A program made the translations under genes and the position numbers. A DNA stretch of 64,000 nt from NCBI RefSeq assembly GCF_010993745.1, contig NZ_WOTN01000002.1, forward strand, positions 186,001 to 250,000. Reading direction: 5' to 3'. The notes beneath the pieces were generated by a model, which worked only from the letters and a program-made list of their open reading frames with translations, was not told where the DNA came from and ran no database searches. This DNA comes from Fodinicola acaciae (GTDB lineage Bacteria > Actinomycetota > Actinomycetes > Mycobacteriales > HKI-0501). Positions 1 through 64,000 of the stretch are shown piece after piece (within the stretch, counting starts at the first letter, position 1; every line of letters begins with the position of its first letter).

Positions 1-6
1 ACACCA

Positions 7-822
7 GTGGAACGCGAGAAAATCACCCTCACCGGCGCGCCGGAGACCATGCTGGCCACGCTTTACGCGCGCGCGTTGGACAGCGAGTCGGACCGGTCGA
101 TCCTGCACGACGACGCGGCACGGAGTGCCGTTTCGCGGATCGACTACGACTTCGGCAAAACCGGGATCAGGAGCACGAGTGCCGCCGGGGTGGCCGTACG
201 CGCCAAATATCTCGACGACTGGACGACGGAGTTTCTGGCCGCTCATCCCGAGGCGACGGTGTTGCACCTGGCCTGCGGGCTCGACACGCGCGTACAACGG
301 CTGAAACCGGCCGCGTCGGTGCGTTGGCTGGATGTCGACTATCCGGACATCATCTCGCTGCGCGAGCGGCTTTTGCCCGCTCCACAAGGCGACTATCGAA
401 TGGTCGCCGCGTCGGTGACCGACGACGGCTGGCTGGAGGAGGTGCCGGCCGACCGGCCGACCGTGGCCGTTTTCGAAGGCCTCACGATGTATCTCACCGA
501 AGCCGACGGAAAGCGGCTGATCCAGCGGATCACCGACCGGTTTTCCAGCGGGCAGCTGCTTTTCGACTGCTATGGCACGGTCGGCATCAAGCTGCAGAAA
601 ATGGTGCCGGCGGTGCGCCGGTCGGGCGCCACACTGCATTGGGGGATCGACGATCCGTACGCGCTGGAGTCGTTGCATCCCGGCATGACATGCCTCGACG
701 CCATTCCGAGCATGAAAGCTGGCATCGATCGGATGCCGGCGCTGGCGCGGATGCAGCTGGGCCTGCTCGGTGCCATTCCGGCGCTGCGCAAGACCGGCCA
801 GATCATGCGTTTTCGTTACTGA
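7..822 (+). CDS. Class I SAM-dependent methyltransferase, leucine carboxyl methyltransferase (PPM1/TcmP) family
   Basis: 271-aa protein read from a GTG six bases into the window; the upstream context is unseen, but the length suits the family. It contains the typical acidic SAM-binding stretch (HLACGLDTRVQRL, about residues 81-93), followed by LDVDYPDII and the FEGLTMYL motif near residue 155, which mark the PPM1/TcmP-like group. These are soluble enzymes that methylate carboxyl or hydroxyl groups of small molecules; the substrate here is unknown. The 3' end overlaps the convergent monooxygenase gene by 20 bases. Confidence 0.85.
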   Translation: MEREKITLTGAPETMLATLYARALDSESDRSILHDDAARSAVSRIDYDFGKTGIRSTSAAGVAVRAKYLDDWTTEFLAAHPEATVLHLACGLDTRVQRLKPAASVRWLDVDYPDIISLRERLLPAPQGDYRMVAASVTDDGWLEEVPADRPTVAVFEGLTMYLTEADGKRLIQRITDRFSSGQLLFDCYGTVGIKLQKMVPAVRRSGATLHWGIDDPYALESLHPGMTCLDAIPSMKAGIDRMPALARMQLGLLGAIPALRKTGQIMRFRY

Positions 823-1957
823 CCTGTGAATAGTAGGTGTGTTGGCCGGCCATCCAGGTCTCGAAGTCGGCGGCCGTCATGGATCCCCACGGCGGCTGGT
901 CGAGGATCTGCGCCTGTCCGATCCGCTGGCCGAGCGCGACGATCGAGTTGTTGACCGGCAGCCTTTCCTTTTCGTACGCGGCAAGCGCCTCGTCCCACGA
1001 GGCCGCGGCCTGGCCGGCCTGTTGCAGCGCCATCGCGTCCTGCAGCGCCTTCACCGCACCGCCACCGGTGTGCGGACGTACGACCGTGCCGGCGTCGCCG
1101 ACGAGCACATAGCGGTCGCGGCTGTAGGCCGACAGCGTCGCGTCGTAGATCGGCTGCAGGAAAAGCTCACGCCGCTCGGTCCGCCGGACGAGATCGGCCC
1201 AGTACGGCGGAAGTTCGCCGGCGAGGCCATCGAGAAAGCACATCGCCTCGTCGGTGACAGCCGTGTCGCCGATGCTCCACGGCACGGCGTGGTAGATGGC
1301 CCAGTTGACCAACTTGCCGCCGTCGAAGCCGGGGATGACATAGGCGATCAGGTGCCCGCCGGGAAAACTCACCGTGATGGCGCCGCTTTCCAGCATGTCG
1401 GGCAGTTCGTCGAGGCGGTCGACCGGATAGCAGCCGCGCAACAACGTGTATCCGGCATAGCTCAGGCTCGCCGCCGGGTCCACCAGCCGGCGGACCGCTG
1501 AGCGATAGCCGTCCGCGCCGACCACCAGGTCACACTCCGCCGACCAGCCGTCGTCGGTGCGTACGACACCGTCGTCGACGGACACGACGGCTGTTTCGCC
1601 GCGATAGGCCGAGTCCGGCACCTTCGCCCGCAACGTCCGCCAGAGTATTCCCCAGTTGTTGGTGACCGCGACGAACGACTGCCGCCACACCTCGCGTCCC
1701 AGCGGCTGGTCGCCGTCGGGGACCAGCCAGATGCGTGTGGTGCCACCGCACACCGGCATGTCCGCGGTGAGAAAACCGGCCTCGATCAGGTGTTGCCGCA
1801 GCGGCACCGGAATGCCAATGCCGAAGCCACGATTGCGCAGGTCAGCGCTGCGTTCGAAGACCGTGGTGCGACAACCGAGCCGGCGTAAGGCGATTTCCGT
1901 TGCGCAGCCGGCGATCCCGCCACCGATGATCGCGACCCGACTCCCCGTGATGGCCAT
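803..1957 (-). CDS. FAD-dependent monooxygenase (PHBH-like fold)
   Basis: 384-aa flavoprotein. The start is the ATG that places the Rossmann dinucleotide motif (IIGGGIAGCATEIALRRLG) about ten residues from the N-terminus; the same frame stays open far upstream but antisense to the glycosidase gene, so that extension is rejected. A second FAD motif (LVGDAGTVVRPHTGGG) lies near residue 285, as in salicylate/TetX-like hydroxylases that hydroxylate aromatic substrates using NAD(P)H. Substrate not predictable. It overlaps the first methyltransferase gene tail to tail and starts 21 bases beyond the stop of the GH116 gene on the same strand, so the two may be cotranscribed. Confidence 0.85.
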   Translation of the reverse strand: MAITGSRVAIIGGGIAGCATEIALRRLGCRTTVFERSADLRNRGFGIGIPVPLRQHLIEAGFLTADMPVCGGTTRIWLVPDGDQPLGREVWRQSFVAVTNNWGILWRTLRAKVPDSAYRGETAVVSVDDGVVRTDDGWSAECDLVVGADGYRSAVRRLVDPAASLSYAGYTLLRGCYPVDRLDELPDMLESGAITVSFPGGHLIAYVIPGFDGGKLVNWAIYHAVPWSIGDTAVTDEAMCFLDGLAGELPPYWADLVRRTERRELFLQPIYDATLSAYSRDRYVLVGDAGTVVRPHTGGGAVKALQDAMALQQAGQAAASWDEALAAYEKERLPVNNSIVALGQRIGQAQILDQPPWGSMTAADFETWMAGQHTYYSQVSNENA

Positions 1958-1977
1958 AAACCCGAGTCTAGGTCGGA

Positions 1978-4900
1978 TCAGCGGAGTACGACTTCCAAAC
2001 GCTGACCTGCGGCCACCGTGATGGCCGATCCGAGTGTGATGTCGACCCTGGCGCCGCTGGTCGTGGTCTGGCCGACCGCGACCGGTTGGCCGGCGAGTGT
2101 GACCGTCACCGAGGTCGGTGGCGTCGTGGTCTCGAAGGAAAGCCGGGAAAGTCGCACTTGTCCATAGCGTACGTCGATCCGGCAGGTCTGCGACGAAGCG
2201 TCCCGAAGCTGCTGGTAGGAACCCCAACCCGTCGCCGCGGTGAACGCGCTCTGGAACGACTCCGGGCTGATCTTCGGCGCGAAGCCGAGCTTTCCGGCCG
2301 GTCCGTGGTAGGAATAGCCGGAGGCGGCGAGGAAAACCGCGTGGCTGGACATGGCCCGCGCGTAATGGTCGGAGCACTCGATCTCGTTGTACGGGTTGCG
2401 TTTCGCGGCGTCGTAACGGTTGTTGACCGCGTTCACGACGGCCAGCGACTGGTCGACCAGGCCTTCGGCCATCATGTGCGCGGCCGCCTGGTATTCCATC
2501 CCGGTCCAGACTTCGTTGAAGTAGTAGCCGATCCAGCCGCTGCCGGCGTCCGAGCTGACACCGAACGGCCACACCGACATCACCATGCCCGGCTCGTTGC
2601 GGTCCGCGTACGTCCGCGCGCCGGTGCCGGCCGGGCTGGTGCTGCGATAGCCGACCGGGTCGGCGACCAGGTTGTAGCGATAGAGGTTGGCCAGCGCGAT
2701 CTTGGCTCTGTCGGCCGGAAAGACCCGCGGCAGGTCGAGCTGACCGGCGTACATCTGGCCGAACATCTGGTCGATGTAGCTGCCGGAGTTGCTGTTGTGT
2801 GAGGGATGGTTGGGGTCGGGTTTGTTGATGTAGTAGCCATACTGCGCGTTCCACATGTTGTTGTTCAGGTAGTTGGTGCCGGCGGTGGCCAGCGTCGCGC
2901 ACTGGTTGGCGAAAGCGGTGTCACCCATCTCGCCGGCCATCGCCGACGCCGCGCGCAGAGCGGCGACGTACAGGCCGCTGATCCACGGCACGACACCCCA
3001 CCATTCGTCGTCCAGCGTCGTCCATTGCCGGCCCTCGAAAATGCCGTTGTTGTTGCCGTCCTGGCCGATCAGGTAGTTGACCGCCGTCTTGATCTTCGGC
3101 CAGTTTCGTTGCAGGAAGCTGGAGTCCGGCGACATCTGGTGCTCGCGATAGATCCGCAGCACGGTCCCGCAGTCGCCGTCGGCCGCCGGGTTCATGTCGT
3201 ATTCGGCGCGGAAACCCATCGCGCCGGTGTCGGAATGAAAACCGACGCCGAGGTCGACTCGCTCACGCGTGTCGCGCTCCAGCGCGGGGAAAAGCCGGGC
3301 GATGGACTGCGCGTACGTCCAGACGTGCTCGCAGGTGCCGTCACAGCAGTAAAGGCCTTCGAACCCGTAGAACCGGCCACTGCCAAACCAATAGCACGTG
3401 GTGGTCGCGGCGGTCGCCGCCGGCGCCATCACTCTTTGCAGGAACCAGTAAGGCAAAGTCGAGCTCTCGTAGACCGCGTCGACCCACGACCGCGTCGCGT
3501 TTTCCAGCCGGGACAGGTCCGTGCCGAGATAGCCGGCGACCGCCTGAGCCGACGCGAAGCGGCCGGCGTAGTGATGCGTGAGCGTGTCGGCGTCGGCAAA
3601 CCTGGAGAATCTTTCTCGGCGCGGCACCGGAAACCGCCAGGAGACCGCGAAGCGTACGGTCGCGGACGCGCCGGGGTCCAGCGTCACCGGCACGCGTACG
3701 GCGCCGGCCAGCGTTTTCTGTACGCCACCGTCCACATCGGACGGAGCGTCCGGCGCGTCGAAGATGTCGTTGACCGTCGACCAGCGGCTGAGCGACGGAT
3801 GCGCGTCGGCGTTGGCCGCCAGCGCGGCGATCGCGAAGGTTCCCTGGTCCGCCACGCGATCCAGCTGACGGGTCGGCGGCCGGTCGGTGAGCACGATGTT
3901 GTCGACGCTGATGTGCGACCAGGCGCCGGCCGCGTTGTCGACGATCTGGATCGTCGCGGTTTGGCCCTGATACGCGGAAAGGTTGAGCGCGCGCTGCTTC
4001 AGCGGCTCGGTGTCGTCACCGGTGAACGTGCCGATCACCGTGCCGTTGACCAGGACGTTGACACAGGCGGTCCCGGGTTTGTTGCCGCCGCCGACACGCA
4101 GCGACAGATAGCGGCGCGACACGGCGAACGTGCGGCTCATCGTGCCGGTGTAGGAGTCGGGGTCGCCGCCGAGCCGGAAGTTGTGTGAGGTCACGAAATT
4201 CGCGCCGTGCACGTAGAGATCGCCGAAGCGTTTCAGGTAGTCCGGCACGGACGAGACGGCGATCGGTCCGGAACCGAAAGCGTTTCCGGTGACCGTCCAG
4301 CCGGCATAGCTGGCCGCTTCGAAATCGTCGACGACGATGTCCGCTCGCGTGTCGGTGAAAACGATGTAGTCGACGTTGATGTGCGCCCATTCGCCCTGCC
4401 GGGAGTCGACGATCTGGATGGTCGCCGTCTGGCCTTTGTACGCGCTGACGTCGACGTACTGCTCGGTCAGCGGCTCGGTGCGGTCGCCGGTCAGGCTGCC
4501 GACGACCGTGCCGTTCACCACGACGTTGACACAGGTCTCGCCGGTCCAGTTGCCGCCGCCGACCCTGGCGCGGACGTAGTTTCGGCTCACCGTGAACGAC
4601 TTCGTCATCGTGCCGGTGTAGGAGTCGGGGTCGCCGCCGAGCCGGAAGTTGTGCGAGGTCACGAAATTCGCGCCGGAGACGTGCAGATCGCCGAAGCGTT
4701 TCATGTAGTCCGGCACCGACGCCGCGGCGATCGGTCCGGAGCCGAACGCGTTTCCGGTGACCGTCCAGCCGTTGTATGTCGCTGCCTCGAAGTCGTCGAA
4801 GACGATGTCCGGAGCCGAGTCGGTGAACTCGATGTGGCCGACGTTGACGTGAGCCCACTCGCCCTGCCGGGCGTCGACGATCTGGATCATCGCCGATTTT

Positions 4901-6132
4901 CCCCTGTACGCACTGACATTGACGTATTTCTCGGTGAGCGGCTCGGTCCCGTTGCCGGTGACACCGCCGACGACCGAACCGTCGACGACGACGTTGACGC
5001 ATTCCTCGCCCGGCCAGTTGCCGCCGCCGACGCGTACGCGCACGTAATCGCGTGAGATGGTGAACGGCCGGCTGGTGAGAGTGCCGGTGTAGGAGTCGGC
5101 GACGCCGATGTCGCCGTTGGCCGCACGGAAGTTGTGCGAGGTCACCAGATGCGGACCGCCGGTCTCCAGGTCACCGTAGCGCTGCATGTAGACCGGGATC
5201 GAGCTGGTCGGCACCGGTCCGGCGCCGAAGGCGTTTCCGGTCGCGGTCCAGCCGACCCAACCGTAGGTGTCGAAATCCTCGAAAAGAATGTCGTTGGTCG
5301 CGGCTGTGGCGCTGAATTCCACGCCGGCGCCGCCGGTGACGTTGAATGGCCGGCTGTGCAGTTGCAGCGGCTGTTCCAGCCGGCCGGTCAGCGCCACCGG
5401 CGCCTCGCTCCAGCCGGCGAGCGTGGCCGTCACCTGCTGGGTCGAGGTGTTTTTCACCGTGTACGCCAAAACCGTGGCCGGCAACGAGGAGTCGTCGGCG
5501 TTGGTGGGGATGAACGGGCTGAAAGCCTCCAACGACACCGAAACCGGCAGGCCGGCGGCCGGATAGTCGACGCGGCCGATCGGATAGCGGCCGGTGAAGG
5601 TGATGCCGGCCGGGTCGAATCCGGTGGAGTCCAACGCTTTCGTGATCGTCTGGCCGGCCGAGACGGTCCGGATCGCGAAACCCTGGCGGAAACGCGCCGC
5701 GTACGTGCTCGGCACGAGATAGGAAATCGGTGCCACGTAATGCGGTCCGCCGCCGTCGCCGACGCCCGGTGCCGGCATCGTGGCCTGGTTGTCGATGTCC
5801 CACCACCACAGCCGGCCGTCGCCGCCGAGGTAGAGCTGGCCGGTGGTGATGCCGCCGACCGGCATGCCGATGTGCGCGAGCGCGGCGCCGGACCAGTGCA
5901 CCGGCTGACCGCGGTCGGCCAGCGCCGTGATCGTCGCCTGGTCGTACGGCGCGGCACCGCCGATCCGCCGCACCTGCGCCGGGTCGACGCCGAAGGCGGC
6001 CGCCACCTCGGCGCGGCTGGACAGCAGTGTCAGCGCCGAAAACGCGCCGGTGAGGAACACGCGCCGGGACACGGCACCGCCGGGAGGACAGCAGGTCGCC
6101 GGGTCGTCGCAGCAGGGCTCGTCCGGTTGCAT
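1978..6132 (-). CDS. Secreted GH116-type glycosidase with three inserted CBM-like repeats
   Basis: 1384-aa enzyme related to GH116 beta-glucosidases/non-lysosomal glucosylceramidases. A Cys-rich N-terminus (CCDDPATCCPP) precedes a Tat-like twin-arginine signal (SRRVFLTG) near residue 25. The N-terminal beta-sandwich (GMPVGGITTGQLYLGG) is interrupted at about residues 278-750 by three tandem modules with the DFE..W.VTGNAFGSGP and GGGN..G..CVNV signatures seen as accessory domains of levanase-like enzymes. The sandwich then resumes and is followed by the (alpha/alpha)6 catalytic domain. TLDDEWWG places the likely acid/base Asp at 1041. I chose the second ATG because AAAGGGA lies at proper spacing before it; an ATG nine bases upstream is the alternative. 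Substrate is probably a beta-linked glucoside or xyloside, which is inference. Confidence 0.8.
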   Translation of the reverse strand: MQPDEPCCDDPATCCPPGGAVSRRVFLTGAFSALTLLSSRAEVAAAFGVDPAQVRRIGGAAPYDQATITALADRGQPVHWSGAALAHIGMPVGGITTGQLYLGGDGRLWWWDIDNQATMPAPGVGDGGGPHYVAPISYLVPSTYAARFRQGFAIRTVSAGQTITKALDSTGFDPAGITFTGRYPIGRVDYPAAGLPVSVSLEAFSPFIPTNADDSSLPATVLAYTVKNTSTQQVTATLAGWSEAPVALTGRLEQPLQLHSRPFNVTGGAGVEFSATAATNDILFEDFDTYGWVGWTATGNAFGAGPVPTSSIPVYMQRYGDLETGGPHLVTSHNFRAANGDIGVADSYTGTLTSRPFTISRDYVRVRVGGGNWPGEECVNVVVDGSVVGGVTGNGTEPLTEKYVNVSAYRGKSAMIQIVDARQGEWAHVNVGHIEFTDSAPDIVFDDFEAATYNGWTVTGNAFGSGPIAAASVPDYMKRFGDLHVSGANFVTSHNFRLGGDPDSYTGTMTKSFTVSRNYVRARVGGGNWTGETCVNVVVNGTVVGSLTGDRTEPLTEQYVDVSAYKGQTATIQIVDSRQGEWAHINVDYIVFTDTRADIVVDDFEAASYAGWTVTGNAFGSGPIAVSSVPDYLKRFGDLYVHGANFVTSHNFRLGGDPDSYTGTMSRTFAVSRRYLSLRVGGGNKPGTACVNVLVNGTVIGTFTGDDTEPLKQRALNLSAYQGQTATIQIVDNAAGAWSHISVDNIVLTDRPPTRQLDRVADQGTFAIAALAANADAHPSLSRWSTVNDIFDAPDAPSDVDGGVQKTLAGAVRVPVTLDPGASATVRFAVSWRFPVPRRERFSRFADADTLTHHYAGRFASAQAVAGYLGTDLSRLENATRSWVDAVYESSTLPYWFLQRVMAPAATAATTTCYWFGSGRFYGFEGLYCCDGTCEHVWTYAQSIARLFPALERDTRERVDLGVGFHSDTGAMGFRAEYDMNPAADGDCGTVLRIYREHQMSPDSSFLQRNWPKIKTAVNYLIGQDGNNNGIFEGRQWTTLDDEWWGVVPWISGLYVAALRAASAMAGEMGDTAFANQCATLATAGTNYLNNNMWNAQYGYYINKPDPNHPSHNSNSGSYIDQMFGQMYAGQLDLPRVFPADRAKIALANLYRYNLVADPVGYRSTSPAGTGARTYADRNEPGMVMSVWPFGVSSDAGSGWIGYYFNEVWTGMEYQAAAHMMAEGLVDQSLAVVNAVNNRYDAAKRNPYNEIECSDHYARAMSSHAVFLAASGYSYHGPAGKLGFAPKISPESFQSAFTAATGWGSYQQLRDASSQTCRIDVRYGQVRLSRLSFETTTPPTSVTVTLAGQPVAVGQTTTSGARVDITLGSAITVAAGQRLEVVLR
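3883..5301 (-). repeat. Three tandem 468-bp repeats coding for CBM-like modules
   Basis: Within the GH116 gene, the segment GTCGGTGA on the plus strand recurs at 3883, 4351 and 4819, exactly 468 bases (156 codons) apart. The first two copies counted from the plus-strand left are 468 bases long; the third (4819-5301, N-terminal in the protein) is 483 bases because of a five-codon insertion (GDIGV region). The encoded modules share TGNAFGSGP, VTSHNFR, SYTGT and EPL motifs. The exact period without intervening linker suggests recent in-frame tandem duplication. Confidence 0.9.
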
Positions 6133-6179
6133 GGCGTTCATCCCTTTCCGTACGGAACCGGGAAATCGTTTGCCGAGGC

Positions 6180-6209
6180 ACCGTAGTCGCGCGGCTTCGT
6201 CGCGGTCAA
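6180..6209 (-). promoter_or_regulatory. Predicted promoter of the GH116 gene
   Basis: On the minus strand TTGACC (6209-6204), an 18-base spacer and TACGGT (6185-6180) form a sigma-70-like promoter 48 bases before the chosen start. Between promoter and start lie GGCAAACGATTTCCC, resembling the LacI-type site of the ABC operon at 12083, and a perfect 12-base palindrome TTCCGTACGGAA (6146-6157). Confidence 0.45.
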
Positions 6210-6228
6210 TGGGAAACTGGCGAAACGC

Positions 6229-6951
6229 CTAGTACAGACCCAGAAACCCCGGGTCCGGCTGGCCGAGCCGACGGCTCACGTCGGCGCCGAGGCTGATCAG
6301 CTCGTGCAGCGACACCGGCCGGCGGCTGGTCTCTGCGAGTCGCTCCTGTGCCTCGGCGGTCCAGATGAACGGGACGATCGACAGGCCCTGGTCGAGCCCG
6401 ACCGCGGCCATTTCCGCCTCCCAGCCCGGCCAGCGCAGGTTGCGGTAGAAATTGGCCGTACGGCCGGAAAGGGCCCAGGACAGCCAGGATCCATAGCCGA
6501 TGTCCAGGCTTTGCCAGCGCAGCGTGTGCGGTCCGAAATAGATGACGTCGCCGGGTGTTCCGGGCCGGCCGGCCGCGGTGCAGTCGAAGGTGTTGATCGC
6601 GAAGACGCCACCGAGAATGTCGTGACCGACCACCAGGCCGGGCGGATGCTGCCAGCGCTGGTCCGGCTCGGCCGGAAAACCGTTGACGGTCGCCAGGTTG
6701 GGCAGGCCGTCGGCGCCGCTGGAACCACCGTAGATCCGCAGCCAGCCGTGGTCGACCAGGATGCCGCCGGAATGAAACGTCATCGCGCCGAGCGCGGAGC
6801 GTACGGTCACCTGCAACTGCATCAGGCAGGCACCGCCGCGGCCGCGGTCGCCGAGCAACAGCCGAACCGAGCCGGGACTGGCCGCCGCGTCCTCCATGAT
6901 TTCCGGCCAGGCCGACTGCAACACCTGGGTCAGCTCGGCGACGTCCCGCAC
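6229..6951 (-). CDS. DUF2625 family protein
   Basis: 240-aa protein of the uncharacterised DUF2625 family. Recognisable parts are LQVTVRSALGAM, GGILVDHGWLRIYG and YFGPHTLRWQSLDIGYG, with the family's tail (SGRTANFYRNLRWPGWE). The GTG start begins exactly at the family's usual N-terminus; a longer frame reaches an ATG inside the VOC gene (7083), but that extension does not resemble the family. A strong AAGGAGGT sits about 35 bases upstream of the GTG, too far for it, so the start is not certain. It lies 98 bases beyond the VOC stop on the same strand. No biochemical role is known. Confidence 0.75.
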   Translation of the reverse strand: MRDVAELTQVLQSAWPEIMEDAAASPGSVRLLLGDRGRGGACLMQLQVTVRSALGAMTFHSGGILVDHGWLRIYGGSSGADGLPNLATVNGFPAEPDQRWQHPPGLVVGHDILGGVFAINTFDCTAAGRPGTPGDVIYFGPHTLRWQSLDIGYGSWLSWALSGRTANFYRNLRWPGWEAEMAAVGLDQGLSIVPFIWTAEAQERLAETSRRPVSLHELISLGADVSRRLGQPDPGFLGLY

Positions 6952-7049
6952 TCGGTTATGTTTGCACGCGGCCGCGCCGATGGTGACCTCCTTGCCGGAA
7001 TTTCCCCCGTCCGGCGGCCAAAAATGTCGTACGCGTGCCGGAAAGTCGG

Positions 7050-7460
7050 CTATCTCCGCCGGGAAATCTGTTGTACGGCCCATTTGTTGCCGTCCGGGTC
7101 CTGGAACGAGATGAACCCGACATTGTCCAGGTTTTCGTCGTCTTTACGGGGCCGCGGCCCTTCTGCGCCGAATACGAAGATTTCCCCGGCATCCACACCG
7201 CGGTCGAGCAGCTCCTGCCGTGCGGCCGGCAGATCGGCGACGACCAACTGGACGCCGCTCAGCGATCCCGGCGCCATTTCGGTCTGGTTGTTGAGGACTA
7301 TCGAACACCCCGAGCCGGGCGGCGTGATCTGGACGAATCCGGTGTCCGGACCGGTCCGCACGTCGTGGTCGACCGGAAAAGCCAGCTTTTCCGCGTAGAA
7401 AGCTTTCGCGCGATCCAGGTCGGCGACCGGAACGACGATGACTTCCAGGGTCCAGTTCAT
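7050..7460 (-). CDS. VOC family (glyoxalase/bleomycin resistance-like) protein
   Basis: 136-aa single vicinal-oxygen-chelate unit pair: LEVIVVPVADLDRAKAFYAEKLAF opens the first beta-alpha-beta module and NVGFISFQDPDGNKWAVQQ ends the second, with the usual DPDGN loop. Such small dimeric proteins bind a metal and act as lyases, dioxygenases or drug-binding proteins; which one is not predictable. The ATG overlaps the stop of the SRPBCC gene as ATGA, so it is the third gene of an ArsR-SRPBCC-VOC operon. Confidence 0.85.
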   Translation of the reverse strand: MNWTLEVIVVPVADLDRAKAFYAEKLAFPVDHDVRTGPDTGFVQITPPGSGCSIVLNNQTEMAPGSLSGVQLVVADLPAARQELLDRGVDAGEIFVFGAEGPRPRKDDENLDNVGFISFQDPDGNKWAVQQISRRR

Positions 7461-7927
7461 GGAATTTCTCCTCTGATAGCGATGGCCGCGGCCAGCCGGT
7501 CATAGCTCTCGCCCAGCCCGCGTCGCATCGGCGACGCGAGGACGTGGTCGCGGATCCGCCGCGATTCATAACGGAAGGTCTGGGTCAGGACGGTCGCACC
7601 GGACAGCTGCGCGGTGACCAGACATTCACCGGCAAACCACTGGTCGTCGTAGGATTCGAGGTAAACCAACCGGTCCGGCGGGTCGATTTCCCGGTATGTC
7701 CCACCCATTCCCATGGTCGCGCCGCCGGGTCCCCGCGAGACGAACCGCCAGGCGCCGCCGGGACGAAGATCGACGGCACATTCGATCAGCTGCCAGCCGC
7801 GCGCGCCGTGCCATTGTTTCAGCAGCTCCGGCTGTGTCAGCGCGGCGAAGACGAGCTCGCGTGGCGCGTCGAACGCGCGGGTCGTGAGGATCTCGCGGTC
7901 GGAGGGCGTACGCACCGAAAGGCTCAT
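7457..7927 (-). CDS. SRPBCC (AHSA1-type) domain protein
   Basis: 156-aa START/Bet v1-like protein of the activator-of-Hsp90 homology family. Diagnostic are ILTTRAFDAPRELVFAALTQPELLKQWHGARG at the N-terminus and the DPPDRLVYLESY and TQTFRYESR strands. These form a hydrophobic pocket for small ligands. The start codon overlaps the ArsR stop (ATGA at 7924-7927) and its stop overlaps the VOC start, so all three genes are translationally coupled. The pairing with ArsR is a common actinobacterial module whose ligand is usually unknown. Confidence 0.85.
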   Translation of the reverse strand: MSLSVRTPSDREILTTRAFDAPRELVFAALTQPELLKQWHGARGWQLIECAVDLRPGGAWRFVSRGPGGATMGMGGTYREIDPPDRLVYLESYDDQWFAGECLVTAQLSGATVLTQTFRYESRRIRDHVLASPMRRGLGESYDRLAAAIAIRGEIP

Positions 7928-8262
7928 GGCCGCTCCTCGCGTTTGCGCAGATCGGCGAGCAAACTGTCCAGCCGTTGGTAGCTTTCCTCCCAGTAGTCCC
8001 GATAGTTCTCCAGCCACTCGGTGGCATCGCGGAGCGGCCGGGCGACCAGCCGGCACGGCCGCCGCTGAGCGTCCCGGCCGCGCGCGACCAGTCCGGCGCG
8101 TTCCAACACCTTGAGGTGTTTGGACACCGCCGGCTGGCTCATCTGGAACGGCTCGGCCAGCTCGGTCACGGTCGCCTCGCCGGCCGCCAGCCGGGCCAGG
8201 ATCGCGCGCCGGGTCGGGTCGGCGAGCGCCGCGAAGGTCGCGTCGAGTAGCTCGGTCGTCAT
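7924..8262 (-). CDS. ArsR-family transcriptional repressor
   Basis: 112-aa winged-helix protein. LLDATFAALADPTRRAILARLAAGEATVTELAEPFQMSQPAVSKHLKVLERAGLV is the ArsR helix-turn-helix core. The metal-binding CxCxxC of ArsR/SmtB is absent, as in the ArsR proteins paired with SRPBCC genes, so it probably senses an organic ligand or another signal. It heads the operon with the SRPBCC and VOC genes. A nested inverted repeat overlaps its ribosome-binding site (8267-8294), suggesting autoregulation. Confidence 0.88.
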   Translation of the reverse strand: MTTELLDATFAALADPTRRAILARLAAGEATVTELAEPFQMSQPAVSKHLKVLERAGLVARGRDAQRRPCRLVARPLRDATEWLENYRDYWEESYQRLDSLLADLRKREERP

Positions 8263-8266
8263 CCAT

Positions 8267-8294
8267 AACCTTTCGGTTTAATAACCGATTGGTT
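8267..8294. promoter_or_regulatory. Nested inverted repeat, probable ArsR operator
   Basis: The inner dyad CGGTT-TAAT-AACCG (8274-8287) is perfect and is flanked by AACC (8267-8270) and GGTT (8291-8294). It sits 4 bases upstream of the ArsR start, so bound repressor would cover both the ribosome-binding region and the nearby promoter. Confidence 0.55.
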
Positions 8295-8322
8295 TTCTAC
8301 CTGATCGTGGCCGCCACGTCAA

Positions 8323-8353
8323 GCGGCCCGAGAGTCGTGGACTCCCGGGCCGC
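8323..8353 (-). terminator. Hairpin terminator after the small helical protein gene
   Basis: GCGGCCCGAGAGTC pairs with GACTCCCGGGCCGC with one mismatch and a three-base loop. It lies 15 bases beyond the stop at 8369 in the direction of transcription. No U-run follows, which is common in actinomycetes. Confidence 0.6.
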
Positions 8354-8368
8354 CTGTTCGCGTGGCTG

Positions 8369-8659
8369 TTACGAGTCGGCGAGGTCGCCGGCCTGCGTGA
8401 TGCGGTCGCTGATCGTCTCGCTGCGGTGGACAACCGCGTCGGCGACGCGGTCGGTCGTGTCCTGGGCCGTACGCGCCACCCGTGCCGCGGTGTCGCCGGC
8501 GGTGTCGGCCAGGCAGGCGATCCGGACGCCGAGCTCGCTGGTCACCGCGGCGGACCGGCCGGCGAGCCGGGCGACCCGCTCGACGGCCTCGGACTCCCAG
8601 TTGTCGAGCAGGCCCTTCGCGTTGTCGAACCACTGGTCAACGGTCGCGCGGAGGTACAT
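8369..8659 (-). CDS. Small amphipathic helical protein of unknown function
   Basis: 96-aa protein, not recognised. It is almost wholly helical, rich in Ala, Asp, Thr and Val, with heptad-like spacing (DTAGDTAARVARTAQDTTDRVADAV) reminiscent of apolipoprotein-like or LEA-like repeats. No signal peptide or membrane segment. The ATG is preceded by GAGAGGA at good spacing; the longer open frame upstream runs through a palindrome-rich non-coding region and is rejected. A 12-base perfect palindrome GTAGCATGCTAC (8698-8709) and TATAAC lie just upstream on the minus strand and could be its control region. Confidence 0.6.
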   Translation of the reverse strand: MYLRATVDQWFDNAKGLLDNWESEAVERVARLAGRSAAVTSELGVRIACLADTAGDTAARVARTAQDTTDRVADAVVHRSETISDRITQAGDLADS

Positions 8660-8697
8660 GGCTTCGCGGTCCTCTCGTGCGTTATATGTGACAACAC

Positions 8698-8709
8698 GTA
8701 GCATGCTAC
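8698..8709. promoter_or_regulatory. Perfect palindrome upstream of the small helical gene
   Basis: GTAGCATGCTAC reads the same on both strands and lies 39 bases upstream of the start at 8659, with a TATAAC-like -10 box between them. It may be an operator; no cognate regulator is evident. Confidence 0.35.
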
Positions 8710-8744
8710 CGCAGCGCCCCGCCCCGTCGCCGCCTCCCGACGCG

Positions 8745-8776
8745 CGACGACGCAATCGGATTCGGATTGCGTCGGC
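8745..8776. repeat. REP-like hairpin, copy 1
   Basis: CGACGCAATC (8748-8757) pairs perfectly with GATTGCGTCG (8765-8774). The 19-base string CGACGACGCAATCGGATTC here also occurs, inverted, in the hairpin at 56783-56815, so this is one of at least two dispersed copies in the window. Confidence 0.55.
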
Positions 8777-8846
8777 CGACCGGTGCTGACCTGCGGCGAT
8801 GCCGGGCTGGGTGCCAATCGGACAGTCGATCTGGCGCCCGGATGTG

Positions 8847-8887
8847 ACCTTGTTGACCAGTTCGCGGCCGAGACTGGTCAACAAGGT
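8847..8887 (-). terminator. Strong 15-bp hairpin terminator of the ABC importer operon
   Basis: ACCTTGTTGACCAGT (8847-8861) and ACTGGTCAACAAGGT (8873-8887) form a perfect 15-base stem with an 11-base loop. It begins 25 bases beyond the stop of the binding-protein gene (8913) in the direction of transcription. A 10-base direct repeat CCAATCGGAC occurs at 8814-8823 and 8889-8898 around it. Confidence 0.75.
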
Positions 8888-8912
8888 TCCAATCGGACGC
8901 CGCCGCGCCGCG

Positions 8913-10184
8913 CTACTTCGGGATGATCGCGTTGATGTCGCGTACGGTCGCCGCCAGCGTCGGCCCGATCGGGCGCTGGCCGCTCAACATCTGGTCCCAC
9001 GAGCCCTTGAGAACGTTGTTCGCATAGATCGCCCACGGCTCGACGAACCGGATGGCGGTCTTGTCCGGGCAGTCGACCTCGTACGCGACCGCGCGTGACA
9101 CCGAGCCGTCGCCGATCTTCGCGATCGCGGCGAAGTAGCCGACCGAGGTCGGCGCGTACGCGGACGGCGCCACCGGTGCCGAGCTGAGCAGCTTGCGCAG
9201 GCCGGTGGTGACCAGGTAGGTCATCACCGCCCAGACCTGGTCGGGGTTTCTCAGCGTCTTCGGCGCGCAGATGCCGACCGCGTCGAGCGGCTGCACCGAC
9301 CGGCCGTTTTCCGGCATCGGCGCGAAACCCCAGCCGAAGGCCGGTTTTCCCTGCGCGATCACCGGTGCCAGCCACTGCCCGCCAAACAGCATCGCGGTCC
9401 GGCCGCCGGCGAAGGCAGCGGTGGTGTCACCGCTGCCGGCGCCCGGCAAGGTCATCTGGCCGGCGGTGATGGCGGCGGTCAGTTTCGTTGTCATGCTGGT
9501 GAAACCGGTGTCGACCTGCACGGCCGTGGCGCCGACCGCACGGTTTTCGAACGGTTTACCACCGGCCGACATGGAGGCCTGCGCGACCCCGAACGGACCG
9601 TAGAACGGCGAACCCCAGCCGCCGTCCTTGGCGTCCACGACGAGACCAGGCCCGTTGGCCTTGGTCAACGCCGCCGCGGCGGCGAACAGTTGGTCGTACG
9701 TCCATCCCGGCCGCGGAGCCGGCACTCCGGCCGCAGCCAGCAGCTTTTCGTTGTAGTAGAAGCCGTACGCGTTGACCAGCGTCGGCAGGCCGTAGAGCCG
9801 GTGGTCCGGGCCGCGCCAGTAGTCGAGCGCGCCAGGCACGAACTTGGCCGGGTCCATGCCGTTAGTGCGCCGCGCCAGATAGTCGGTCCAGTCGTAGAGC
9901 AGGCCTTTCTGACCGAGGCTCTGCTCGGTGTCGTTGCCACACCAGAAAAAGTCCGGCGCCTTGCCGGAGAGGAACAGGGCGGCGACCTTCTGGTCGTAGT
10001 TGTATCCGGGAGAAGGCAGCCGGTTGAGCCGGACCGGCTGGCCGGCCATCGCCGCGTCGAGTGTTTTGTTGGTGTCCGGGGTTTCCCAGGTCAGGTACGT
10101 GACGACCGGACGCGAGTCGGCGGTGCCGGCACAGCCGGTCGCGACCAGGGCGAGTGCGAGGAGCAGTCCAAGAAGTCGAGTCAT
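8913..10184 (-). CDS. Sugar ABC transporter substrate-binding lipoprotein
   Basis: 423-aa extracellular solute-binding protein family 1. Signal sequence MTRLLGLLLALALVATGCAG ends in a lipobox with the lipidated Cys at 18, so it is anchored outside the membrane. The body has family features such as GKAPDFFWCGND, YGLPTLVNAYGFYYNEKLL and TAMLFGGQWLAP. It delivers a carbohydrate, probably an oligosaccharide, to the two permeases encoded just upstream. The frame extends further upstream inside the permease gene, but the lipobox fixes the start. It is the last gene of the operon, seven bases after the permease. Confidence 0.9.
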   Translation of the reverse strand: MTRLLGLLLALALVATGCAGTADSRPVVTYLTWETPDTNKTLDAAMAGQPVRLNRLPSPGYNYDQKVAALFLSGKAPDFFWCGNDTEQSLGQKGLLYDWTDYLARRTNGMDPAKFVPGALDYWRGPDHRLYGLPTLVNAYGFYYNEKLLAAAGVPAPRPGWTYDQLFAAAAALTKANGPGLVVDAKDGGWGSPFYGPFGVAQASMSAGGKPFENRAVGATAVQVDTGFTSMTTKLTAAITAGQMTLPGAGSGDTTAAFAGGRTAMLFGGQWLAPVIAQGKPAFGWGFAPMPENGRSVQPLDAVGICAPKTLRNPDQVWAVMTYLVTTGLRKLLSSAPVAPSAYAPTSVGYFAAIAKIGDGSVSRAVAYEVDCPDKTAIRFVEPWAIYANNVLKGSWDQMLSGQRPIGPTLAATVRDINAIIPK

Positions 10185-10191
10185 CGCCGGC

Positions 10192-11064
10192 CTACTTCGA
10201 CGCGGTGGTGCCCAGAGCGCTGAGCCCGTCCATGAAATAGCGCTGCGCCAGGAAAAACAGCAGCAGTGGCGGCAACATGTAGAGCAGGTTGGTCGCCATG
10301 TAGTAGTTGTACTGAGTGGTCGCGACGCCGGCGAACTGGCCGGAGAAGGACGCCATGCCCAGCGACAGCACAAACCGGGACTCGGTGGTGAGGAAGATCA
10401 GCGGGTTGAGGTAGTCGTTCCAGGTGGCCTGAAAGGCCAGGATCGCCATCGTCATCCACAGCGGACGGGTCAGCGGCAGCATCACGGTGAAAAACGTGCG
10501 CAGATAGCCGGCGCCGTCGATTTTCGCCGCCTCGTCCAGCGAGTACGGGATGGCGCTGAAATACTGCCTGGCCAGGAAGATGAACACAGGGTTGGCCAGC
10601 CAGGCCGGCGCGATCAGCGGCACCCAGGTGTCGGCAACGCCAAGGGTCACGTAGAGCCGCAATAGCGGGATGATGCCGACGATCGGTGGCAGGAACATGC
10701 TCGCGGTGAACAGGTAGAACCAGACTTTGCGGCCGGGAAACGGAATCCGCGCGAGGCCATAGCCGACCAGCATCGAGCTGAGCACCGAGCCGACGGTCGC
10801 CAGCACGGTGACGATCAGCGTGTTTCCCAGCATCTGGTAGAAGTTGATCTGCGCCGGCCCCACCACGAAGTTTTCCAGGTGGATCTCCTTGGGCAGGAAG
10901 CTCGGCGGAAACTGCAGGATGTCGCCGTTTCCCTTGAGCGCGATGGTGATCATCCAGAACAGCGGCAACAGCATGAAGACGGACAGCACCGCGCAGAGCA
11001 GATACCAGGCCGTACGCGAGACGGCCAGCGGTACGCCGAGGTCGGTGCGGCGCGGAGAAGTCAT
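10192..11064 (-). CDS. Carbohydrate ABC transporter permease (MalG type)
   Basis: 290-aa inner-membrane permease with six predicted helices (first LLCAVLSVFMLLPLFWMITIAL). The EAA loop that contacts the ATPase reads DEAAKIDGAGYLRTFFTVMLPLTRP near residue 190. With the partner permease at 11073 it forms the channel of a CUT1-type importer. No ATPase gene accompanies it; actinomycetes commonly use a shared MsiK-type ATPase encoded elsewhere. It lies 8 bases from the upstream permease stop. Confidence 0.92.
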   Translation of the reverse strand: MTSPRRTDLGVPLAVSRTAWYLLCAVLSVFMLLPLFWMITIALKGNGDILQFPPSFLPKEIHLENFVVGPAQINFYQMLGNTLIVTVLATVGSVLSSMLVGYGLARIPFPGRKVWFYLFTASMFLPPIVGIIPLLRLYVTLGVADTWVPLIAPAWLANPVFIFLARQYFSAIPYSLDEAAKIDGAGYLRTFFTVMLPLTRPLWMTMAILAFQATWNDYLNPLIFLTTESRFVLSLGMASFSGQFAGVATTQYNYYMATNLLYMLPPLLLFFLAQRYFMDGLSALGTTASK

Positions 11065-11072
11065 CGTCGCTC

Positions 11073-12047
11073 CTAATCCCGTGTGTTGTCGGCATAAACC
11101 CACAACGACGACGTACGGACGGTCAGCGCGGTCACCACCAGGATCAGCATGAACAGGATCCACACCTCGGCGGTGGCATATCCCAGCTGTGGAAACTTGC
11201 TGAAGTTCTGGAAGCCGTCGGCATAGATCTTGTACATCAGCATGTTGGTGGTGTTGTCCGGGCCGCCGTTGGTGAGCAGCTGCACCTGGGTGAACGCCTG
11301 GAAGGCCTGGTTGATCTGCAACACCACCTGCAGCAACAGAATCGGTGTGAGCATCGGCATGGTGACGTGGCAGAACGACCGGATCGGCCCGGCGCCGTCG
11401 ATCCGCGCCGCCTCGTGCAGCTCGGCCGGCACGGTTTGCAGGCCGGCCAGGAAAATCATCATGGTGGCGCCGCAGCCCCACAGGCCGATGATGACGATCG
11501 AGGGCAACGCCATCCGGGTGCTGCCGAGCCACAGGCTGGTCGGCAGGTGCAGCGCGGTGAGCAGCTGGTTGGCCAGGCCGTACTGCGGATCGTAGAGATA
11601 TTTCCACAAAGTCAGCACGGCGACCGCTGGCAGCACGACCGGCAGGAAGAAAATCGTACGAAACCACCGTGCGCCCGCCAGTGCGCGGTTCAGCAGCACC
11701 GCGAGGCCCAGGCCGACGAGCAGGGTCGACGGCACCGCGAGCAGCGTGTAGATCGCGGTTGCCTTGATGGACGGCCAGAAAGTCGGGTCCTGGGTGAACA
11801 GATACTGGAAGTTGTGCCAGCCGCTCCACACCGCCGGCGTGAGGCCGTTCCAGTCGGTGAAGGCGTGATACGCGCTGAACACGATCGGATACGCGACCAG
11901 CACGGTGAAGCCGATGATGGCCGGCGCGATGAAGGCATAGCCGGCGCCGATGTCCCTGCGTCGCCGTCGCCACCATTTTCGGCGCGAGAGAGGGACAATC
12001 GCGTGCTGTTGCCGGACGGACGCGACGGTGGCCGATTCTGTTGCCAT
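11073..12047 (-). CDS. Carbohydrate ABC transporter permease (MalF type)
   Basis: 324-aa permease, first gene of the importer operon. A basic cytoplasmic N-terminus (RRKWWRRRRRD) precedes six helices; the coupling loop reads HEAARIDGAGPIRSFCHVTMPMLTP. Of two close ATGs (12053, 12047) the second has AGGGTGGTG at proper spacing and is chosen. A LacI-type operator lies 36-49 bases upstream. The importer's sugar is not predictable from sequence. Confidence 0.9.
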   Translation of the reverse strand: MATESATVASVRQQHAIVPLSRRKWWRRRRRDIGAGYAFIAPAIIGFTVLVAYPIVFSAYHAFTDWNGLTPAVWSGWHNFQYLFTQDPTFWPSIKATAIYTLLAVPSTLLVGLGLAVLLNRALAGARWFRTIFFLPVVLPAVAVLTLWKYLYDPQYGLANQLLTALHLPTSLWLGSTRMALPSIVIIGLWGCGATMMIFLAGLQTVPAELHEAARIDGAGPIRSFCHVTMPMLTPILLLQVVLQINQAFQAFTQVQLLTNGGPDNTTNMLMYKIYADGFQNFSKFPQLGYATAEVWILFMLILVVTALTVRTSSLWVYADNTRD

Positions 12048-12082
12048 GCACATCACCACCCTGGATGTGTGACGTGGACCTC

Positions 12083-12096
12083 TGCAAACGTTCCCA
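12083..12096. promoter_or_regulatory. LacI-family-type operator of the ABC importer operon
   Basis: TGCAAACGTTCCCA centres on the AACGTT palindrome and matches the form of LacI/CebR-type operators that control sugar importers in actinomycetes. It lies 36 bases upstream of the first permease start. No lacI gene is in the window. Confidence 0.55.
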
Positions 12097-12138
12097 GAAC
12101 CTAGCGACGCGACCGGCCGGCGGTCAAGCCGGCATCCG

Positions 12139-12158
12139 TGCCATGTCCGGACATGGCA
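12139..12158. promoter_or_regulatory. 20-bp perfect palindrome between divergent genes
   Basis: TGCCATGTCCGGACATGGCA is a perfect inverted repeat midway between the importer operon (start 12047, minus) and the BTAD regulator (start 12259, plus); GCCGGC hexamers flank it on both sides. It is a good candidate operator for a dimeric regulator controlling one or both units. Confidence 0.5.
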
Positions 12159-12258
12159 GGCCGGCGGCCGGATCGCATTGGCCGTACGCACGCGCCGGTC
12201 CGCCGCGGTCGGTTAAAATCACCGCTGTTTGTTTTTTGGATCGAAGAGAGAAGCCGCC

Positions 12259-13800
12259 GTGGCGCAACGGGAGGACGGCGAGCGGCTCAGGTTCGAGATT
12301 CTCGGGCCTGTGCGCGCTTTCGCCGGGCATCGCGAGCTGGATCTGGGACCGCACAAGCAACGCGCCATTCTGGCGGTTTTGCTGGTCAATGCCAACAAAA
12401 CCGTGTCGATCAACGACCTCGTCGACGCGGTGTGGGTGGACAATCCGCCGCACAACGGCGCGAATGTCGTGCAGAAGTACGTCGCCGGCCTGCGCCGCGC
12501 GTTGGAGCCCGAGCGTGTCGCGCGTGCGCCGGGGCAGCGGCTGCAGCGCACCGACGGCGGCTATCGGCTGCGGGTCGAGGCCGGCTGCCTGGACGCCGAG
12601 CAGCTGGTCGAGCTGCAGGCCGAGGCCGGCGAGCTGGCCAGTTGCGGCGCGGCCGAGGCGACCGTCGCCACGCTGCGCGACGCACTGTCACTGTGGCACG
12701 GCGAGCCGCTGGCCGGGATGGCCGGTCCGGAGTTCGACCGGGCCCGCGACCGGCTGGCCGAGACCCGCGCCGGCATCTGCGAGACGCTGGCAGAGCTGGA
12801 GATCGCCGCCGGCCGGCACCGCCAGATGGTCGCCGAGCTGGTCCGGCTGGTCGCCGACTTCCCGCTCCGCGACGAGCCGCGCTATCTGCTCATGTTGGCG
12901 CTGCACCGCTCCGGCCGCCAGGTCGAGGCGCTGGAGGTCTATCAGGACGGCCGCGAGTTCCTCGCCGACGAGTTTGGCATCGAGCCCAGTGACCGGCTGC
13001 GTGACCTGCACGTACGCATCCTCCGCAGCGACCCGGCGCTCGATCCGCCGGCCGAGGCGGAGCCGGCTCCACCTCTCGCGCCGACTCCGGTCGCGCAGAC
13101 CTGGCGTCCGGTCGCCGTGTCCGCGGTGGCGAGCGTGCCGGCCTGGCTGCTGTGGCTGGGGAAGGCCGCGATGGCGCTGGTGCCGCTGCTGTCGCTCGGC
13201 TTCGGCGGCGGCGTACTCGTCACCGTGGTGGCCATCGCGCGGCGGCGCGTCGTGTCGGCGATCGTCGGTGGTGCCTACGTCGTCGCGATCGTCACCGGTG
13301 TGGTGGTGGCCGCCGCCGGTCCGGAGGCGTCGGTGCTGACCGCGCTGGGCTTCCTGATCTGGTACGGCGTCATCGGCGCCTCGACGATCCACGGCGTGCT
13401 GCTGGTGCCAGGCCCGGAGCGGCCGCGGTACGGTCCGGCCAACGCGCTGCTGCGGTTTGCCGCGGCGCTCGTGCCGCTGCTGACCTTCGGTTTCGGAGTG
13501 TGGGTCCCTTTCGCGTACCACGCGATCCGCCGCCGCAGCCGCCTGCTCAGCGCCGTCGCGATCGGCTACGCGATCCTGCCGGCGTACGTTCTTTCGTTGC
13601 TGGCGCTGGAGATCGACCGGCCGGCGCCGAGCGACGGCTGGTTCGCGGCGATCGACCTGATGTGGCTGTCGGTGCTGGTCGCGGTGCCGCACGCGGCCTT
13701 CCTCAGCCCGGACAAATACCGCCGGCCGCGCCGCGCCTCAGCTCGAGTGGCGGATTTCGTCCCACTGACGGTGGAACACAATCCGGCGCTGGGCAGGTGA
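12259..13800 (+). CDS. SARP-type (BTAD) regulator fused to a polytopic membrane domain
   Basis: 513-aa protein. Residues about 10-95 form an OmpR-type winged helix (FEILGPVRAFAGHRELDLG, HKQRAILAVLLVNANKTVS), and about 100-250 the bacterial transcriptional activation domain with its TPR-like helices (RYLLMLALHRSGRQVEALEVY, EFGIEPSDRLRDLH). After a Pro-rich linker, residues about 280-490 carry six or seven hydrophobic helices with two related halves, each with an ALVPLLxFGFG-type motif (MALVPLLSLGFGG, ALVPLLTFGFGV). SARP proteins are normally soluble activators, so the anchor is unusual. GTG at 12259 follows GAGAGAAG; an upstream TTG at 12229 is the alternative. A TAAAAT box lies at 12214-12219. 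Confidence 0.75.
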   Translation: MAQREDGERLRFEILGPVRAFAGHRELDLGPHKQRAILAVLLVNANKTVSINDLVDAVWVDNPPHNGANVVQKYVAGLRRALEPERVARAPGQRLQRTDGGYRLRVEAGCLDAEQLVELQAEAGELASCGAAEATVATLRDALSLWHGEPLAGMAGPEFDRARDRLAETRAGICETLAELEIAAGRHRQMVAELVRLVADFPLRDEPRYLLMLALHRSGRQVEALEVYQDGREFLADEFGIEPSDRLRDLHVRILRSDPALDPPAEAEPAPPLAPTPVAQTWRPVAVSAVASVPAWLLWLGKAAMALVPLLSLGFGGGVLVTVVAIARRRVVSAIVGGAYVVAIVTGVVVAAAGPEASVLTALGFLIWYGVIGASTIHGVLLVPGPERPRYGPANALLRFAAALVPLLTFGFGVWVPFAYHAIRRRSRLLSAVAIGYAILPAYVLSLLALEIDRPAPSDGWFAAIDLMWLSVLVAVPHAAFLSPDKYRRPRRASARVADFVPLTVEHNPALGR

Positions 13801-13801
13801 G

Positions 13802-13835
13802 CCGTGAGAGCCCGTTTACCAACAGGCTCTCACGG
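13802..13835. terminator. Bidirectional hairpin terminator between convergent genes
   Basis: CCGTGAGAGCC (13802-13812) and GGCTCTCACGG (13825-13835) form a perfect 11-base stem with a 12-base loop, directly after the BTAD gene stop and partly inside the last codons of the convergent lipoprotein gene. Confidence 0.75.
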
Positions 13836-14456
13836 TCCGATGCCGACGAACGGGATCGAGCTGTGCTGCGGCGCCTTCACGGCCGGCGCGGTGGCCGGCA
13901 GCGCGGTGTAGTCGGACCGGTCCGAGATCCACAGCCGCAGGTCGTCGGTCAGCCCGAGGTTCGTGCCGTACTCCCGGCCGCCGATCACGCCGGGAGAGCG
14001 CGCCATCCGGCCGATGAGGACGGCGATCCACAGCTCCTTGTTCACCGGCTGCGCCGGGACCATCGAGGTCAGCGGCAGCCGCAGCGCGGCGGATGTCTGC
14101 AGTGAAGCCGAAACGTCGCCGGTCGCGGACAGCAGCCGGCGGCTCTGCGGGTCATACACGCCCAGATATGCCTGCGAAATCCCCACGCCCGGGTTGACGA
14201 CCGCGATGAAGGCGTCGTTGCAGGCCTGCTGCTGGTCGACGTAGACGCGGTTGAGATAGATGACCCCGGCGCTGAACCCCGGCGTGCTCGGCATCACCGC
14301 CGGATCGCCGGTCGCCGCGACCAGGCCGAGCCGTGCCGGCGTCCACGCACTCCGGTGTACGCCGTCGCCGCTGGCCGGAGCCGGCGGCGGCGATTGCGTG
14401 CAGGAACTGAGAAAAACCACGCCGACGACCAGGATGGCGAACAGTCTCGAGGTCAC
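13830..14456 (-). CDS. Putative lipoprotein of unknown function
   Basis: 208-aa protein with an N-terminal lipoprotein signal (AILVVGVVFLSSCTQ; lipidated Cys about residue 19) and a Pro-rich stretch after it. The rest resembles no family I can name. It appears to be one beta-rich extracellular domain (GVIYLNRVYVDQQQACNDAFIAVV; LWIAVLIGRMARSPGVIGG). The GTG start overlaps the TGA of the preceding gene (GTGA), making it the third gene of the ECF sigma operon. It may be a cell-surface sensor or target of that sigma factor, which is inference from position only. Confidence 0.65.
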   Translation of the reverse strand: MTSRLFAILVVGVVFLSSCTQSPPPAPASGDGVHRSAWTPARLGLVAATGDPAVMPSTPGFSAGVIYLNRVYVDQQQACNDAFIAVVNPGVGISQAYLGVYDPQSRRLLSATGDVSASLQTSAALRLPLTSMVPAQPVNKELWIAVLIGRMARSPGVIGGREYGTNLGLTDDLRLWISDRSDYTALPATAPAVKAPQHSSIPFVGIGP

Positions 14457-14836
14457 CTGGCGAGCGTCCCACTCAGGAGACCGGGACGAGGCGGTTTCCG
14501 CGCAGTTCGCACTCCTCGACGATCTTCGGCTTGGCGTACGGTGCGCGGCGGGCAGCCGGACGAGGCCGGAATGTCCAGCGCGGTCTTGAAAACGTCGTGG
14601 TTGCCGAGGTTGAAGAGCGGACCGCCGGTGTGCGCGACCGCCGGACTGCTCGATGGCCGCATCGACGGCGACGCGCTGGGCGACACGGTCGGCGACACGG
14701 TCGGAGGCGGCTGGGTCTGTTCGACCGGCGTCGGCGTCGCCTTGACTTCGTGGCGTTCGGCGAGCGTACGTCCGACCTGCGTGCCGCCGGCGATCGTGCC
14801 GGCCAGCGCGACGGCCCCGACAGCGGTGGCGATCAC
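14453..14836 (-). CDS. Small membrane-anchored Ser/Pro/Thr-rich protein
   Basis: 127-aa protein with one N-terminal hydrophobic helix (MIATAVGAVALAGTIAGG) followed by a low-complexity extracytoplasmic part (PPPTVSPTVSPSASPSMRPSSS). Not a known family. It sits between the ECF sigma gene and a lipoprotein gene. The only start in frame is GTG at 14836, with no ribosome-binding site of its own. The sigma stop codon instead overlaps an ATG that opens a seven-codon frame ending on this GTG. One extra A in ATGAAA would restore MKITRGAVIATA, a much more normal start, so a one-base loss is suspected. Confidence 0.55.
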   Translation of the reverse strand: MIATAVGAVALAGTIAGGTQVGRTLAERHEVKATPTPVEQTQPPPTVSPTVSPSASPSMRPSSSPAVAHTGGPLFNLGNHDVFKTALDIPASSGCPPRTVRQAEDRRGVRTARKPPRPGLLSGTLAR

Positions 14837-14852
14837 CGCTCCACGGGTGATT

Positions 14853-15734
14853 TCATGGCTCCTCCGGGTTCTCAGCCATCACACGCGCGTGCGGGTCGGA
14901 AGGTTGCAGCACCGCGAGCTCGAGATTGGCGAGCCCGGCCGGGTCGGTGACGAGCCGATAGCCGCTGATCAGCTCGCCGCTGATCGTGACGGCGATCGCC
15001 AGCCGCGGGCGTCCGCCAGGTGCGACGACGATGCCCACGTGGCCATCGAGCAGGACCAGGTCGGCGAAGCGCGCGGCCCGGCCGAAGGTCGCGATCTCCT
15101 CGGTGACCCGGCGAGCGCCGCGCAGCTCGGCGGGACGGCCGGGCAGGTCCGCGCGGCGTACGACCTCCGGATCCAGCACGGCGAGGATCGCGTCGAGGTC
15201 GCCAGCGCGTACGGCCGCGAGGAAGGTCGCGACGATGTGCCGCTGGCGCGCCAGCTCCGCGCCGCTGACGACCGGCGTGCCACGCACCTTCTGGCGCGCT
15301 CGGCTGGCCAGCTTCTTGGCGGCGACGGTCGTACGGTCGACGATCGGCGCGATCTGGTCGAACGGCACGGCGAACATGTCGTGCAGGACAAACGCGATCC
15401 GCTCGGCCGCGGTCAGCCGGTCGAGCACGACGAGCACCGCGCGGCCGACCTCGTCGGCCCGCACGGCGTCCTCGGCCGGATCGGGTTGTGGCTGGTCAGG
15501 CAGGTCGTCGCCGGCCAGCTCCTCGCGCCGCGCCGCGCGCGACCGGAGCATGTCCAGGCAGATCCGCGACACCACGGTGGTCAGCCAGCCACCGAGGTTG
15601 GCGATGTCGTCCGTACGCGCGAGCCGCAGCCAGGTCTCCTGTACGGCGTCGTCGGCCTCGGCCGACGAGCCGAGCATCCGGAAGGCGATCGCGCGCAGCC
15701 GGTCGCGGTGCTCCTCGAAGCGCTCGGGGTCCAC
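14853..15734 (-). CDS. ECF RNA polymerase sigma factor with SnoaL-like C-terminal domain (ECF41/SigJ type)
   Basis: 293-aa sigma factor. Region 2 is FEEHRDRLRAIAFRMLGSSAEADDAVQETWLRLAR and region 4 is near residues 110-160 (RIAFVLHDMFAVPFDQIAPIVDRTTVAAKKLASRARQKV). The remaining 120 residues form a SnoaL-like domain (FLAAVRAGDLDAILAVLDPEVVRRAD). This domain architecture defines the ECF41/SigJ group, in which the C-terminal domain tunes activity in place of a classical anti-sigma factor. GTG start preceded by GGAGGTG. It is divergent from the nitroreductase gene and leads two membrane or lipoprotein genes. Confidence 0.88.
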   Translation of the reverse strand: MDPERFEEHRDRLRAIAFRMLGSSAEADDAVQETWLRLARTDDIANLGGWLTTVVSRICLDMLRSRAARREELAGDDLPDQPQPDPAEDAVRADEVGRAVLVVLDRLTAAERIAFVLHDMFAVPFDQIAPIVDRTTVAAKKLASRARQKVRGTPVVSGAELARQRHIVATFLAAVRAGDLDAILAVLDPEVVRRADLPGRPAELRGARRVTEEIATFGRAARFADLVLLDGHVGIVVAPGGRPRLAIAVTISGELISGYRLVTDPAGLANLELAVLQPSDPHARVMAENPEEP

Positions 15735-15770
15735 CGGTCACCTCCGTGTGTCGCCGGCCGTCACTCCAGT

Positions 15771-16436
15771 GTGGATGTCTATCAGGCAGTGCGGAGCAGA
15801 CGAGCGGTGCGGCGGTTCAGCGGCGAGCCGGTCGACCGCGAGGTGCTGGAGCGCGTACTCGCGACCGCGGCACGCGCGCCGTCCGGTGCCAACCTGCAGC
15901 CGTGGAAACTGTACGTCGTCACCGGTGCTCCGTTGGCAGAGCTCAAAAGACGCGCGTCCGCGCGTGCCGCCGCCGGCGATCCCGGCGACGAGCGAGAATA
16001 CGAGATGTATCCGCCGGTGCTGAAGTCGCCATATCGCGAACGGCGTTCCGCCGCGGCCGCGCAGCGATACAGCGCACTTGGAATCGCGCGGTCGGACATC
16101 GACGGCCGGCAGCGCGCCGTGGCGGCCAACTGGGACTGTTTCGGCGCGCCAGCCGCGCTTTTCTGTTACGTCGACCGCGACATGGGGCCGGCGCAGTGGG
16201 CCGACATCGGCATGTATCTGCAGACCGTGGCGTTGCTGTTACGCGCGGAAGGCCTGCACAGCTGCACGCAGATGGCATGGTCGGTCTATCGCCGTACGGT
16301 CGCCGATGTCGTGGCGCCGCCGGACAATCTCGTGCTGTTCTGCGGAATGTCGGTCGGTTTCGCGGACCGGGCCGCATCAGCCGTACGCACCGGCCGCGCG
16401 CCACTGACCGAGACCGTGACGTTTCTCGATGATTAG
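15771..16436 (+). CDS. Nitroreductase family protein
   Basis: 221-aa FMN-dependent oxidoreductase. VDVYQAVRSRRAVRRFSGEPVDREVLERVL and the RAPSGANLQPWKLYVV motif bind FMN; the GLHSCTQMAW and CGMSVGFAD segments complete the fold. Reduces nitro compounds, quinones or enones with NAD(P)H in the cytoplasm; the natural substrate is unclear. GTG start is used; the much longer open frame upstream is antisense to the sigma gene. It is transcribed divergently from the sigma gene, with 36 bases between starts, and overlaps the convergent TerD-CAP gene by four bases. Confidence 0.88.
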   Translation: MDVYQAVRSRRAVRRFSGEPVDREVLERVLATAARAPSGANLQPWKLYVVTGAPLAELKRRASARAAAGDPGDEREYEMYPPVLKSPYRERRSAAAAQRYSALGIARSDIDGRQRAVAANWDCFGAPAALFCYVDRDMGPAQWADIGMYLQTVALLLRAEGLHSCTQMAWSVYRRTVADVVAPPDNLVLFCGMSVGFADRAASAVRTGRAPLTETVTFLDD

Positions 16437-17383
16437 CGGGGAGTGCCGAAAACCTGCGTCCAGTACGTGCCATAGCTGCCGCCGGTCGCCAGACCGACAC
16501 CGATCTCGAACAGCTCACCATCGAGGATGTTCTTGCGGTGGCCAGGCGAGTTCATCCAGCCTTCCACCACTTCGGCCGGTGATCGCTGGCCGGCGGCGAT
16601 GTTCTCGGCGACTTTCCGATAGCCGTAGCCACATTTCACCGCGCGGTCCCACGCCTGCTCGCCGTCCGGGTTCTTGTGGTCGAAGAACTCCCGCGTCGCC
16701 ATGTCCTGGCTGTGCATCTGAGCGGCTTGCGCCAGCTGTGCCTGCGCACGCAACGCGTGCAGCCCGTGCTTGCCGCGCTCGACGTTGGTCAGGCGTACGA
16801 CCTCGTCGAGCGGCGCGCTGCCGAGCGTGGCCGGCGGTGGCTCCGGAGGCAGTGGCTGCGCGGTCCACCGTACGGTCTGCGGCACGACCGGCTCGTCGAT
16901 GACGTCGACGCCGAAGTCGCGTGCCAGGCCGGCCAACCCGTCGGAGTAACCCTGGCCGATCGCGCGCAGCTTCCACTGGCCGTTTCGCTGGTAGATCTCG
17001 GCGAGCTGCGCGGCGGTCTCGGTGCGCAGGGCGGTCAGCACGATCCGCGCGAGTTGCCGGCCGCCGCGGTCGGCCGCGGTCACGCCGGGCGGCCGGAGCT
17101 GGCCGAAGCAGGTGCCGGCCTGCTCCGGACTCGCGACCAGTACGACCCGGTCGGCGCCGCGCCGCAGCCGTGGCGGGTCGACGGTCAGCGTGGCCGAGCG
17201 CAGCGTGACGCCGCTGGTCGCCGGCTGGTTGTAGAAGACGAAGTCGGCGTCGCCGGTGACCCGGCCGTCGCGGCCGAGGACCAGGCCGGACAGGTCGTAC
17301 GGCCCGGTCACCGTGATCGACACCGGGCCCTGCGGGAGGACCAGGTTCGCGCCGGCGACCAGGTCCGTGACGGTCGTGCTCAC
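16433..17383 (-). CDS. TerD-like and CAP/SCP domain fusion protein
   Basis: 316-aa protein with no signal peptide. Residues 1-165 are a TerD-like stress domain (GLVLGRDGRVTGDADFVFYNQP; TAAQLAEIYQRNGQWKLRAIGQGYSDGL). Residues about 190-316 are a CAP/SCP (PF00188-type) domain with VVRLTNVERGKHGLHALR, the HSQDMATREFFDHKNPDG motif, AENIAAGQRSPAEVVEGWMNSPGHRKNIL and a C-terminal YWTQVFG. CAP domains are usually secreted, whereas TerD proteins are cytoplasmic, so the pairing is odd. GTG start at the beginning of the TerD domain. Confidence 0.85.
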   Translation of the reverse strand: MSTTVTDLVAGANLVLPQGPVSITVTGPYDLSGLVLGRDGRVTGDADFVFYNQPATSGVTLRSATLTVDPPRLRRGADRVVLVASPEQAGTCFGQLRPPGVTAADRGGRQLARIVLTALRTETAAQLAEIYQRNGQWKLRAIGQGYSDGLAGLARDFGVDVIDEPVVPQTVRWTAQPLPPEPPPATLGSAPLDEVVRLTNVERGKHGLHALRAQAQLAQAAQMHSQDMATREFFDHKNPDGEQAWDRAVKCGYGYRKVAENIAAGQRSPAEVVEGWMNSPGHRKNILDGELFEIGVGLATGGSYGTYWTQVFGTPR

Positions 17384-17444
17384 GTCACGTACAACTGTCC
17401 GCTGCCGGTCAACCGTTCCTGGCCAACCTGTGAAACCGATAAGA

Positions 17445-17480
17445 ACAGCGCCACGCCGTCGGGGGCCGGCGTGGCGCTGT
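17445..17480 (-). terminator. Hairpin terminator after the NlpC/P60 gene
   Basis: ACAGCGCCACGCC (17445-17457) pairs perfectly with GGCGTGGCGCTGT (17468-17480), giving a 13-base stem that begins 11 bases beyond the NlpC/P60 stop (17492) in the direction of transcription. Confidence 0.8.
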
Positions 17481-17491
17481 CCGTTCGGTGG

Positions 17492-18463
17492 TCAGCCGCG
17501 AGCGGCGCCGGCGAACGGCATGATGTCGATGTTGCTGATCTTGACGCTCTCACCCGGCTGCGGCGCGTGGATCACCTGCTTGTTGCTGATGGCGATGCCG
17601 ACGTGCTCGAAGTCGTAGAAGAAGACCAGGTCACCGGCCTGCACCTGGGACCGCGAGACGTGCTTGAGCGCGGCGTACTGCATGTGCGCCGAGTGGTCCA
17701 GGCTGATGCCTTCCTGCTGGTAGGCCATCATGGTCAGGCCGGAGCAGTCCCAGCTGTCCGGACCGGCCGCGCCGAACACGTACGGCTCACCCAGCTGCGC
17801 GAAGGCGAACCGCACCTCCGGCGACGAGCCGGGCGGCGCGACCGCGTGCGTGGTGCCCTCGTCGTAGTTGGGCGACAGCTTCGCCTGCAGCGCCATCAGC
17901 GGCTGGAGCTGCGCGTTGAAGCTCTGCTTGCTGGCCGCCAGGGTGGTGACCAGGTTGGTCGCCGAGGTGGACAGCGCCTGCAGCTTGGCGTTCTGCGCGT
18001 CCAGCGCCTTCTTCGCCGCCCGCAGCTGCAGCAGCGGTGCCGCGGCCTTGGCGGTCAGCGCGTCCAGCGTGGTCATCTGCTGCAGGAACTGGTCGGCGGA
18101 GCCGCTGGTCATCATCGAGGTCATCATGCTCATGTCGCCGCCCTTGTACGCGCTGACCGCGTACGAGCCGGCCTGCTGCTGCAGGATGGCGATCTGGGCC
18201 TGGGTGGCGGCCAGCTGCTTGCCGAGCGTGGCCTGCTGCGCCTTGACCTTGGTGAGCTGGACGTTGGCGGTGTTGTACTGCTCGTTGGCGGTGTTCAGCT
18301 TCTGGGTGAGCGCCTGGATCTGCGCGTTCACCTGGCCGATGTCCGGCTGGGTCGGTGCCGCCGACGCCGGGGTGGTGGACACCAGGCTGGCCAGCAGTGA
18401 AGCCGTGACGATGGGGATGAAAAGGGCATGCTTGCGCCTACTCAGCGCGCGAGCGCGAGTCAC
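17492..18463 (-). CDS. Secreted NlpC/P60 peptidoglycan endopeptidase with coiled coil (RipA-like)
   Basis: 323-aa cell-wall hydrolase. A basic N-terminus and hydrophobic segment ending in ASAA give a Sec signal of about 36 residues. Residues about 40-200 form a long coiled coil (VNAQIQALTQKLNTANEQYNTANVQLTKVKAQQ). The C-terminal NlpC/P60 domain carries the catalytic Cys near 240 (DSWDCSGL) and His in HVGIAIS. It would cut stem peptides at the septum or during growth, the coiled coil blocking or positioning the active site as in RipA. The c-di-AMP riboswitch immediately upstream fits the known control of such hydrolases. Confidence 0.9.
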   Translation of the reverse strand: MTRARALSRRKHALFIPIVTASLLASLVSTTPASAAPTQPDIGQVNAQIQALTQKLNTANEQYNTANVQLTKVKAQQATLGKQLAATQAQIAILQQQAGSYAVSAYKGGDMSMMTSMMTSGSADQFLQQMTTLDALTAKAAAPLLQLRAAKKALDAQNAKLQALSTSATNLVTTLAASKQSFNAQLQPLMALQAKLSPNYDEGTTHAVAPPGSSPEVRFAFAQLGEPYVFGAAGPDSWDCSGLTMMAYQQEGISLDHSAHMQYAALKHVSRSQVQAGDLVFFYDFEHVGIAISNKQVIHAPQPGESVKISNIDIMPFAGAARG

Positions 18464-18486
18464 TCTCGCGTAACTCCTTCTTCCAC

Positions 18487-18620
18487 GCTCACCGCCTACC
18501 GAGTTAGCTGACGGATTCGGGCGGGGAAGAAAGTTGTCGCCCTACCGCGGCAAGCCGCGGATTCACCCCAGAAAACACGGGTCCCCGGTTCGGTACGCAT
18601 ACCGATTCGGCGGCGTTTGC
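18487..18620 (-). promoter_or_regulatory. ydaO-type c-di-AMP riboswitch
   Basis: The minus-strand leader of the NlpC/P60 gene contains the ydaO core strings GCCGCCGAAT, TGGGGTGAATCCGCGG, a CCGCGG-TTGC-CCGCGG-type hairpin region, CCGAATCCGTCAGCTAAC and TCGGTAGGCGG. The closing stem pairs the GCCGCC near 18612 with GGCGG near 18491. Binding of c-di-AMP switches off cell-wall hydrolase genes in actinobacteria (established for this class). It ends about 25 bases before the GTG start. Confidence 0.88.
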
Positions 18621-18861
18621 CGATGGTGTCGGGTGACACCTGCGAATCGACAAACCGATGCGACCCTACTCGGTGTCGCCTCACCTGTCGTATCGCGGGA
18701 TCGGATCGACGTGTTACGCACCACGCATGGTTGACCTTTTTTGGCTGGTGGGAAGGGGAGTACGTCCGGAATGACCGGACCAGAGGTCAATTTCTCCTTA
18801 ACGAAACCTTATCTGTGTGCCGGCATAATGTCGGAGAATTCACAGTGGCTGGTGCGTAAGG
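18621..18861. other. Non-coding region upstream of the riboswitch
   Basis: About 240 bases without a convincing gene; base composition is less GC-rich than the surroundings. It should hold the promoter of the riboswitch-NlpC transcript (a TAGGGT box lies near 18667 on the minus strand). On the plus strand TTAACG and CATAAT-like boxes occur near 18800-18826 but no plus-strand gene follows. Confidence 0.3.
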
Positions 18862-18885
18862 AAAAACCCGCGACCGAAGGCGGTC
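18862..18885 (-). terminator. Rho-independent-type terminator of the monooxygenase gene
   Basis: On the minus strand GACCG-CCTT-CGGTC is followed by GCGGG and five T residues. It lies 28 bases beyond the stop at 18914. Confidence 0.5.
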
Positions 18886-18913
18886 ATGCGACCCACGTAT
18901 CACCAATTCTCTG

Positions 18914-20041
18914 CTATTGAGTGACCGGCGTCTCCCAGTCCAATTGCAGCTCGCTCAGCCAGTCGCCGCCGGTCGGCCGGCTCGCCGGCCGGCCGCTCAT
19001 GGTGGCCGCGACCTCGACGACCAACTCCACGCGCGGACGGCGTAGTCGCTCGTACGTGCTGAACGCGCGCTCGGCGTCGGGAATGTCACGCAGGCATTTC
19101 GCCAGTACGATCGCGTCCTCGGCGGCCATCGACGCGCCTTGCGCGGCGGACGGTGACGCGGCGTGCGCGGCGTCGCCGGCGATCGTCATCCGGCCGTTGT
19201 GCCACTTCGGCACCGACGGGATGTCGTAGTTGTTGCGGCCGGCGATCTCGTCGGTCGCCGCGACGATGTCGGCCGCCGGCGTACGGTCCGGCCGGAGCAG
19301 CTCGACGAGCTGGTCGCGCCAGTCGGCCGCGGTCCTCCCGGCGGCCTGCTCGCGGCTCATCGGCTCGCCGAAAACCCGCGCGAACCACCACAGAGTGTCG
19401 GCCGGACCGCCGACCACGCCGAACATCGCCCGCGAGCCGCGGATCATCCGGTACGTGTCCGTGGGCACCCGCGTCGGCGGCCGGTCGCAGAAGCCGTAGA
19501 CGACGTGCTGGCCGGCGTAACGCGGCTCCGGCGCGGCCGGGTCGATCAGCCGGCGGGTGACCGAGTTGATGCCATCGGCGCCGATGAGTAGGTCGCCGGT
19601 GACTGCGCCGCAATCGGCGAACTCGGCGCGTACGCCGGTGCCGGTCGTCGCGCCGCCGGTCAGCCGGCGTCCGCGTACCACCTCGATGCCGCGGTTTTCC
19701 GCCGCTTCGGTGAGAACGCGGTGCAACGCCGCGCGTTTGAACGTCTGCGGCACGAATTCCGAGGTGTCCGCGCGGTTGAGCCCGCCGGCGCTGATCGTGC
19801 TGCCGTCGGCGTCGTACACCTCGACGCGGCGCGCCGGCTCACCGGCGGCATACACGGTCTCGACCAGGCCGACGGCGTTGAGCGCTTCCAGGCCGTTGAC
19901 GCCGAGGGTCAGGAAGGCGCCGGCGTCCGGATCGGCGGTCGTGGACGCTTCGTACACGGTCGCCTCGATGCCGGCCTTCTGGAGCGCGATCGCGGTCACC
20001 GGACCGGCGATGCCACCGCCGATGATCAAGACCTTCGTCAT
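18914..20041 (-). CDS. FAD-dependent monooxygenase (TetX/salicylate hydroxylase-like)
   Basis: 375-aa flavoprotein starting directly with the dinucleotide-binding motif MTKVLIIGGGIAGPVTAIALQKAG. The middle motif DLLIGADGINSVTRR (DG motif) and the C-terminal MTIAGDAAHAASPSAAQGASMAAEDA (GD motif) are intact. This is the aromatic-ring or tetracycline-type hydroxylase group, NADPH-dependent and cytoplasmic; substrate unknown. An upstream extension of the frame is antisense to the deacetylase gene and rejected. It is divergent from the deacetylase with only 32 bases between starts. Confidence 0.87.
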   Translation of the reverse strand: MTKVLIIGGGIAGPVTAIALQKAGIEATVYEASTTADPDAGAFLTLGVNGLEALNAVGLVETVYAAGEPARRVEVYDADGSTISAGGLNRADTSEFVPQTFKRAALHRVLTEAAENRGIEVVRGRRLTGGATTGTGVRAEFADCGAVTGDLLIGADGINSVTRRLIDPAAPEPRYAGQHVVYGFCDRPPTRVPTDTYRMIRGSRAMFGVVGGPADTLWWFARVFGEPMSREQAAGRTAADWRDQLVELLRPDRTPAADIVAATDEIAGRNNYDIPSVPKWHNGRMTIAGDAAHAASPSAAQGASMAAEDAIVLAKCLRDIPDAERAFSTYERLRRPRVELVVEVAATMSGRPASRPTGGDWLSELQLDWETPVTQ

Positions 20042-20073
20042 GGGGACGAACTTACTGTGGTTACGCTGTGGAA

Positions 20074-20844
20074 ATGTCGAATTGGGCCAGGCGGGTGGTC
20101 GCGTTGCTGGCCGTCGGCCTGGTGCTGATCGGCCTTGCCGGCGCGAATATCGCGCAGCCGGTCGTTTCGCTGCCGATTCCCGGCGTGCCGGTCGCCGCCG
20201 TACGCCCGGCCGGCGCCGCGGTGCCGTCACCGCGTTTGATGCCGGCGAACACCGTTTACGAATACACCGGCACCGCGGGCATCGCGCTCACTTTCGACGA
20301 CGGCCCGAGTCCGATCTGGACCCCGAAAGTGTTGCAGGTCCTGGCGAAATACCACGTGCACGCGGTCTTCTGCATGGTCGGCTTCCGGGTCCGCGAGCAT
20401 CCCGAGCTGGTACGCGCCGTCGCGCAGGCCGGTCACACGCTGTGCAACCACACGGTCAACCACGATCCGTCGATCTCCCGCTGGTCGCCCCGCGACATCC
20501 ACCGTGACCTGGCCGAGAACAACCAGCTGATCACCGCCGCCAGCGGAGGCGTACGGCCGCGTTATTTCCGTTCTCCACAAGGACTTTTCACGCCGCGGGT
20601 CGTCGAGGAGGCGCGCAGGCTCGGTCTCGCGTCACTTGGCTGGCGGGTCACCGCATTCGACTGGCAAAGCCCGCCGCTGCCGCCCAAAGCGTTGGCCAGA
20701 AACGTCGACATCCGGGTGCGGCCGGGCTCGATCGTGCTGATGCACGACGCCGGATCGCCTGGCACGCACCGCCACACCTTGGCCGCGCTGTCGATTATCA
20801 TCGCGTACATCCAAGAACACGGCTGGCAGACGACCGCGCTTTAG
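20074..20844 (+). CDS. Secreted polysaccharide deacetylase (NodB/CE4)
   Basis: 256-aa CE4 enzyme with an N-terminal signal anchor (VVALLAVGLVLIGLAGANIA). The metal-dependent active-site motifs are complete: TFDDGP (base Asp and metal Asp), HTVNH (metal His pair), RSPQG, and the C-terminal LMHD. It deacetylates N-acetylglucosamine units of peptidoglycan, chitin or a related polymer outside the membrane. GTG at 20068 is a possible earlier start; a TACGCT box five bases before it suggests a nearly leaderless transcript. The 3' end overlaps the convergent TetR gene by four bases. Confidence 0.9.
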   Translation: MSNWARRVVALLAVGLVLIGLAGANIAQPVVSLPIPGVPVAAVRPAGAAVPSPRLMPANTVYEYTGTAGIALTFDDGPSPIWTPKVLQVLAKYHVHAVFCMVGFRVREHPELVRAVAQAGHTLCNHTVNHDPSISRWSPRDIHRDLAENNQLITAASGGVRPRYFRSPQGLFTPRVVEEARRLGLASLGWRVTAFDWQSPPLPPKALARNVDIRVRPGSIVLMHDAGSPGTHRHTLAALSIIIAYIQEHGWQTTAL

Positions 20845-21461
20845 TACGAGTCCAGCCAGGTGATCAGCAGGTCGACGAGTGCGTCGGTGGAGCCGGCGGT
20901 GTCACGGAGCTGGCGATAGGTCTCGGCGCCGAGCGGGGCGAGGATCAGCTCGGCGCGTACGTCCGGCCGGTCCACCTCGAGCTCTCGCAGCAGCGCGACC
21001 AGGTGCAGCCGCCAGAACTGGTACGACCCGCCGCGAAACCGCGCGCCGACACTGTTGGACTCCGACATCAGCACCAGATCGCCGTGCTGGTCCAGAAACT
21101 CCGCGTACGCGCGGACGAACGCGGCGATGCGTACGGCCGCCGGCGCGCCGGGACCGAGCGGCGGCGGACCCTGCAGCAGGTCCTCCTGCAGCCGGCGCTC
21201 CTGCTCGTCCAGCAGCGCGATGGCCAGCCCGCCCTTGTCGCCGAAGCGCCGATAGAGCGTGCCTTTGCCGACGCCGGCCGCGGCCGCCACGTCGTCCATC
21301 GACACCGCCGCGACGCCGCGCTCGGCGAACAGCAGCTCGGCCGCGGCCAGCACCTTCAGCCTGTTGCGCCGCGCGTCGGCGCGTTCCGGAACGGCCGCGG
21401 ACGTCAGCAGCGGCAGCTCCGTTGACGAAGCGGACTGTGGTCCGTTACTGTCTCGAGGCAT
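20841..21461 (-). CDS. TetR-family transcriptional regulator
   Basis: 206-aa repressor. The helix-turn-helix (LLFAERGVAAVSMDDVAAAAGVGKGTLYRRFGDKGGLAIAL) spans about residues 42-82; the C-terminal ligand domain is generic. It is divergent from a rhodanese gene. Two copies of a CGGACT..GTCC palindrome lie at its start and in the intergenic gap, so it probably represses itself and the rhodanese gene. Confidence 0.88.
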   Translation of the reverse strand: MPRDSNGPQSASSTELPLLTSAAVPERADARRNRLKVLAAAELLFAERGVAAVSMDDVAAAAGVGKGTLYRRFGDKGGLAIALLDEQERRLQEDLLQGPPPLGPGAPAAVRIAAFVRAYAEFLDQHGDLVLMSESNSVGARFRGGSYQFWRLHLVALLRELEVDRPDVRAELILAPLGAETYRQLRDTAGSTDALVDLLITWLDSY

Positions 21462-21478
21462 GAAACGGACTCTAGTCC
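21431..21478. promoter_or_regulatory. Paired TetR operators, rhodanese/tetR intergenic
   Basis: CGGACTGTGGTCCG (21431-21444, inside the first codons of tetR) and CGGACTCTAGTCC (21466-21478, intergenic) share the dyad GGACT-N2-AGTCC or a one-base variant. Centres are about 35 bases apart. They would be the sites of the TetR protein encoded alongside. Confidence 0.6.
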
Positions 21479-21500
21479 AATTCGATCGAAGGAGAGGTCA

Positions 21501-21842
21501 ATGACCACCATCATCAGCCGTGTCGAGCTGCGCCAGCTGATCGACGACCACGCCGTCACCGTCGTCGACGCGCTGCCGGCGAGCTACTACGAGCAGGCGC
21601 ACCTGCCGACCGCGATCAACCTGGTCGAGGACGAGGTCGCCACGCGCGCGGCCGAGCTGCTGCCAGACAAGGCCGCGGCCATCGTCACGTACTGCTCCAA
21701 CACCGCCTGCCACAACAGCGGGAAAGTGGCTCTGTCGCTGGAAAAACTCGGCTACACCAACGTGCGCAAGTACGCTGGGGGCATCCAGGACTGGACCGAG
21801 GCCGGCCTGCCGGTCGAGGGGACGAACGCCGCCACGGTGTGA
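21501..21842 (+). CDS. Rhodanese-like domain protein
   Basis: 113-aa single rhodanese domain. The active-site loop reads TYCSNTACHNSGKVA with the catalytic Cys about residue 59; LEKLGYTNVRKYAGGIQDWTEAGLPVEG is the typical C-terminal end. It would carry or transfer sulfane sulfur in the cytoplasm. ATG is preceded by GAAGGAGAGG. TetR-rhodanese pairs often respond to reactive sulfur or electrophile stress, but no sensing residue is evident. Confidence 0.88.
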   Translation: MTTIISRVELRQLIDDHAVTVVDALPASYYEQAHLPTAINLVEDEVATRAAELLPDKAAAIVTYCSNTACHNSGKVALSLEKLGYTNVRKYAGGIQDWTEAGLPVEGTNAATV

Positions 21843-21847
21843 TCTGC

Positions 21848-21875
21848 TTGACAATCCCTGACCTGGTCCGATAAG
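21848..21875 (+). promoter_or_regulatory. Predicted promoter of the second ABC importer operon
   Basis: TTGACA (21848-21853), a 16-base spacer and GATAAG (21870-21875) lie just after the rhodanese stop and 55 bases before the first permease start. The -35 box is consensus; the -10 box is weak. Confidence 0.4.
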
Positions 21876-21929
21876 CAACCTGGGTCGCGAATCGGGGGTT
21901 GTCATGAGCTTTCGTCCGGAGGACCCGAG

Positions 21930-22862
21930 TTGACGGCCGAGGTCGTCACCGAGGCGCCCCCGACCCGCCCGCGCGGACCGCGCCGGACGACCCGTGAACC
22001 GCGCCGCGACCTGTGGCTGCTGGTGCTGCCGGCGCTGATTCCGGTGGTGGTGCTGAGCGTCGTGCCGCTGGTGCAGGGGATGGCGCTCGGCTTCACCGAC
22101 TCGCGGCTCGGCCTCGGCGCGCCGACCAGCTTCACCGGCGTGGACAACTTCGTCCGGCTGGCCGGCAACGAGCTGTTCTGGAGCTCGTTTCGGATCGGCG
22201 TCGTCTGGGCCGTCTCGGTGACCCTGCTCCAGTTTCTGCTGGCCATGGGTTTGGCCTTGCTGCTCAACGAAAACCTCCGATTTCGCTGGCTGGCGCGTAC
22301 GCTCGCGCTCACCCCGTGGGCGATGCCGCCGGTGATCATCGCCATCACCTGGAAGTTCCTGCTCGACCCGACCGTCGGTCCGGTCAGCTCGGCGCTGGCC
22401 GCCACCGGCGTGGTCGACGGATCGGTCAACCTGCTCGGCGACTTCCAGTACGCGCTGCCGGCGGTCATCGCGGTCGGCGTCTGGGTCGGCATGCCGCAGA
22501 CCACGATCACGTTGCTGGCCGGCCTGCAGTCGATCCCGGCCAGCCTGCACGAGGCGGCCGCGGTCGACGGCGCCGGCGCGGTCCGCCGGTTTTTCCGTGT
22601 CACGTTCCCGCAACTGCGGCCGGTCGTGGTCGCGATCACCGCGCTGGACGTGATCTGGAACTTCAACTCCTTCGCCCTGGTGTACGTGCTGACCGCCGGT
22701 GGTCCCGGCGGACAGACGATGTTGCCGATGCTTTTCGCGTACAACGAGGCATTCCGCTATGGCCAGTTCGGCTATGCGGCGGCGATGGGTGACGTGATGG
22801 TCGTGCTCGTGGTGATCGTGATGATCGCGTACATCCGATCGGCGTTGCGGGAGACGAAATGA
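21930..22862 (+). CDS. Carbohydrate ABC transporter permease (MalF type)
   Basis: 310-aa permease of a CUT1 importer. A charged N-terminal tail (PRGPRRTTREPRRD) precedes helices beginning LWLLVLPALIPVVVLSVVPL; the coupling loop reads HEAAAVDGAGAVRRFFRVTFPQLRP. The TTG start follows GGAGG at seven bases. A nine-codon frame (ATG 21904 to TGA 21933) covers the same ribosome-binding site and its stop overlaps this TTG, which may couple translation. Confidence 0.88.
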   Translation: MTAEVVTEAPPTRPRGPRRTTREPRRDLWLLVLPALIPVVVLSVVPLVQGMALGFTDSRLGLGAPTSFTGVDNFVRLAGNELFWSSFRIGVVWAVSVTLLQFLLAMGLALLLNENLRFRWLARTLALTPWAMPPVIIAITWKFLLDPTVGPVSSALAATGVVDGSVNLLGDFQYALPAVIAVGVWVGMPQTTITLLAGLQSIPASLHEAAAVDGAGAVRRFFRVTFPQLRPVVVAITALDVIWNFNSFALVYVLTAGGPGGQTMLPMLFAYNEAFRYGQFGYAAAMGDVMVVLVVIVMIAYIRSALRETK

Positions 22863-23692
22863 ACCGTACGCCGGTGGCCGGCCGGATCGGTCAGTACGTG
22901 GCGTTGGCCGCGTACGTCGTGTTTCTGGTGTTTCCGTTGCTGTGGCTGCTGTCGGTGTCGCTGAAGAGTCCGGCGGATCTCGCGACACTGCCGGCGCAGC
23001 TGCTGCCGCGCGGCCTGTTTTTCGGCAACTACCAGGAAATCGCGAGCAAGCAAGGCCTGCTGGAATCCGCCTGGAACAGCACGCTGGTCGCCGTCGGCAC
23101 CATGTTGCTGACCATCGCTGTCTCGCTGCCGGCCGCGTACGCACTGGGACGCTTCCGCACTTTTCTCGGCCCGGCAGCGACGATCTGGATCCTGGTGAGC
23201 CAGGTGTTTCCGGTGATCCTGATCGCCATTCCGCTGTTCATGATCGTACGCGGTCTCGGTCTGCTGAACACGTTGCCTGGCCTGATCCTGGTGTATTTGG
23301 TGTGGACACTGCCTTTCGCGCTGTGGATGCTGCGCGGCTACGTGAGCGCGCTGCCGGTGGATCTGGAGGAGGCCGCGGCCTGCGACGGCGCGTCACGGCC
23401 ACGGATCCTGGTCAGTGTCGTGCTTCCGCTGCTGCGGCCGGGCATCATCGCCACCGCCATGTTCGCCTTCATTTCCAGCTGGAACGAGTTTTTCTTCGCG
23501 CTGGTGCTGCTGAAGGGCGACACCACGACGTTGCCGATCGCGCTCGCGCAGTTTGTCGGATCGGAAGGAAAAGTCGCCTTCGGGCCGCTCGCGGCGGCGT
23601 CCGTGTTGGCGACCCTGCCGAGCCTGGTGATTTTCGCGATCGTGCAACGGCGGCTCACGTCCGGCCTGCTCGCCGGTGCGGTCAAGGGATAG
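22859..23692 (+). CDS. Carbohydrate ABC transporter permease (MalG type)
   Basis: 277-aa second permease, start overlapping the previous stop as ATGA. Six helices; coupling loop EEAAACDGASRPRILVSVVLPLLRPG near residue 175, and ISSWNEFFFALVLLKGD after it, typical of MalG-type subunits. Acts with the permease at 21930 and the lipoprotein at 23704. No ATPase gene is present. Confidence 0.92.
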   Translation: MNRTPVAGRIGQYVALAAYVVFLVFPLLWLLSVSLKSPADLATLPAQLLPRGLFFGNYQEIASKQGLLESAWNSTLVAVGTMLLTIAVSLPAAYALGRFRTFLGPAATIWILVSQVFPVILIAIPLFMIVRGLGLLNTLPGLILVYLVWTLPFALWMLRGYVSALPVDLEEAAACDGASRPRILVSVVLPLLRPGIIATAMFAFISSWNEFFFALVLLKGDTTTLPIALAQFVGSEGKVAFGPLAAASVLATLPSLVIFAIVQRRLTSGLLAGAVKG

Positions 23693-23703
23693 GGGATGGG
23701 TTG

Positions 23704-24975
23704 ATGAGGCGACGTGGTTTCCTGGCCGCGGCGGTGTCCGCACCGCTGGTGGCGCTGGCCGGCTGTGGTGGCGGCGATCCGGAGGTGAAAAACGGTGTCG
23801 TGACGCTGCGGTTCCAGAGCCTGGCATACCAGAAGACGACCGTCGCGGCGGTCAAGAAGATCGTCGCCGACTGGAACAAAGCCAACCCGAAGATCCAGAT
23901 CGCCTACCAGCAGGGAAACTGGGACGGCGTACACGACCAGCTGGTCACGCAGTTCTCCGGCGGCACCGCGCCGACCATCATCCACGACGAGGCGGCCGAC
24001 ATCGCCGGCTTCGCCGAGCAGGGTTTCCTCGCCGACCTCGGACCGCATCTTTCCGCGGACGTCACGGGAAACGTACCCAAAGGCATCATGGACACGGTGT
24101 CGTCCGGCGGTCACACGTACGCGGCGCCGACGCTGCTGCAGTCGTACGTCGTCTTCGCCAACGTCGACCTGCTGCGTAAGCAGGGCGTCGCGGTGCCGTC
24201 CGGCGCGTCGCTGACCTGGGACGCGCTCGCGGCGGCTGCCAAGCAGGCGACCAAAAACGGTGTCTTCGGCCTCGGCTGGGGGTTGAAGCAGCCGACCGCG
24301 ACGGTGATGAGCCTGGCGCTCAACTTCGGCGGGAAGTTCTTCGGCGGCACCGGCCATGAGGCTACGATCTCGGTCGGCGACGCGGAAAAGCAGGTGCCGA
24401 GGCGGATCCACGACATGGCGTACCTGGACAAGTCGATCTCGCCGGTCACGCTCACCCAGTCCGGCACCGACATCCTGCCCGGTTTCTACGCCGGAAAGTA
24501 CGCGATGATCGTGGCCGGCAGCTATGTGGCGCAGCAGATCACCGAGGAGGCGCCGAAAACCTTCAACTGGAAGGTGCTGCCGGCGCTGTCCGGCACCTCG
24601 ACGGCGCAGGCCGCCAACCCGCAGACGCTGTCGGTTTCGGCCACCAGCAAGCACGTCACCGAGGCAACACAGTTCATCGACTTCTTCATGCAGGCGCACA
24701 ATCTGGCCGCCGTCGGCCAGGGTGACTGGCTGATCCCGACCACCGCACCGGCTCGCGCGGCGATCCAGCAGGCCACCGGCGGAAAATCCGGCTGGACCGA
24801 GACGCTGGCCGGCGCCGGCGGCCTCACCAAGGCGCCGTTCCAGTCGGTGACCAACTATCCGCGCTGGAAGGACGAGGTCGCCACGCCGGCGTTCCAGAAA
24901 TACCTCGCCGACAAGCTCAGCCTCGACCAGCTGGCCACCCAGCTGGCCGACGGCTGGAAAACCGCCAACCAGTAG
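23704..24975 (+). CDS. Sugar ABC transporter substrate-binding lipoprotein
   Basis: 423-aa family 1 solute-binding protein. MRRRGFLAAAVSAPLVALAGCGG is a lipoprotein signal with the lipidated Cys at 21; the leading RRRGF is Tat-like. The domain contains QFSGGTAPTIIHDEAADIAGFAEQGFLADL and a late GDWLIPTTAPARAAI, as in sugar binders. It lies 11 bases after the permease. Its stop is only three bases from the convergent esterase stop. Confidence 0.9.
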   Translation: MRRRGFLAAAVSAPLVALAGCGGGDPEVKNGVVTLRFQSLAYQKTTVAAVKKIVADWNKANPKIQIAYQQGNWDGVHDQLVTQFSGGTAPTIIHDEAADIAGFAEQGFLADLGPHLSADVTGNVPKGIMDTVSSGGHTYAAPTLLQSYVVFANVDLLRKQGVAVPSGASLTWDALAAAAKQATKNGVFGLGWGLKQPTATVMSLALNFGGKFFGGTGHEATISVGDAEKQVPRRIHDMAYLDKSISPVTLTQSGTDILPGFYAGKYAMIVAGSYVAQQITEEAPKTFNWKVLPALSGTSTAQAANPQTLSVSATSKHVTEATQFIDFFMQAHNLAAVGQGDWLIPTTAPARAAIQQATGGKSGWTETLAGAGGLTKAPFQSVTNYPRWKDEVATPAFQKYLADKLSLDQLATQLADGWKTANQ

Positions 24976-24978
24976 CCG

Positions 24979-25896
24979 TCAGCCGAAGGCGGCTCGCAGC
25001 GCGGCGGCGGACTTGGCGATCGCGTCGCGAGCCGCGCCAAGCAGTCCGGGCATCTGGTAGAACGCGTGGATCATCCCGTCGTAGTTCACGTGTTCGACCG
25101 GCACGCCGGCGTCGGCGAGCTGTTTCGCGTACGCGACTCCCTGGTCGCGCAGCGGGTCGTACTCGGCGGTGATGACCAGAGCCGGCGGCAGGCCGGACAG
25201 GTCGGCCGTCAGGGCCGGCGACACCAGCGGATTGCGCGCGTCGTCGGGGTTTGTCACGTAGTGCGCGAAAAACCAGTCCATGAGTGCGCGAGTGAGGAAA
25301 TAGCCGTCGGCGTTTTCGGTCATCGACGGACTGTCGTCTGTCGCGTTGACTGCGGGGTAGATGAGCAGCTGGAAGGCCAGTGCCGGACCGCCGCGATCAC
25401 GTGCCAGCTGGCTGACGACCGCGGTCAGGTTGCCGCCGGCGCTGTCGCCGCCGACCGCGAGCCGCGTGCCGTCGCCGCCATGCGCGGACGCGTTTCGCGC
25501 GATCCAGGCGGTTGCCGCGTACGCGTCCTCCACCGCCGCCGGAAAGGGATTTTCCGGCGCCAGCCGGTAATCCACCGCGGCGACGACGCAGCCGGCGCGG
25601 TTGGCCAGCTGCCGGCAGACCGCGTCGTGAGTGTCCAGGTTACCGATCACCCAGCCGCCGCCGTGGAAGAACACCAGCACGGGCAGCGGCTTTTCGCCTG
25701 CTGGAGCGTAAATCCGCACCGGCACGCCGTCGGCGGAGATGTCGACGACGGTTTCCACCTCCTCGGCCGGACCAGCGAGCTCGCGCATGTCCATGATGGC
25801 CTCGCGGTTTTGCTCCACCGTCAGCTGTTCCGGCGGTGGCAGCTCCTGCGAGGCCATCTCGTCCAGCAGCGCGCGGACATGGGGGTCGAGCGGCAT
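24979..25896 (-). CDS. Alpha/beta hydrolase, HSL-type esterase
   Basis: 305-aa enzyme of the hormone-sensitive-lipase family (bacterial family IV). The oxyanion motif HGGGWVIGN is near residue 77 and the nucleophile motif GDSAGGN near 150; late Asp and His are in DPLRDQG and DGMIHAFYQMPG. Hydrolyses short acyl esters in the cytoplasm. ATG start. A promoter TTGACG-N17-TTACAT and a 16-base palindrome overlapping its -35 box lie upstream, so the gene is probably controlled by a TetR-type repressor not encoded beside it. Confidence 0.92.
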   Translation of the reverse strand: MPLDPHVRALLDEMASQELPPPEQLTVEQNREAIMDMRELAGPAEEVETVVDISADGVPVRIYAPAGEKPLPVLVFFHGGGWVIGNLDTHDAVCRQLANRAGCVVAAVDYRLAPENPFPAAVEDAYAATAWIARNASAHGGDGTRLAVGGDSAGGNLTAVVSQLARDRGGPALAFQLLIYPAVNATDDSPSMTENADGYFLTRALMDWFFAHYVTNPDDARNPLVSPALTADLSGLPPALVITAEYDPLRDQGVAYAKQLADAGVPVEHVNYDGMIHAFYQMPGLLGAARDAIAKSAAALRAAFG

Positions 25897-25931
25897 GTGT
25901 CAGCTCCTCACCAGACGCGGACCGTCGAACC

Positions 25932-25972
25932 ATGTAACGCTTCCGTTCTTCGCGCGTCAACCGATCGGTTGA
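25932..25972 (-). promoter_or_regulatory. Esterase promoter with palindromic operator
   Basis: On the minus strand TTGACG (25960-25955), 17 bases, TTACAT (25937-25932). The perfect 16-base palindrome TCAACCGATCGGTTGA (25957-25972) covers part of the -35 box, a position typical of repressor operators. Confidence 0.6.
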
Positions 25973-26101
25973 TGCCTCCCACTGGCCGGTGGATGCCACC
26001 GGTCGTCGGCTCGGCGGGCTGATCCTCGCGGCTTGGCCGATTCGCGCCGGCCGTCGCTCGACCAGGCTGGAGATATCAGCCGACAATGCCGAGGAGCTTC
26101 G

Positions 26102-26779
26102 ATGAAGTCCAAGTGGGAAGCCAAAACCTGGATCAGAGCGCTGCTGCCGACCGTCTTCGACCTGGCCATACCGTCGGTCATCTTCTACGGCCTGCGGGCG
26201 GTCGGTGTCGGCGCGTGGTGGGCCCTGGTCCTCGGCGGCCTGGCGGTCGCGGTGCGAGTGGTGTGGGGGATCGTCAAGGAACGCAGGGTCAATGGGATCG
26301 CCTTGTTCGCGTTGAGCATGCTGGTCCTCGGCAACGTCGTCTCGCTGCTCACCGGCGATCCGCGACTGTTGCTGGCCAGGGAAAGCTGGATCACCTCGAT
26401 CGTCGGCCTGTGGATGCTGGGGTCGCTGTTCGCCAAGCGGCCGGTGCTGTTCACCGGCGCCAAGCTGATGATGCCGACGCAGGAAGCGCGTGAGGAGTGG
26501 GAAAACTCCTGGCAGCAGCACCCGGAGTTCCGGCACGTCATGCGGGTCAGCACGGTCATCTGGGCCGGTCTGCTGCTGGCCGACACGGTCGTCCGGATCG
26601 TGATGGCGTACACGCTGCCGATCGACGTGGTGCCGGCGTTGACCATCGCGCAGACGGTCGTGCTGATCCTGATCATGCATTACTCGACCCGCGCGTATGG
26701 CCGGATGTATGCGGCGCGGCGGAAATTCCGGATGGAAGGACGCAGGTTCGTCCGCGTCGAGGACGAGGTGTCGGCGTGA
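26102..26779 (+). CDS. Integral membrane protein, VC0807/DUF3159-like
   Basis: 225-aa protein with five or six predicted helices (WALVLGGLAVAVRVVWGIV; GIALFALSMLVLGNVVSLLTG; SIVGLWMLGSLFA; VIWAGLLLADTVVRIVMAY; PALTIAQTVVLILIMHY) and a short basic tail. It resembles the VC0807-like intracellular septation-type membrane proteins of unknown role. ATG preceded by GAGGAG. The stop overlaps the GTG of the glycosyltransferase, so the two are coupled; a part in handling or exporting a glycosylated compound is conceivable but unsupported. Confidence 0.7.
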   Translation: MKSKWEAKTWIRALLPTVFDLAIPSVIFYGLRAVGVGAWWALVLGGLAVAVRVVWGIVKERRVNGIALFALSMLVLGNVVSLLTGDPRLLLARESWITSIVGLWMLGSLFAKRPVLFTGAKLMMPTQEAREEWENSWQQHPEFRHVMRVSTVIWAGLLLADTVVRIVMAYTLPIDVVPALTIAQTVVLILIMHYSTRAYGRMYAARRKFRMEGRRFVRVEDEVSA

Positions 26780-27930
26780 GCGCGCACATCGCGGTCCTCA
26801 ATCTGCCGGCCGCCGGTCACATTCTGCCAACGCTCGGTGTGGTGTCGGAGCTGGTCGAGCGCGGTCACCGAGTGAGTTATGTGGCGGTCGAAGGCTATGC
26901 CGACGCCGTCAAGGCAGCTGGCGCCGAGCACGTTCCGTATGTCTCGGCGATGGAAGGAAAACGGCCGCCGATGGAGCTGACACCGGACATCGTGGCGCAG
27001 GCTCCGTTGGCTTTCCTCAACGAGAGCAAGTCGGTGGCCGGCGCGCTGGAAGAGCGTTTTCCGCGCGGTGGACCGGATCTGTTGATGTATGACGCGAGTG
27101 TCGCGGCCGCTGGTCGGCAGCTCGGCAGCGGATGGGGATGCCGGGGCGTACGTACGTTTCCGACGCTGACCTTCAACGAGCATTACCGCTTCGACGAGAA
27201 GCTGACCGCTGACCTGGCGATCGATCCGACCCATCCGGCACTGGTCGAGTTTGGTCGTGCGCTCGCGGACATGACCGGCGTTATCCCGGAGCACGATCTG
27301 GTCTTCGTACCACGCGAGTTTCAGCCGGCCGGTGAGACTTTTGGTGCGGAGACGACGTTTGTCGGACCGTGCATCGCGGACCGGGCGCACCAAGGCCGTT
27401 GGTCGGCGGACGCCACCGGCAAGCTTCTCTATGTTTCATTGGGGACCGCCTTCACGCTTCGGCCGGAGTTTTTCCGCGAGTGCGTACGAGCGGCAGCGCT
27501 GATGCCTGACTGGCGCGTCGTGATGGCGATCGGCGATCGAGTGACCCGCGACGAACTCGGCACGCTGCCGCCAAATGTCGAGGTGCGCGCTCATGTGCCA
27601 CAGCTGGAGGTGCTCCGGCATGCGACGGTTTTCCTTTCTCATGCTGGGATGGGAAGCACGATGGAGGCGATGTATTTCGGCGTGCCGCTGGTGACGGTGC
27701 CGCAGATGGTCGAGCAGGAGATCAACGCCGGGCGCGTCGTCGAGCTGGCTCTTGGTCTCCGGCTTGACCGGCGTACGGTCGACGCCGCGCAGATCGTCGA
27801 TGCTGTGCTCGCGGTGGCCGCCAGCGACGAGATCCGTGCCAACGTGACGAAAATGGCGAGGTACGCGCGTCGAGCCGGTGGTGCCGTCGCGGCCGCGGAC
27901 GCGATCGAGAGGCATCTGGCCGGCGGGTGA
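26776..27930 (+). CDS. Macrolide-type glycosyltransferase (GT1, MGT family)
   Basis: 384-aa GT-B enzyme. The N-terminal acceptor domain begins HIAVLNLPAAGHILPTLGVVSELVERGHRV; the C-terminal donor domain has LLYVSLGTAF and the UDP-sugar motif FLSHAGMGSTMEAMYFGVPLVTVPQMVEQ. MGT-family enzymes glycosylate macrolides and other hydrophobic small molecules, often for self-resistance or detoxification. GTG start overlaps the membrane-protein stop (GTGA). The stop overlaps a GTG in frame with the histidine kinase, so the run may continue as one transcript. Confidence 0.88.
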   Translation: MSAHIAVLNLPAAGHILPTLGVVSELVERGHRVSYVAVEGYADAVKAAGAEHVPYVSAMEGKRPPMELTPDIVAQAPLAFLNESKSVAGALEERFPRGGPDLLMYDASVAAAGRQLGSGWGCRGVRTFPTLTFNEHYRFDEKLTADLAIDPTHPALVEFGRALADMTGVIPEHDLVFVPREFQPAGETFGAETTFVGPCIADRAHQGRWSADATGKLLYVSLGTAFTLRPEFFRECVRAAALMPDWRVVMAIGDRVTRDELGTLPPNVEVRAHVPQLEVLRHATVFLSHAGMGSTMEAMYFGVPLVTVPQMVEQEINAGRVVELALGLRLDRRTVDAAQIVDAVLAVAASDEIRANVTKMARYARRAGGAVAAADAIERHLAGG

Positions 27931-27965
27931 TCGGATATGGTCGGTCCGGAGGAGAGGTGGACCCG

Positions 27966-29180
27966 ATGACGGCCGAGAATTCCCGGCGGATGGACGGGTG
28001 GGAACGCTGGATGGAGCTGATGACCACGGTCAGCCCCATCGGTCTGTTGGTCATCTCGACGGTGCTGGCGCTGGTGATCCAGCCGCCGCCGGCCTCGACC
28101 GTCGTCTCGATCCTGGTTTTCGCGGTGTTGTCGGCCATCTGGATCTATGGCGACCGCTGGTTGCGGCTGAGCCGTACGATGGTTGGAAAGGTGGTGTTCT
28201 TCGGCGGGCTGCTGGTGTTGTCGGCGTTGTTGGTGTGGCAGTCCACCTGGTTCACCATTTTCGTCATCATCATCTATGGTTTGGCGTTCGAGGTTTTCCC
28301 TCTGCGATGGGCCCTGTTTGCCAGCTTGGTCGTGGCGGCGGTTCAGACGCGCGGCTTTTTCCACGATCGGCTGACGACGCTGTCCGAGGCTCTGCAATAT
28401 GTGTTGCTGACGCTGGTGATCGCGACGATGGCGTCTGCTTTCACGTTGCTCGGCGCGGCGAGTGCGCGGCTGGCTCGCGAGCGTAAGACGATGATCGCCG
28501 CGCTGGTCGAGGCCAACGAGAAAAACGCGGCCTTGCAGGCTGAGCTGGTGGCGCAGGCAGAGCGAGCCGGGGTGACCGCCGAGCGGCAGCGGATGGCGCG
28601 GGAGATCCACGACACGCTGGCGCAGGGGCTGACCGGGATCATCACGCAGTTGGAGGCCGCCGAAAGCGGTGACTGGCGCCGGCACGTGTCCACCGCGACC
28701 TGGCTGGCCCGGCAGAGCCTCGCCGAAGCACGCCGGTCGGTGCATGCCGTACGGCCAGAGGCGTTGGAAAAGGCGCGGCTGCCGGAGGCGTTGCGTAATG
28801 TGGCGCGGCAGTGGTCGGAGGTCAACGGTGTCGCCGCGGAGGTGCACATCACCGGCGAGGCAACGAAACTCTCTGCCGACGTGGAGGTCGCGCTGTTGCG
28901 GATCGCGCAGGAAGGCCTTGCGAACGCCGCAAAACACGCGCGCGCCTCGCGAGTCGGCCTGACACTGTCGTACATGAGCGATGTGGTCACTTTGGACGTA
29001 CGCGACGATGGCGAAGGATTCGATCTGGCCGCCGATCGCGGTGACGGTTTCGGGCTGACCGGCATGCGGCAGCGCGCCGAGAACGCCGGCGGTAGTCTGG
29101 TCGTCGAAACTGAGCCTGGGGGTGGCACGGCCATTTCCGCGAGCGTTCCGATCGAGGCGGAGGATTTCGTTGGAGAATAG
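27966..29180 (+). CDS. NarL-type sensor histidine kinase
   Basis: 404-aa kinase with five or six N-terminal helices (GLLVISTVLALVIQ to LTLVIATMASAFTLLGAAS), a short coiled coil, the HisKA_3 box RQRMAREIHDTLAQGLTGIITQLEAAE with the phospho-accepting His near residue 217, and a C-terminal HATPase_c domain (EGLANAAKHARAS; DDGEGFDLAADRGDGFGLTGMRQR). ATG chosen because GGAGGAGAGG lies before it; GTG at 27927 and 27957 are alternatives. The stop overlaps the regulator start by 11 bases. The signal is unknown; no extracytoplasmic sensor domain is visible. Confidence 0.88.
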   Translation: MTAENSRRMDGWERWMELMTTVSPIGLLVISTVLALVIQPPPASTVVSILVFAVLSAIWIYGDRWLRLSRTMVGKVVFFGGLLVLSALLVWQSTWFTIFVIIIYGLAFEVFPLRWALFASLVVAAVQTRGFFHDRLTTLSEALQYVLLTLVIATMASAFTLLGAASARLARERKTMIAALVEANEKNAALQAELVAQAERAGVTAERQRMAREIHDTLAQGLTGIITQLEAAESGDWRRHVSTATWLARQSLAEARRSVHAVRPEALEKARLPEALRNVARQWSEVNGVAAEVHITGEATKLSADVEVALLRIAQEGLANAAKHARASRVGLTLSYMSDVVTLDVRDDGEGFDLAADRGDGFGLTGMRQRAENAGGSLVVETEPGGGTAISASVPIEAEDFVGE

Positions 29181-29814
29181 GCGGATCCGGCTGTTGATCG
29201 CCGACGACCATCCGGTCGTACGGGACGGCTTGCGGGGCATTTTCAGTGCGGAAGCCGACTTCGAGGTGGCCGGCGAGGCCGCCAACGGCGACGAGGCGGT
29301 GACGCTGGCCGAAGCGCTCGACCCGGACGTCGTACTGATGGATCTGCGGATGCCGACCGTCGACGGTGTCACCGCGATTCGCCGGATGGCGGAGAAAAAG
29401 CTGCGCGCTCGCGTGCTGGTCTTGACGACGTACGACACCGACAGCGATGTGCTGCCGGCGATCGAGGCCGGTGCGACCGGTTATCTGCTCAAGGACGCGG
29501 CGCGAGAGGAGCTTTTCCGGGCCGTACGCGCGGCGGCGCGCGGTGAGGCGGCGTTAGCGCCTTCGGTGGCCTCGAAGCTCATGCACCAGATGCGCGTGCC
29601 GGCGCCGGCACCGCTCAGCCAGCGGGAGCTGGAGGTGCTGACGCTCATCGCGCGCGGCGGCACCAACCGCGACGTGGCCAAACAGCTGTTCGTCAGCGAG
29701 GCGACGGTGAAGACGCATTTGATCCATATTTACGGAAAACTCGGCGTGAGCGACCGCGCGGCCGCCGTCGCGACCGCCTTCGACCGTGGTCTGCTCACCC
29801 CCGGCGGCCGCTGA
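29170..29814 (+). CDS. NarL/LuxR-family response regulator
   Basis: 214-aa regulator. The receiver domain opens RIRLLIADDHPVVRDGLRGIFSAE with the phosphorylated Asp in DVVLMDLRMPT (about residue 57) and Thr/Lys at LTTYDT and LLKDA. The C-terminal LuxR helix-turn-helix is LSQRELEVLTLIARGGTNRDVAKQLFVSEATVKTHL. TTG start at 29170 inside the kinase gene; a start further upstream (29122) would add unrelated residues. Partner of the kinase encoded immediately upstream. Confidence 0.9.
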   Translation: MENRRIRLLIADDHPVVRDGLRGIFSAEADFEVAGEAANGDEAVTLAEALDPDVVLMDLRMPTVDGVTAIRRMAEKKLRARVLVLTTYDTDSDVLPAIEAGATGYLLKDAAREELFRAVRAAARGEAALAPSVASKLMHQMRVPAPAPLSQRELEVLTLIARGGTNRDVAKQLFVSEATVKTHLIHIYGKLGVSDRAAAVATAFDRGLLTPGGR

Positions 29815-29884
29815 CGACGTCACGTGGCCCCGGCATCGTTGACCGGTGTGAGACGAAGCCCGCCCTTCAGACGCCGAGCCTCGG

Positions 29885-30982
29885 TCAGCTGGCCTTCTTG
29901 GTTTCTGGGGCGACGACGTACGTGCGCCCGAGCGGTGAGGTCCAGATGTAGACGTCTGGCATCACCTGTGCGACGTCCCAGCCGTGATGAGTTTTGCATT
30001 CGTGGTGGTATTTGCAAAGGGGCTTCAGATTGTCGGCTGACGTCGGACCGTCCGGAAATGGCACGGTGTGGTCCAGCTCGCAGCTCATCGCTGGCCGGTT
30101 GCAGCTTGGAAAAATACACGTCGGCGTGTTGGCGCGGACGTAGTCGGCGAGCGTTGTGTTTGGCTTGTATTTGAGCCGGCCGTAATCCAGGACCGTATCG
30201 GTGGGGCCGTCGGTCCAGAGCCGGAACCACTCGCTGCCTGGCTGCATGCCCAGCTCCCGCGCGTGCTCGGCGGTGATCGGCCCGTGGCCAACAATCTGAC
30301 CGGGCGCGTTGTCGAGCCCCATCATAGTTGTCGCGTTCACTTTGACGTCGATCCGAATCCTGACATTGCTGGGGTCGCCGAGGATCCGGTCAGCCAGCAC
30401 GTCGGCGCGGATCTCATCCATCGAACGCTGGTCGTCGCGAGTTTTCTGGTTGTGCGCGATCTTGTCGATGAGCTGGTAGATCGCCTCGGTCTTCTCAGCC
30501 GGCAGCAACGCACTCAGCCATGCCATGCCGTCGTCGGCGTCTTCTTTCTCCACCCGCCGCTGCTTCTTCTTCTCCTGGCGGCGCTGCTCGCAACCTTCCG
30601 GATCGAGTGTGCCGATCGTACGCTTGACCGCATCGCGAAACCATCGATAGTTACGGTTCTCCGCCTGCGAAATGACGGCGTCCTCGACCTGACCGGCGAT
30701 GTCGGGGTCGATGATCTCGGTCTGCTCAATCATCGTCCGCGCCTTGGCGATATCAATAACACCGGCGCACAACGCCGCCAACGTGCGCGGCAACGTCGTG
30801 GTCAGATGCTCACCCCACTCCAACCGGCTGGCCGCCGCCCTGGTCGTCCACTTCAACGCCGACGCAACCTCAGCCGCCGCATACCGACGCGCCAGTGGAT
30901 CATACTGAGTGATGAACCGGCCCATCGCCGCAAGCTGCAACCCATGCATTGCCGCGATCAACCGATTGGTCACCTCCATCAC
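29885..30982 (-). CDS. DUF222 / HNH endonuclease domain protein, 5' end displaced by frameshift
   Basis: 365-aa remaining frame. Residues about 1-250 belong to DUF222 (YAAAEVASALKWTTRAAASRLEWGEHLTTTLPRTLAAL), followed by an HNH nuclease motif with zinc-type Cys pair (CIFPSCNRPAMSCELDHTVPFPDGPTSADNLKPLCKYHHECKTHHGW). These proteins are abundant, repeated and of unknown function in actinomycetes. The frame continues upstream without a good start as RILQELDLGAADRYECLAVMEV, typical family sequence, and the expected N-terminal part lies in another frame up to 31131, so the gene is probably frameshifted rather than starting here. Confidence 0.8.
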   Translation of the reverse strand: MMEVTNRLIAAMHGLQLAAMGRFITQYDPLARRYAAAEVASALKWTTRAAASRLEWGEHLTTTLPRTLAALCAGVIDIAKARTMIEQTEIIDPDIAGQVEDAVISQAENRNYRWFRDAVKRTIGTLDPEGCEQRRQEKKKQRRVEKEDADDGMAWLSALLPAEKTEAIYQLIDKIAHNQKTRDDQRSMDEIRADVLADRILGDPSNVRIRIDVKVNATTMMGLDNAPGQIVGHGPITAEHARELGMQPGSEWFRLWTDGPTDTVLDYGRLKYKPNTTLADYVRANTPTCIFPSCNRPAMSCELDHTVPFPDGPTSADNLKPLCKYHHECKTHHGWDVAQVMPDVYIWTSPLGRTYVVAPETKKAS

Positions 30983-31131
30983 CGCAAGGCACTCATACCG
31001 ATCCGCGGCGCCAAGATCGAGCTCCTGCAGAATCCGAACCGTGTTCGCGTCCGGTGTGCGTCCACGAAATTCAAGGCAAACAGCGGATCGCCGATCTGGC
31101 CAATGTCAACGCATTCCCCCATGTTTTCCAT
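30983..31131 (-). other. Out-of-frame N-terminal part of the DUF222-HNH gene
   Basis: ATG at 31131 opens MENMGECVDIGQIGDPLFAL followed by NFVDAHRTRTR in a frame that stops after 51 codons, while the next frame carries the continuation VRILQELDLGAADRYECLAVM. One extra G in CGGTT near 31048 would join them. TAGAAT lies six bases before the ATG, the usual spacing of a leaderless actinobacterial promoter, supporting this as the original start. Confidence 0.6.
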
Positions 31132-31268
31132 GCGCCAATTCTACACCCGTCCACCGACAACCACGAGCACCATCTTCCCTGCCAACGTTGAAAAATTGTA
31201 TTCTCGGCGGCCGTACGGAAATCTGGAGAGCCAGACCTGTTGATTGATCGGGTCGCATTGTTCGACTA

Positions 31269-32034
31269 GGGCGTGTCTCCAAAAGATTGGCGCCTGGTCC
31301 GATGATCATTGAGTGGTGACGCGGATGGTGCGATTTCGGACGAGTTCTGGGGGATCGTGGCTGGCGTGATCTCTTCGGGAGGGGTTACGGGGTCGGCCGT
31401 GTAAGGATTCTCGGTTGATGCTGGAGGGGATCGCCTGGCGGTATCGGGTGGGCTGTCCGTGGCGGGATTTTGATGGGACCTATGATGCGATGTTCGCCGC
31501 GGTGATAGCCGCGACCGGCCTGGATCCGGCGACGATCGAGGAGATGGAAACTGCTGTCGGTGGACTCGACGTCCGTGCGAGCTCATCAGCATGCGGCCGG
31601 TGCCCGCTCGGACACCACTGTCAACCCGCAGCTGAACCCGCTGCTGGACGATCACACCGCCACCCGGCCGCGCCGTCGGGCTTCCCAGCGGCGATTTCCG
31701 TTTGCTCGCAGACAAGGCGTACTCACATCCCACTCACATCCCAGCACCAGAACCGCACTACGCGCCCGGCGGATCAAACACACCATTCCCGAGCGCAGCG
31801 ACCAAATCAAGCATCGCAAGGCCAAAGGCTCAGCCGGCGGCAGACCGCCGGCCTTCGACCCCGAACGCTACGCTCAGCGCAACACCGTTGAACGCCGCTT
31901 CAACCGACTCAAGCAATGGCGTGCCATCACCAACCGCTTCGACAAATACGCCATGACCAACCTCGGCGGCGTACTCCTGGCATGCGCGGTCATCCACGTC
32001 CGCCGCAAAGTCACGAGAATTTAGAGACACGCCC
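31269..32034 (+). mobile_element. Degenerate IS5-family insertion sequence
   Basis: Terminal inverted repeats GGGCGTGTCTCcAAA (left, 31269) and the complement of TTTaGAGACACGCCC (right, to 32034) are near perfect. The flanks read CTA and TAG, consistent with a TA or CTAG target typical of IS5-family elements. The 766-base element holds a transposase gene with several frame disruptions and at least one internal deletion, so it is inactive unless complemented. Confidence 0.85.
31309..32024 (+). pseudogene. IS5-family transposase, multiply frameshifted
   Basis: Pieces of one transposase occur in different frames: SDEFWGIVAGVI (about 31340), RPCKDSRLMLEGIAWRYRVGCPWRDF (about 31400-31470), an abrupt join to DGTYDAMFAAVIAATGLD suggesting loss of about 20 codons, VDSTSVRAHQHAAGAR (about 31558-31605), LLADKAYSHP (about 31703), and the C-terminal TRTALRARRIKHTIPERSDQIKHRKAKG to NTVERRFNRLKQWRAITNRFDKYAM. 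An 11-base tandem duplication of ACTCACATCCC at 31721-31742 causes one frame change. The DDE residues are split, so no active enzyme is expected. Confidence 0.85.
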
Positions 32035-32280
32035 TAGCAGATTGTCGCCGAGGTGCGCCGGATGAGCTCAAGCGGCGGATTCCTGGCGGCCACGTTCGGC
32101 TACGGTTCGCTGGCCGATCATCGGGACGGCGGCCATCGTCGGAGTCGCTTTCCGTTGGAACCGGCGTCGTCGGTTACGTCCACCGCGCGTCGCAAGTAAT
32201 GCCGTCGGCCGGGACGGGCCGTTCTCGCCGCTGAACCAAATCAATGGACCTTTCCAGGCGCGGGTGCGATTGTCGTACGC

Positions 32281-32781
32281 GTGACCATCCAGATCGTCCA
32301 CCTGCGCGGACCCGACTTCGCCGCACTCGCCGCCGGTCGGCTGCCGACAGACCCGCCGGTGCCACTCACCCCGCATTTCCTCACACCTGACTGGTCCAGC
32401 ACCTGGCGCCGGCGAGCCAGACAGGTCGCCGCACACCCCGCTGACGCCGCCTGGGTCACCGGCATTATCTGGGACGACGATCGCGAAATCGCCACCGGTC
32501 GCGCCGGATTCCACGCGTCGCCGGACGAGCGCGGCATGGTCGAGATAGGGTACGCCGTCGACCCTGCCTATCGCCGCCAGGGCTACGCGCGCGCCGCGCT
32601 GGAAATCCTGTTGGCGCGCGCCAAAAGTGAGCCGACCGTGCGGGTCGTCCGCGTGACCGTACGACCAGACAACACCGCTTCACTCAACCTGATCAAGCAA
32701 TATCCGTTCGTCGAGGTCGGCGAACAGTGGGACGACGAGGACGGCCTGGAGATCGTCCTCGACATGCCGGCTAAGGCCTGA
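32281..32781 (+). CDS. GNAT family N-acetyltransferase
   Basis: 166-aa acetyltransferase. The acetyl-CoA motif A reads MVEIGYAVDPAYRRQGYARAALEILLARA (RRQGYA pyrophosphate loop), followed by VRVVRVTVRPDNTASLNLIKQYPFVEVG. Substrate unknown. GTG start. The 245 bases between the IS end and this gene show no other gene. Its 3' end overlaps the convergent sigma-fusion gene by 11 bases. Confidence 0.88.
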   Translation: MTIQIVHLRGPDFAALAAGRLPTDPPVPLTPHFLTPDWSSTWRRRARQVAAHPADAAWVTGIIWDDDREIATGRAGFHASPDERGMVEIGYAVDPAYRRQGYARAALEILLARAKSEPTVRVVRVTVRPDNTASLNLIKQYPFVEVGEQWDDEDGLEIVLDMPAKA

Positions 32782-34141
32782 TCCCCGGCGGCGTGTCGAC
32801 GCGCACGCGAATGCGGATCTTGATGAGCGGCCCTCCGTCGACGTCCACGCAGATGAACACAAAACCCTTACGGCAGGTCGGCTTCGGCGGCGGCGGACTG
32901 CTGGGCGGCGGAGACGAAGGAGGAGGTGCGGGCGTCGGCGACGGTGGTTTCGGCTTGGGCGAAGGCAAAGGGCGAGGTGTGGCCGGCGGCTGAGCTTTCG
33001 GCGGCTTGGCCGGCGGCGGAGCAGGTTGCGCGGGCGCCGGTCGTGCGGGCGCTGGTTGCGCGGGTGCCGGTTGCGCGGGTGCCGGTTGCGCAGGCGCTGG
33101 CGGAGCGGCAACGGGCCTAGGCGGCGGCGGCTTCTGATCGCCGCTGGTCGCCACGAAAGCGGCGGCCGCGACGGCCATCATGACGATGATGAAGCCAGCA
33201 GCGGTCGCCCGGCCGGCCGGCGTACGGGAGAAGTCCCTGACCCGCTGCGCACCGACCGGCACCCAGTGGAACAGGCCGGTCAGGCCGGCTCCGGCGCCGG
33301 TCATGATGGCCGCCGGCTTGATGAAATAGCCGGCCACGGCGGCGCCGAGGATGAGCGGCGCGAGGACGCCGCGCAGGCTGGAGTTGAGCTCGCCGAGCTC
33401 GGCGAAGAGTACGGTGCACTGCGCGCAGTCGGCCAGGTGCGCGTCGACCTTCGAGGCCTCGCGTTTGCTGAGACCACCGCGCACCTTCGCGCCGAGGCGC
33501 TCGACCGTCCAACCACAGGTCGTGCCGGCGACGACCGTGCTCGTCGGCACATCCGACACGTGTACGGACAGATACGCCTGCTTGAGCCGTTCGCGCGCGC
33601 GATAGGCGAGCGCGGCGACACCGTTGGCGGTCAGCCCCAGCAGCGGCGCCACCTCGGCCGGCGAGTCACCCTCCACCTCGGTGTGCCACAGCACCATCTG
33701 CCAGCGCTCCGGCAGAGTGGCGAAAGCGCGCGCGGCGAGCGACCGCTCCTCGCCTTCCACCACGGTGTCGGTGAAGGCGACGCCCTGGTCGTGCCGCTCC
33801 ATGTCGTCAGTGACGTCGACACGGCCCTCTTTGCGCGTACGGTCATAGAAGGTGTTCCGTACGACGGACAGCAGATAGGACCGGAACGCGATGTCCGGAC
33901 CGCCGCCGGCCTTCAGCGTGGACAGCACCTTGGCGAACGCCTCGGACACCAGGTCGTCCCGGTCGGCCGGGTTCTTGGCCAGGCTGGCCGCATAGCGCAG
34001 CGCCGCCTCGGAGTGCCGTCGATAGAGCTGCTCGTACGCGTCGGCGTCGCCGGCGCGCGCGGCGGTGATCAGCTCGCCGTCATGAGGCCCGGCCGGGGGC
34101 TCCTCCGTGACCGTGCCGGCGGCCTGCTCGTCACCTGCCAT
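32771..34141 (-). CDS. ECF sigma factor fused to zinc finger, membrane anchor and Pro-rich tail
   Basis: 456-aa protein. Sigma region 2 (ADAYEQLYRRHSEAALRYAASLAKNPADRDDLVSEAFAKVL) and region 4 (LPERWQMVLWHTEVEGDSPAEVAPLLGLTANGVAALAYRARERLK) occupy residues about 25-185. A zinc-finger like that of anti-sigma factors follows (KVDAHLADCAQC, about 227-238), then hydrophobic segments (LILGAAVAGYFI; ATAAGFIIVMMAVAAAAFVA, about 315-332), a Pro/Ala-rich repeat stretch (about 340-425) and a C-terminal CRKGFVFICVDVDGGPLIKIRIRVRV. Sigma and anti-sigma-like parts thus share one chain anchored in the membrane. The longer frame upstream crosses a promoter region and is rejected. Confidence 0.82.
   Translation of the reverse strand: MAGDEQAAGTVTEEPPAGPHDGELITAARAGDADAYEQLYRRHSEAALRYAASLAKNPADRDDLVSEAFAKVLSTLKAGGGPDIAFRSYLLSVVRNTFYDRTRKEGRVDVTDDMERHDQGVAFTDTVVEGEERSLAARAFATLPERWQMVLWHTEVEGDSPAEVAPLLGLTANGVAALAYRARERLKQAYLSVHVSDVPTSTVVAGTTCGWTVERLGAKVRGGLSKREASKVDAHLADCAQCTVLFAELGELNSSLRGVLAPLILGAAVAGYFIKPAAIMTGAGAGLTGLFHWVPVGAQRVRDFSRTPAGRATAAGFIIVMMAVAAAAFVATSGDQKPPPPRPVAAPPAPAQPAPAQPAPAQPAPARPAPAQPAPPPAKPPKAQPPATPRPLPSPKPKPPSPTPAPPPSSPPPSSPPPPKPTCRKGFVFICVDVDGGPLIKIRIRVRVDTPPGIRP
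33024..33098 (-). repeat. Five 15-bp repeats coding for PAQPA units
   Basis: Five consecutive 15-base units of the form GGTTGCGCGGGTGCC (33024, 33039, 33054, 33069, 33084), two of them identical, encode the Pro/Ala stalk of the sigma-factor fusion. Such minisatellites change length easily. Confidence 0.85.
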
Positions 34142-34215
34142 CTGCTCGGACCGACCTCCAAACGACCTTCGTCCGTCGCACAGCGTAGGGCCTCGCGACC
34201 ACCTCATGGGGAAGG

Positions 34216-34252
34216 TTTGCCAAAGATCGACCACGATGCGCGTCTTGGCAAA
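34216..34252. promoter_or_regulatory. Spaced inverted repeat upstream of the sigma fusion gene
   Basis: TTTGCCAA (34216-34223) and TTGGCAAA (34245-34252) are perfect inverted arms with a 21-base gap (about three helical turns centre to centre). It lies between the divergent sigma-fusion gene and the acyl-CoA synthetase gene. Confidence 0.4.
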
Positions 34253-34270
34253 TGCCGTACGTGACCAGGA

Positions 34271-34322
34271 TAAGTGAACGCGGAGCGTGGCCGAGCCGGG
34301 GTTGTCCAGCGCTAAGTGAATG
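34271..34322 (+). promoter_or_regulatory. Direct repeats upstream of the acyl-CoA synthetase/TetR operon
   Basis: TAAGTGAACG (34271-34280) and TAAGTGAATG (34313-34322) are 42 bases apart, four helical turns, in the leader of the acyl-CoA synthetase gene. They may be half-sites for the double-headed TetR repressor encoded in the same operon. Confidence 0.35.
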
Positions 34323-34363
34323 TGCGATAGTCTGGCGCATCCACACTGGCGGCGGAGGCGGCC

Positions 34364-35911
34364 ATGCAGATCACCCAGTCGTTGCACCGGGCCTGTCAGC
34401 AGGACCCGGACCGTCCGGCGAGCATCCACGCCGGCCGCGTGCGGACCATGGTGGAGGTGCTGGACCGCGTCTCGCGGTTCGCCGGAGCGCTGCGTGAGCT
34501 GGGCGTACGCACCGACGACCGGGTCGGGATGCTCAGCCTCAACTCGGATCGCTATCACGAGTTCCTGCTCGCCACGCCGTGGGCCGACGCGGTGTTCACA
34601 CCCGTGAACGTACGCTGGACAGCGGCCGAGATCGGCTATGCGCTGCGCGAATCAGACACGCGCGTGCTGCTCGTCGACCAGACCTTCGCGCCGATGGTGA
34701 CGGCGCTCAGGGCCGAGTTTCCCGGCCTGGAAAAGGTTGTCTACACCGGCGACGATGACGTGCCGGACGGCATGCTCGGTTACGAGGAGTTGGTGGCCGG
34801 CGCCGATCCGGTCGAGGACGCCGGCCGCGGCGGCGAGCAGATGGCCGGCCTGTTCTACACCGGTGGCACGACCGGCGCGCCGAAAGGCGTGATGCTGAGC
34901 CACGACAACATGGTCGTGTCGGCGCTGGGATCGTTGGCCACCAACGACTTTTTCACCACTCGCGGGCGGTTGCTGCACGCGGCGCCGATGTTCCACATGG
35001 CCGACGTGGCCGCCTGGGTCGCCGGCATGCTGGTCGGTTCCACCCACGTGATCGTGCCGAGCTTCACGCCGGCCGGTGTGCTGTCGGCGATCTCCGGCGA
35101 CCGGGTCACCGACACGCTGCTGGTGCCGACGATGATCCAGCTGCTGGTCGACCATCCGGACGTGGCCGACCACGATTTGTCCAGCATGCAACACATCGTG
35201 TACGGCGCTTCGGTGATTTCCGATGCGGTGCTGGAAAGAGCACGCAAGGTCTTCTCCACCGCGAGGTTCACGCAGGCGTACGGCATGACCGAGCTGTCGC
35301 CGGTCACGACGCTGCTTCTGCCGGACGAGCACGACGATCCGGTGTTACGCCGCGGTGCCGGCCGGGCGGTGCCACACGCCGAGGTGCGGATCGTCGACCC
35401 CGACGACAACGAGGTGCCGCGCGGCACGGTCGGCGAGATCGTCGCGCGCGGCGACCACGTCATGCTCGGTTACTGGCAGCGTCCGCAGGAGACCGCCGAG
35501 GCGTTGCGCGGTGGCTGGATGCACACCGGCGATGGCGGATACATGGACGAGAAAGGTTACGTGTTCGTCGTCGACCGGATCAAGGACATGATCATCACCG
35601 GTGGTGAAAACGTCTATTCCGCCGAGGTGGAAAACGCGCTGGCCAGGCATCCGGCGGTGGCGACCTGTGCGGTGATCGGCGTGCCGGACGAGCAGTGGGG
35701 TGAGCGCGTACACGCGGTTGTCGTGCTGCAGCAAGGAAACACCGCGACGGCGCGGGAGCTGACCGACTTCTGCCGGCAGTCCATCGCCAATTACAAGATC
35801 CCGCGTACGGTGGCGTTCGTGGACGCGCTGCCGATGTCCGGCGCCGGCAAGATCCTCAAGCGCGAGCTGCGCAAGCTGCACTGGTCCGCGGACGGCCGCC
35901 AGGTCCAGTGA
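34364..35911 (+). CDS. AMP-dependent acyl-CoA synthetase (long-chain fatty-acid-CoA ligase-like)
   Basis: 515-aa ANL-superfamily enzyme. The P-loop motif is FYTGGTTGAPKGVMLSH (about 165-181); A5 is YGMTELSPVT; A7/A8 are GWMHTGDGGYMDEKGYVFVVDRIKDMIITGGENVYSAEVE; the adenylation Lys is in GAGKILKREL near the C-terminus. It activates a carboxylic acid with ATP and CoA in the cytoplasm; chain type unknown. Its stop overlaps the GTG of the TetR-TetR gene, so this is an enzyme-repressor operon of lipid catabolism type. Confidence 0.92.
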   Translation: MQITQSLHRACQQDPDRPASIHAGRVRTMVEVLDRVSRFAGALRELGVRTDDRVGMLSLNSDRYHEFLLATPWADAVFTPVNVRWTAAEIGYALRESDTRVLLVDQTFAPMVTALRAEFPGLEKVVYTGDDDVPDGMLGYEELVAGADPVEDAGRGGEQMAGLFYTGGTTGAPKGVMLSHDNMVVSALGSLATNDFFTTRGRLLHAAPMFHMADVAAWVAGMLVGSTHVIVPSFTPAGVLSAISGDRVTDTLLVPTMIQLLVDHPDVADHDLSSMQHIVYGASVISDAVLERARKVFSTARFTQAYGMTELSPVTTLLLPDEHDDPVLRRGAGRAVPHAEVRIVDPDDNEVPRGTVGEIVARGDHVMLGYWQRPQETAEALRGGWMHTGDGGYMDEKGYVFVVDRIKDMIITGGENVYSAEVENALARHPAVATCAVIGVPDEQWGERVHAVVVLQQGNTATARELTDFCRQSIANYKIPRTVAFVDALPMSGAGKILKRELRKLHWSADGRQVQ

Positions 35912-37047
35912 CGACTGTCGCTCCAGCGAAAGGAAAACGGCCGCGCAACCGGCGAGCGTTGATCCTCGCCGCGGCCGCCGACCTGTTCTATCGAGACGGG
36001 TACGCGCGCGTCACGATGGCCGACGTGGCGGCCGCGGTCAGCGTCGGCCCGTCGGCGCTCTACCGCCATTTCCGGGGAAAAGCCGAGCTGCTGGTCGACG
36101 TGGTGGTCGCCGGGGTGGAGCCCTTCGAGCAGGTCGAAGCCGGCGAGGACATGCTGGCGAAGCTGGCCGTCGTCGCGGTCCAGCAACGACAGCTTGGCGT
36201 GCTCTGGCAACGAGAAACGCGTCACCTGCCGGCCGCGGATCGCCGGATGTTGCGGCACCGCCTCAGAAACGGCATGGCGGCGTACGCGCGACATCTGCGC
36301 GCCAACCGCGACCTCTCGCCCACCCAGGCGACGTTCCTCGCGCTGGCCACGTTTGGCATGCTGACCAGCATTTCCTACCACCGCCTCGAGCTGCCGCACG
36401 ACGAGTACGCGCGGCTGCTGACCGAGCTCGGCGACGCGATCGCGCGTACGGACCTGCCGGACATCGGCTCCGCACCGCGAGAGTCGACCCGGCTGGCGGC
36501 GCGGTCGCGGCGCGAGGCGTTGCTGGCCACCGCGGCGGTGCTGTTCGCCGACAACGGCTATGCCACCGCGAGCCTGCGGGACATCGGCGCCGGCGTCGAC
36601 ATCGCCGGCCCGAGCATCTACCACCATTTCGACTCCAAGCTGGAGTTGCTGGTCGCGGTGATGAACCGGGGCGCCGAATGGCTGCGGATGGACCTGGCCC
36701 GCGCGCTCGCCGCGGCTTCCGGCGCCGCCGACGCGCTGAGCCAGCTGATCCGGTCGTACGCCGGATTCGCCCTGGAACACCGCGAGCTGGTCGACGTGCT
36801 CGTCACCGAGGTCGCACACCTGCCCGAGCCCGAGCGGCACCGCGCACGGCAGACGCAGCACGACTACGTCAGCGAGTGGGTTCACCTGGTACGGTCCCAA
36901 AATCCGGCCCTGGACGACACCTGCGCGAGGATTCGGGTGCAGGCGGTGCTGGCGATCGTCAACGACATCGCGCGTACGCCTCGGCTTCGCCACGCCGACG
37001 GCATAGCCGACGCGTTGCACGCGGTCGGCACCGCCGTGCTCCGGTGA
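35908..37047 (+). CDS. Tandem TetR-TetR single-chain regulator
   Basis: 379-aa protein with two complete TetR units. The first helix-turn-helix is LILAAAADLFYRDGYARVTMADVAAAVSVGPSALYRHFRGK (about 17-57), the second LLATAAVLFADNGYATASLRDIGAGVDIAGPSIYHHFDSK (about 204-243), each followed by an alpha-helical ligand domain. The chain would act as a pseudo-dimer of non-identical halves. GTG start overlaps the acyl-CoA synthetase stop as GTGA, implying control of that enzyme, with acyl-CoA as a plausible ligand by analogy to fatty-acid regulators. A hairpin MITE-like element begins four bases after the stop. Confidence 0.88.
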   Translation: MTTVAPAKGKRPRNRRALILAAAADLFYRDGYARVTMADVAAAVSVGPSALYRHFRGKAELLVDVVVAGVEPFEQVEAGEDMLAKLAVVAVQQRQLGVLWQRETRHLPAADRRMLRHRLRNGMAAYARHLRANRDLSPTQATFLALATFGMLTSISYHRLELPHDEYARLLTELGDAIARTDLPDIGSAPRESTRLAARSRREALLATAAVLFADNGYATASLRDIGAGVDIAGPSIYHHFDSKLELLVAVMNRGAEWLRMDLARALAAASGAADALSQLIRSYAGFALEHRELVDVLVTEVAHLPEPERHRARQTQHDYVSEWVHLVRSQNPALDDTCARIRVQAVLAIVNDIARTPRLRHADGIADALHAVGTAVLR

Positions 37048-37050
37048 CCG

Positions 37051-37214
37051 AGAGACTGTTGGGGAACTGAGGCACGCGATAGCCGAGCCCAAACGCCGCC
37101 TGCCCGCACCGGACGAAACCCCACCATAGCGCTGCTATTTGGGCTTCCGTCCGGCACCGGCAGGACGAGGTTTGGATCTCGACTCTCGCGCACCTCAGTT
37201 CCCTAACAGTCTCT
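37051..37214. mobile_element. MITE-like hairpin element (164 bp, no coding capacity)
   Basis: The outer 29 bases on the two sides (AGAGACTGTTGGGGAACTGA... and the complement of ...TCAGTTCCCTAACAGTCTCT) match at 26 of 29 positions. The arms continue to pair imperfectly to the centre near 37132, so the whole element folds into one long hairpin. It contains no gene. Size, terminal inverted repeats and insertion in a short intergenic gap suit a miniature inverted-repeat transposable element; no clear target duplication is seen. It could also act as a terminator for the TetR operon. Confidence 0.6.
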
Positions 37215-37254
37215 GAGACGGATTTCATATCTGATCCCGAGCCGTTTCATTAGC

Positions 37255-37995
37255 ATGGCCAACGTGACGACAGTCGACGTGGCGGCGGCCCGCGCCGGAG
37301 GAATGTGCAATTTGCGAGACATCGGCCAGATGTCCGCGTCGATCCGGCCCGGTGTGGTCTATCGCGGCGACGCGCCGCAGGACAACGATCCGCCGCCGCG
37401 GCTGACGCCGTGGCCGCCGCGTACGGTCGTCGACCTGCGGTCGGTCGACGAGCGGCAGCCGGTGCATCCGTTGACGGACGCCAAAATCCACCACGTCCAG
37501 CTGCTCGCCGCGGCCAATCCGCTGCTGGTCGCGCGGCACGTCGAGGAGGAAGGGCCGCAGACCCTCGCCAACCTGTACGTGTCGATGGCGCTGCACCGCG
37601 CCGAGCAGCTCGTACGCATCGCGGAAATCGTCGCGAACGAGCCTAAACCGGTGCTCATCCACTGCTCGGCCGGCAAGGACCGCACCGGCGTGGCGGTCGC
37701 GTTGCTGCTCTCCGCGGTCGGTGTGCCGCGCGCCGAGATCGTCGACGATTTCCTGCTGACAAACGACAACATCGACCAGATCACCGCGCGGATCGCGCTC
37801 TATCTCGGCGCCGACCCCAACGAGACCGCCTTCGAGGCCAACCGGCCGGCGCATGCCGTCGGAGCGGACGCGATCGGGGCCGTTCTCGACGTCTTCGAAG
37901 GACATCCCGGTGGTACGCCGAAATGGCTCACCGACAACGGTTTTTCCGATCTCGACGCGCTTCGCTCCGCATTGCTGCGTCAGCCAAGCGCATGA
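37255..37995 (+). CDS. Tyrosine-protein phosphatase (Y_phosphatase3/LipA type)
   Basis: 246-aa dual-specificity-like phosphatase. The signature P-loop HCSAGKDRTGVAV has the catalytic Cys at 137 and Arg at 143; the N-terminal NLRDIG and VYRGDAPQ segments are characteristic of the PF13350 family, which includes mycobacterial PtpB. Acts on phosphotyrosine or phosphoinositide substrates; cytoplasmic or secreted is unclear since no signal peptide is visible. Overlaps the convergent LuxR gene by 16 bases. Confidence 0.9.
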   Translation: MANVTTVDVAAARAGGMCNLRDIGQMSASIRPGVVYRGDAPQDNDPPPRLTPWPPRTVVDLRSVDERQPVHPLTDAKIHHVQLLAAANPLLVARHVEEEGPQTLANLYVSMALHRAEQLVRIAEIVANEPKPVLIHCSAGKDRTGVAVALLLSAVGVPRAEIVDDFLLTNDNIDQITARIALYLGADPNETAFEANRPAHAVGADAIGAVLDVFEGHPGGTPKWLTDNGFSDLDALRSALLRQPSA

Positions 37996-40868
37996 CGGTG
38001 GGCCAATGCGGCCGCCTCCGTACGCGTGCTGACGCTGAGCTTGGTGAGGATCCGCTGCACGTGGCTCGCGACGGTGTTGGTGGAGATGAACAACTCCACC
38101 GCGATTTCGGCGTTTGACCGGCCGTTGGCGAGTACGCGCAGGACCTGCGCCTCGCGACGGGTCAGGCCGAAGCCGGGATCGGCCGGCTCGTCCTGTTCGT
38201 CCAGTCGCGCGCGTACGGCCAGGCAGTCGATCCGCGACAGCAGTGGCGCCGCCCGCAGGTCGGCGGCGATCGACCGCGCCTCGCGCAGCCGGCGCCGCGC
38301 GCCGGATCTGTTGCTCTGCGCCAAAGCCGCCTCGGCGCCGGCGGTCAGCGCGTGCGCCAGGTCGCGGACGTGACCGAGCTCGCGCCAGGCGTCGGCCACC
38401 GCGTCCCACTCACGCAGTGTCCCTTTTCCGGCCAACGCCTCGAAAGTCGCCCGCAAAGCGACCAAAACCCGATTGTCCAAAGGAATCCGCGCGGCGAGCG
38501 CGCGCAGGGCCGCCAGCCGTTCGTCGGCCTCCCGTGCCACGTGACGGCCGCCAGCGGCGGACCGAGCGCGTTGCGTGCGAGCGCCGGCGACGACGATCAG
38601 CATCGTCTCGTACGCCGGCAGGCCGCGGTGCGGCGGATCCGCCAGCACCTCGCCGAGCAGCCGGTCGGCGAGGTCCAGGTCGCCGAGCTCGACCGCGCCG
38701 GCGATCCGGACGCACGCCGTCAGCAGCGTGATCTCCAGCCGCGGCCGGCTGTTGTCGGCGAAGGCGGCCAGCCGGTCGTCGATCTCGGCGTACGCGTCAC
38801 GGTCGCCGCGCCACGCCGTCACCAGCGCCTGCGAGCAGTGCAGCGCGGTCGCGTAGAGCCACGGCGGATCGTCGGCCAGCGCGTCCTCGATGACCTCCAG
38901 CGCCTCGTCCCAGCCGCCGAGGTCGATCAGCGCCGAGGCCCGGCAGTTGGCCAGCATGCTGCCGCGTGACCGGCCCTGGCCGAGGCGTTCGGCGGCCAGC
39001 TGTCCGGCCCTGGACAGCCCCGCCGCCTCGGCGCTGCGGCCGGCCCGGATCAGCGCGCTCGCCTCCCACTGCATGCTGGTGAGATACGTGTGGTGGTCGC
39101 CCTGCTTCTCGGCGATGCGCCGGCTTTCGCCGTAGTGGCGCAGCGCGGCGTCGACGTCCCCGTCCGAGCCCGCCACGAAGCCGAGCGCCAGCAACGCACG
39201 CGCGCGTACGTGCTCAAACGCCACCGCCTCCTCGGCGGCCTGCCTGGTCGCGGCGACATCGCCGGCGGTCACCGCGAGGAACGCGAGGCCGGCCAGCATC
39301 TCGGCGCGTACTTCGTCGGCGACACCCGGAGGCACCAGCGCGATCGCCCGCTCCAGATCGTCGCGGCCGCCGCCGTCGATGCGGTTGCGCATCCGGCCGC
39401 GCAGCTCCAGCAGCCGCGCGACGCGGACCGGCTCGGCCGCCGCGTCGAGCGCGTCGAGCGCCACGGTCGTGTGCTTGACGCCTTTGTCGGAACTGCCGGA
39501 TGCGTAGCAGGCGACGGCGGCCCGCTCGAGGACGGACACCTGAGCGGTCGGGTGTGTGGTGACTCGTGGCCACAGGTCCAACGCGCGCTCGAGCAGGTTG
39601 AGCTGCTCGTCGTAGGCGTACTGCTGGCGCGCCAGCTCGGCCGCCCGCAGCGCCGCCGGCAGGGCCAGCTCCGGTTTGCCGGCGGCGGTCCAGTGCTCGG
39701 CGAGCGCCGCCGGCTCGGTCACCACGCGCGCGTATCGCTCGTGCAGCCGCCGCCGGTCGTGCGGCAGAAGTGCCTGGTAGACGGCCTCGCGGATGAGGTC
39801 GTGCCGGATCGCGTAGCCGTCCGCCCGTACGGCCAGTTGCTCCTGGTCGACCAGCGCGCGCAGCGCGCGGTGCAGGTCGTCCTCGGACAGATCGCTCACC
39901 GTCAGCAGCAGCTCGTCACCGACCGTCGTGCCGGCGACCGCGATGACCGGCAGCAGTGCCCGTGCCTGCTCCGGAAGAGCGCTGACGCGGTCGAGCAGCA
40001 GGGTACGGAGATCGCGAAGGCGACGGGTTCGTGAGCATCGATCGGAGTCAGCGTGCGCAGCAGCTGGCTCCGGCTGAGGCGCGGAGCGGTTCCGGAGTCG
40101 AGCCATGTCGTAGCCTTGGAAGTCCTCAGTGGCGTTGAGGGCCTCAATGAACAGCGGATTGCCGCCGCTGCGCCGGTGGATGCGGCTGCTGCGCACCGGG
40201 TCGGGCGTACGGCCGCCGATCGCCGCCAGCAGCTCGGCGACGTGCGGCCGGCCGAGTGGTCCGAGCTCGACGCGTACGACGTCGCCGCGGCGGCCGAGCT
40301 CGGCGAGCAGCTGACGGCCGGGATGCTCGCCGGTGCGTACGGTGGCGAGCAGTAGCACCGACCGGTCGACCAGGTTGCGGGACAGATAGACGAAGACCTC
40401 GCGGCTGGACGCGTCGGCCCAGTGCAGGTCCTCCACCGCCAGCACCACCGGCCGGCTGTCGGCGACCCGGCCGACCAGCGTCAACAGCTCCTCAAGCAGG
40501 CGCGTACGGTCGGCCGCCGGCGCCGCCAGGCCAGGCAGCCACGCGGCCAGCGCGGAGCCGGCCAGCGGCAGCAGCGCGTCGACACGGTCGCGGCCGAGCT
40601 GGCGGAGGAGGTCACGCAGGATCGCCACGAACGGGACATACGGCGCGGCGTCCGCGCCAACCTCCAGGCAGCCGCCGGTCAGCACCAGCGGCTCGCCGGG
40701 CAGCTCGGCGGTGGCCGCCGCCAGCAGCCGTGACTTGCCGATGCCAGCCTCGCCGGAGACCAGCACGGTGACCGCCTGTCCCTGCCGCGCGCGTTCGTAC
40801 GCCGCGCGGATGGCGGCACGTTCGGTCGTACGGCCGACCAGCACCGGGCTGACCGCGGTCGGCGGCAT
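37980..40868 (-). CDS. LAL-type LuxR transcriptional regulator with AAA ATPase domain
   Basis: 962-aa MalT/LAL-like regulator. Walker A is VSGEAGIGKSRLL (about 38-50) and Walker B is VVLAVEDLHWAD (about 143-154); a long TPR-like helical middle follows; the C-terminal LuxR helix-turn-helix is LTRREAQVLRVLANGRSNAEIAVELFISTNTVASHV. It is an ATP-dependent activator responding to an unknown inducer, often of secondary metabolism or sugar use. A segment at about residues 245-285 (plus-strand 40015-40135) has atypical composition, is rich in Arg, Pro and Ala, and reads better in another frame. Confidence 0.88.
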   Translation of the reverse strand: MPPTAVSPVLVGRTTERAAIRAAYERARQGQAVTVLVSGEAGIGKSRLLAAATAELPGEPLVLTGGCLEVGADAAPYVPFVAILRDLLRQLGRDRVDALLPLAGSALAAWLPGLAAPAADRTRLLEELLTLVGRVADSRPVVLAVEDLHWADASSREVFVYLSRNLVDRSVLLLATVRTGEHPGRQLLAELGRRGDVVRVELGPLGRPHVAELLAAIGGRTPDPVRSSRIHRRSGGNPLFIEALNATEDFQGYDMARLRNRSAPQPEPAAAHADSDRCSRTRRLRDLRTLLLDRVSALPEQARALLPVIAVAGTTVGDELLLTVSDLSEDDLHRALRALVDQEQLAVRADGYAIRHDLIREAVYQALLPHDRRRLHERYARVVTEPAALAEHWTAAGKPELALPAALRAAELARQQYAYDEQLNLLERALDLWPRVTTHPTAQVSVLERAAVACYASGSSDKGVKHTTVALDALDAAAEPVRVARLLELRGRMRNRIDGGGRDDLERAIALVPPGVADEVRAEMLAGLAFLAVTAGDVAATRQAAEEAVAFEHVRARALLALGFVAGSDGDVDAALRHYGESRRIAEKQGDHHTYLTSMQWEASALIRAGRSAEAAGLSRAGQLAAERLGQGRSRGSMLANCRASALIDLGGWDEALEVIEDALADDPPWLYATALHCSQALVTAWRGDRDAYAEIDDRLAAFADNSRPRLEITLLTACVRIAGAVELGDLDLADRLLGEVLADPPHRGLPAYETMLIVVAGARTQRARSAAGGRHVAREADERLAALRALAARIPLDNRVLVALRATFEALAGKGTLREWDAVADAWRELGHVRDLAHALTAGAEAALAQSNRSGARRRLREARSIAADLRAAPLLSRIDCLAVRARLDEQDEPADPGFGLTRREAQVLRVLANGRSNAEIAVELFISTNTVASHVQRILTKLSVSTRTEAAALAHRHALG

Positions 40869-40965
40869 GCGTCGGTCTCCCTTTCACCAGATCTGATGAC
40901 GACGGTGGTCGCCGCCGTGCTGCAAGCTGGGTCCAGCGTATTCGCCAACCGATTGGATCGTTGCA

Positions 40966-41460
40966 ATGGAGCGCCAGAAAGTCCTCGACGAGCTCGCCAA
41001 GCCGATTTCCCGGGAGCTGCTGGATTCCCACATTCCGGCGCGATTCGCGTTTACCGGCACAGACGGCTTTCCCCGGGTGGTGCCGGTGGCGTTTCTGTGG
41101 ACCGGATCGGAGATCGTCACCTGCACGACGACCAACGCGAAGAAAAACCCGGCGCTGCGGCAGCATCCGAAGGTCGCGCTCACCATCGACACCGAGGGCT
41201 ATCCGCCGCGCGTACTGCTCATCCGCGGCACGGCCCGCACCGAGGTGGTCGACGGTGTGCCGGAGGAATACGTCGAGGCGTCCCGGAAAATCGTGCCGGT
41301 GGCGGAAATGGAGCAGTGGGAAGGTGGCGTACGGATGCTCTATCCGCAGATGGTGAAGATCACCATCACGCCGGAATGGGCTCGGCTGCAGGATTTCCAG
41401 ACCACGCTGCCGCAGAACGTCGAGGAAATCCTCCGGAGTCTGCCGGCCCCGGCGAAGTAG
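40966..41460 (+). CDS. Pyridoxamine 5'-phosphate oxidase-like flavin-binding protein
   Basis: 164-aa split-barrel protein: FTGTDGFPRVVPVAFLWTGSEIVTCTTTNAKKNPALRQHPKVALTIDTEGYPPRVLLIRGTARTEV is the typical PPOX/F420-binding fold. Such proteins reduce or bind small molecules with FMN or F420; function not predictable. ATG start. Upstream gap to the divergent LuxR gene is 97 bases. Confidence 0.85.
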   Translation: MERQKVLDELAKPISRELLDSHIPARFAFTGTDGFPRVVPVAFLWTGSEIVTCTTTNAKKNPALRQHPKVALTIDTEGYPPRVLLIRGTARTEVVDGVPEEYVEASRKIVPVAEMEQWEGGVRMLYPQMVKITITPEWARLQDFQTTLPQNVEEILRSLPAPAK

Positions 41461-41539
41461 CCGTTCGCATCCGTGAAGGCCCGGCGTTCTCATCCATGAC
41501 GGAAATGGCCGTAACTCTTTCGTTCTGAATGCATTCTCC

Positions 41540-41561
41540 ATGGCCGCTTACGGCCATTTTG
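41540..41561 (+). terminator. Rho-independent-type terminator after the PPOX-like gene
   Basis: ATGGCCG-CTTA-CGGCCAT (7-base stem) followed by TTTTG, 80 bases after the stop at 41460. Confidence 0.55.
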
Positions 41562-41580
41562 TTGATCACACATCGGAGGT

Positions 41581-41620
41581 CTGGAGCCGCCGGATTTCGG
41601 CAGCTCCAGGCCTTCTTTTC
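41581..41620 (+). terminator. Second terminator-like hairpin
   Basis: CTGGAGC pairs with GCTCCAG around an inner GCCG...CGGC stem, followed by a pyrimidine run CCTTCTTTTC. Confidence 0.5.
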
Positions 41621-41678
41621 TGTCTCATCGCCGCGCTGGCAGCCAAAAGAAGGGCGCCGTCAAACTCCGCCGGCCGCG

Positions 41679-41706
41679 TTGACAGCGCAACCGGCGCTGT
41701 TACATT
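41679..41706 (+). promoter_or_regulatory. Promoter of the polysaccharide-degradation operon
   Basis: TTGACA (41679-41684), 16-base spacer containing AGCGC-AACCG-GCGCT, and TACATT (41701-41706), 66 bases before the GH105 start. The spacer dyad may be an operator. No other promoter is evident before the end of the operon at 53004. Confidence 0.6.
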
Positions 41707-41771
41707 CCGGGCACAGATCCTATCTCTCCCTTTCCACTCTCGGTTTCTGCCGTCGCTGACTGAGGAGGAAC

Positions 41772-42929
41772 ATGAACCGGATCTACTCCTGGATCGCCGC
41801 GGTGTTGCTGACCGCGTCGGCGTTGCTGAGCGTGCCGGCTTCGCTTTCCGCGCGCGAAAAACCAGCTCCGGCGGACTGGTCGGTGGCGATGGTCGAGTCG
41901 ACCATGGCGCGCTACACGCCGAGCACGATCGGCGGCTGGTCGTATCCGGTCGGCCTCTATCTCTACGGCCAGTATCTGGTCTACCAGCGTACGCACGACC
42001 CGCGTTACCTGAGCTTCGTCAAACGTTGGGTCGACCGGTTCGTCGACTCCTCGGGAAACATCGGGCAGAGCTTCAACAACCTGGACAGCATGCTCGCCGG
42101 CCGGCTGCTGGTCATCATGTACGACGAGACGCACCAGGCGAAATACCGCACGGCGGCAACGAAAATCCGGAACCGGCTCAAGACCTATCCGCGTACGTCC
42201 GACGGCGGCTTCTGGCACGCGACCTCGACCAGCCGGCAGCACCAGCTGTGGGCCGACGGCGCGTTCATGGTGAATCCGTTCCTCGCCGAATACGGCCGGG
42301 AGTTCGGTGACACGGCCTACGCCTACGACGAGGTCACCAAGCAGCTGGCCGTCTACGGTGGTCATCTGCAGGTGGCTAACGGGCTGCTGAGACACGCGTA
42401 CGACGAGTCCAAGACGCAGAGCTGGGCCGATCCGAAGACCGGACTCGCTCCGGAGCACTGGTGTCGCGCCATCGGCTGGTATGCGATGGCGACGGTCAAC
42501 ATCCTCGACATCGTTCCGGCCAACCAGCCGCGGCGTGCGGAGTTGTTGAGCATTCTGGCCAAACTCGCGGCCGGCCTGGAGCATTACCAGGATCCGGCGA
42601 CCGGACGATGGTTCCAGGTCGTCGACAAAGGCAACCGCTCCGACAACTGGACCGAGACCTCGTGTTCCAGCATGTTCGCCTTCGCATTGTCGCGAGCGGT
42701 CCAGCAGCACTACATCGACCCGCATTATGACGCCGTCGCCAAGCGCGCTTATCAAGGCGTACTCGCCAAAATCTCGCTCGGCAGCGACGGCCGTACGAAC
42801 CTGACCGACATCAGCGTCGGCACCAATGTCGGTGATTACGCCTACTACCTCGCGCGTGACCGGGCCACCAACGACTTCCACGGCCTCGGGGCCTTCCTGA
42901 TCATGTCCGAGCAACTCAGGGGACGGTGA
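41772..42929 (+). CDS. Secreted GH105 unsaturated glycuronyl hydrolase (YteR/YesR-like)
   Basis: 385-aa protein with a Sec signal (IAAVLLTASALLSVPASLSA). The (alpha/alpha)6 barrel shows family motifs FNNLDSMLAGRLLVIMY, HQLWADGAFMVNPF, EHWCRAIGWYAMA and DNWTETSCSSMFAFAL. GH105 enzymes hydrate the unsaturated galacturonyl end left by pectin or rhamnogalacturonan lyases. First gene of the operon; its stop overlaps the next GTG. Secretion is less usual than cytoplasmic location in bacilli and fits extracellular breakdown here. Confidence 0.88.
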   Translation: MNRIYSWIAAVLLTASALLSVPASLSAREKPAPADWSVAMVESTMARYTPSTIGGWSYPVGLYLYGQYLVYQRTHDPRYLSFVKRWVDRFVDSSGNIGQSFNNLDSMLAGRLLVIMYDETHQAKYRTAATKIRNRLKTYPRTSDGGFWHATSTSRQHQLWADGAFMVNPFLAEYGREFGDTAYAYDEVTKQLAVYGGHLQVANGLLRHAYDESKTQSWADPKTGLAPEHWCRAIGWYAMATVNILDIVPANQPRRAELLSILAKLAAGLEHYQDPATGRWFQVVDKGNRSDNWTETSCSSMFAFALSRAVQQHYIDPHYDAVAKRAYQGVLAKISLGSDGRTNLTDISVGTNVGDYAYYLARDRATNDFHGLGAFLIMSEQLRGR

Positions 42930-43704
42930 CGATGGTATTCTCTCGGCGGACGGTTCTCGGCGGCATCGTCGGCGCCGCCGCGACAGCCGCGATTCCAACT
43001 GCCGCGCCGACGTGGACGCTGCGGTGGTCGCCGGAGGCCAGCAGGGACGGGCTGAAGGCCTTCGAGACGGTCGAGGACGACCGGGCCAACTCGCATCCGG
43101 CCGGCCATCCGCACATTTTCGTGGAAGGCAACAACTTCCGCTTCAACATGCACACCGTCGACCGGGACACCAGCACCGACCGGCAGCGCCAGGAGGTCAC
43201 CGGCAACCGGACCGGCGGCTCGTACCTGCAGTGGAAACCCGGCCAGACCTGGCGTGTCACGTACTCGATGTTCATCCCCACCTCGCTGAAGGCGACGACC
43301 ACCTTCACGCACATCATGCAGATGAAACAGCCGGGCACCGGCTCGGCGCCGATCATCGTCCAGTCATTGCGCCGAAACGGCAGCACGCCGACGATCGAGC
43401 TGAAGCTTTCGAGAAGAACATCCTGGTCGGCCACACCGATCTGGCCCCGCTGCAAAACAAGTGGATCGACGTCGACTTCCAGCTGAAGATCGGCAACGGC
43501 ACCGCCGGGTCCGTACGGTGGATCGTCAAGGACGGCGGCAAAACCGTGGTCGACGCGAGCAAGACCGGTGTGGACACGTTCCTGGAGGACCGGGTCCGGC
43601 CGAAATGGGGGATCTACCGGTCGCTCGGCGACACTTCCGGTTCCCTGCAGAACTGCTATCTGCTTCTCACCAACATGCGCGGCTACCAACTCACCGGAGC
43701 CTGA
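42926..43704 (+). pseudogene. Polysaccharide lyase-like secreted protein, interrupted by one frameshift
   Basis: The frame from GTG 42926 encodes a Tat-like signal (FSRRTVLGGIVGAAATAAIP) and a jelly-roll lyase part (WSPEASRDGLKAFETVEDD; GNNFRFNMHTVDRD; YLQWKPGQTWRVTYSMFIP) to about 43405, then turns to nonsense and stops at 43486. The second frame continues perfectly as AFEKNILVGHTDLAPLQNKW, then WIVKDGGKTVVDASKTGVDTFLEDRV and ends at 43704. One extra G in GAAGCTTTC (GAAGGCTTTC) restores a protein of about 259 residues resembling PF14099 (heparinase I-like) lyases. GTG overlaps the GH105 stop. Either a true lesion or an assembly error. Confidence 0.8.
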
Positions 43705-43705
43705 C

Positions 43706-45214
43706 GTGAAAAGAGTGTGTGTCCTCGTCCTGTTCGCGCTGTCGCTGGTTGTCGGCCTGGCGATGCCGACCGTCTCGTACGCGGCGGTGAACCTCAACGT
43801 CCGCGACTACGGTGCCACCGGCAACGGATCCACCAATGACACGACCGCGATCAACAACGCGATCACCGCGGCCAACGCGGCGACCGGCGGCGGGATCGTA
43901 CGTTTTCCGGCCGGCACCTACAAATCGGCCAACTCGATCCACATGAAGAGCAACGTGACGCTGCAGCTCGACTCCGGCGCCACCATCGTCGGATCCAGCG
44001 CCGACAACTACGACGCGGCCGAATCCAACCCCAACGACAACTACCAGGACTACGGCCACAGCCATTTCCATGACGCGATGATCTGGGGCAACAACCTCAC
44101 CAACATCGGTTTCGTCGGCTCCGGCACCATCGACGGCGGCGGCAACCTGATCACCGGCAACCCGAAGTCCGGCGAGGCCGACAAGATCATCTCGCTGACC
44201 CGCTGCGACGGCCTGACCGTCAGCGGCATCAAGCTGCGCCGCGGCGGCCATTTCGCGATGCTCATCAACGACTGCAAAAACGTCACGTCGGACCACCTGA
44301 CGATCGACACGGCCAGCGACCGCGACGGCTGGAACGTGATCAGCACGACCAATGTCACGATCACCAACGCCAACATCGCCGCCAACGACGACGCGTTGGT
44401 GTTCAAGAGCGACTACGCGCTCGGTGCCAAGCTGCCAAACGGAAACGTCACGGTGACCGACTCGCACCTGTCGGCGAAGTGCTGCAACGCCCTGATGTTC
44501 GGCTCGGAGACCTGCGGTGATTTCACCGGCTATCACTTCCAGCACATCGACATCACCGGAGCGCAGAAGTCCGGTCTCGGCATGGTTTCCATGGATGGCG
44601 CCAACATCTCCGACGTGCATTACCGCGACATCACGATGACCGGCGTACGGTCGCCGATCATGCAGAAGATCGGCACCCGAAAACGATGTGGCAACAACCC
44701 CGGCGTCGGCCACATCAGCAACATCACGTACGACAACATCACCGCGACCGGGGTGAGCCCGTCGTTCAGCCCGACACTGTGGGGTGAGTCCGGCGGCAAC
44801 CGGATCAGCGGCGTGACCTTCACCAACGTCAACATCACCGTGCCCGGCGGCAACGGCACGATGGGGACCGGTGTGCCGAGCAACGACCCCAAGGACTACA
44901 ACCCCAAGAGCATCGGCACCCGGCCGGCTTTCGGTTGGTACGTGCACAACGCCAACAACATCAGATTTGTCAACAGTTCCGTACGTTTCGCGTCCAACGA
45001 CGGTCGTCCGGCGGTCATCGCCAACGGCGCGAGCGCGCTGACTTTCGACCATTTCGTCGCGCAGCGCGGAAGCAACAGCCCCAACGACCTCAACTTCCAG
45101 TCGGTGACCGGATATTGCGTACGCGCCAGCACCAACACCGGTGGCGGTGCGCTGAGGATCAGTGCGACCGGTTCGTCGCAGTCGTGCGTCGACAACGTGG
45201 ATGGTCGGCAATGA
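43706..45214 (+). CDS. Secreted GH28-like polygalacturonase / right-handed beta-helix protein
   Basis: 502-aa protein with a signal peptide (VLFALSLVVGLAMPTVSYA). The pectate-lyase-3-like N-terminus (VNLNVRDYGATGNGSTNDTTAINNAI) opens a beta helix with GH28-like active-site stretches: SDRDGWNVI and the Asp pair at 228-229 (ANDDALVFKSD). The GH28 His/Arg motifs are not in canonical form (IMQKIGTRKRCG stands where RIK is usual), so the substrate may differ from homogalacturonan; rhamnogalacturonan is possible. GTG start one base after the lyase stop. Confidence 0.82.
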   Translation: MKRVCVLVLFALSLVVGLAMPTVSYAAVNLNVRDYGATGNGSTNDTTAINNAITAANAATGGGIVRFPAGTYKSANSIHMKSNVTLQLDSGATIVGSSADNYDAAESNPNDNYQDYGHSHFHDAMIWGNNLTNIGFVGSGTIDGGGNLITGNPKSGEADKIISLTRCDGLTVSGIKLRRGGHFAMLINDCKNVTSDHLTIDTASDRDGWNVISTTNVTITNANIAANDDALVFKSDYALGAKLPNGNVTVTDSHLSAKCCNALMFGSETCGDFTGYHFQHIDITGAQKSGLGMVSMDGANISDVHYRDITMTGVRSPIMQKIGTRKRCGNNPGVGHISNITYDNITATGVSPSFSPTLWGESGGNRISGVTFTNVNITVPGGNGTMGTGVPSNDPKDYNPKSIGTRPAFGWYVHNANNIRFVNSSVRFASNDGRPAVIANGASALTFDHFVAQRGSNSPNDLNFQSVTGYCVRASTNTGGGALRISATGSSQSCVDNVDGRQ

Positions 45215-47016
45215 TAAGGAAAACTCTCGTCGTTCTCGTCGCACTGGTCCTGGTCCTGGTGCCTGGACCGGCAAAGGCCGACCTGCAGAACCCACGGCAG
45301 GCCTTCCTGCGCGGCTCGGTGTCCGGACTTTTCCTGCACTGGGGTGAGCGTACGGCGCCGGCGCACACCAACTGCGCGGCGTGGGAGAAGGACGTCAACA
45401 GCGGTGGCTGGACGCCGGACTACTGGGTCAAGGAGGCACAGAAGCTGCACGCGCAGTATCTGGTGCTGGCCACCTTCCACAGCCGGCTCGGTTACGCGCG
45501 GCCGTGGCCGTCGAAGATTCCCGGCAGCTGCAGCACAAAACGCGACTTTCTCGGCGAGCTCATCGCCGCGGCGAAAAGCCGAGGACTGCGGGTCATCCTC
45601 TACATGACCGACGATCCGCAGTGGCACAACGAAGGCGGCCACGAGTGGCTCAACTCCGCCGCGTACTCGTCGTACAAAGGCCACAACGTCGACCTGACCA
45701 CCCGCGACGGGTTCGGCGAGTTTTCCTACGACAACTTCTTCGAGGTCATGGACCGCTATCCGGACCTCGGTGGCTTCTGGATCGACAACGACAACGCGTA
45801 CTGGGAAAGCCACAACCTCTACGCGCAGATCTACCAGAAACGGCCGAACTACACGCTCAGCAACAACAACGAAGACACCCCGATCATGGACATGATCAGC
45901 AACGAGCAGAAAACCGGCATGACGCCGTCGTACGACTATCCGCAGGCCATCTACACGGCCGCGCCGCGGCTGATCGAGGCGGACTTCAAGCTGCCATCGA
46001 CCGGTGCCTGGTGGTATGACGGCTCGAACCCGTCGGTCGACCGCACGCTCACGCTCGGCCGGCTGGTCACCAACGCCGGCTCGTCGGTGAAGGCGCTGAT
46101 GGCCGAAACCGCCCAGGTCAACGGAAAGTTCCCGAGCAACCAGGAAGCGTTCAACAACTTCGTGAACGGCTGGATCGCGCCGATCTGGGATTCGTTGCAC
46201 GGCACCGAAGGCGGCGGCTACCTGTACGGCGGCCTGCAGCCCGGCGCCTGGAACGACGGCGCGTACGGCGTCACCACGATCAGCAAGACCGATCCGGACC
46301 TGCACTACATCCACGTCATCACCAAGCCGTCGGGCAGCACGTTGCGGGTGCGGGACAACGGATATCGCGTGACCGGTGTGACGAATCCGCGTACCGGCGC
46401 GGCGATCGCGTACAGCCAGGCCGGTGGTTCGTTGACACTGACAGGTTTGAGTGGCTGGGACCCCTACGACACGGTCTTCAAGGTCACCACCAACGGCCGC
46501 GTCGGCATCTATCCGCCGTCCACGTACACGATGAGCGCGAGTGCGTCGGCCGGCGGTCATCCGGCCTCGGCCGCCGCCGACGGCGACTATCTGTCCTACT
46601 GGGACAGCAACAAAACCACGCCGGTGTCGCTGCGCTTCGACCTCGGCTCGGCGAAGCGGATCCAGTATCTCGGCATCAACCAGCGCGAGGATTCGGTGAG
46701 CTACAGCCGATCCAGCACCGAGCAGTCCGCGCGCATCAAGGACTATCGGGTATATGTGAGCGCCGACGGCACGAACTGGGGAAATCCGGTGAGGTCCGGG
46801 ACGCTGCCGAGTCGTCGTGGCGTACAGTTCATCGACCTGCCGGCGACGACCGCGCGACACATACGGCTTGAGGTCGTCGACACGTACGCGGCCTCCAGCG
46901 ACACGACGCGTTACAAGAGACTGCGCGTCGACGAGGCGTGGATCGGCTCGGACTATGCCACCAGCGGGGGAGGCGGAGGTCCGCAGCCGGTCCGCCAGGA
47001 GGTGAGCGCGCCGTGA
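45211..47016 (+). CDS. Secreted GH29-like alpha-L-fucosidase with F5/8-type (CBM32-like) domain
   Basis: 601-aa protein with a signal peptide (TLVVLVALVLVLVPGPAKA). The barrel has FLHWGERTAPAHTNCAAWE, YLVLATFHSRLG and a likely nucleophile Asp at 192 in GGFWIDNDNAYW, the position of the WFDG Asp of fucosidases. Residues about 445-590 form a galactose-binding-like domain (ASAGGHPASAAADGDYLSYWDSN; VSLRFDLGSAKRIQYLGINQRED; RHIRLEVVDTYA). It would remove fucose or a similar deoxy sugar from side chains. ATG overlaps the previous stop as ATGA. Confidence 0.8.
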   Translation: MIRKTLVVLVALVLVLVPGPAKADLQNPRQAFLRGSVSGLFLHWGERTAPAHTNCAAWEKDVNSGGWTPDYWVKEAQKLHAQYLVLATFHSRLGYARPWPSKIPGSCSTKRDFLGELIAAAKSRGLRVILYMTDDPQWHNEGGHEWLNSAAYSSYKGHNVDLTTRDGFGEFSYDNFFEVMDRYPDLGGFWIDNDNAYWESHNLYAQIYQKRPNYTLSNNNEDTPIMDMISNEQKTGMTPSYDYPQAIYTAAPRLIEADFKLPSTGAWWYDGSNPSVDRTLTLGRLVTNAGSSVKALMAETAQVNGKFPSNQEAFNNFVNGWIAPIWDSLHGTEGGGYLYGGLQPGAWNDGAYGVTTISKTDPDLHYIHVITKPSGSTLRVRDNGYRVTGVTNPRTGAAIAYSQAGGSLTLTGLSGWDPYDTVFKVTTNGRVGIYPPSTYTMSASASAGGHPASAAADGDYLSYWDSNKTTPVSLRFDLGSAKRIQYLGINQREDSVSYSRSSTEQSARIKDYRVYVSADGTNWGNPVRSGTLPSRRGVQFIDLPATTARHIRLEVVDTYAASSDTTRYKRLRVDEAWIGSDYATSGGGGGPQPVRQEVSAP

Positions 47017-48353
47017 ACCGCCTGATCACCGCGGTCGTTCTGCTGGCCGCATTGCTTGTCGCGCCGGCAAAAGTGGCCGCCTCCGACAACGGACAGTCGA
47101 TCCGGCCGGCGATGGGCTGGAGCAGCTGGAGCTTCGTCCGTCGCTGGCCGACCGAGACGAAAATCAAACAGCAGGCGCTCGCGCTGAAAAACAGCGGGCT
47201 GCCCGCGCACGGTTTCGTCTACGTCAACCTGGACGACTTCTACCAGAAATGCGACGCCAACGGTTTCCAGGTCGACGGCAACGGCCGCTGGCTGGTCGAT
47301 CCGGCGAAGTTTCCCAACGGCATCAAGGCGTTGGCCGACTACGTCCATGGACTCGGCCTGAAGTTCGGTTTCTACGTGACGCCGGGGATCGCCGAGAACG
47401 CGGTCACCAGGAACACGCCGGTCGCCGGCACGCCGTATCACGCCAAGGACATCGCGGACACCAGCCGTACGCAGAAAAACTACAACTGCAAGCACATGTA
47501 TCGGCTCAACTACAGCAGTCCCGGCGCGCAGGCGTTCGTCGACTCGTGGGCCGCGCAGTATGCGTCGTGGGGGGTCGACTACCTGAAGATCGACGGGGTC
47601 GACGCCACGACGATCGACGACGTCAAAGCATGGGACAAGGCGCTGCGCAGGACCGGCCGGCCGATCAATTTCGCGTTGTCCAACAACCTGCCGATCGCCA
47701 ACGCCTCGACCTGGCGGCAATACGCGAACAGCTGGCGTACGCAGGGAGATGTCGAGTGCTATTGCGGTCCTGGCCCGAATGGCAGCGGCTATCCGCTGAC
47801 CGACTGGAAGCACGTCTCCGGCCGGTTCAACTCCGCGGCGAGCTGGCAGCAGTGGGCCGGCCCCGGCGGCTGGAACGACCTGGACTCGTTGCAGCTCGGC
47901 AACGGCGACAAAGTCGGCCTGACCGCCGACCAACGCCGTACGCATTTCACATTGTGGGCCATGGCCGCCTCGCCCCTGTTGCTCGGCACCGACCTGACCG
48001 CGTTGAACAACACCGACATGGCGATGCTGACCAACGACCGGATCATCGCCGTCGACCAGGACGGCGTGGCCGCGGCGCGGATCGTCAACAGTGGCGTCAA
48101 ACAGGTCTGGCGCAAGAAAGAAGCCAACGGCGACTACGTCGTGGCGCTGTTCAACACCGGCACGTCCGGAAACTCGACGGTCAGCGTCGACTGGTCGCAG
48201 GTCGGTTTCAGCGGCAGCGCGGACGTGACCGACCTGTGGTCGGGAAAGCACGTCGGCACCGTGACCAACTCCTACAGCGCGACCCTGCGACCCGGTGAGA
48301 CGCGGCTGATCCGGGCCAGGCCCGGCAGCGCAACGAATCTGGCCCTTTCCTGA
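47013..48353 (+). CDS. Secreted GH27 alpha-galactosidase
   Basis: 446-aa protein, signal peptide LITAVVLLAALLVAPAKVAA. GH27 motifs are present: PAMGWSSWSFV, YVNLDDFYQK, the nucleophile Asp in YLKIDGVDA (about 202) and the acid/base Asp in GGWNDLDSLQLGN; the C-terminal beta domain follows (LFNTGTSGNSTVSVDWSQVG). Removes alpha-linked galactose, or arabinopyranose, from galactomannan or pectin side chains. GTG start overlaps the fucosidase stop. Confidence 0.88.
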   Translation: MNRLITAVVLLAALLVAPAKVAASDNGQSIRPAMGWSSWSFVRRWPTETKIKQQALALKNSGLPAHGFVYVNLDDFYQKCDANGFQVDGNGRWLVDPAKFPNGIKALADYVHGLGLKFGFYVTPGIAENAVTRNTPVAGTPYHAKDIADTSRTQKNYNCKHMYRLNYSSPGAQAFVDSWAAQYASWGVDYLKIDGVDATTIDDVKAWDKALRRTGRPINFALSNNLPIANASTWRQYANSWRTQGDVECYCGPGPNGSGYPLTDWKHVSGRFNSAASWQQWAGPGGWNDLDSLQLGNGDKVGLTADQRRTHFTLWAMAASPLLLGTDLTALNNTDMAMLTNDRIIAVDQDGVAAARIVNSGVKQVWRKKEANGDYVVALFNTGTSGNSTVSVDWSQVGFSGSADVTDLWSGKHVGTVTNSYSATLRPGETRLIRARPGSATNLALS

Positions 48354-48372
48354 CCCTGAAGGGATTCACCTC

Positions 48373-49338
48373 ATGCGCAGCTTTCTGCGGACCGTCATGG
48401 CCGGCGCACTCGCGGCCCTGGTCCTGGCGCCAACGCCGTCGTACGCGGCACCGGCCGGCATCCAGGCCGCACCGTACGAGTATTTCGGCTGGGGCAATCC
48501 GCAAAGTCCGGCCTCGGTGATGTCGGCGACCGGCGTGAAGTGGTTCACGCTGGCCTTCATCCTGTCCAAGGGCACCTGCAGTCCGGCCTGGGACGGCAGC
48601 CGCCCGCTGACTGGCGGCTCGGATCAGTCGAATATCAACGCGATCCGCGCCAAAGGCGGCGATGTCGTCGTTTCCTTCGGTGGCTGGAGTGGCAACAAGC
48701 TCGGCCAGTCGTGCTCGAGCGCCGGCGCTTTGGCCGGTGCGTACCAAAAAGTGATCAACGCCTACGGGCTGAAAGCGATCGACATCGACATCGAGGCCGG
48801 CGAGTTCACCAGCTCGACCGTCCGGCAACGGGTCGTGGACGCGCTGAAAACCGTACGCGCCAACAATCCCGGCCTGATCACCTACCTGACCTTCGGGACG
48901 ACGCCGAGCGGTCCGGACGGCAATGGCGCGGATCTGATCAAGCGTGGCGCCAAGTCCGGCCTGGCCAACGACGGCTGGATCATCATGCCGTTCGACTTCG
49001 GCGGCCACAGCGGCTCGATGGGGGCGGCGACCGTCAGTGCCCTGGAAGGCCTGAAGAAGACGGTGAAAAGTGCTTACGGCTACAGTGACGGCGACGCGTA
49101 CCGGCACATCGGCCTGTCGTCGATGAACGGCAAGACCGACGAGTCGGACGAGACGGTCAGCACCGGCGACTTCAACACCATGCTCGCGTACGCGCAACAG
49201 CACCACATCGCGCGTTTCGCGTTCTGGTCGATCAACCGTGACCGGCAGTGCGGCTCCGGCAGCGACGGCGACTCGTGCAGCGGGATTTCGCAGTCGGCCT
49301 ACGCGTTCACCAAGATCGTCGTGAAATACCAGGGATAG
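48373..49338 (+). CDS. Secreted GH18 chitinase-like protein
   Basis: 321-aa protein with a signal peptide (AGALAALVLAPTPSYA). The TIM-barrel shows VKWFTLAFIL, GGDVVVSFGGWSG and the catalytic DxDxE signature as AIDIDIEAGEF (acid Glu at 141). It belongs to the bacterial chitinase group seen alone or with CBMs in actinomycetes. Its presence within a pectin-oriented operon suggests attack on mixed plant and fungal material. ATG start 19 bases after the GH27 stop. Confidence 0.87.
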   Translation: MRSFLRTVMAGALAALVLAPTPSYAAPAGIQAAPYEYFGWGNPQSPASVMSATGVKWFTLAFILSKGTCSPAWDGSRPLTGGSDQSNINAIRAKGGDVVVSFGGWSGNKLGQSCSSAGALAGAYQKVINAYGLKAIDIDIEAGEFTSSTVRQRVVDALKTVRANNPGLITYLTFGTTPSGPDGNGADLIKRGAKSGLANDGWIIMPFDFGGHSGSMGAATVSALEGLKKTVKSAYGYSDGDAYRHIGLSSMNGKTDESDETVSTGDFNTMLAYAQQHHIARFAFWSINRDRQCGSGSDGDSCSGISQSAYAFTKIVVKYQG

Positions 49339-49342
49339 CGCC

Positions 49343-50566
49343 ATGAAAATCATCGGAGCACTCGCGCTCAGCCTGGTCCTGCTGCCGGCCGGCGCGACGC
49401 ACGCGGCCCCGGCCGAGGTCACGGTGCCGTTTGGCAGTCACCAACGGCCATACGTCTCCGGGACGCTCAAGCCGACCGGCGACCAGGCGGCCATCGACCA
49501 GACCGTGATCACTCGCTACAACCAGTGGAAGTCCGCGTTTCTCAAGCACAACTGTGGAAACGGCTGGGTCGAGACGTACTCGCCGGACGCCGACCATCCA
49601 TACGTCGCCGAGGGCCAGGGTTACGGCATGGTGATCACCGCGCTGATGGCCGGCGCGGATCCGGACGCCAAAGCCAACTTCGACGGCATGGTCAAGTTCG
49701 TGCTGGCGCATCCGTCGGTGAACAACCACAATCTGCTGGCCGCCGAACAGAACAGCTCGTGCCGCAGTGTCGACGGCTCCGACTCGGCGACCGACGGCGA
49801 CCTCGACGTGGCCTATGGCCTGCTGCTGGCCGATGTGCAGTGGGGAAGCGGAGGGACTTACAACTACAAGGATCTGGCCGTCAAACACATCAACGCGATC
49901 AAGGCGAGCGAGGTCAACTCGTCCACGCATCTCATGTTGCTCGGCGACTGGTCCGACTCCGGCGAGTCGCATCACAACATCACGCGATCGTCGGATTTCC
50001 TGATCGACCACTTCCGCGCCTTCCGGAAGGCGACCGGCGACAGCGCCTGGGACACGATCCGCGCGGCACACCAGAAACTGATCACCTCGCAGCAGGCGAA
50101 GTACGCGCCGAACACCGGACTGCTGGCCGATTTCATCGTCAACACCAACACAACTCCGAAGCCGGCCTCCGGCCAGGTGCTGGAGGGACCGCACGACGGC
50201 GACTACTCGTGGAACGCCTGCCGTGATCCGTGGCGGATCGGCTCCGACGCGGTCACCAGTGGTGACAGCGCTTCCGCCGCGTCCGCGCGAAAACTCAACA
50301 GCTGGATCAAAAGCAAGACCAGTGGCAACGCCAACTCGATCCAGACCGGCTACAAGCTCAGCGGCTCGGTTTCCGAGAGTGGCTCGGACATGGCCTACAC
50401 CGCACCGTTCGCGGTGGCCGCGCTGACCGACGCCGGCTCGCAGGCCTGGCTGGACGCGCTGTGGCACAAGCTGGCGACCACGTCGATCGACTCTTCGCTC
50501 TATTACGGCGGAAGCGTGCAGCTCCAGTCGATGATCGTCGTCTCAGGCAACTACTGGGTCCCCTGA
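49343..50566 (+). CDS. Secreted GH8 endoglucanase/xylanase/chitosanase
   Basis: 407-aa protein with a signal peptide (IIGALALSLVLLPAGATHA). GH8 features: YVAEGQGYGMVITALMAG with the acid Glu at 90, and ATDGDLDVAYGLLLADVQWG with an Asp at 151; YSWNACRDPWRIGSDAV follows. The family cleaves cellulose, xylan or chitosan by inversion; chitosan would suit the neighbouring GH18, which is inference. Four bases after the GH18 stop. Confidence 0.9.
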   Translation: MKIIGALALSLVLLPAGATHAAPAEVTVPFGSHQRPYVSGTLKPTGDQAAIDQTVITRYNQWKSAFLKHNCGNGWVETYSPDADHPYVAEGQGYGMVITALMAGADPDAKANFDGMVKFVLAHPSVNNHNLLAAEQNSSCRSVDGSDSATDGDLDVAYGLLLADVQWGSGGTYNYKDLAVKHINAIKASEVNSSTHLMLLGDWSDSGESHHNITRSSDFLIDHFRAFRKATGDSAWDTIRAAHQKLITSQQAKYAPNTGLLADFIVNTNTTPKPASGQVLEGPHDGDYSWNACRDPWRIGSDAVTSGDSASAASARKLNSWIKSKTSGNANSIQTGYKLSGSVSESGSDMAYTAPFAVAALTDAGSQAWLDALWHKLATTSIDSSLYYGGSVQLQSMIVVSGNYWVP

Positions 50567-50580
50567 CCGTGAGGACAAAG

Positions 50581-53004
50581 ATGAGAAGACTCGCCAGAAT
50601 CGCGGCCGTGTCGGTCGCCGCGCTGACCGCCGCGGGGTTGTCGGCGCCGGCGACGGCGGCGCCGACCCGGTATGAGGCGGAGGCCGGCAGTTTCGCTCAG
50701 GCGGTGGTGGAATCCAACCACCAGGGCTTCTCCGGCGCCGGTTTTGTCAACACCGACAACGTCGCCGGCGCGTACGTCCAGTTCGCGGTCAACGCCGCCT
50801 CCGCCGGCACGGCGACCGTCACCATCGGATATTCCAACGGCACCACGGTCAACCGGCCCGGTGACGTCGCGGTCAACGGCGTCGTCGTCTCGGCCAACCG
50901 GGCGTTCGCCGGCACCGGGAGCTGGGACACCTGGGCCACCTCCACGCTCTCGGTGCCGGTGAAGGCCGGCGCCAACACCGTACGACTGACCTCGACCACC
51001 GCCGAAGGCCTGCCAAACCTGGACTATCTCGATGTCGAGGCGGCCGCGCAGAGCGCCGACTACCAGGCCGAAGACGCGACGATCTCGCAGGGCACGGTGG
51101 CCAACAACCACGCCGGCTTCACCGGATCCGGCTTCGTCGACTACACCAACATCGCCGGATCGTACGTACAGTTCACTGTGAACGCGGCGGCGGCCGGCAG
51201 CTCGTCGCTGACTTTCCGTTACGCCAACGGCACGACGGTCGACCGACCGATGGACATCAGCGTCAACGGCACCGTCGTCTCGTCCGGCCTTTCCTTCCCT
51301 GGCACGACAAACTGGGACACCTGGGCCACCAAGGCGGTCAACGCGCGGCTGAACGCCGGCAACAACACGATCAGGGCGACCGCGACGACCGCCAACGGGG
51401 GCCCCAACCTCGACAGGCTGACCGTCAGCGGCGCCGCCGACAGCCAGCCGCCGACCACGCCCGGCACGACTTCCTGTTCGGACATCGGCGAAAACCAGCT
51501 GACGCTGCACTGGGGTGCCGCCACCGACAACGTCGGTGTGGTCGCGTACGACATCTACGAGCACGGCAACAAACTGGCCGAGGCGGCCGGAAACGCGACC
51601 TCGCAGGTGCTCAACGGCCTGACACCGAACACGACTTACACGCTCGCGGTGACCGCACGCGACGCGGCCGGCAACGCCTCGCCGGCCACCACTCCGTTGC
51701 AGTGCAAGACACTTCCGAGCAGCGACACCACACCGCCGAGCGCGCCGGAAAACCTGGCGCATTCCAACGTCACCGCCAACAGTGTCAAGCTGACCTGGTC
51801 GGCGTCGACGGACAACCGCGGTGTCACGTCTTACGACGTACGCAGCGGGACCACGGTTTACCAGACGGTGACCGGAAATCCGCCGGCGACCTCCACCACG
51901 CTGACCGGTTTGGCGTGCAACAGTCCATATTCGCTCAACGTCGTCGCGCACGACGCGGCCGGCAACGTGTCGGCGCAGAGCAACGCGGACTCGTTCACCA
52001 CACAGTCGTGCAGCACCGACGGCGGCGTGCCGTCGTCGATCACCACGATCTCCACCGGCTGGTCGATCCCGTGGGGGACCTACTGGATGCCGGACGGCCA
52101 GACCGCGCTGGTCACCGAGCGGGACAGCTTCAAGGTGTTCAAAGTGACGCCGTCCGGCGCGAAAACGCAGGTGGGATCGGTCCCCAACGCGGTCACCACC
52201 AACGGGGAAGGCGGCCTGCTCGGGGTCGCGGTCGACCCGGCCTGGTCGACCAACCATTACGTCTATTTCATGCACACCGCGTCCGAAGGCAACCGGATCG
52301 TACGCATGACCTACGACGGTGCGTCGTTGTCGGGCTACAAGATTTTGTTGCAGGGGATCAAGAAGAACCAGTATCACAATGGCGGCCGGCTGCTTTTCGG
52401 GCCGGACGGCTATCTTTACGCCAGCACCGGCGAGGCCCAGACGCCGGATCTGGCGCAGGACAAGAACTCGCTGAACGGCAAGATCCTGCGGCTGACCACT
52501 GACGGCAAGCCGGCTCCCGGCAACCCGTTCGGCAATTACGTCTACAGCTATGGTCACCGCAATCCGCAGGGTCTGGCCTTCGACCGCAACGGCCGGCTGT
52601 GGGAGGCCGAGTTCGGCAACTCGAAATACGACGAGCTCAACCTGATCAAGCCGGGCGCCAACTACGGATGGCCGACCTGCGAAGGAAACTGCGGCACCAC
52701 CGGCATGACGAACCCGAAGGCGACCTGGCCGGTGTCGCAGGCCTCGCCGAGCGGAATCGCGATCGTCCGCAACGTCGTCTACATGGCGGCTCTGCGCGGC
52801 GAGCGGATGTGGCGGATCCCGATCAACGGTGACTCGGAAAGTGTCGGCACGCCAACGGCGTACTACGTCGGCACGTACGGGCGGCTGCGTACGGTCACCA
52901 AGGTCCCCGGTGCCGACCAGTTGTGGCTGTCGACGACGAACGCCGACAACAATGGCAACCAACCCGACGGCTCCGACAAGATTTTCCGGGTGACCATCGC
53001 ATAA
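50581..53004 (+). CDS. Secreted CBM-CBM-FN3-FN3-glucose/sorbosone dehydrogenase
   Basis: 807-aa protein with a signal peptide (IAAVSVAALTAAGLSAPATA). Two CBM35/CBM6-like modules (YEAEAGSFAQAVVESNHQGFSGAGFVN; YQAEDATISQGTVANNHAGFTGSGFVD) are about 43% identical by eye and span residues about 28-285. Two fibronectin III modules follow (to about 475). The rest is a GSDH-type beta propeller (GGLLGVAVDPAW; HNGGRLLFGPDGYLYASTGEA; SYGHRNPQGLAFD; GANYGWP), usually PQQ-dependent sugar oxidation. It probably oxidises released sugars or polymer ends while bound to cell wall. ATG after GAGGACAAAG; GTG 50569 is the alternative. Last gene of the operon. Confidence 0.87.
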   Translation: MRRLARIAAVSVAALTAAGLSAPATAAPTRYEAEAGSFAQAVVESNHQGFSGAGFVNTDNVAGAYVQFAVNAASAGTATVTIGYSNGTTVNRPGDVAVNGVVVSANRAFAGTGSWDTWATSTLSVPVKAGANTVRLTSTTAEGLPNLDYLDVEAAAQSADYQAEDATISQGTVANNHAGFTGSGFVDYTNIAGSYVQFTVNAAAAGSSSLTFRYANGTTVDRPMDISVNGTVVSSGLSFPGTTNWDTWATKAVNARLNAGNNTIRATATTANGGPNLDRLTVSGAADSQPPTTPGTTSCSDIGENQLTLHWGAATDNVGVVAYDIYEHGNKLAEAAGNATSQVLNGLTPNTTYTLAVTARDAAGNASPATTPLQCKTLPSSDTTPPSAPENLAHSNVTANSVKLTWSASTDNRGVTSYDVRSGTTVYQTVTGNPPATSTTLTGLACNSPYSLNVVAHDAAGNVSAQSNADSFTTQSCSTDGGVPSSITTISTGWSIPWGTYWMPDGQTALVTERDSFKVFKVTPSGAKTQVGSVPNAVTTNGEGGLLGVAVDPAWSTNHYVYFMHTASEGNRIVRMTYDGASLSGYKILLQGIKKNQYHNGGRLLFGPDGYLYASTGEAQTPDLAQDKNSLNGKILRLTTDGKPAPGNPFGNYVYSYGHRNPQGLAFDRNGRLWEAEFGNSKYDELNLIKPGANYGWPTCEGNCGTTGMTNPKATWPVSQASPSGIAIVRNVVYMAALRGERMWRIPINGDSESVGTPTAYYVGTYGRLRTVTKVPGADQLWLSTTNADNNGNQPDGSDKIFRVTIA

Positions 53005-53014
53005 AGGTCACGGC

Positions 53015-53051
53015 GAGGGTGGCGTTCCTGGTGGGTCGGGACGTCACCCTC
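53015..53051 (+). terminator. Possible terminator at the end of the polysaccharide operon
   Basis: GAGGGTGGCG and CGTCACCCTC form a 10-base stem with one mismatch and a 17-base loop between convergent genes; it reaches the stop codon of the minus-strand gene. Confidence 0.35.
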
Positions 53052-55114
53052 TACGGCCAGAGCATGCGGTTGGAGGTGGCGATGACCGTGCCGTCCGAGG
53101 TTTCGACCGTGACCCAGACGTCATTGCCGGTGCCGTAATACTCGAACGCGTCGAAGTCCACGTAACCGCTGGAGTCGGTGGTCTGCCCGGAGCCTTCGTT
53201 GCTGTAGTCGGCATCCGTGGAATGTGGTTTGATCTCGTAGTGGGTGTCCGGCGCGAACCCGCGCATCACGACGTGCATCCGATAACAATGTTCCTGCGGA
53301 TACTGGGAATCGCAGTTGTGTGGACCGCGGCTCACCGAGACCGTCTGCGCCGGAATGCTGACACTGCGGCTCGCCGCCGCGCCGGTGAGCGCGCGACCGT
53401 CCGGCGACCGGGTGATCGCGCGCACCGTGAAGGTCACCCGGCTTCCTTTGGGAAGTCCGGAAAAACTCGCGCCGCGGCCGGTGGTCGACTGTGTCGGCCG
53501 TCCGGTCGCGGCGACCTGGTAGCGCACCAGCGTGCCGCCGCGCAGGTCCGGGGCCGACCAACTGAGTTGCACGCTGTTGCCGGAAAGTGTGGCGGTGAGC
53601 CCGCCAGGCGCGGCGGCCGCGGTCATCGGAGTGACCGGGTCGGCGGAGGCCGCCGGCCCGGTGCCGACGCGATTGCGCGCCGCCACGCTGAAGGTGTAGG
53701 TCACACCGTTGCCGAGGCCCGAGACCGTCGTTTTTCGCGTGTCGCCAGAGACAACGCGTGATCCGGTCGCGCCTGATGACGCATGCCAGGTGACAACGTA
53801 TCCGTCGATGGCGGCACGGTTTTCACGCGCGGCATTCCACCGTACGGTGGCGCTGCCGGATCCGGCGGTCGCTGTGACACCGGCCGGTGCGCCTGGCGCG
53901 CTGGCCGGCGCGGCCGGCGGTTCCCGCATCGGCGATGGCGAGGAAGACGGCGACGGGGATGGAGATGGAGATGGAGATGGGGTCTGGGAAGGCGTCGGTT
54001 CCGGACCGGAGGTGACCGGCGCGTCCATGACACCACCGTCCTCGCCGACGACCAGCAGATGCGTGCCGGCGCCGTTTTGCACGTAGATCCTGCCATCCGC
54101 GCCGCGGCTGATCGCTGGCGTGCCGTCGCTCGGCGGGATTTTCCTGGCGTCCTTGCGATTTCCGTGGCTGTCGTAGGTGACGACCGTGCCGGTCGTCTTG
54201 TTGACCAGCGCCACCAACGGACCGCTGGACAGCGGACCGTCATAGTCGCCGGGCTCCAACGCGACCCGTACCGGCTGCCGGGACGACCGGGTTTCCACCA
54301 GATAAAGGGAATGGTGCGCGGCGTCCAGGATCGGCAGCCGGCCGTCGGCGTCGGCCGGCGCCAGCTCCACGGTCGGTGAGACCGGTACGCCGACCGGTTT
54401 TCCGGTGCCCAGCCCGCTGTTTCCGACCGGTCGCAGCAGTCCGTCGGCGGTGTCCAGGACGTACGGTTGTGCCGCGACGGTCGTCAGCGCACCGGTGTGA
54501 CCGGACGGCAGCCGTGCCGGGCAGGCCGACGGCCGCGCGGCCGTACGCGCCAGCGCGCACAACAGCCCGGTGTCCTTGCGCAGCAACCACATCGTGCCGT
54601 CGGCCAGCACCACCGGCGTGGCAATCGGTCCTCCCGCGGCGACAACCTGGCTGGCCGCACCGAGACGTACGATTTTTCCGGACTGTCGATAGACAAGATA
54701 CGGTCCACCGGTCGCCTCGATCGGCAGCGGCGTCTCGTCGGAAGGCGGCGTGACCGAGCCTTCGACCTTGAGATTCGACTTGCCAAACCTGGTGATCCGG
54801 TCGCGGCCGGCGACATAGCCGTGCGTGTCGTCCTGCACGACCTGCGTGCCGCGCTCGCTGGCGATCGGCATGCTCGCGTCGACGTTGCCAGTCGCGCCGT
54901 CGACGTGGAAGGCGACCTGCTGGGCGGCGTTGTAGACCCAATGTCCGGTCGGCTTGAAACGCATCTGCGACACCGACTGCGACGTGCCGCTCACCGCCGC
55001 CGCGACCATGCCGAGGCTCGCCACCGCGGCGACCAGCGGCGCCGCGAGCCGTCGCCAACCGCGCGCCGGCGACCGCTCGCTGGTCGCGACGAGCTTGCGT
55101 GCTGGAGTCTCCAC
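53051..55114 (-). CDS. Membrane-anchored surface protein with beta-propeller-like and FN3 domains
   Basis: 687-aa protein. One N-terminal helix (LAAPLVAAVASLGMVAAAV) anchors a repeat-rich domain of about 330 residues with propeller-like blades (ASMPIASERGTQVVQDD; PVVLADGTMWLLRKDTG; PYVLDTADGLLRPVG). A Ser/Pro linker (TPSPSPSPS, coded by a GGAGAT-type hexamer repeat near 53957) leads to two fibronectin III domains and a C-terminal domain with two Cys (GPHNCDSQYPQEHCYRMHVVM). Similar FN3 proteins occur on actinobacterial surfaces, sometimes near secretion or kinase genes; function unknown. GTG start chosen; the longer frame is antisense to MarR. Confidence 0.75.
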   Translation of the reverse strand: METPARKLVATSERSPARGWRRLAAPLVAAVASLGMVAAAVSGTSQSVSQMRFKPTGHWVYNAAQQVAFHVDGATGNVDASMPIASERGTQVVQDDTHGYVAGRDRITRFGKSNLKVEGSVTPPSDETPLPIEATGGPYLVYRQSGKIVRLGAASQVVAAGGPIATPVVLADGTMWLLRKDTGLLCALARTAARPSACPARLPSGHTGALTTVAAQPYVLDTADGLLRPVGNSGLGTGKPVGVPVSPTVELAPADADGRLPILDAAHHSLYLVETRSSRQPVRVALEPGDYDGPLSSGPLVALVNKTTGTVVTYDSHGNRKDARKIPPSDGTPAISRGADGRIYVQNGAGTHLLVVGEDGGVMDAPVTSGPEPTPSQTPSPSPSPSPSPSSSPSPMREPPAAPASAPGAPAGVTATAGSGSATVRWNAARENRAAIDGYVVTWHASSGATGSRVVSGDTRKTTVSGLGNGVTYTFSVAARNRVGTGPAASADPVTPMTAAAAPGGLTATLSGNSVQLSWSAPDLRGGTLVRYQVAATGRPTQSTTGRGASFSGLPKGSRVTFTVRAITRSPDGRALTGAAASRSVSIPAQTVSVSRGPHNCDSQYPQEHCYRMHVVMRGFAPDTHYEIKPHSTDADYSNEGSGQTTDSSGYVDFDAFEYYGTGNDVWVTVETSDGTVIATSNRMLWP

Positions 55115-55159
55115 GCCGCGCACCCTAAGACAGGCCGGCCGGGAGGGGTCCTGGATCTT

Positions 55160-55183
55160 AGCCTCGATCCGTGGATCGAGGCT
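55160..55183. promoter_or_regulatory. MarR operator
   Basis: AGCCTCGATCC-GT-GGATCGAGGCT is a perfect 11-base inverted repeat 12 bases upstream of the marR start and about 46 bases from the divergent FN3 gene start. The pairing extends outward with one mismatch. Confidence 0.65.
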
Positions 55184-55195
55184 TAGCATCGACTG

Positions 55196-55642
55196 GTGGA
55201 CGAGACGACGCAGCTCGCCGCCGCGCTGGTCGGCCTGTCGCACCAGGTGCTGCGGCTGTTCGCCGAGGTCGGCCGGCGCAACCGGCTGAGCCAGCAGCAG
55301 GTCGAGATGATCTGTGCCGTCATCGTCCGGGAAAAGGTCGGCATGTCCGAGCTGGCCAAGATCCTGCACCTGGAGAAGTCCGGCCTCAGCAACCTGGTCG
55401 ACCGGGCCGAGCAGCGCGGTCTGGTCATACGGACGAGGGATCCGGACGACCGGCGGGTCACCTGGGTCGAGCTGACCGACGAGGGCCGCGCGCTGGCGGC
55501 CGACACGCACGCCGAGGTCACCGCGCGGATGGCCGAGCTGGTGGCGAAAGTCGCGCCGCGGGACCAGAAACGGCTGACCGCCGTCATCCAGGAGATGCTC
55601 AGGCCGGCAGCCAGTGGCCGAGCCGGCGCAGCGCCTCGGTGA
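55196..55642 (+). CDS. MarR-family transcriptional regulator
   Basis: 148-aa winged-helix dimer protein: VEMICAVIVREKVGMSELAKILHLEKSGLSNLVDRAEQRGLVIRTRDPDDRRVTWVELTDEGRAL is the MarR core with the DxRxxxL/TxxG wing. GTG start. The palindrome just upstream implies autoregulation and control of the divergent surface protein gene. Its 3' end overlaps the convergent aminotransferase gene by 44 bases. Confidence 0.9.
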   Translation: MDETTQLAAALVGLSHQVLRLFAEVGRRNRLSQQQVEMICAVIVREKVGMSELAKILHLEKSGLSNLVDRAEQRGLVIRTRDPDDRRVTWVELTDEGRALAADTHAEVTARMAELVAKVAPRDQKRLTAVIQEMLRPAASGRAGAAPR

Positions 55643-56753
55643 TGTCGGCCTGCGCGCCGGCGAAGGAAATGCGGACGTACGCACTGCCGCGGGCCACGTC
55701 GAAGTCGATGCCGGGAGCCACCGCGACACCGGTCTCGGCAAGGAGTTTTTGGCTCCACAGCATCGAATCGTCGGTCAGGTGGCTGACATCGGCGTACGCG
55801 TAGAACGCGCCGTCGGCCGGTGCGAGCCGGTCGATGCCGAGCTTTGCCAGGCCATCCAACAAAATCCCGCGGTTGCGCGCGTACGACCGGACAAAGCCGT
55901 CGGCCTCCGCGTAACTGTCCGGCTCGAAGGCGGCAACGGCCGCCAGCTGTGGCAGTGTTGGCGGGCAGATCGCGAAGTTTCCGGCCAGCCGGTCGACCGG
56001 CCGGCGCAGCCGCTCCGGCATCAGCAGCCAGCCGAGCCGCCAGCCGGTCATCGAGAAATACTTGGAAAACGAGTTGACCACGACCGCCTCGCGCGAGCTC
56101 TGCCAGGCGCAGCTGGTGTCCGGGCCGGCGTAGCTGAGACCGTGGTAGATCTCGTCGCTGATCAGCTGTACGCCGTTTTCCGCGCACCAGAAGGAAAGCG
56201 CGGCCAGCTCGGCCGGGTCCAGCACGGTGCCGGTCGGATTGGCCGGCGACGCCACGATCAGGCCGGCGAGGTCCAGGCCGGCCAGCATCTCGACGGTCGG
56301 CGCAAACCTGGTCTCCGGACCGCACGGCAGGTCGACGACCTCGCAGCCGAGCGCGGTCAGGATGTTGCGATAGCAGGGATATCCGGGGCTGGCCAGCGCG
56401 ACCCGGTCTCCGACATCGAAACATGCCAGGAATGCCAGCAGAAATCCGCCAGACGAGCCGGTCGTGACGACCACGTCGGCGGGGTCGACGGCGATGCCGT
56501 ACGTGCGGTCGTAATGGCCTGCGATCGCCTCGCGTAGCTGCGGGATGCCGAGCGTCACGGTGTAGCCGAGGACGTGGTCGTCCAGTGCTCGGTGTGCCGC
56601 GGCGCGTACCGGCGCGACCGCCGGCGTCGACGGCTGGCCGGCGGAGAGGTTGACCAGGTCGCCGTGCGTACGCTGCCGGTCGGCGGCGGCCAGCCACACG
56701 TCCATCACGTAGAACGGCGGAATCCCGGCCCGCCGCGCCGCCTCTCGATGCAT
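55599..56753 (-). CDS. Pyridoxal-phosphate class I/II aminotransferase
   Basis: 384-aa fold-type I enzyme. The PLP Lys is at 231 in NSFSKYFSMTGWRLGW; other anchors are TGSSGGFLLAF (phosphate binding), ASPANPTGTVLDPAEL, and ISDEIYHGLSY. Probably an aspartate- or aromatic-type aminotransferase; the exact substrate is not predictable. ATG start. It lies upstream (in transcription direction) of nothing on its strand, since MarR converges. Confidence 0.9.
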   Translation of the reverse strand: MHREAARRAGIPPFYVMDVWLAAADRQRTHGDLVNLSAGQPSTPAVAPVRAAAHRALDDHVLGYTVTLGIPQLREAIAGHYDRTYGIAVDPADVVVTTGSSGGFLLAFLACFDVGDRVALASPGYPCYRNILTALGCEVVDLPCGPETRFAPTVEMLAGLDLAGLIVASPANPTGTVLDPAELAALSFWCAENGVQLISDEIYHGLSYAGPDTSCAWQSSREAVVVNSFSKYFSMTGWRLGWLLMPERLRRPVDRLAGNFAICPPTLPQLAAVAAFEPDSYAEADGFVRSYARNRGILLDGLAKLGIDRLAPADGAFYAYADVSHLTDDSMLWSQKLLAETGVAVAPGIDFDVARGSAYVRISFAGAQADITEALRRLGHWLPA

Positions 56754-56782
56754 CCCCCCACCGTACGAGCTCCCCCCGCCAT

Positions 56783-56815
56783 CGACGACGCGATCGGAAT
56801 CCGATTGCGTCGTCG
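56783..56815. terminator. Hairpin after the VOC gene, REP-like copy 2
   Basis: CGACGACGCGATCGG (56783-56797) pairs with CCGATTGCGTCGTCG (56801-56815) with one mismatch and loop AAT. It lies 11 bases beyond the VOC stop (56827). It shares the 19-base CGACGACGCAATCGGATTC, on the opposite strand, with the hairpin at 8745-8776. Confidence 0.65.
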
Positions 56816-56826
56816 GATGATCGGGG

Positions 56827-57330
56827 TCAGGCGGGGATGGAGACTCCGATGCCGCCGCGCGTCTGGGCGCCGTAGCGTTCGATCTCGGCGTCCAGGTCGA
56901 GTGGCAGCGTGGCGCTCGCCTCGGTCAGCTCCGGCGTCAGCAGCGCCGCCGGCACCAGCCACGACACCTCGAACTCGATGCCGTTGGGGTCCTTGGCATA
57001 GAGCGCCTTGGTGGTCAGGTGGTCGCTCTGCCCGACCAGCGCACCGGCCTCGACCAGTCGCTCGCGGATCCGGCGCAGCTCGGCGAGCGTGTCGACCTCC
57101 CAGGCGAGGTGATAGAGGCCGACCGAGCCGGGAGCCGGCGACGGAGCGTCCGCGCCGACCGCGAACAGGCCGAGGTCGTGGTCGTTGGTCGAACCGGCGG
57201 CCTGCAGGAAGGCGGCCCGGCCGGGCATCGTGTGCACCGCGCGGAATCCGAGTACGTCCTGGTAGAAGGCGACGCTGCCGGCGAAGTCGCGGACGTAGAG
57301 GACGGCGTGGTTGAGTCGCTGGATCGGCAT
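56827..57330 (-). CDS. VOC family protein (glyoxalase/dioxygenase-like)
   Basis: 167-aa protein with two beta-alpha-beta-beta-beta units: LNHAVLYVRDFAGSVAFYQDVLGFRAVH and YHLAWEVDTLAELRRIRERLVEAGALVG, with DPNGIEFEVSW. His in LNHAV and YHLAW and Glu in IEFEV are probable metal ligands, as in catechol-type extradiol dioxygenases. The second ATG is used because GGAG lies eight bases before it; the first ATG (57339) abuts that GGAG. An 18-base palindrome lies just upstream. Confidence 0.88.
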   Translation of the reverse strand: MPIQRLNHAVLYVRDFAGSVAFYQDVLGFRAVHTMPGRAAFLQAAGSTNDHDLGLFAVGADAPSPAPGSVGLYHLAWEVDTLAELRRIRERLVEAGALVGQSDHLTTKALYAKDPNGIEFEVSWLVPAALLTPELTEASATLPLDLDAEIERYGAQTRGGIGVSIPA

Positions 57331-57346
57331 GGCGGGCATCTCCTGA

Positions 57347-57364
57347 TAGTTGAATCTTCAACTA
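57347..57364. promoter_or_regulatory. Palindromic operator between VOC and hydrolase genes
   Basis: TAGTTGAA-TC-TTCAACTA is a perfect inverted repeat 16 bases upstream of the VOC start. Its TTGAA..TTCAA form is typical of MarR-family sites controlling VOC-type genes; it differs from the operator in front of the marR gene at 55196. Confidence 0.6.
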
Positions 57365-57435
57365 AGAGGATACGTCGTGACGACCCTCGACGACACCCAC
57401 CGATGAGTTCGGCCGACCTGATACGTAGGAGAGGC

Positions 57436-58197
57436 ATGGCCAACCACGTGGAGCTGCCAGGCGTACGCGCCTGGTACGACGACTTCGGCACCGGCGACCC
57501 GCTGGTCATGTTGCACGGCGGCATGACCGACAGCGGGTGCTTCGCGCACTGCACCAAACGACTCGCCGAGCACTTCCACCTCTACACACCGGACCGCCGC
57601 GCACACGGGCGTACGCCGGACGTCGACGGTCCGCTGACCGCGGACGTACTGGTCCAGGACACCGTCGACTTCATCGAGCGGCTCACCGGCCCGACCGACC
57701 TGCTCGGCTATTCGGCCGGCGGCCTGATCGCGCTGATGACCGCGCTCGCCCGGCCTGACCTGGTGCGCAGGCTGGTGCTGGTCAGCGGCTTCTACAACAG
57801 CGAGGCGATGCCGGCCGGGATGGGGCCGGACGAAAACGCCGAGCCGCCGGAGATGATCGCGCGGCTGTACGCGGAGGTGTCGCCGGATGGCGCTGACCAC
57901 TTTCCGGTGGTGTGGCGCAAGGTGCAGCGGGCGATGCGCTCCGGGCCGGAGGCGACGATCGACGACCTGAAGACGATCGCCAGCCGTACGCTCCTTGTCG
58001 CCGCCGACGACGACATCGTGCGACTCGACCACACGCGCGAGATGTACGCGAACATTCCACGGGCCGAGCTGGCGATCGTCCCCGGCACCTCACACGTGCT
58101 GCTGGAGGAAAAGCCGGATCTGTGCACGACGCTGATCCTCGACTTTCTGCTGCACGATCCGGTTCAGACGTACATGCCGATCCAACGCGCTCGCTAG
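57436..58197 (+). CDS. Alpha/beta hydrolase
   Basis: 253-aa hydrolase. Oxyanion region HGGMTDSGCF, nucleophile elbow GYSAGG (Ser about 98), Asp in VAADDDIVR and His in PGTSHVLLEEKP complete the triad. Resembles lactonases or C-C hydrolases of ring-cleavage pathways, consistent with the VOC dioxygenase-like gene on the other side of a shared operator; this is inference. ATG follows AGGAGAGG. Confidence 0.88.
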   Translation: MANHVELPGVRAWYDDFGTGDPLVMLHGGMTDSGCFAHCTKRLAEHFHLYTPDRRAHGRTPDVDGPLTADVLVQDTVDFIERLTGPTDLLGYSAGGLIALMTALARPDLVRRLVLVSGFYNSEAMPAGMGPDENAEPPEMIARLYAEVSPDGADHFPVVWRKVQRAMRSGPEATIDDLKTIASRTLLVAADDDIVRLDHTREMYANIPRAELAIVPGTSHVLLEEKPDLCTTLILDFLLHDPVQTYMPIQRAR

Positions 58198-58206
58198 ATT
58201 GGCCAG

Positions 58207-59520
58207 GTGGTCAATGACGACGACTCGGGGAAGTGGCGTGCGTACGCCGAGACGGGGCTGATCCTGGTCGGGCTGGTCGGGCTCGGCTTCCTGATGCCGC
58301 ACAACGTGCTCGGCGACGCGCTCGCGCGCTACAAGGCACTCGACCAGTTCATCCACACCGGCGTGCTGAATGACGACCCGCATCCGATCATCGGTCACCT
58401 GTTCTCACTGCCTGCGTATCTGCTCAACAACCCCAAACCGGTGGTGGAGCAATACAACCTGGTGCTCTTCGCGGTCGCGCTCGGCTGGACGTACTGGCTG
58501 CTGCGCGACCGCGTCGACCCGGCGCTGACCAGGCGGTTCTTCCTGGTGTTGATCGTCGGCTCGATGTTTCCGGCACACCTGAGCCAGTACAACAGCGAGC
58601 CGCTGACCGCGCTTGCCGTCGGCGTCGGCCTGATGGCCGTCGCGATGCGAGCGCACGGCGGCTGGACGGCGATCGCGATCGGCGTCGCCAACACGCCCGC
58701 GGCGCTCGGCGGCTTGGCGCTGGTCGTGCTGCGCAAGATCTGGCAGGACCGGCGGCTGCGGTACGTGCTCGTCGGCGTCGCGGCGGTCGCGCTGATCGCG
58801 TTGGAAAACTGGGTCCGGCGCGGCAGTCCGCTCGACTCCGGCTACAACGGCCTGGCCGGCTTCAAAACCGTGATGCCGTACTCCGGCCTGCCCGGCTTCA
58901 GCTATCCGTTCCTGTTCGGACTGCTGTCGATCATGCTGTCCTTCGGCAAGGGACTGGTGTTCTTCGCGCCGGGGATCCTGCTGCCGGTGCGGTCGCTGCT
59001 GCGCAGGGCCGGCCTGTGGGACGCGTACGCGCTGTGGCTGCTGTTCCTCGCCGGCCTGGTGATCGCGTACGCGAAATGGTGGTCGTGGAACGGCGGCTTC
59101 ACCTGGGGCCCGCGGTTCTTCCTGTTCGCCGCGATCCCGGCCTCCCTCGCCGTCGCCGCGCTGCTGTGGCGGCCGTCGGAGCGGCTGTGGCTCAACCTGT
59201 TCGCGCTGGTGGTGTGGGGCCTGTCGACGTGGGTCGGCATCTGCGCCGCCGTCTACTTCGACGCGCGCGACCTGACCGTGTGCAAGTCCCACAACTTCCA
59301 GCTCGAGGTGCTGTGCAACTACACGCCGGACTTCAGCGTGCTGTGGTATCCGCTGGTCCGGCACCTGCCGGCGCACTGGTACGGGGCGCTCTGGATCCTG
59401 TTCTCGGCGATCGTCTTCGCCTACCTGGCGATGCCCCTGATCGCGCGTACGTTGTCGCAGCTCAACGCCGCGCTCGCTCGCCTCATCCACTCCGCCCGCT
59501 CCACCCGCTGGCGCTTCTAG
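58207..59520 (+). CDS. Polytopic membrane protein, GT-C glycosyltransferase-like
   Basis: 437-aa protein with about ten hydrophobic helices. A large loop after the first helix and the motif WWSWNGGFTWGPRFFLFAAIPASLA near residue 295 resemble the W-W-GG-WGPR motif of GT39/ArnT-like polyprenyl-phosphate-sugar transferases, and LSQYNSEPLTALAVGVGL the catalytic-side loops. The usual paired acidic residues near the N-terminus are not obvious, so the call is tentative. GTG start nine bases after the hydrolase stop. Confidence 0.6.
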   Translation: MVNDDDSGKWRAYAETGLILVGLVGLGFLMPHNVLGDALARYKALDQFIHTGVLNDDPHPIIGHLFSLPAYLLNNPKPVVEQYNLVLFAVALGWTYWLLRDRVDPALTRRFFLVLIVGSMFPAHLSQYNSEPLTALAVGVGLMAVAMRAHGGWTAIAIGVANTPAALGGLALVVLRKIWQDRRLRYVLVGVAAVALIALENWVRRGSPLDSGYNGLAGFKTVMPYSGLPGFSYPFLFGLLSIMLSFGKGLVFFAPGILLPVRSLLRRAGLWDAYALWLLFLAGLVIAYAKWWSWNGGFTWGPRFFLFAAIPASLAVAALLWRPSERLWLNLFALVVWGLSTWVGICAAVYFDARDLTVCKSHNFQLEVLCNYTPDFSVLWYPLVRHLPAHWYGALWILFSAIVFAYLAMPLIARTLSQLNAALARLIHSARSTRWRF

Positions 59521-59536
59521 GACAGGCCCGAGGTTC

Positions 59537-59581
59537 GCATGGCCACCATGCGCGCGTCTGATGCACGCATGGTGGCCATGC
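59537..59581. terminator. 16-bp perfect hairpin between convergent genes
   Basis: GCATGGCCACCATGCG (59537-59552) pairs exactly with CGCATGGTGGCCATGC (59566-59581), loop 13 bases. It lies 16 bases after the membrane-protein stop and 7 bases from the methyltransferase stop, so it can terminate both. Confidence 0.8.
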
Positions 59582-59588
59582 GGCCATG

Positions 59589-60356
59589 TCAGCGGTGCGC
59601 GACGACGAAGACGCGGCGAAACGGCAGCAGCGTACGACCGTCGACCACCGGATACGCCTCGGCCAGCCGCGGCTCCAGCGCGGCCACGAAGGCGGCGTAG
59701 TCCGACGGCGACAGCGCTTGCCGCGCCGGACGCAGAGCCGTGCCGCTCATCCACCTCAACACCGGATGCTCGCCCTCGACGGCCGGCAGTACGTGCAGAT
59801 ACGTCGTCTCCCAGGCGTCGACCACGCACCCCAGGTCCATCAGCCGCGTGGCGTACGCGGAAGGAGTGTCGACGGCGCCACTGCCGCGCAGCCCGGTCAG
59901 CTGTCCAGACCATGGACCGGAAGCGGCCACCTCGTGCATGAGTACGTGCGACGGCGAGTCGAAGTTGCCCGGCACCTGGAAGGCCAGCCACGCGTCGGCG
60001 TTGAGCAGCGGGATCCACTCCGACAGCAGCTCGCGATGTGTAGGGACCCACTGCAAAGTGGCGTTGGAGATGACGACGTCGACGTCAGAAGAAGGCTTCC
60101 ACTCCTCGACCGCGCCCACCGAGAACGACACGTCGCCCGGCGACTCGAGCGCGCGCGAGATCATCTCCGGTGACGAGTCGATGCCGACGATCCGCGCCGA
60201 CGGCCAGCGAGCGGCAAGGGTGACGGTCTGGTCGCCGGGTCCGCACCCGAGGTCGACGACCGTACGCGGCGCGGCGGCTCCGATCCGTGCGACCAGGTCA
60301 TGGAACGGTCGCGACCGCTCGTCGGCGAACTTCAGATACGTGCCTGGATCCCACAT
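59589..60356 (-). CDS. tam: Trans-aconitate 2-methyltransferase
   Basis: 255-aa SAM methyltransferase starting MWDPGTYLKFADERSRPFHDLVARI, nearly the family consensus of Tam. SAM motif I is VVDLGCGPGDQTVTLA; DVVISNATLQWVP and the late PFRRVFVVAHR complete the match. It methylates trans-aconitate, an inhibitor of the citric acid cycle, in the cytoplasm. The frame extends 34 codons upstream, but the M-W-D-P start is characteristic. Confidence 0.92.
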   Translation of the reverse strand: MWDPGTYLKFADERSRPFHDLVARIGAAAPRTVVDLGCGPGDQTVTLAARWPSARIVGIDSSPEMISRALESPGDVSFSVGAVEEWKPSSDVDVVISNATLQWVPTHRELLSEWIPLLNADAWLAFQVPGNFDSPSHVLMHEVAASGPWSGQLTGLRGSGAVDTPSAYATRLMDLGCVVDAWETTYLHVLPAVEGEHPVLRWMSGTALRPARQALSPSDYAAFVAALEPRLAEAYPVVDGRTLLPFRRVFVVAHR

Positions 60357-60442
60357 CCCGCTCTCCCAAGACGTACGTACGGTTTGCAACAACCATAGCA
60401 AGTGAGACCAGACACCAAAAGGACCACCTTTGACCGGCGACT

Positions 60443-60471
60443 TTGTTCCTACGTTCACAAGCGGTTACCGT
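60443..60471 (+). promoter_or_regulatory. Rex operator overlapping the rex-hem promoter
   Basis: TTGTTCCTACGTTCACAA (60443-60460) matches the Rex site TTGTGA-N6-TCACAA at 10 of 12 fixed positions. TTGTTC (60443-60448) with a 17-base spacer and TACCGT (60466-60471) form a promoter inside it, so Rex bound when NADH is low would block its own operon. A 7-base hairpin CCACCGG/CCGGTGG (60480-60506) follows in the leader. Confidence 0.75.
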
Positions 60472-60527
60472 TGACACGTCCACCGGCGGATCACCTGCTC
60501 CGGTGGGGTTACCGCACGTGAGAAACG

Positions 60528-61328
60528 GTGGAGAAGACGTTGTCCGACCTGCAGCCGACGGTACGACCCGACGGTCGGCTACCCGACGCCACGGTCGCCA
60601 GGCTCCCGGTCTACCTCCGCGCGCTGCACACGCTCGCCGAGAGCGGCTCGGAGACGGTCAGCTCCGAGGAGCTGGCCCAGCTGACCGGCGTCGGCTCGGC
60701 GAAGCTGCGCAAGGACCTCTCGCATCTGGGCTCGTTCGGCACCCGCGGCGTCGGCTACGAGGTCCGGATGCTTATCGAGCTCATCTCGACGACCCTCGGA
60801 CTCAACCGTTCCTGGCCGGTGGCACTGGTCGGCATCGGTAACCTTGGCCACGCACTCGCCGGGTACGCGGGATTCGCGTCACGGGGCTTCCGGATCGCAG
60901 CGCTGCTGGACGCCGATCCGGCGACCGTCGGCGAGGTGGTGGAGGGCTTGACCGTGCGGCACGTGGACGAGCTGCCAGAGGTGGTCACCGAGCACCAGGT
61001 GTCGATCGGCGTGATCACCGTGCCGCCGACCGCCGCCCAGCAGGTCGCCGACCGGCTGGTGGCGGCCGGTGTACGCAGCATCCTCAACTTCGCACCGTGC
61101 GTGCTGCAGGTGCCCGACGGGGTCGAGGTGCGCAAGGTGGATCTGGCCATCGAGCTGCAGATCCTGTCCTTCCACGAGCACCGGCGGCTGGAAGCGGCCA
61201 AGCAGCCGGCGGACAATCAGAGCAAGAACGGCGTGTTGCCGTCGAGCCTGAAGCCGAGCAATCTCAAGCGGCGCGCCCTGCGCCGGTTTCCCGGCAAGGG
61301 CGTCAACGAAGAGGTGATCGGCGGATGA
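60528..61328 (+). CDS. rex: Redox-sensing transcriptional repressor Rex
   Basis: 266-aa repressor. The winged helix is VARLPVYLRALHTLAESGSETVSSEELAQLTGVGSAKLRKDLSHLGSFGTRGVGYEV; the Rossmann motif is VALVGIGNLGHAL; the C-terminal swap helix region is ILSFHEHRRLEA. Rex releases DNA when NADH/NAD+ rises. In actinomycetes it controls its own operon and respiratory genes such as cydABCD. GTG start. The C-terminal tail of about 30 basic residues is longer than in many Rex proteins. Stop overlaps the hemA ATG. Confidence 0.95.
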   Translation: MEKTLSDLQPTVRPDGRLPDATVARLPVYLRALHTLAESGSETVSSEELAQLTGVGSAKLRKDLSHLGSFGTRGVGYEVRMLIELISTTLGLNRSWPVALVGIGNLGHALAGYAGFASRGFRIAALLDADPATVGEVVEGLTVRHVDELPEVVTEHQVSIGVITVPPTAAQQVADRLVAAGVRSILNFAPCVLQVPDGVEVRKVDLAIELQILSFHEHRRLEAAKQPADNQSKNGVLPSSLKPSNLKRRALRRFPGKGVNEEVIGG

Positions 61329-62656
61329 GCATCCTGGTGGTCGGCCTGTCCCACCACACCGCGAGCGTCGCTCTGCTGGAGAAAGCGGTGGCCGGCACGG
61401 CCGACCGTCCGGCGTTGACCAGGGACCTGCTGGCCGGCCCGAACGTCGGCGAGGTCGTCGTCCTTTCCACCTGCAACCGCGTCGAGCTCTACGCCACGGT
61501 CGCGACCTTCCACGGCGGCCTGCACGACGTCAGTACGGTGCTGGCCGGCCGACTCGGCGTCGACATCGGCGACCTGGCGCAGTCGTTGTACGTGCACTAC
61601 GCCGACGACGCCGTGCAGCACCTGTTCGAGGTCGCCGGCGGCCTGGACTCGATGGTGGTCGGCGAGAGCCAGATCCTCGGCCAGCTGCGCGGCGCGTACA
61701 ACGCGGCCGCCGAGCTCGGCGCGCCGGGCCGGCTGCTGCACGAGCTGATGCAACAGGCACTGCGGGTCGGCAAGCGCGTACACACCGAGACCGGCATCGA
61801 CCGCGCCGGCCAGTCGGTGGTCAGCCTCGCGCTGCAGGTCGGCTCGGCCGCGACCAGGCCGGTCGCCGGTGCGTCCGCGCTGGTCATCGGCGCTGGCTCG
61901 ATGGGCGCGCTGGTCGCCGCCACGCTGCTGCGCTCCGGGGTCGAGTCGCTGACGCTGGCCAACCGGTCCGGCATCCGGGCCGCGCGGCTCGCGCGCACGC
62001 TGGAAACCCCGGTCGACGTCGTACGGTTCGACGACCTGCCGCGGGCACTGCGTAGGGCCGACATCGTGGTCACCGCGACCGCGTCGACCGCGACCGTGCT
62101 CACCGTCGAGACGCTCGGCGACGCGCGTCCGCAGCTGGTCATCGACCTGGCGGTGCCGCGTGACGTCGACCCCGCGGTCGGCGAGCTCGACGGCGTACAC
62201 CTGGTCGACATCGCCTCGCTCGGCGATCAGGCGCACAGCGACGCGGTCGCCGTGCAGGCGGAGGTGACGGCGGCAAACGCGATCGTCGCCGAGGAGGTCG
62301 CGGCTTTCCTGGCCTGGCAACGGTCGGTCGACGTGACACCGACGGTCGCCGCGCTGCGGGCGCGTGCCGACGAGGTCGTGGCCTCCGAGCTCGGCCGGCT
62401 GTCGTCGCGGCTGCCGGACCTCGATGACCACAGTCGGTCAGAGGTCGAGCGGACGGTACGCCGCGTGGTCGCCACGCTGCTGCACGTGCCGACCGTACGG
62501 GTGAAGGAACTGGCCAGCTCGCCGAACGGCCAGGCGTACGCCTCCGCACTGCGCGAGCTCTTCGGCCTGGACACGGCGGCGGCCGCGGCTCCGGCGGTGT
62601 TCTCCGCCAACGAGGCGGTCGCGCCGGTGGTCACGACAACGGATGGTGAGGCATGA
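61325..62656 (+). CDS. hemA: Glutamyl-tRNA reductase
   Basis: 443-aa enzyme; MSILVVGLSHHTASVALLEK and the catalytic Cys at 50 in LSTCNRVELY are diagnostic. The substrate-binding GGLDSMVVGESQILGQLRGAY and NADPH-binding VIGAGSMGALVAATL motifs and the C-terminal dimerisation helix are intact. Reduces glutamyl-tRNA to glutamate-1-semialdehyde, the first step of tetrapyrrole synthesis. ATG overlaps the rex stop (ATGA). Confidence 0.97.
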   Translation: MSILVVGLSHHTASVALLEKAVAGTADRPALTRDLLAGPNVGEVVVLSTCNRVELYATVATFHGGLHDVSTVLAGRLGVDIGDLAQSLYVHYADDAVQHLFEVAGGLDSMVVGESQILGQLRGAYNAAAELGAPGRLLHELMQQALRVGKRVHTETGIDRAGQSVVSLALQVGSAATRPVAGASALVIGAGSMGALVAATLLRSGVESLTLANRSGIRAARLARTLETPVDVVRFDDLPRALRRADIVVTATASTATVLTVETLGDARPQLVIDLAVPRDVDPAVGELDGVHLVDIASLGDQAHSDAVAVQAEVTAANAIVAEEVAAFLAWQRSVDVTPTVAALRARADEVVASELGRLSSRLPDLDDHSRSEVERTVRRVVATLLHVPTVRVKELASSPNGQAYASALRELFGLDTAAAAAPAVFSANEAVAPVVTTTDGEA

Positions 62657-63627
62657 CCCCTGGAGACACGTCTCTAGGTCAGCAGACGATGATCGGCACG
62701 GTGAGACTGGGGACGCGCGCCAGCAAACTGGCGCTGGCGCAGTCCGGCACCGTCGCCGACGCACTCGACCGGTGTCCAGGCTGCACGGTCGAGATCGTGC
62801 ACGTCACGACGCACGGCGACACCTCACACGCACCGATCGCCGAGCTCGGCAGCACCGGTGTCTTCACGTCCGCTCTGCGCGAAGCGTTGCTGTCCGGCGA
62901 CATCGACATCGCCGTGCACTCGTACAAGGACCTGCCGACCGCGCCGGCGCCGGGGATTTCCCTTGCCGCGGTGCCAAAACGCGAGAACCCGGCGGACGTG
63001 CTGGTGGCCCGCGACGGCCTCACGCTGGCGACGCTGCCGCCCGGTGCGCGGGTCGGCACCGGCGCGCCGCGGCGCGTGTCGCAACTGCGAGCCTTCCGCG
63101 CGGATTTGGAAATCGTGCCAATTCGCGGAAACATTGACACCCGGATGGGAAAGGTCACGGGTGGAGAGCTGGATGCGGTGGTCATCGCGTACGCGGGGGT
63201 GTCCCGGCTGGGACGGCTCGCCGACGTCACGGAGGTCATCGCCGACGACATCGTGCTGCCGGCCCCGGCGCAGGGTGCGCTCGCGGTGGAATGCCGCACC
63301 GAGGGTCCGCTCGCGGACATGCTCACGATCCTCGACGATCCGAACTCCCGCGCGGCGGTGGCCGCCGAGCGCGCGGTGCTGGCCGAGGTCGACCTCGCGA
63401 CCTCGGTCTGGTGCGACTCGACCGTGGCCGCGCACGCGGTCCCGGCGGTTGGCGAAGACGGCGAGGTGACGCTGGCGCTCACCGCCAGCGTGACCGCGAC
63501 CGACGGGTCGGACGCCATCCGGATGTCCGCCACTGGAAACGTACGTGACGCCGACGGCCTCGGCCGGCGCCTTGCCGCCGCGCTGCTGGACGCCGGTGCT
63601 GCCGAACTGATGGAGAAGAGAACCTAA
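62653..63627 (+). CDS. hemC: Porphobilinogen deaminase (hydroxymethylbilane synthase)
   Basis: 324-aa enzyme. VRLGTRASKLALAQSG, HSYKDLPTA, VGTGAPRRVSQLRAFRADLEIVPIRGNIDTRMGKV and LPAPAQGALAVECR are hallmark segments. The dipyrromethane-carrying Cys is expected near residue 250; here it is Cys 254 in an unusual context, SVWCDSTVAAHA, rather than the usual GCSAPV or GGCQVP. Polymerises four porphobilinogens to hydroxymethylbilane. ATG overlaps the hemA stop (ATGA). A start at the internal ATG of MIGTVRLG is possible. Confidence 0.93.
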   Translation: MTPGDTSLGQQTMIGTVRLGTRASKLALAQSGTVADALDRCPGCTVEIVHVTTHGDTSHAPIAELGSTGVFTSALREALLSGDIDIAVHSYKDLPTAPAPGISLAAVPKRENPADVLVARDGLTLATLPPGARVGTGAPRRVSQLRAFRADLEIVPIRGNIDTRMGKVTGGELDAVVIAYAGVSRLGRLADVTEVIADDIVLPAPAQGALAVECRTEGPLADMLTILDDPNSRAAVAAERAVLAEVDLATSVWCDSTVAAHAVPAVGEDGEVTLALTASVTATDGSDAIRMSATGNVRDADGLGRRLAAALLDAGAAELMEKRT

Positions 63628-63629
63628 AG

Positions 63630-64000
63630 ATGTCCCGGAAAACCACCGGCCAGATCACCTTCGTCGGGGCTGGGCCCGGCGACCCCGGCCTGCTCACGCA
63701 GCGCGCGTACGCGGCGCTGGAAAAGGCCGAGCACCTGGTGCACGACAACGGCATACCGAAGGTGATCCTGCAGCTGCTGACCGCGAAGGCTCCCGAGGGC
63801 CTGGAGATCAGCGTCGCCGAGGGTGCCTCCGGTGACGTGGCCAAGGTGCTGCTCTCCGGTGCGCGGTCCGGCCGCTCGGTCGTACGCCTCGTCTCCGGCG
63901 ACCCGTTCTCCTCCGACTCGGTCGTGAAGGAGGCGCAGGCGGTCGCGCGCACCAACGTGCCTTTCGAGGTCGTGCCGGGCATCAGCCACGCCGGCGGGGT
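63630..64000 (+). CDS. Uroporphyrinogen-III C-methyltransferase, probably fused to uroporphyrinogen-III synthase (partial)
   Basis: First 123 residues only; the window ends inside the gene. ITFVGAGPGDPGLLTQRAYAAL, VRLVSGDPF and EVVPGISHAGG are the SAM-binding loops of the CobA/SUMT (tetrapyrrole methylase) domain. In actinomycetes this position after hemC is taken by a CobA-HemD fusion, so the missing part probably carries HemD. It makes precorrin-2 and uroporphyrinogen III. ATG two bases after the hemC stop. Confidence 0.88.
   Translation, partial: MSRKTTGQITFVGAGPGDPGLLTQRAYAALEKAEHLVHDNGIPKVILQLLTAKAPEGLEISVAEGASGDVAKVLLSGARSGRSVVRLVSGDPFSSDSVVKEAQAVARTNVPFEVVPGISHAGG

Follow-up and report, generated by a model that had tools for sequence, protein, structure and literature searches.

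Gene content and organization of the locus

We analyzed a 64,000-nucleotide stretch of the genome of the soil actinomycete Fodinicola acaciae (here, the window), in which positions 41772 to 53004 hold eight genes, all on the + strand (Table 1). Three of the joints between them are 4-base overlaps and the remainder are gaps of 1 to 19 bases; these coordinates confirm the tight same-strand packing described in an initial sequence-only reading. That reading also gave all eight products signal peptides, which is plausible in eight of eight by a heuristic (not SignalP), each N-terminus having a hydrophobic core and an AxA-type cut. The operon is flanked upstream by PNPOx-like and LuxR-AAA genes and downstream by genes for an fn3 protein, an aminotransferase, and an alpha/beta hydrolase. 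All eight of its genes encode enzymes and the closest ABC permeases found in the window lie 18 kb off, consistent with the earlier statement that the operon has no regulator or transporter of its own. We infer that the eight genes are cotranscribed. The single promoter proposed for them is not supported: we found one sigma-70-like site where 1.4 are expected in shuffled sequences.

Table 1. Features of the operon and its upstream region in window coordinates
Feature	Position	Strand	Evidence
Sigma-70-like TTGACA-16-TACATT match, 5' of GH105	41679-41706	+	not above chance
GH105 unsaturated uronyl hydrolase, YteR-like, signal peptide	41772-42929	+	PF07470 302 bits
Polysaccharide lyase, predicted Tat export, frameshifted	42926-43704	+	frames 42926-43486 and 43012-43704; intact relatives
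GH28, rhamnogalacturonidase-like beta-helix enzyme	43706-45214	+	PF00295 78.6 bits
GH29-like barrel + F5/8C (CBM32-like) domain	45211-47016	+	PF01120 45.6 bits, PF00754 59.5 bits
GH27, alpha-galactosidase or beta-L-arabinopyranosidase	47013-48353	+	PF16499 129 bits
GH18, exochitinase-like, accessory module	48373-49338	+	phmmer 9buf Exochitinase 1 E 7e-51
GH8, glucanase/chitosanase-like, accessory module	49343-50566	+	PF01270 85.7 bits
CBM35-CBM35-fn3-fn3-GSDH, PQQ-type aldose dehydrogenase, predicted secreted	50581-53004	+	PF07995 227 bits

Enzyme families and binding modules

All enzyme specificities given here are predicted from homology. Among solved structures, the GH105 protein is closest to YteR (1nc5, E 1.9e-77), then to the YteR-like 4wu0, with weaker matches to other GH105 structures (E at least 1e-24). 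Its score of 264 bits to YteR, compared with at most 88 bits for GH105 proteins outside the YteR group, places it in the YteR subfamily. The GH28 protein scores 301 bits against the NCBIfam model of the BT4146 rhamnogalacturonidase, which has a cut-off of 500; judged by this score, it is related to BT4146-type rhamnogalacturonidases and is not a member of that family by the curated cut-off. PF01120 matches the GH29-like protein above the Pfam cut-off, yet only over profile positions 90 to 254 of 345. For the GH27 protein, phmmer gave 182 bits to the beta-L-arabinopyranosidase 4nx0 versus 175 and 171 bits to alpha-galactosidases. The GH18 protein falls below its own Pfam cut-off and is clear by phmmer to the exochitinase 9buf, and the GH8 protein scores 348 bits to the glucanase 5xd0 and 226 bits to the chitosanase 1v5c. 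Elsewhere in the genome, outside the operon, one AA10 (LPMO) gene lies next to another GH18 gene.

The lyase gene reported by the sequence-only reading is present, but not as one open frame: a one-base frame change near position 43405 splits it in the Fodinicola acaciae sequence, whereas 43 of the 44 relatives with a match carry it in a single frame. Because of this frameshift, the first degradation step may be broken in this genome. The lyase N-terminus carries a twin-arginine motif (SRRTVL). A sequence search against the sequences of solved structures returned no match for the lyase, and against PF14099 the F. feengrottensis copy scored 29.6 bits, just under the cut-off of 29.9. An AlphaFold model of that copy reached a pLDDT of 78 (an earlier model from three sequences, with a pLDDT of 47, was set aside). 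Its top fold match is the Trichoderma glucuronan lyase 2zzj, which we take to be a PL20 enzyme (Z 19.2, rmsd 2.5 over 198 residues, 14% identity), followed by heparin lyase I (Z 17.5). The predicted jelly-roll fold of the lyase is thus closest to that of a PL20-type glucuronan lyase.

The GSDH protein matches PF07995 at 227 bits (cut-off 25), together with two CBM_35 and two fn3 domains, and its closest solved structure is 3das (324 bits, E 1e-95). Aligned with sGDH chains, it retains the His and GHRNPQG motifs. The residues that presumably contact PQQ (His, the Arg-Asn of GHRNPQG, and two Arg) are all matched, the last two Arg aligning only in a weak second stretch, and the enzyme probably uses PQQ.

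Within the window operon, CBM35 modules occur only on the GSDH protein, and they are closest to 2vzp, the CBM35 of the Amycolatopsis exo-beta-D-glucosaminidase. Uronate-binding CBM35s carry a signature of region A Trp, region C Asn, and region D2 His (PMC9843283). Both window modules retain all three residues, and the second alone also has the Arg within RYANGTT. The S. albiflavescens operon bears CBM6/CBM35-type modules on all seven nonlyase enzymes, and those on GH18, GH8, and GSDH are 77 to 94% identical in the closest pairs. Modules up to 94% identical on different enzymes argue for one target, and the near-identical CBM35s make it unlikely that GH18 and GH8 are mere passengers. A different role for the CBM35s would be to anchor the enzymes on the surface of the producing cell, through uronic acids of its wall, instead of on the substrate; the enzymes could then have different polymers as substrates. 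Reportedly, Montanier and colleagues proposed such anchoring in 2009 for the Amycolatopsis exo-glucosaminidase whose CBM35 is the closest one here. We consider this role unlikely for the operon, as it offers no reason for GH105, GH28, and the lyase to be conserved together and as only the GSDH carries CBM35s in the window.

Conservation across relatives and linkage to PQQ synthesis

We collected 78 related loci by similarity to the GH29-like protein; because they were gathered in this way and are mostly from Streptomyces, the counts given here are not independent. Of the 43 loci that have five or more of the eight genes, 41 retain gene order and strand. Three Streptomyces operons, those of Streptomyces sp. 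WM6378, S. olivochromogenes A53, and S. albiflavescens, match the window operon in all eight families, in their order, and in strand; dozens more loci have subsets. The composition, earlier called unusual, is therefore not a one-off: the operon is a recurrent modular actinomycete unit, and order conservation across genera gives good support to its description as a coinherited, exported polysaccharide-degradation operon. A unique or chance assembly of genes is ruled out by the conserved order. The co-localized, coconserved CAZyme genes expected of a Bacteroidetes-type or Gram-positive polysaccharide-utilization locus are present, and the dedicated importer expected of one (SusC/D, ABC, MFS, or PTS) is missing.

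The three Streptomyces operons differ from the window in having an intact lyase and preceding pqq genes; in addition, S. albiflavescens has extra CBM35 modules on most enzymes, and S. olivochromogenes A53 has CBM35 matches beside several. Fodinicola feengrottensis HKI 0501 has six genes in the window's order at 71 to 90% identity, whereas its locus lacks GH18 and GH8, has other flanks, and contains several frame breaks in the assembly. GH18 and GH8, found in 20 and 11 of the 78 loci, respectively, are accessory. Their insertion at random into the Fodinicola acaciae genome is ruled out, since they occupy the same place in Streptomyces. The GH28/GH105/GH29-like trio is common to Streptomyces and Amycolatopsis loci. 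The GH29-like protein is 82 to 83% identical to that of F. feengrottensis and 82% identical to that of Streptomyces melanogenes, the operon flanks are not shared between the two Fodinicola species, and the window GSDH falls within a mostly Streptomyces clade of a tree with unresolved deep forks. Horizontal transfer of the operon may be considered.

PQQ synthesis genes beside the operon, which the sequence-only reading missed along with the shared CBM35 modules, are recognizable by pqqC in 22 of the 78 loci, 20 of which also have GSDH. Where pqqE is present (23 loci), it lies 5' of GH105 in the same orientation in 22. The Streptomyces sp. WM6378 locus has PqqB, C, D, and E above the NCBIfam cut-offs, and a PqqA-like E-x3-Y peptide was found in all eight loci examined. 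Searches of the openly accessible literature turned up no account of pqq genes linked to this operon; in that literature, the linkage and the uronic-acid-binding domains that its enzymes share appear undescribed so far.

PqqC was found in neither Fodinicola genome by a search that was positive in one other genome and in pqq-bearing Streptomyces, and 15 of the 17 checked Streptomycetaceae that have the GSDH operon without an adjacent pqqC have no PqqC anywhere in the genome. These absences would be expected if the GSDH were PQQ-independent or a decaying relic in PQQ nonproducers. We regard this as improbable, given that its catalytic domain is 77 to 90% identical to the window copy in most carriers and keeps the PQQ-contact motifs, which is not relic-like behavior. 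With PqqC missing, the Fodinicola GSDH would depend on scavenged PQQ.

Candidate target and comparison with known systems

Our main reading, which we put at slightly better than even (roughly 0.55), is that the operon encodes an exported enzyme set against one putative uronic-acid-bearing heteropolysaccharide, coupled to PQQ-dependent oxidation of the released sugars. The Tat-exported lyase would cut at uronic acids, leaving 4,5-unsaturated uronyl ends for GH105 to take off, and the rhamnogalacturonidase-like GH28, the GH29-like enzyme, and GH27 would strip backbone and side-chain sugars. The accessory GH18/GH8 cassette may cut associated chains of the GlcNAc/GlcN or glucan type. Uronate-binding-type CBM35 modules would keep the enzymes on the target, where the CBM35-tethered GSDH would oxidize free aldoses with PQQ. 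Many Streptomyces would produce this PQQ from the genes directly upstream of the operon, and the Fodinicola acaciae enzyme would take it from neighbors.

Plant pectin, specifically rhamnogalacturonan I with arabinogalactan side chains, is a possible if less probable target, with GH18 and GH8 as unrelated passengers. The YteR-like GH105, the GH28 nearest the BT4146 rhamnogalacturonidase model, and the GH27 close to a beta-L-arabinopyranosidase fit pectin, as does the widespread trio with optional GH18 and GH8. Set against this are the glucuronan-lyase-like fold, the close match of the S. albiflavescens GH18 and GH8 modules to the CBM35 of its GSDH, and the absence of PL1 and PL3 from the window genome and from Streptomyces sp. 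WM6378, both with all eight genes; rhamnogalacturonan I lyase-domain matches are marginal in these two genomes (28 to 29 bits) and clear in the other carriers tested. The earlier assignment to pectin is therefore half supported, standing for GH105 and GH28 and not for the lyase fold and the PL1/PL3 content.

Besides chitin and chitosan, the walls of Mucoromycota contain fucose- and galactose-bearing glucuronan or mucoran. A glucuronic-acid-rich fungal wall of this type as the target would account for the lyase fold, the co-occurrence in one operon of enzymes like fucosidases, galactosidases, exochitinases, and glucanases or chitosanases, a CBM35 most similar to that of an exo-beta-D-glucosaminidase, and the missing PL1 and PL3 in Fodinicola acaciae. 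We think it less likely than not, as GH28 has no obvious role there, GH105 is closest to a rhamnogalacturonan enzyme, and fold similarity does not fix the lyase substrate. Counting against the single target of our main reading, GH28 suits pectin and GH18 does not, so that the full set of eight genes fits no one polymer known; the target may be pectic or of the glucuronan/fungal-wall kind.

More tentatively, PQQ synthesis, a CBM35-tethered PQQ dehydrogenase, and CBM35-sharing enzymes for a uronate polymer might form one oxidative glycan-degradation unit of actinomycetes, in which lineages such as Fodinicola keep the dehydrogenase without PqqC and rely on their neighbors' PQQ. If so, PQQ, mostly treated in connection with gluconic acid and phosphate solubilization, would gain a link to the breakdown of polysaccharides outside the cell in Streptomyces and its relatives. 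Cofactor sharing would become testable, with many carriers keeping a PQQ-type enzyme without PQQ synthesis, and the operon would supply a defined set of enzymes acting on a polymer with uronic acids.

The fungal AA12 PQQ pyranose dehydrogenase CcPDH is, like GSDH, a secreted sugar dehydrogenase of a PQQ family joined to a carbohydrate-binding module (PMC4133262, PMC5960967). The two differ in their added domains, a cytochrome b domain and a CBM1 in CcPDH and two CBM35 and two fn3 domains in GSDH, in which Pfam found no cytochrome domain. Bacillus subtilis YteR and the Bacteroides rhamnogalacturonan-I enzymes are relatives of the window GH105 and GH28; compared with those systems, the window operon lacks a transporter and regulator and has GH18, GH8, and GSDH in addition.

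Organization and setting of the operon

We found the eight enzyme genes on the + strand where the sequence-only reading had placed them, with corrected starts (see table). Three joints overlap by 4 bases and the remaining gaps span 1 to 19 bases, spacing that would suit translational coupling. A basic check of hydropathy and AxA motifs gives all eight proteins export-signal-like N-termini, in agreement with the signal peptides proposed earlier, and that of the lyase carries a twin-arginine motif. The proposed single promoter is not shown: one promoter-like match came up, at 41679, and shuffled sequence is expected to give 1.4. The operon is real, conserved, modular, and exported.

Operon genes and a divergent regulator (window coordinates)
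Feature	Position	Strand	Basis or remark
Large AAA-LuxR regulator	37980-40868	-	Divergent from operon, one PNPOx-like gene between
GH105	41772-42929	+	Pfam/NCBIfam
Lyase	42926-43704	+	Frameshifted; two frames
GH28	43706-45214	+	Pfam/NCBIfam
GH29-like	45211-47016	+	Pfam/NCBIfam
GH27	47013-48353	+	Pfam/NCBIfam
GH18	48373-49338	+	Pfam/NCBIfam
GH8	49343-50566	+	Pfam/NCBIfam
GSDH	50581-53004	+	Pfam/NCBIfam

The operon indeed has no regulator or transporter of its own, and the nearest ABC permeases found lie 18 kb off. Upstream come the PNPOx-like gene and the AAA-LuxR regulator, which has no counterpart within 34 kb around the Fodinicola feengrottensis operon; on the downstream side lie genes for an fn3 protein and for an aminotransferase. 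The cluster in many Streptomyces loci is flanked by aldo/keto-reductase-like and acyl-CoA-ligase-like genes (names read from sequence), so the absence of a transporter seems usual there too. Elsewhere in the window, a separate sugar-uptake region (1978-12191, -) holds a GH116 family enzyme, with genes for an ABC permease and a solute-binding protein close by. The gene of an NlpC/P60 cell-wall hydrolase (17492-18463, -) has a c-di-AMP (ydaO) riboswitch immediately upstream (18479-18622, -) and is followed by a TerD-CAP fusion (16433-17383).

Conservation across relatives

The actinomycete genome carrying the window comprises 8.86 Mb in four contigs and is 100% complete; F. feengrottensis HKI 0501 is its sole same-genus relative among the genomes searched. 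A GH29-like alignment searched against 84,980 bacterial and archaeal genomes gave 268 relatives; we retained the 78 best distinct loci, each with flanks of at most 10 kb, and mapping the eight proteins on them shows a modular cluster. GH105 occurs in 67 of these 78 loci, GH28 in 57, GSDH in 47, GH27 and the lyase in 44 each, GH18 in 20, and GH8 in 11; because sampling was based on the GH29-like protein and Streptomyces dominate, these counts describe a set of relatives rather than independent events. Three Streptomyces loci have all eight genes in identical order, and order and strand are retained in 41 of the 43 loci with at least five. The F. feengrottensis operon differs in having six of the eight, without GH18 and GH8 in that locus. 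Amycolatopsis loci (L083, L086, L089, L092, L095-L097, L103, L104, L111-L113) are arranged differently, in the order GH28, GH105 (on the opposite strand), GH29-like, with GSDH and lyase absent. At G000:C4:1132281-1134215 in the window genome, a gene closely homologous to the operon GH18 (56% identity) has an AA10 LPMO gene beside it on the other strand, and C13 of F. feengrottensis has this GH18/LPMO neighbourhood too.

The lyase and the target polymer

In the window, the lyase gene is split between two open frames that join near 43405. Its F. feengrottensis counterpart, in contrast, is a single 271-residue frame that aligns across the break, where the window is one base shorter, and 43 of the 44 relatives with a match have a long single-frame one (L074 is partial only). 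The break is either a true mutation or a sequencing error. A structure predicted from a 29-sequence alignment (pLDDT 78) gave Trichoderma reesei glucuronan lyase as top fold match (Foldseek and VIA-align; Z 19.2, rmsd 2.5 over 198 residues). VIA-align placed heparin lyase I next (Z 17.5), along with further uronate lyases among which GH131 and GH16 jelly rolls were interspersed. The model thus supports a uronate lyase, and the fold leaves the substrate unfixed.

The pectin part of the earlier reading stands only in part. A YteR-like GH105 and a GH28 nearest to the BT4146 rhamnogalacturonidase, yet below that model's cut-off, speak for pectin. The pectate lyase complement argues against a simple pectin locus: searches that covered PL1, PL3, and the RGI-lyase domain gave neither of the first two, and marginal hits to the third, in the window genome and in Streptomyces sp. 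WM6378, each of which carries the full set of eight. In the other genomes searched, three Streptomyces and the Amycolatopsis, the hits are clear. Within that scope, the operon lyase would be the obvious source of unsaturated ends in both genomes, a role that fits a putative glucuronic-acid-containing target. Walls of the Mucoromycota type, one candidate, contain glucuronic acid with fucose, galactose, chitin, and chitosan, and would leave GH28 alone unexplained. Neither reading accounts for all of the operon genes.

Modules of the CBM6/CBM35 type, one or two per enzyme, occur in Streptomyces albiflavescens on GH105, GH28, GH29-like, GH27, GH18, GH8, and GSDH. The closest pairs (GH18_N, GH8_N2, GSDH_N2) share 77 to 94% identity, GSDH_N1 is near 50%, and the GH105 module, under its Pfam cut-off, is 46 to 58% identical to the others. 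One module type on enzymes of seven families argues for a single target or a single anchoring surface. Two CBM35 modules are present on the window GSDH; both contain the Trp, Asn, and His of uronate-binding CBM35 (positions listed in PMC9843283), and the second is nearest to an exo-beta-D-glucosaminidase CBM35, then to 2w47, a CBM35 from a clostridial rhamnogalacturonan acetylesterase (PMC9843283).

Linkage to PQQ synthesis

The operon GSDH is a member of the PQQ aldose dehydrogenase family, and the His and GHRNPQG motifs of soluble glucose dehydrogenase are conserved in it. Some of the Streptomyces loci have pqqB, pqqC, pqqD, and pqqE immediately upstream of GH105 (Pfam and NCBIfam), with all four products over NCBIfam cut-offs in WM6378; of the 23 loci with pqqE, 22 have it upstream of GH105 and on the same strand, and a PqqA-like E-x3-Y short peptide (ETALEVTAY or ETALEVTGY) precedes the pqq genes in all eight loci examined. 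GSDH is present in 20 of the 22 loci with pqqC (22/78 overall) versus 27 of the 56 without.

Protein and family-model searches found no PqqC in either Fodinicola genome; the same searches were positive in G054, a genome of another genus in the same order, where pqqC and pqqE stand next to a GSDH gene in divergent orientation (G054:C18:290402-293839), a PQQ-GSDH pairing independent of the operon. We checked 17 Streptomycetaceae whose operon includes GSDH but has no pqqC next to it: 15 had no PqqC in the genome examined and two had it elsewhere; with adjacent pqqC, the search was positive in 5 of 5 genomes checked. Many carriers thus retain a closely similar GSDH catalytic domain without cofactor synthesis, and in the simplest reading they would scavenge PQQ.
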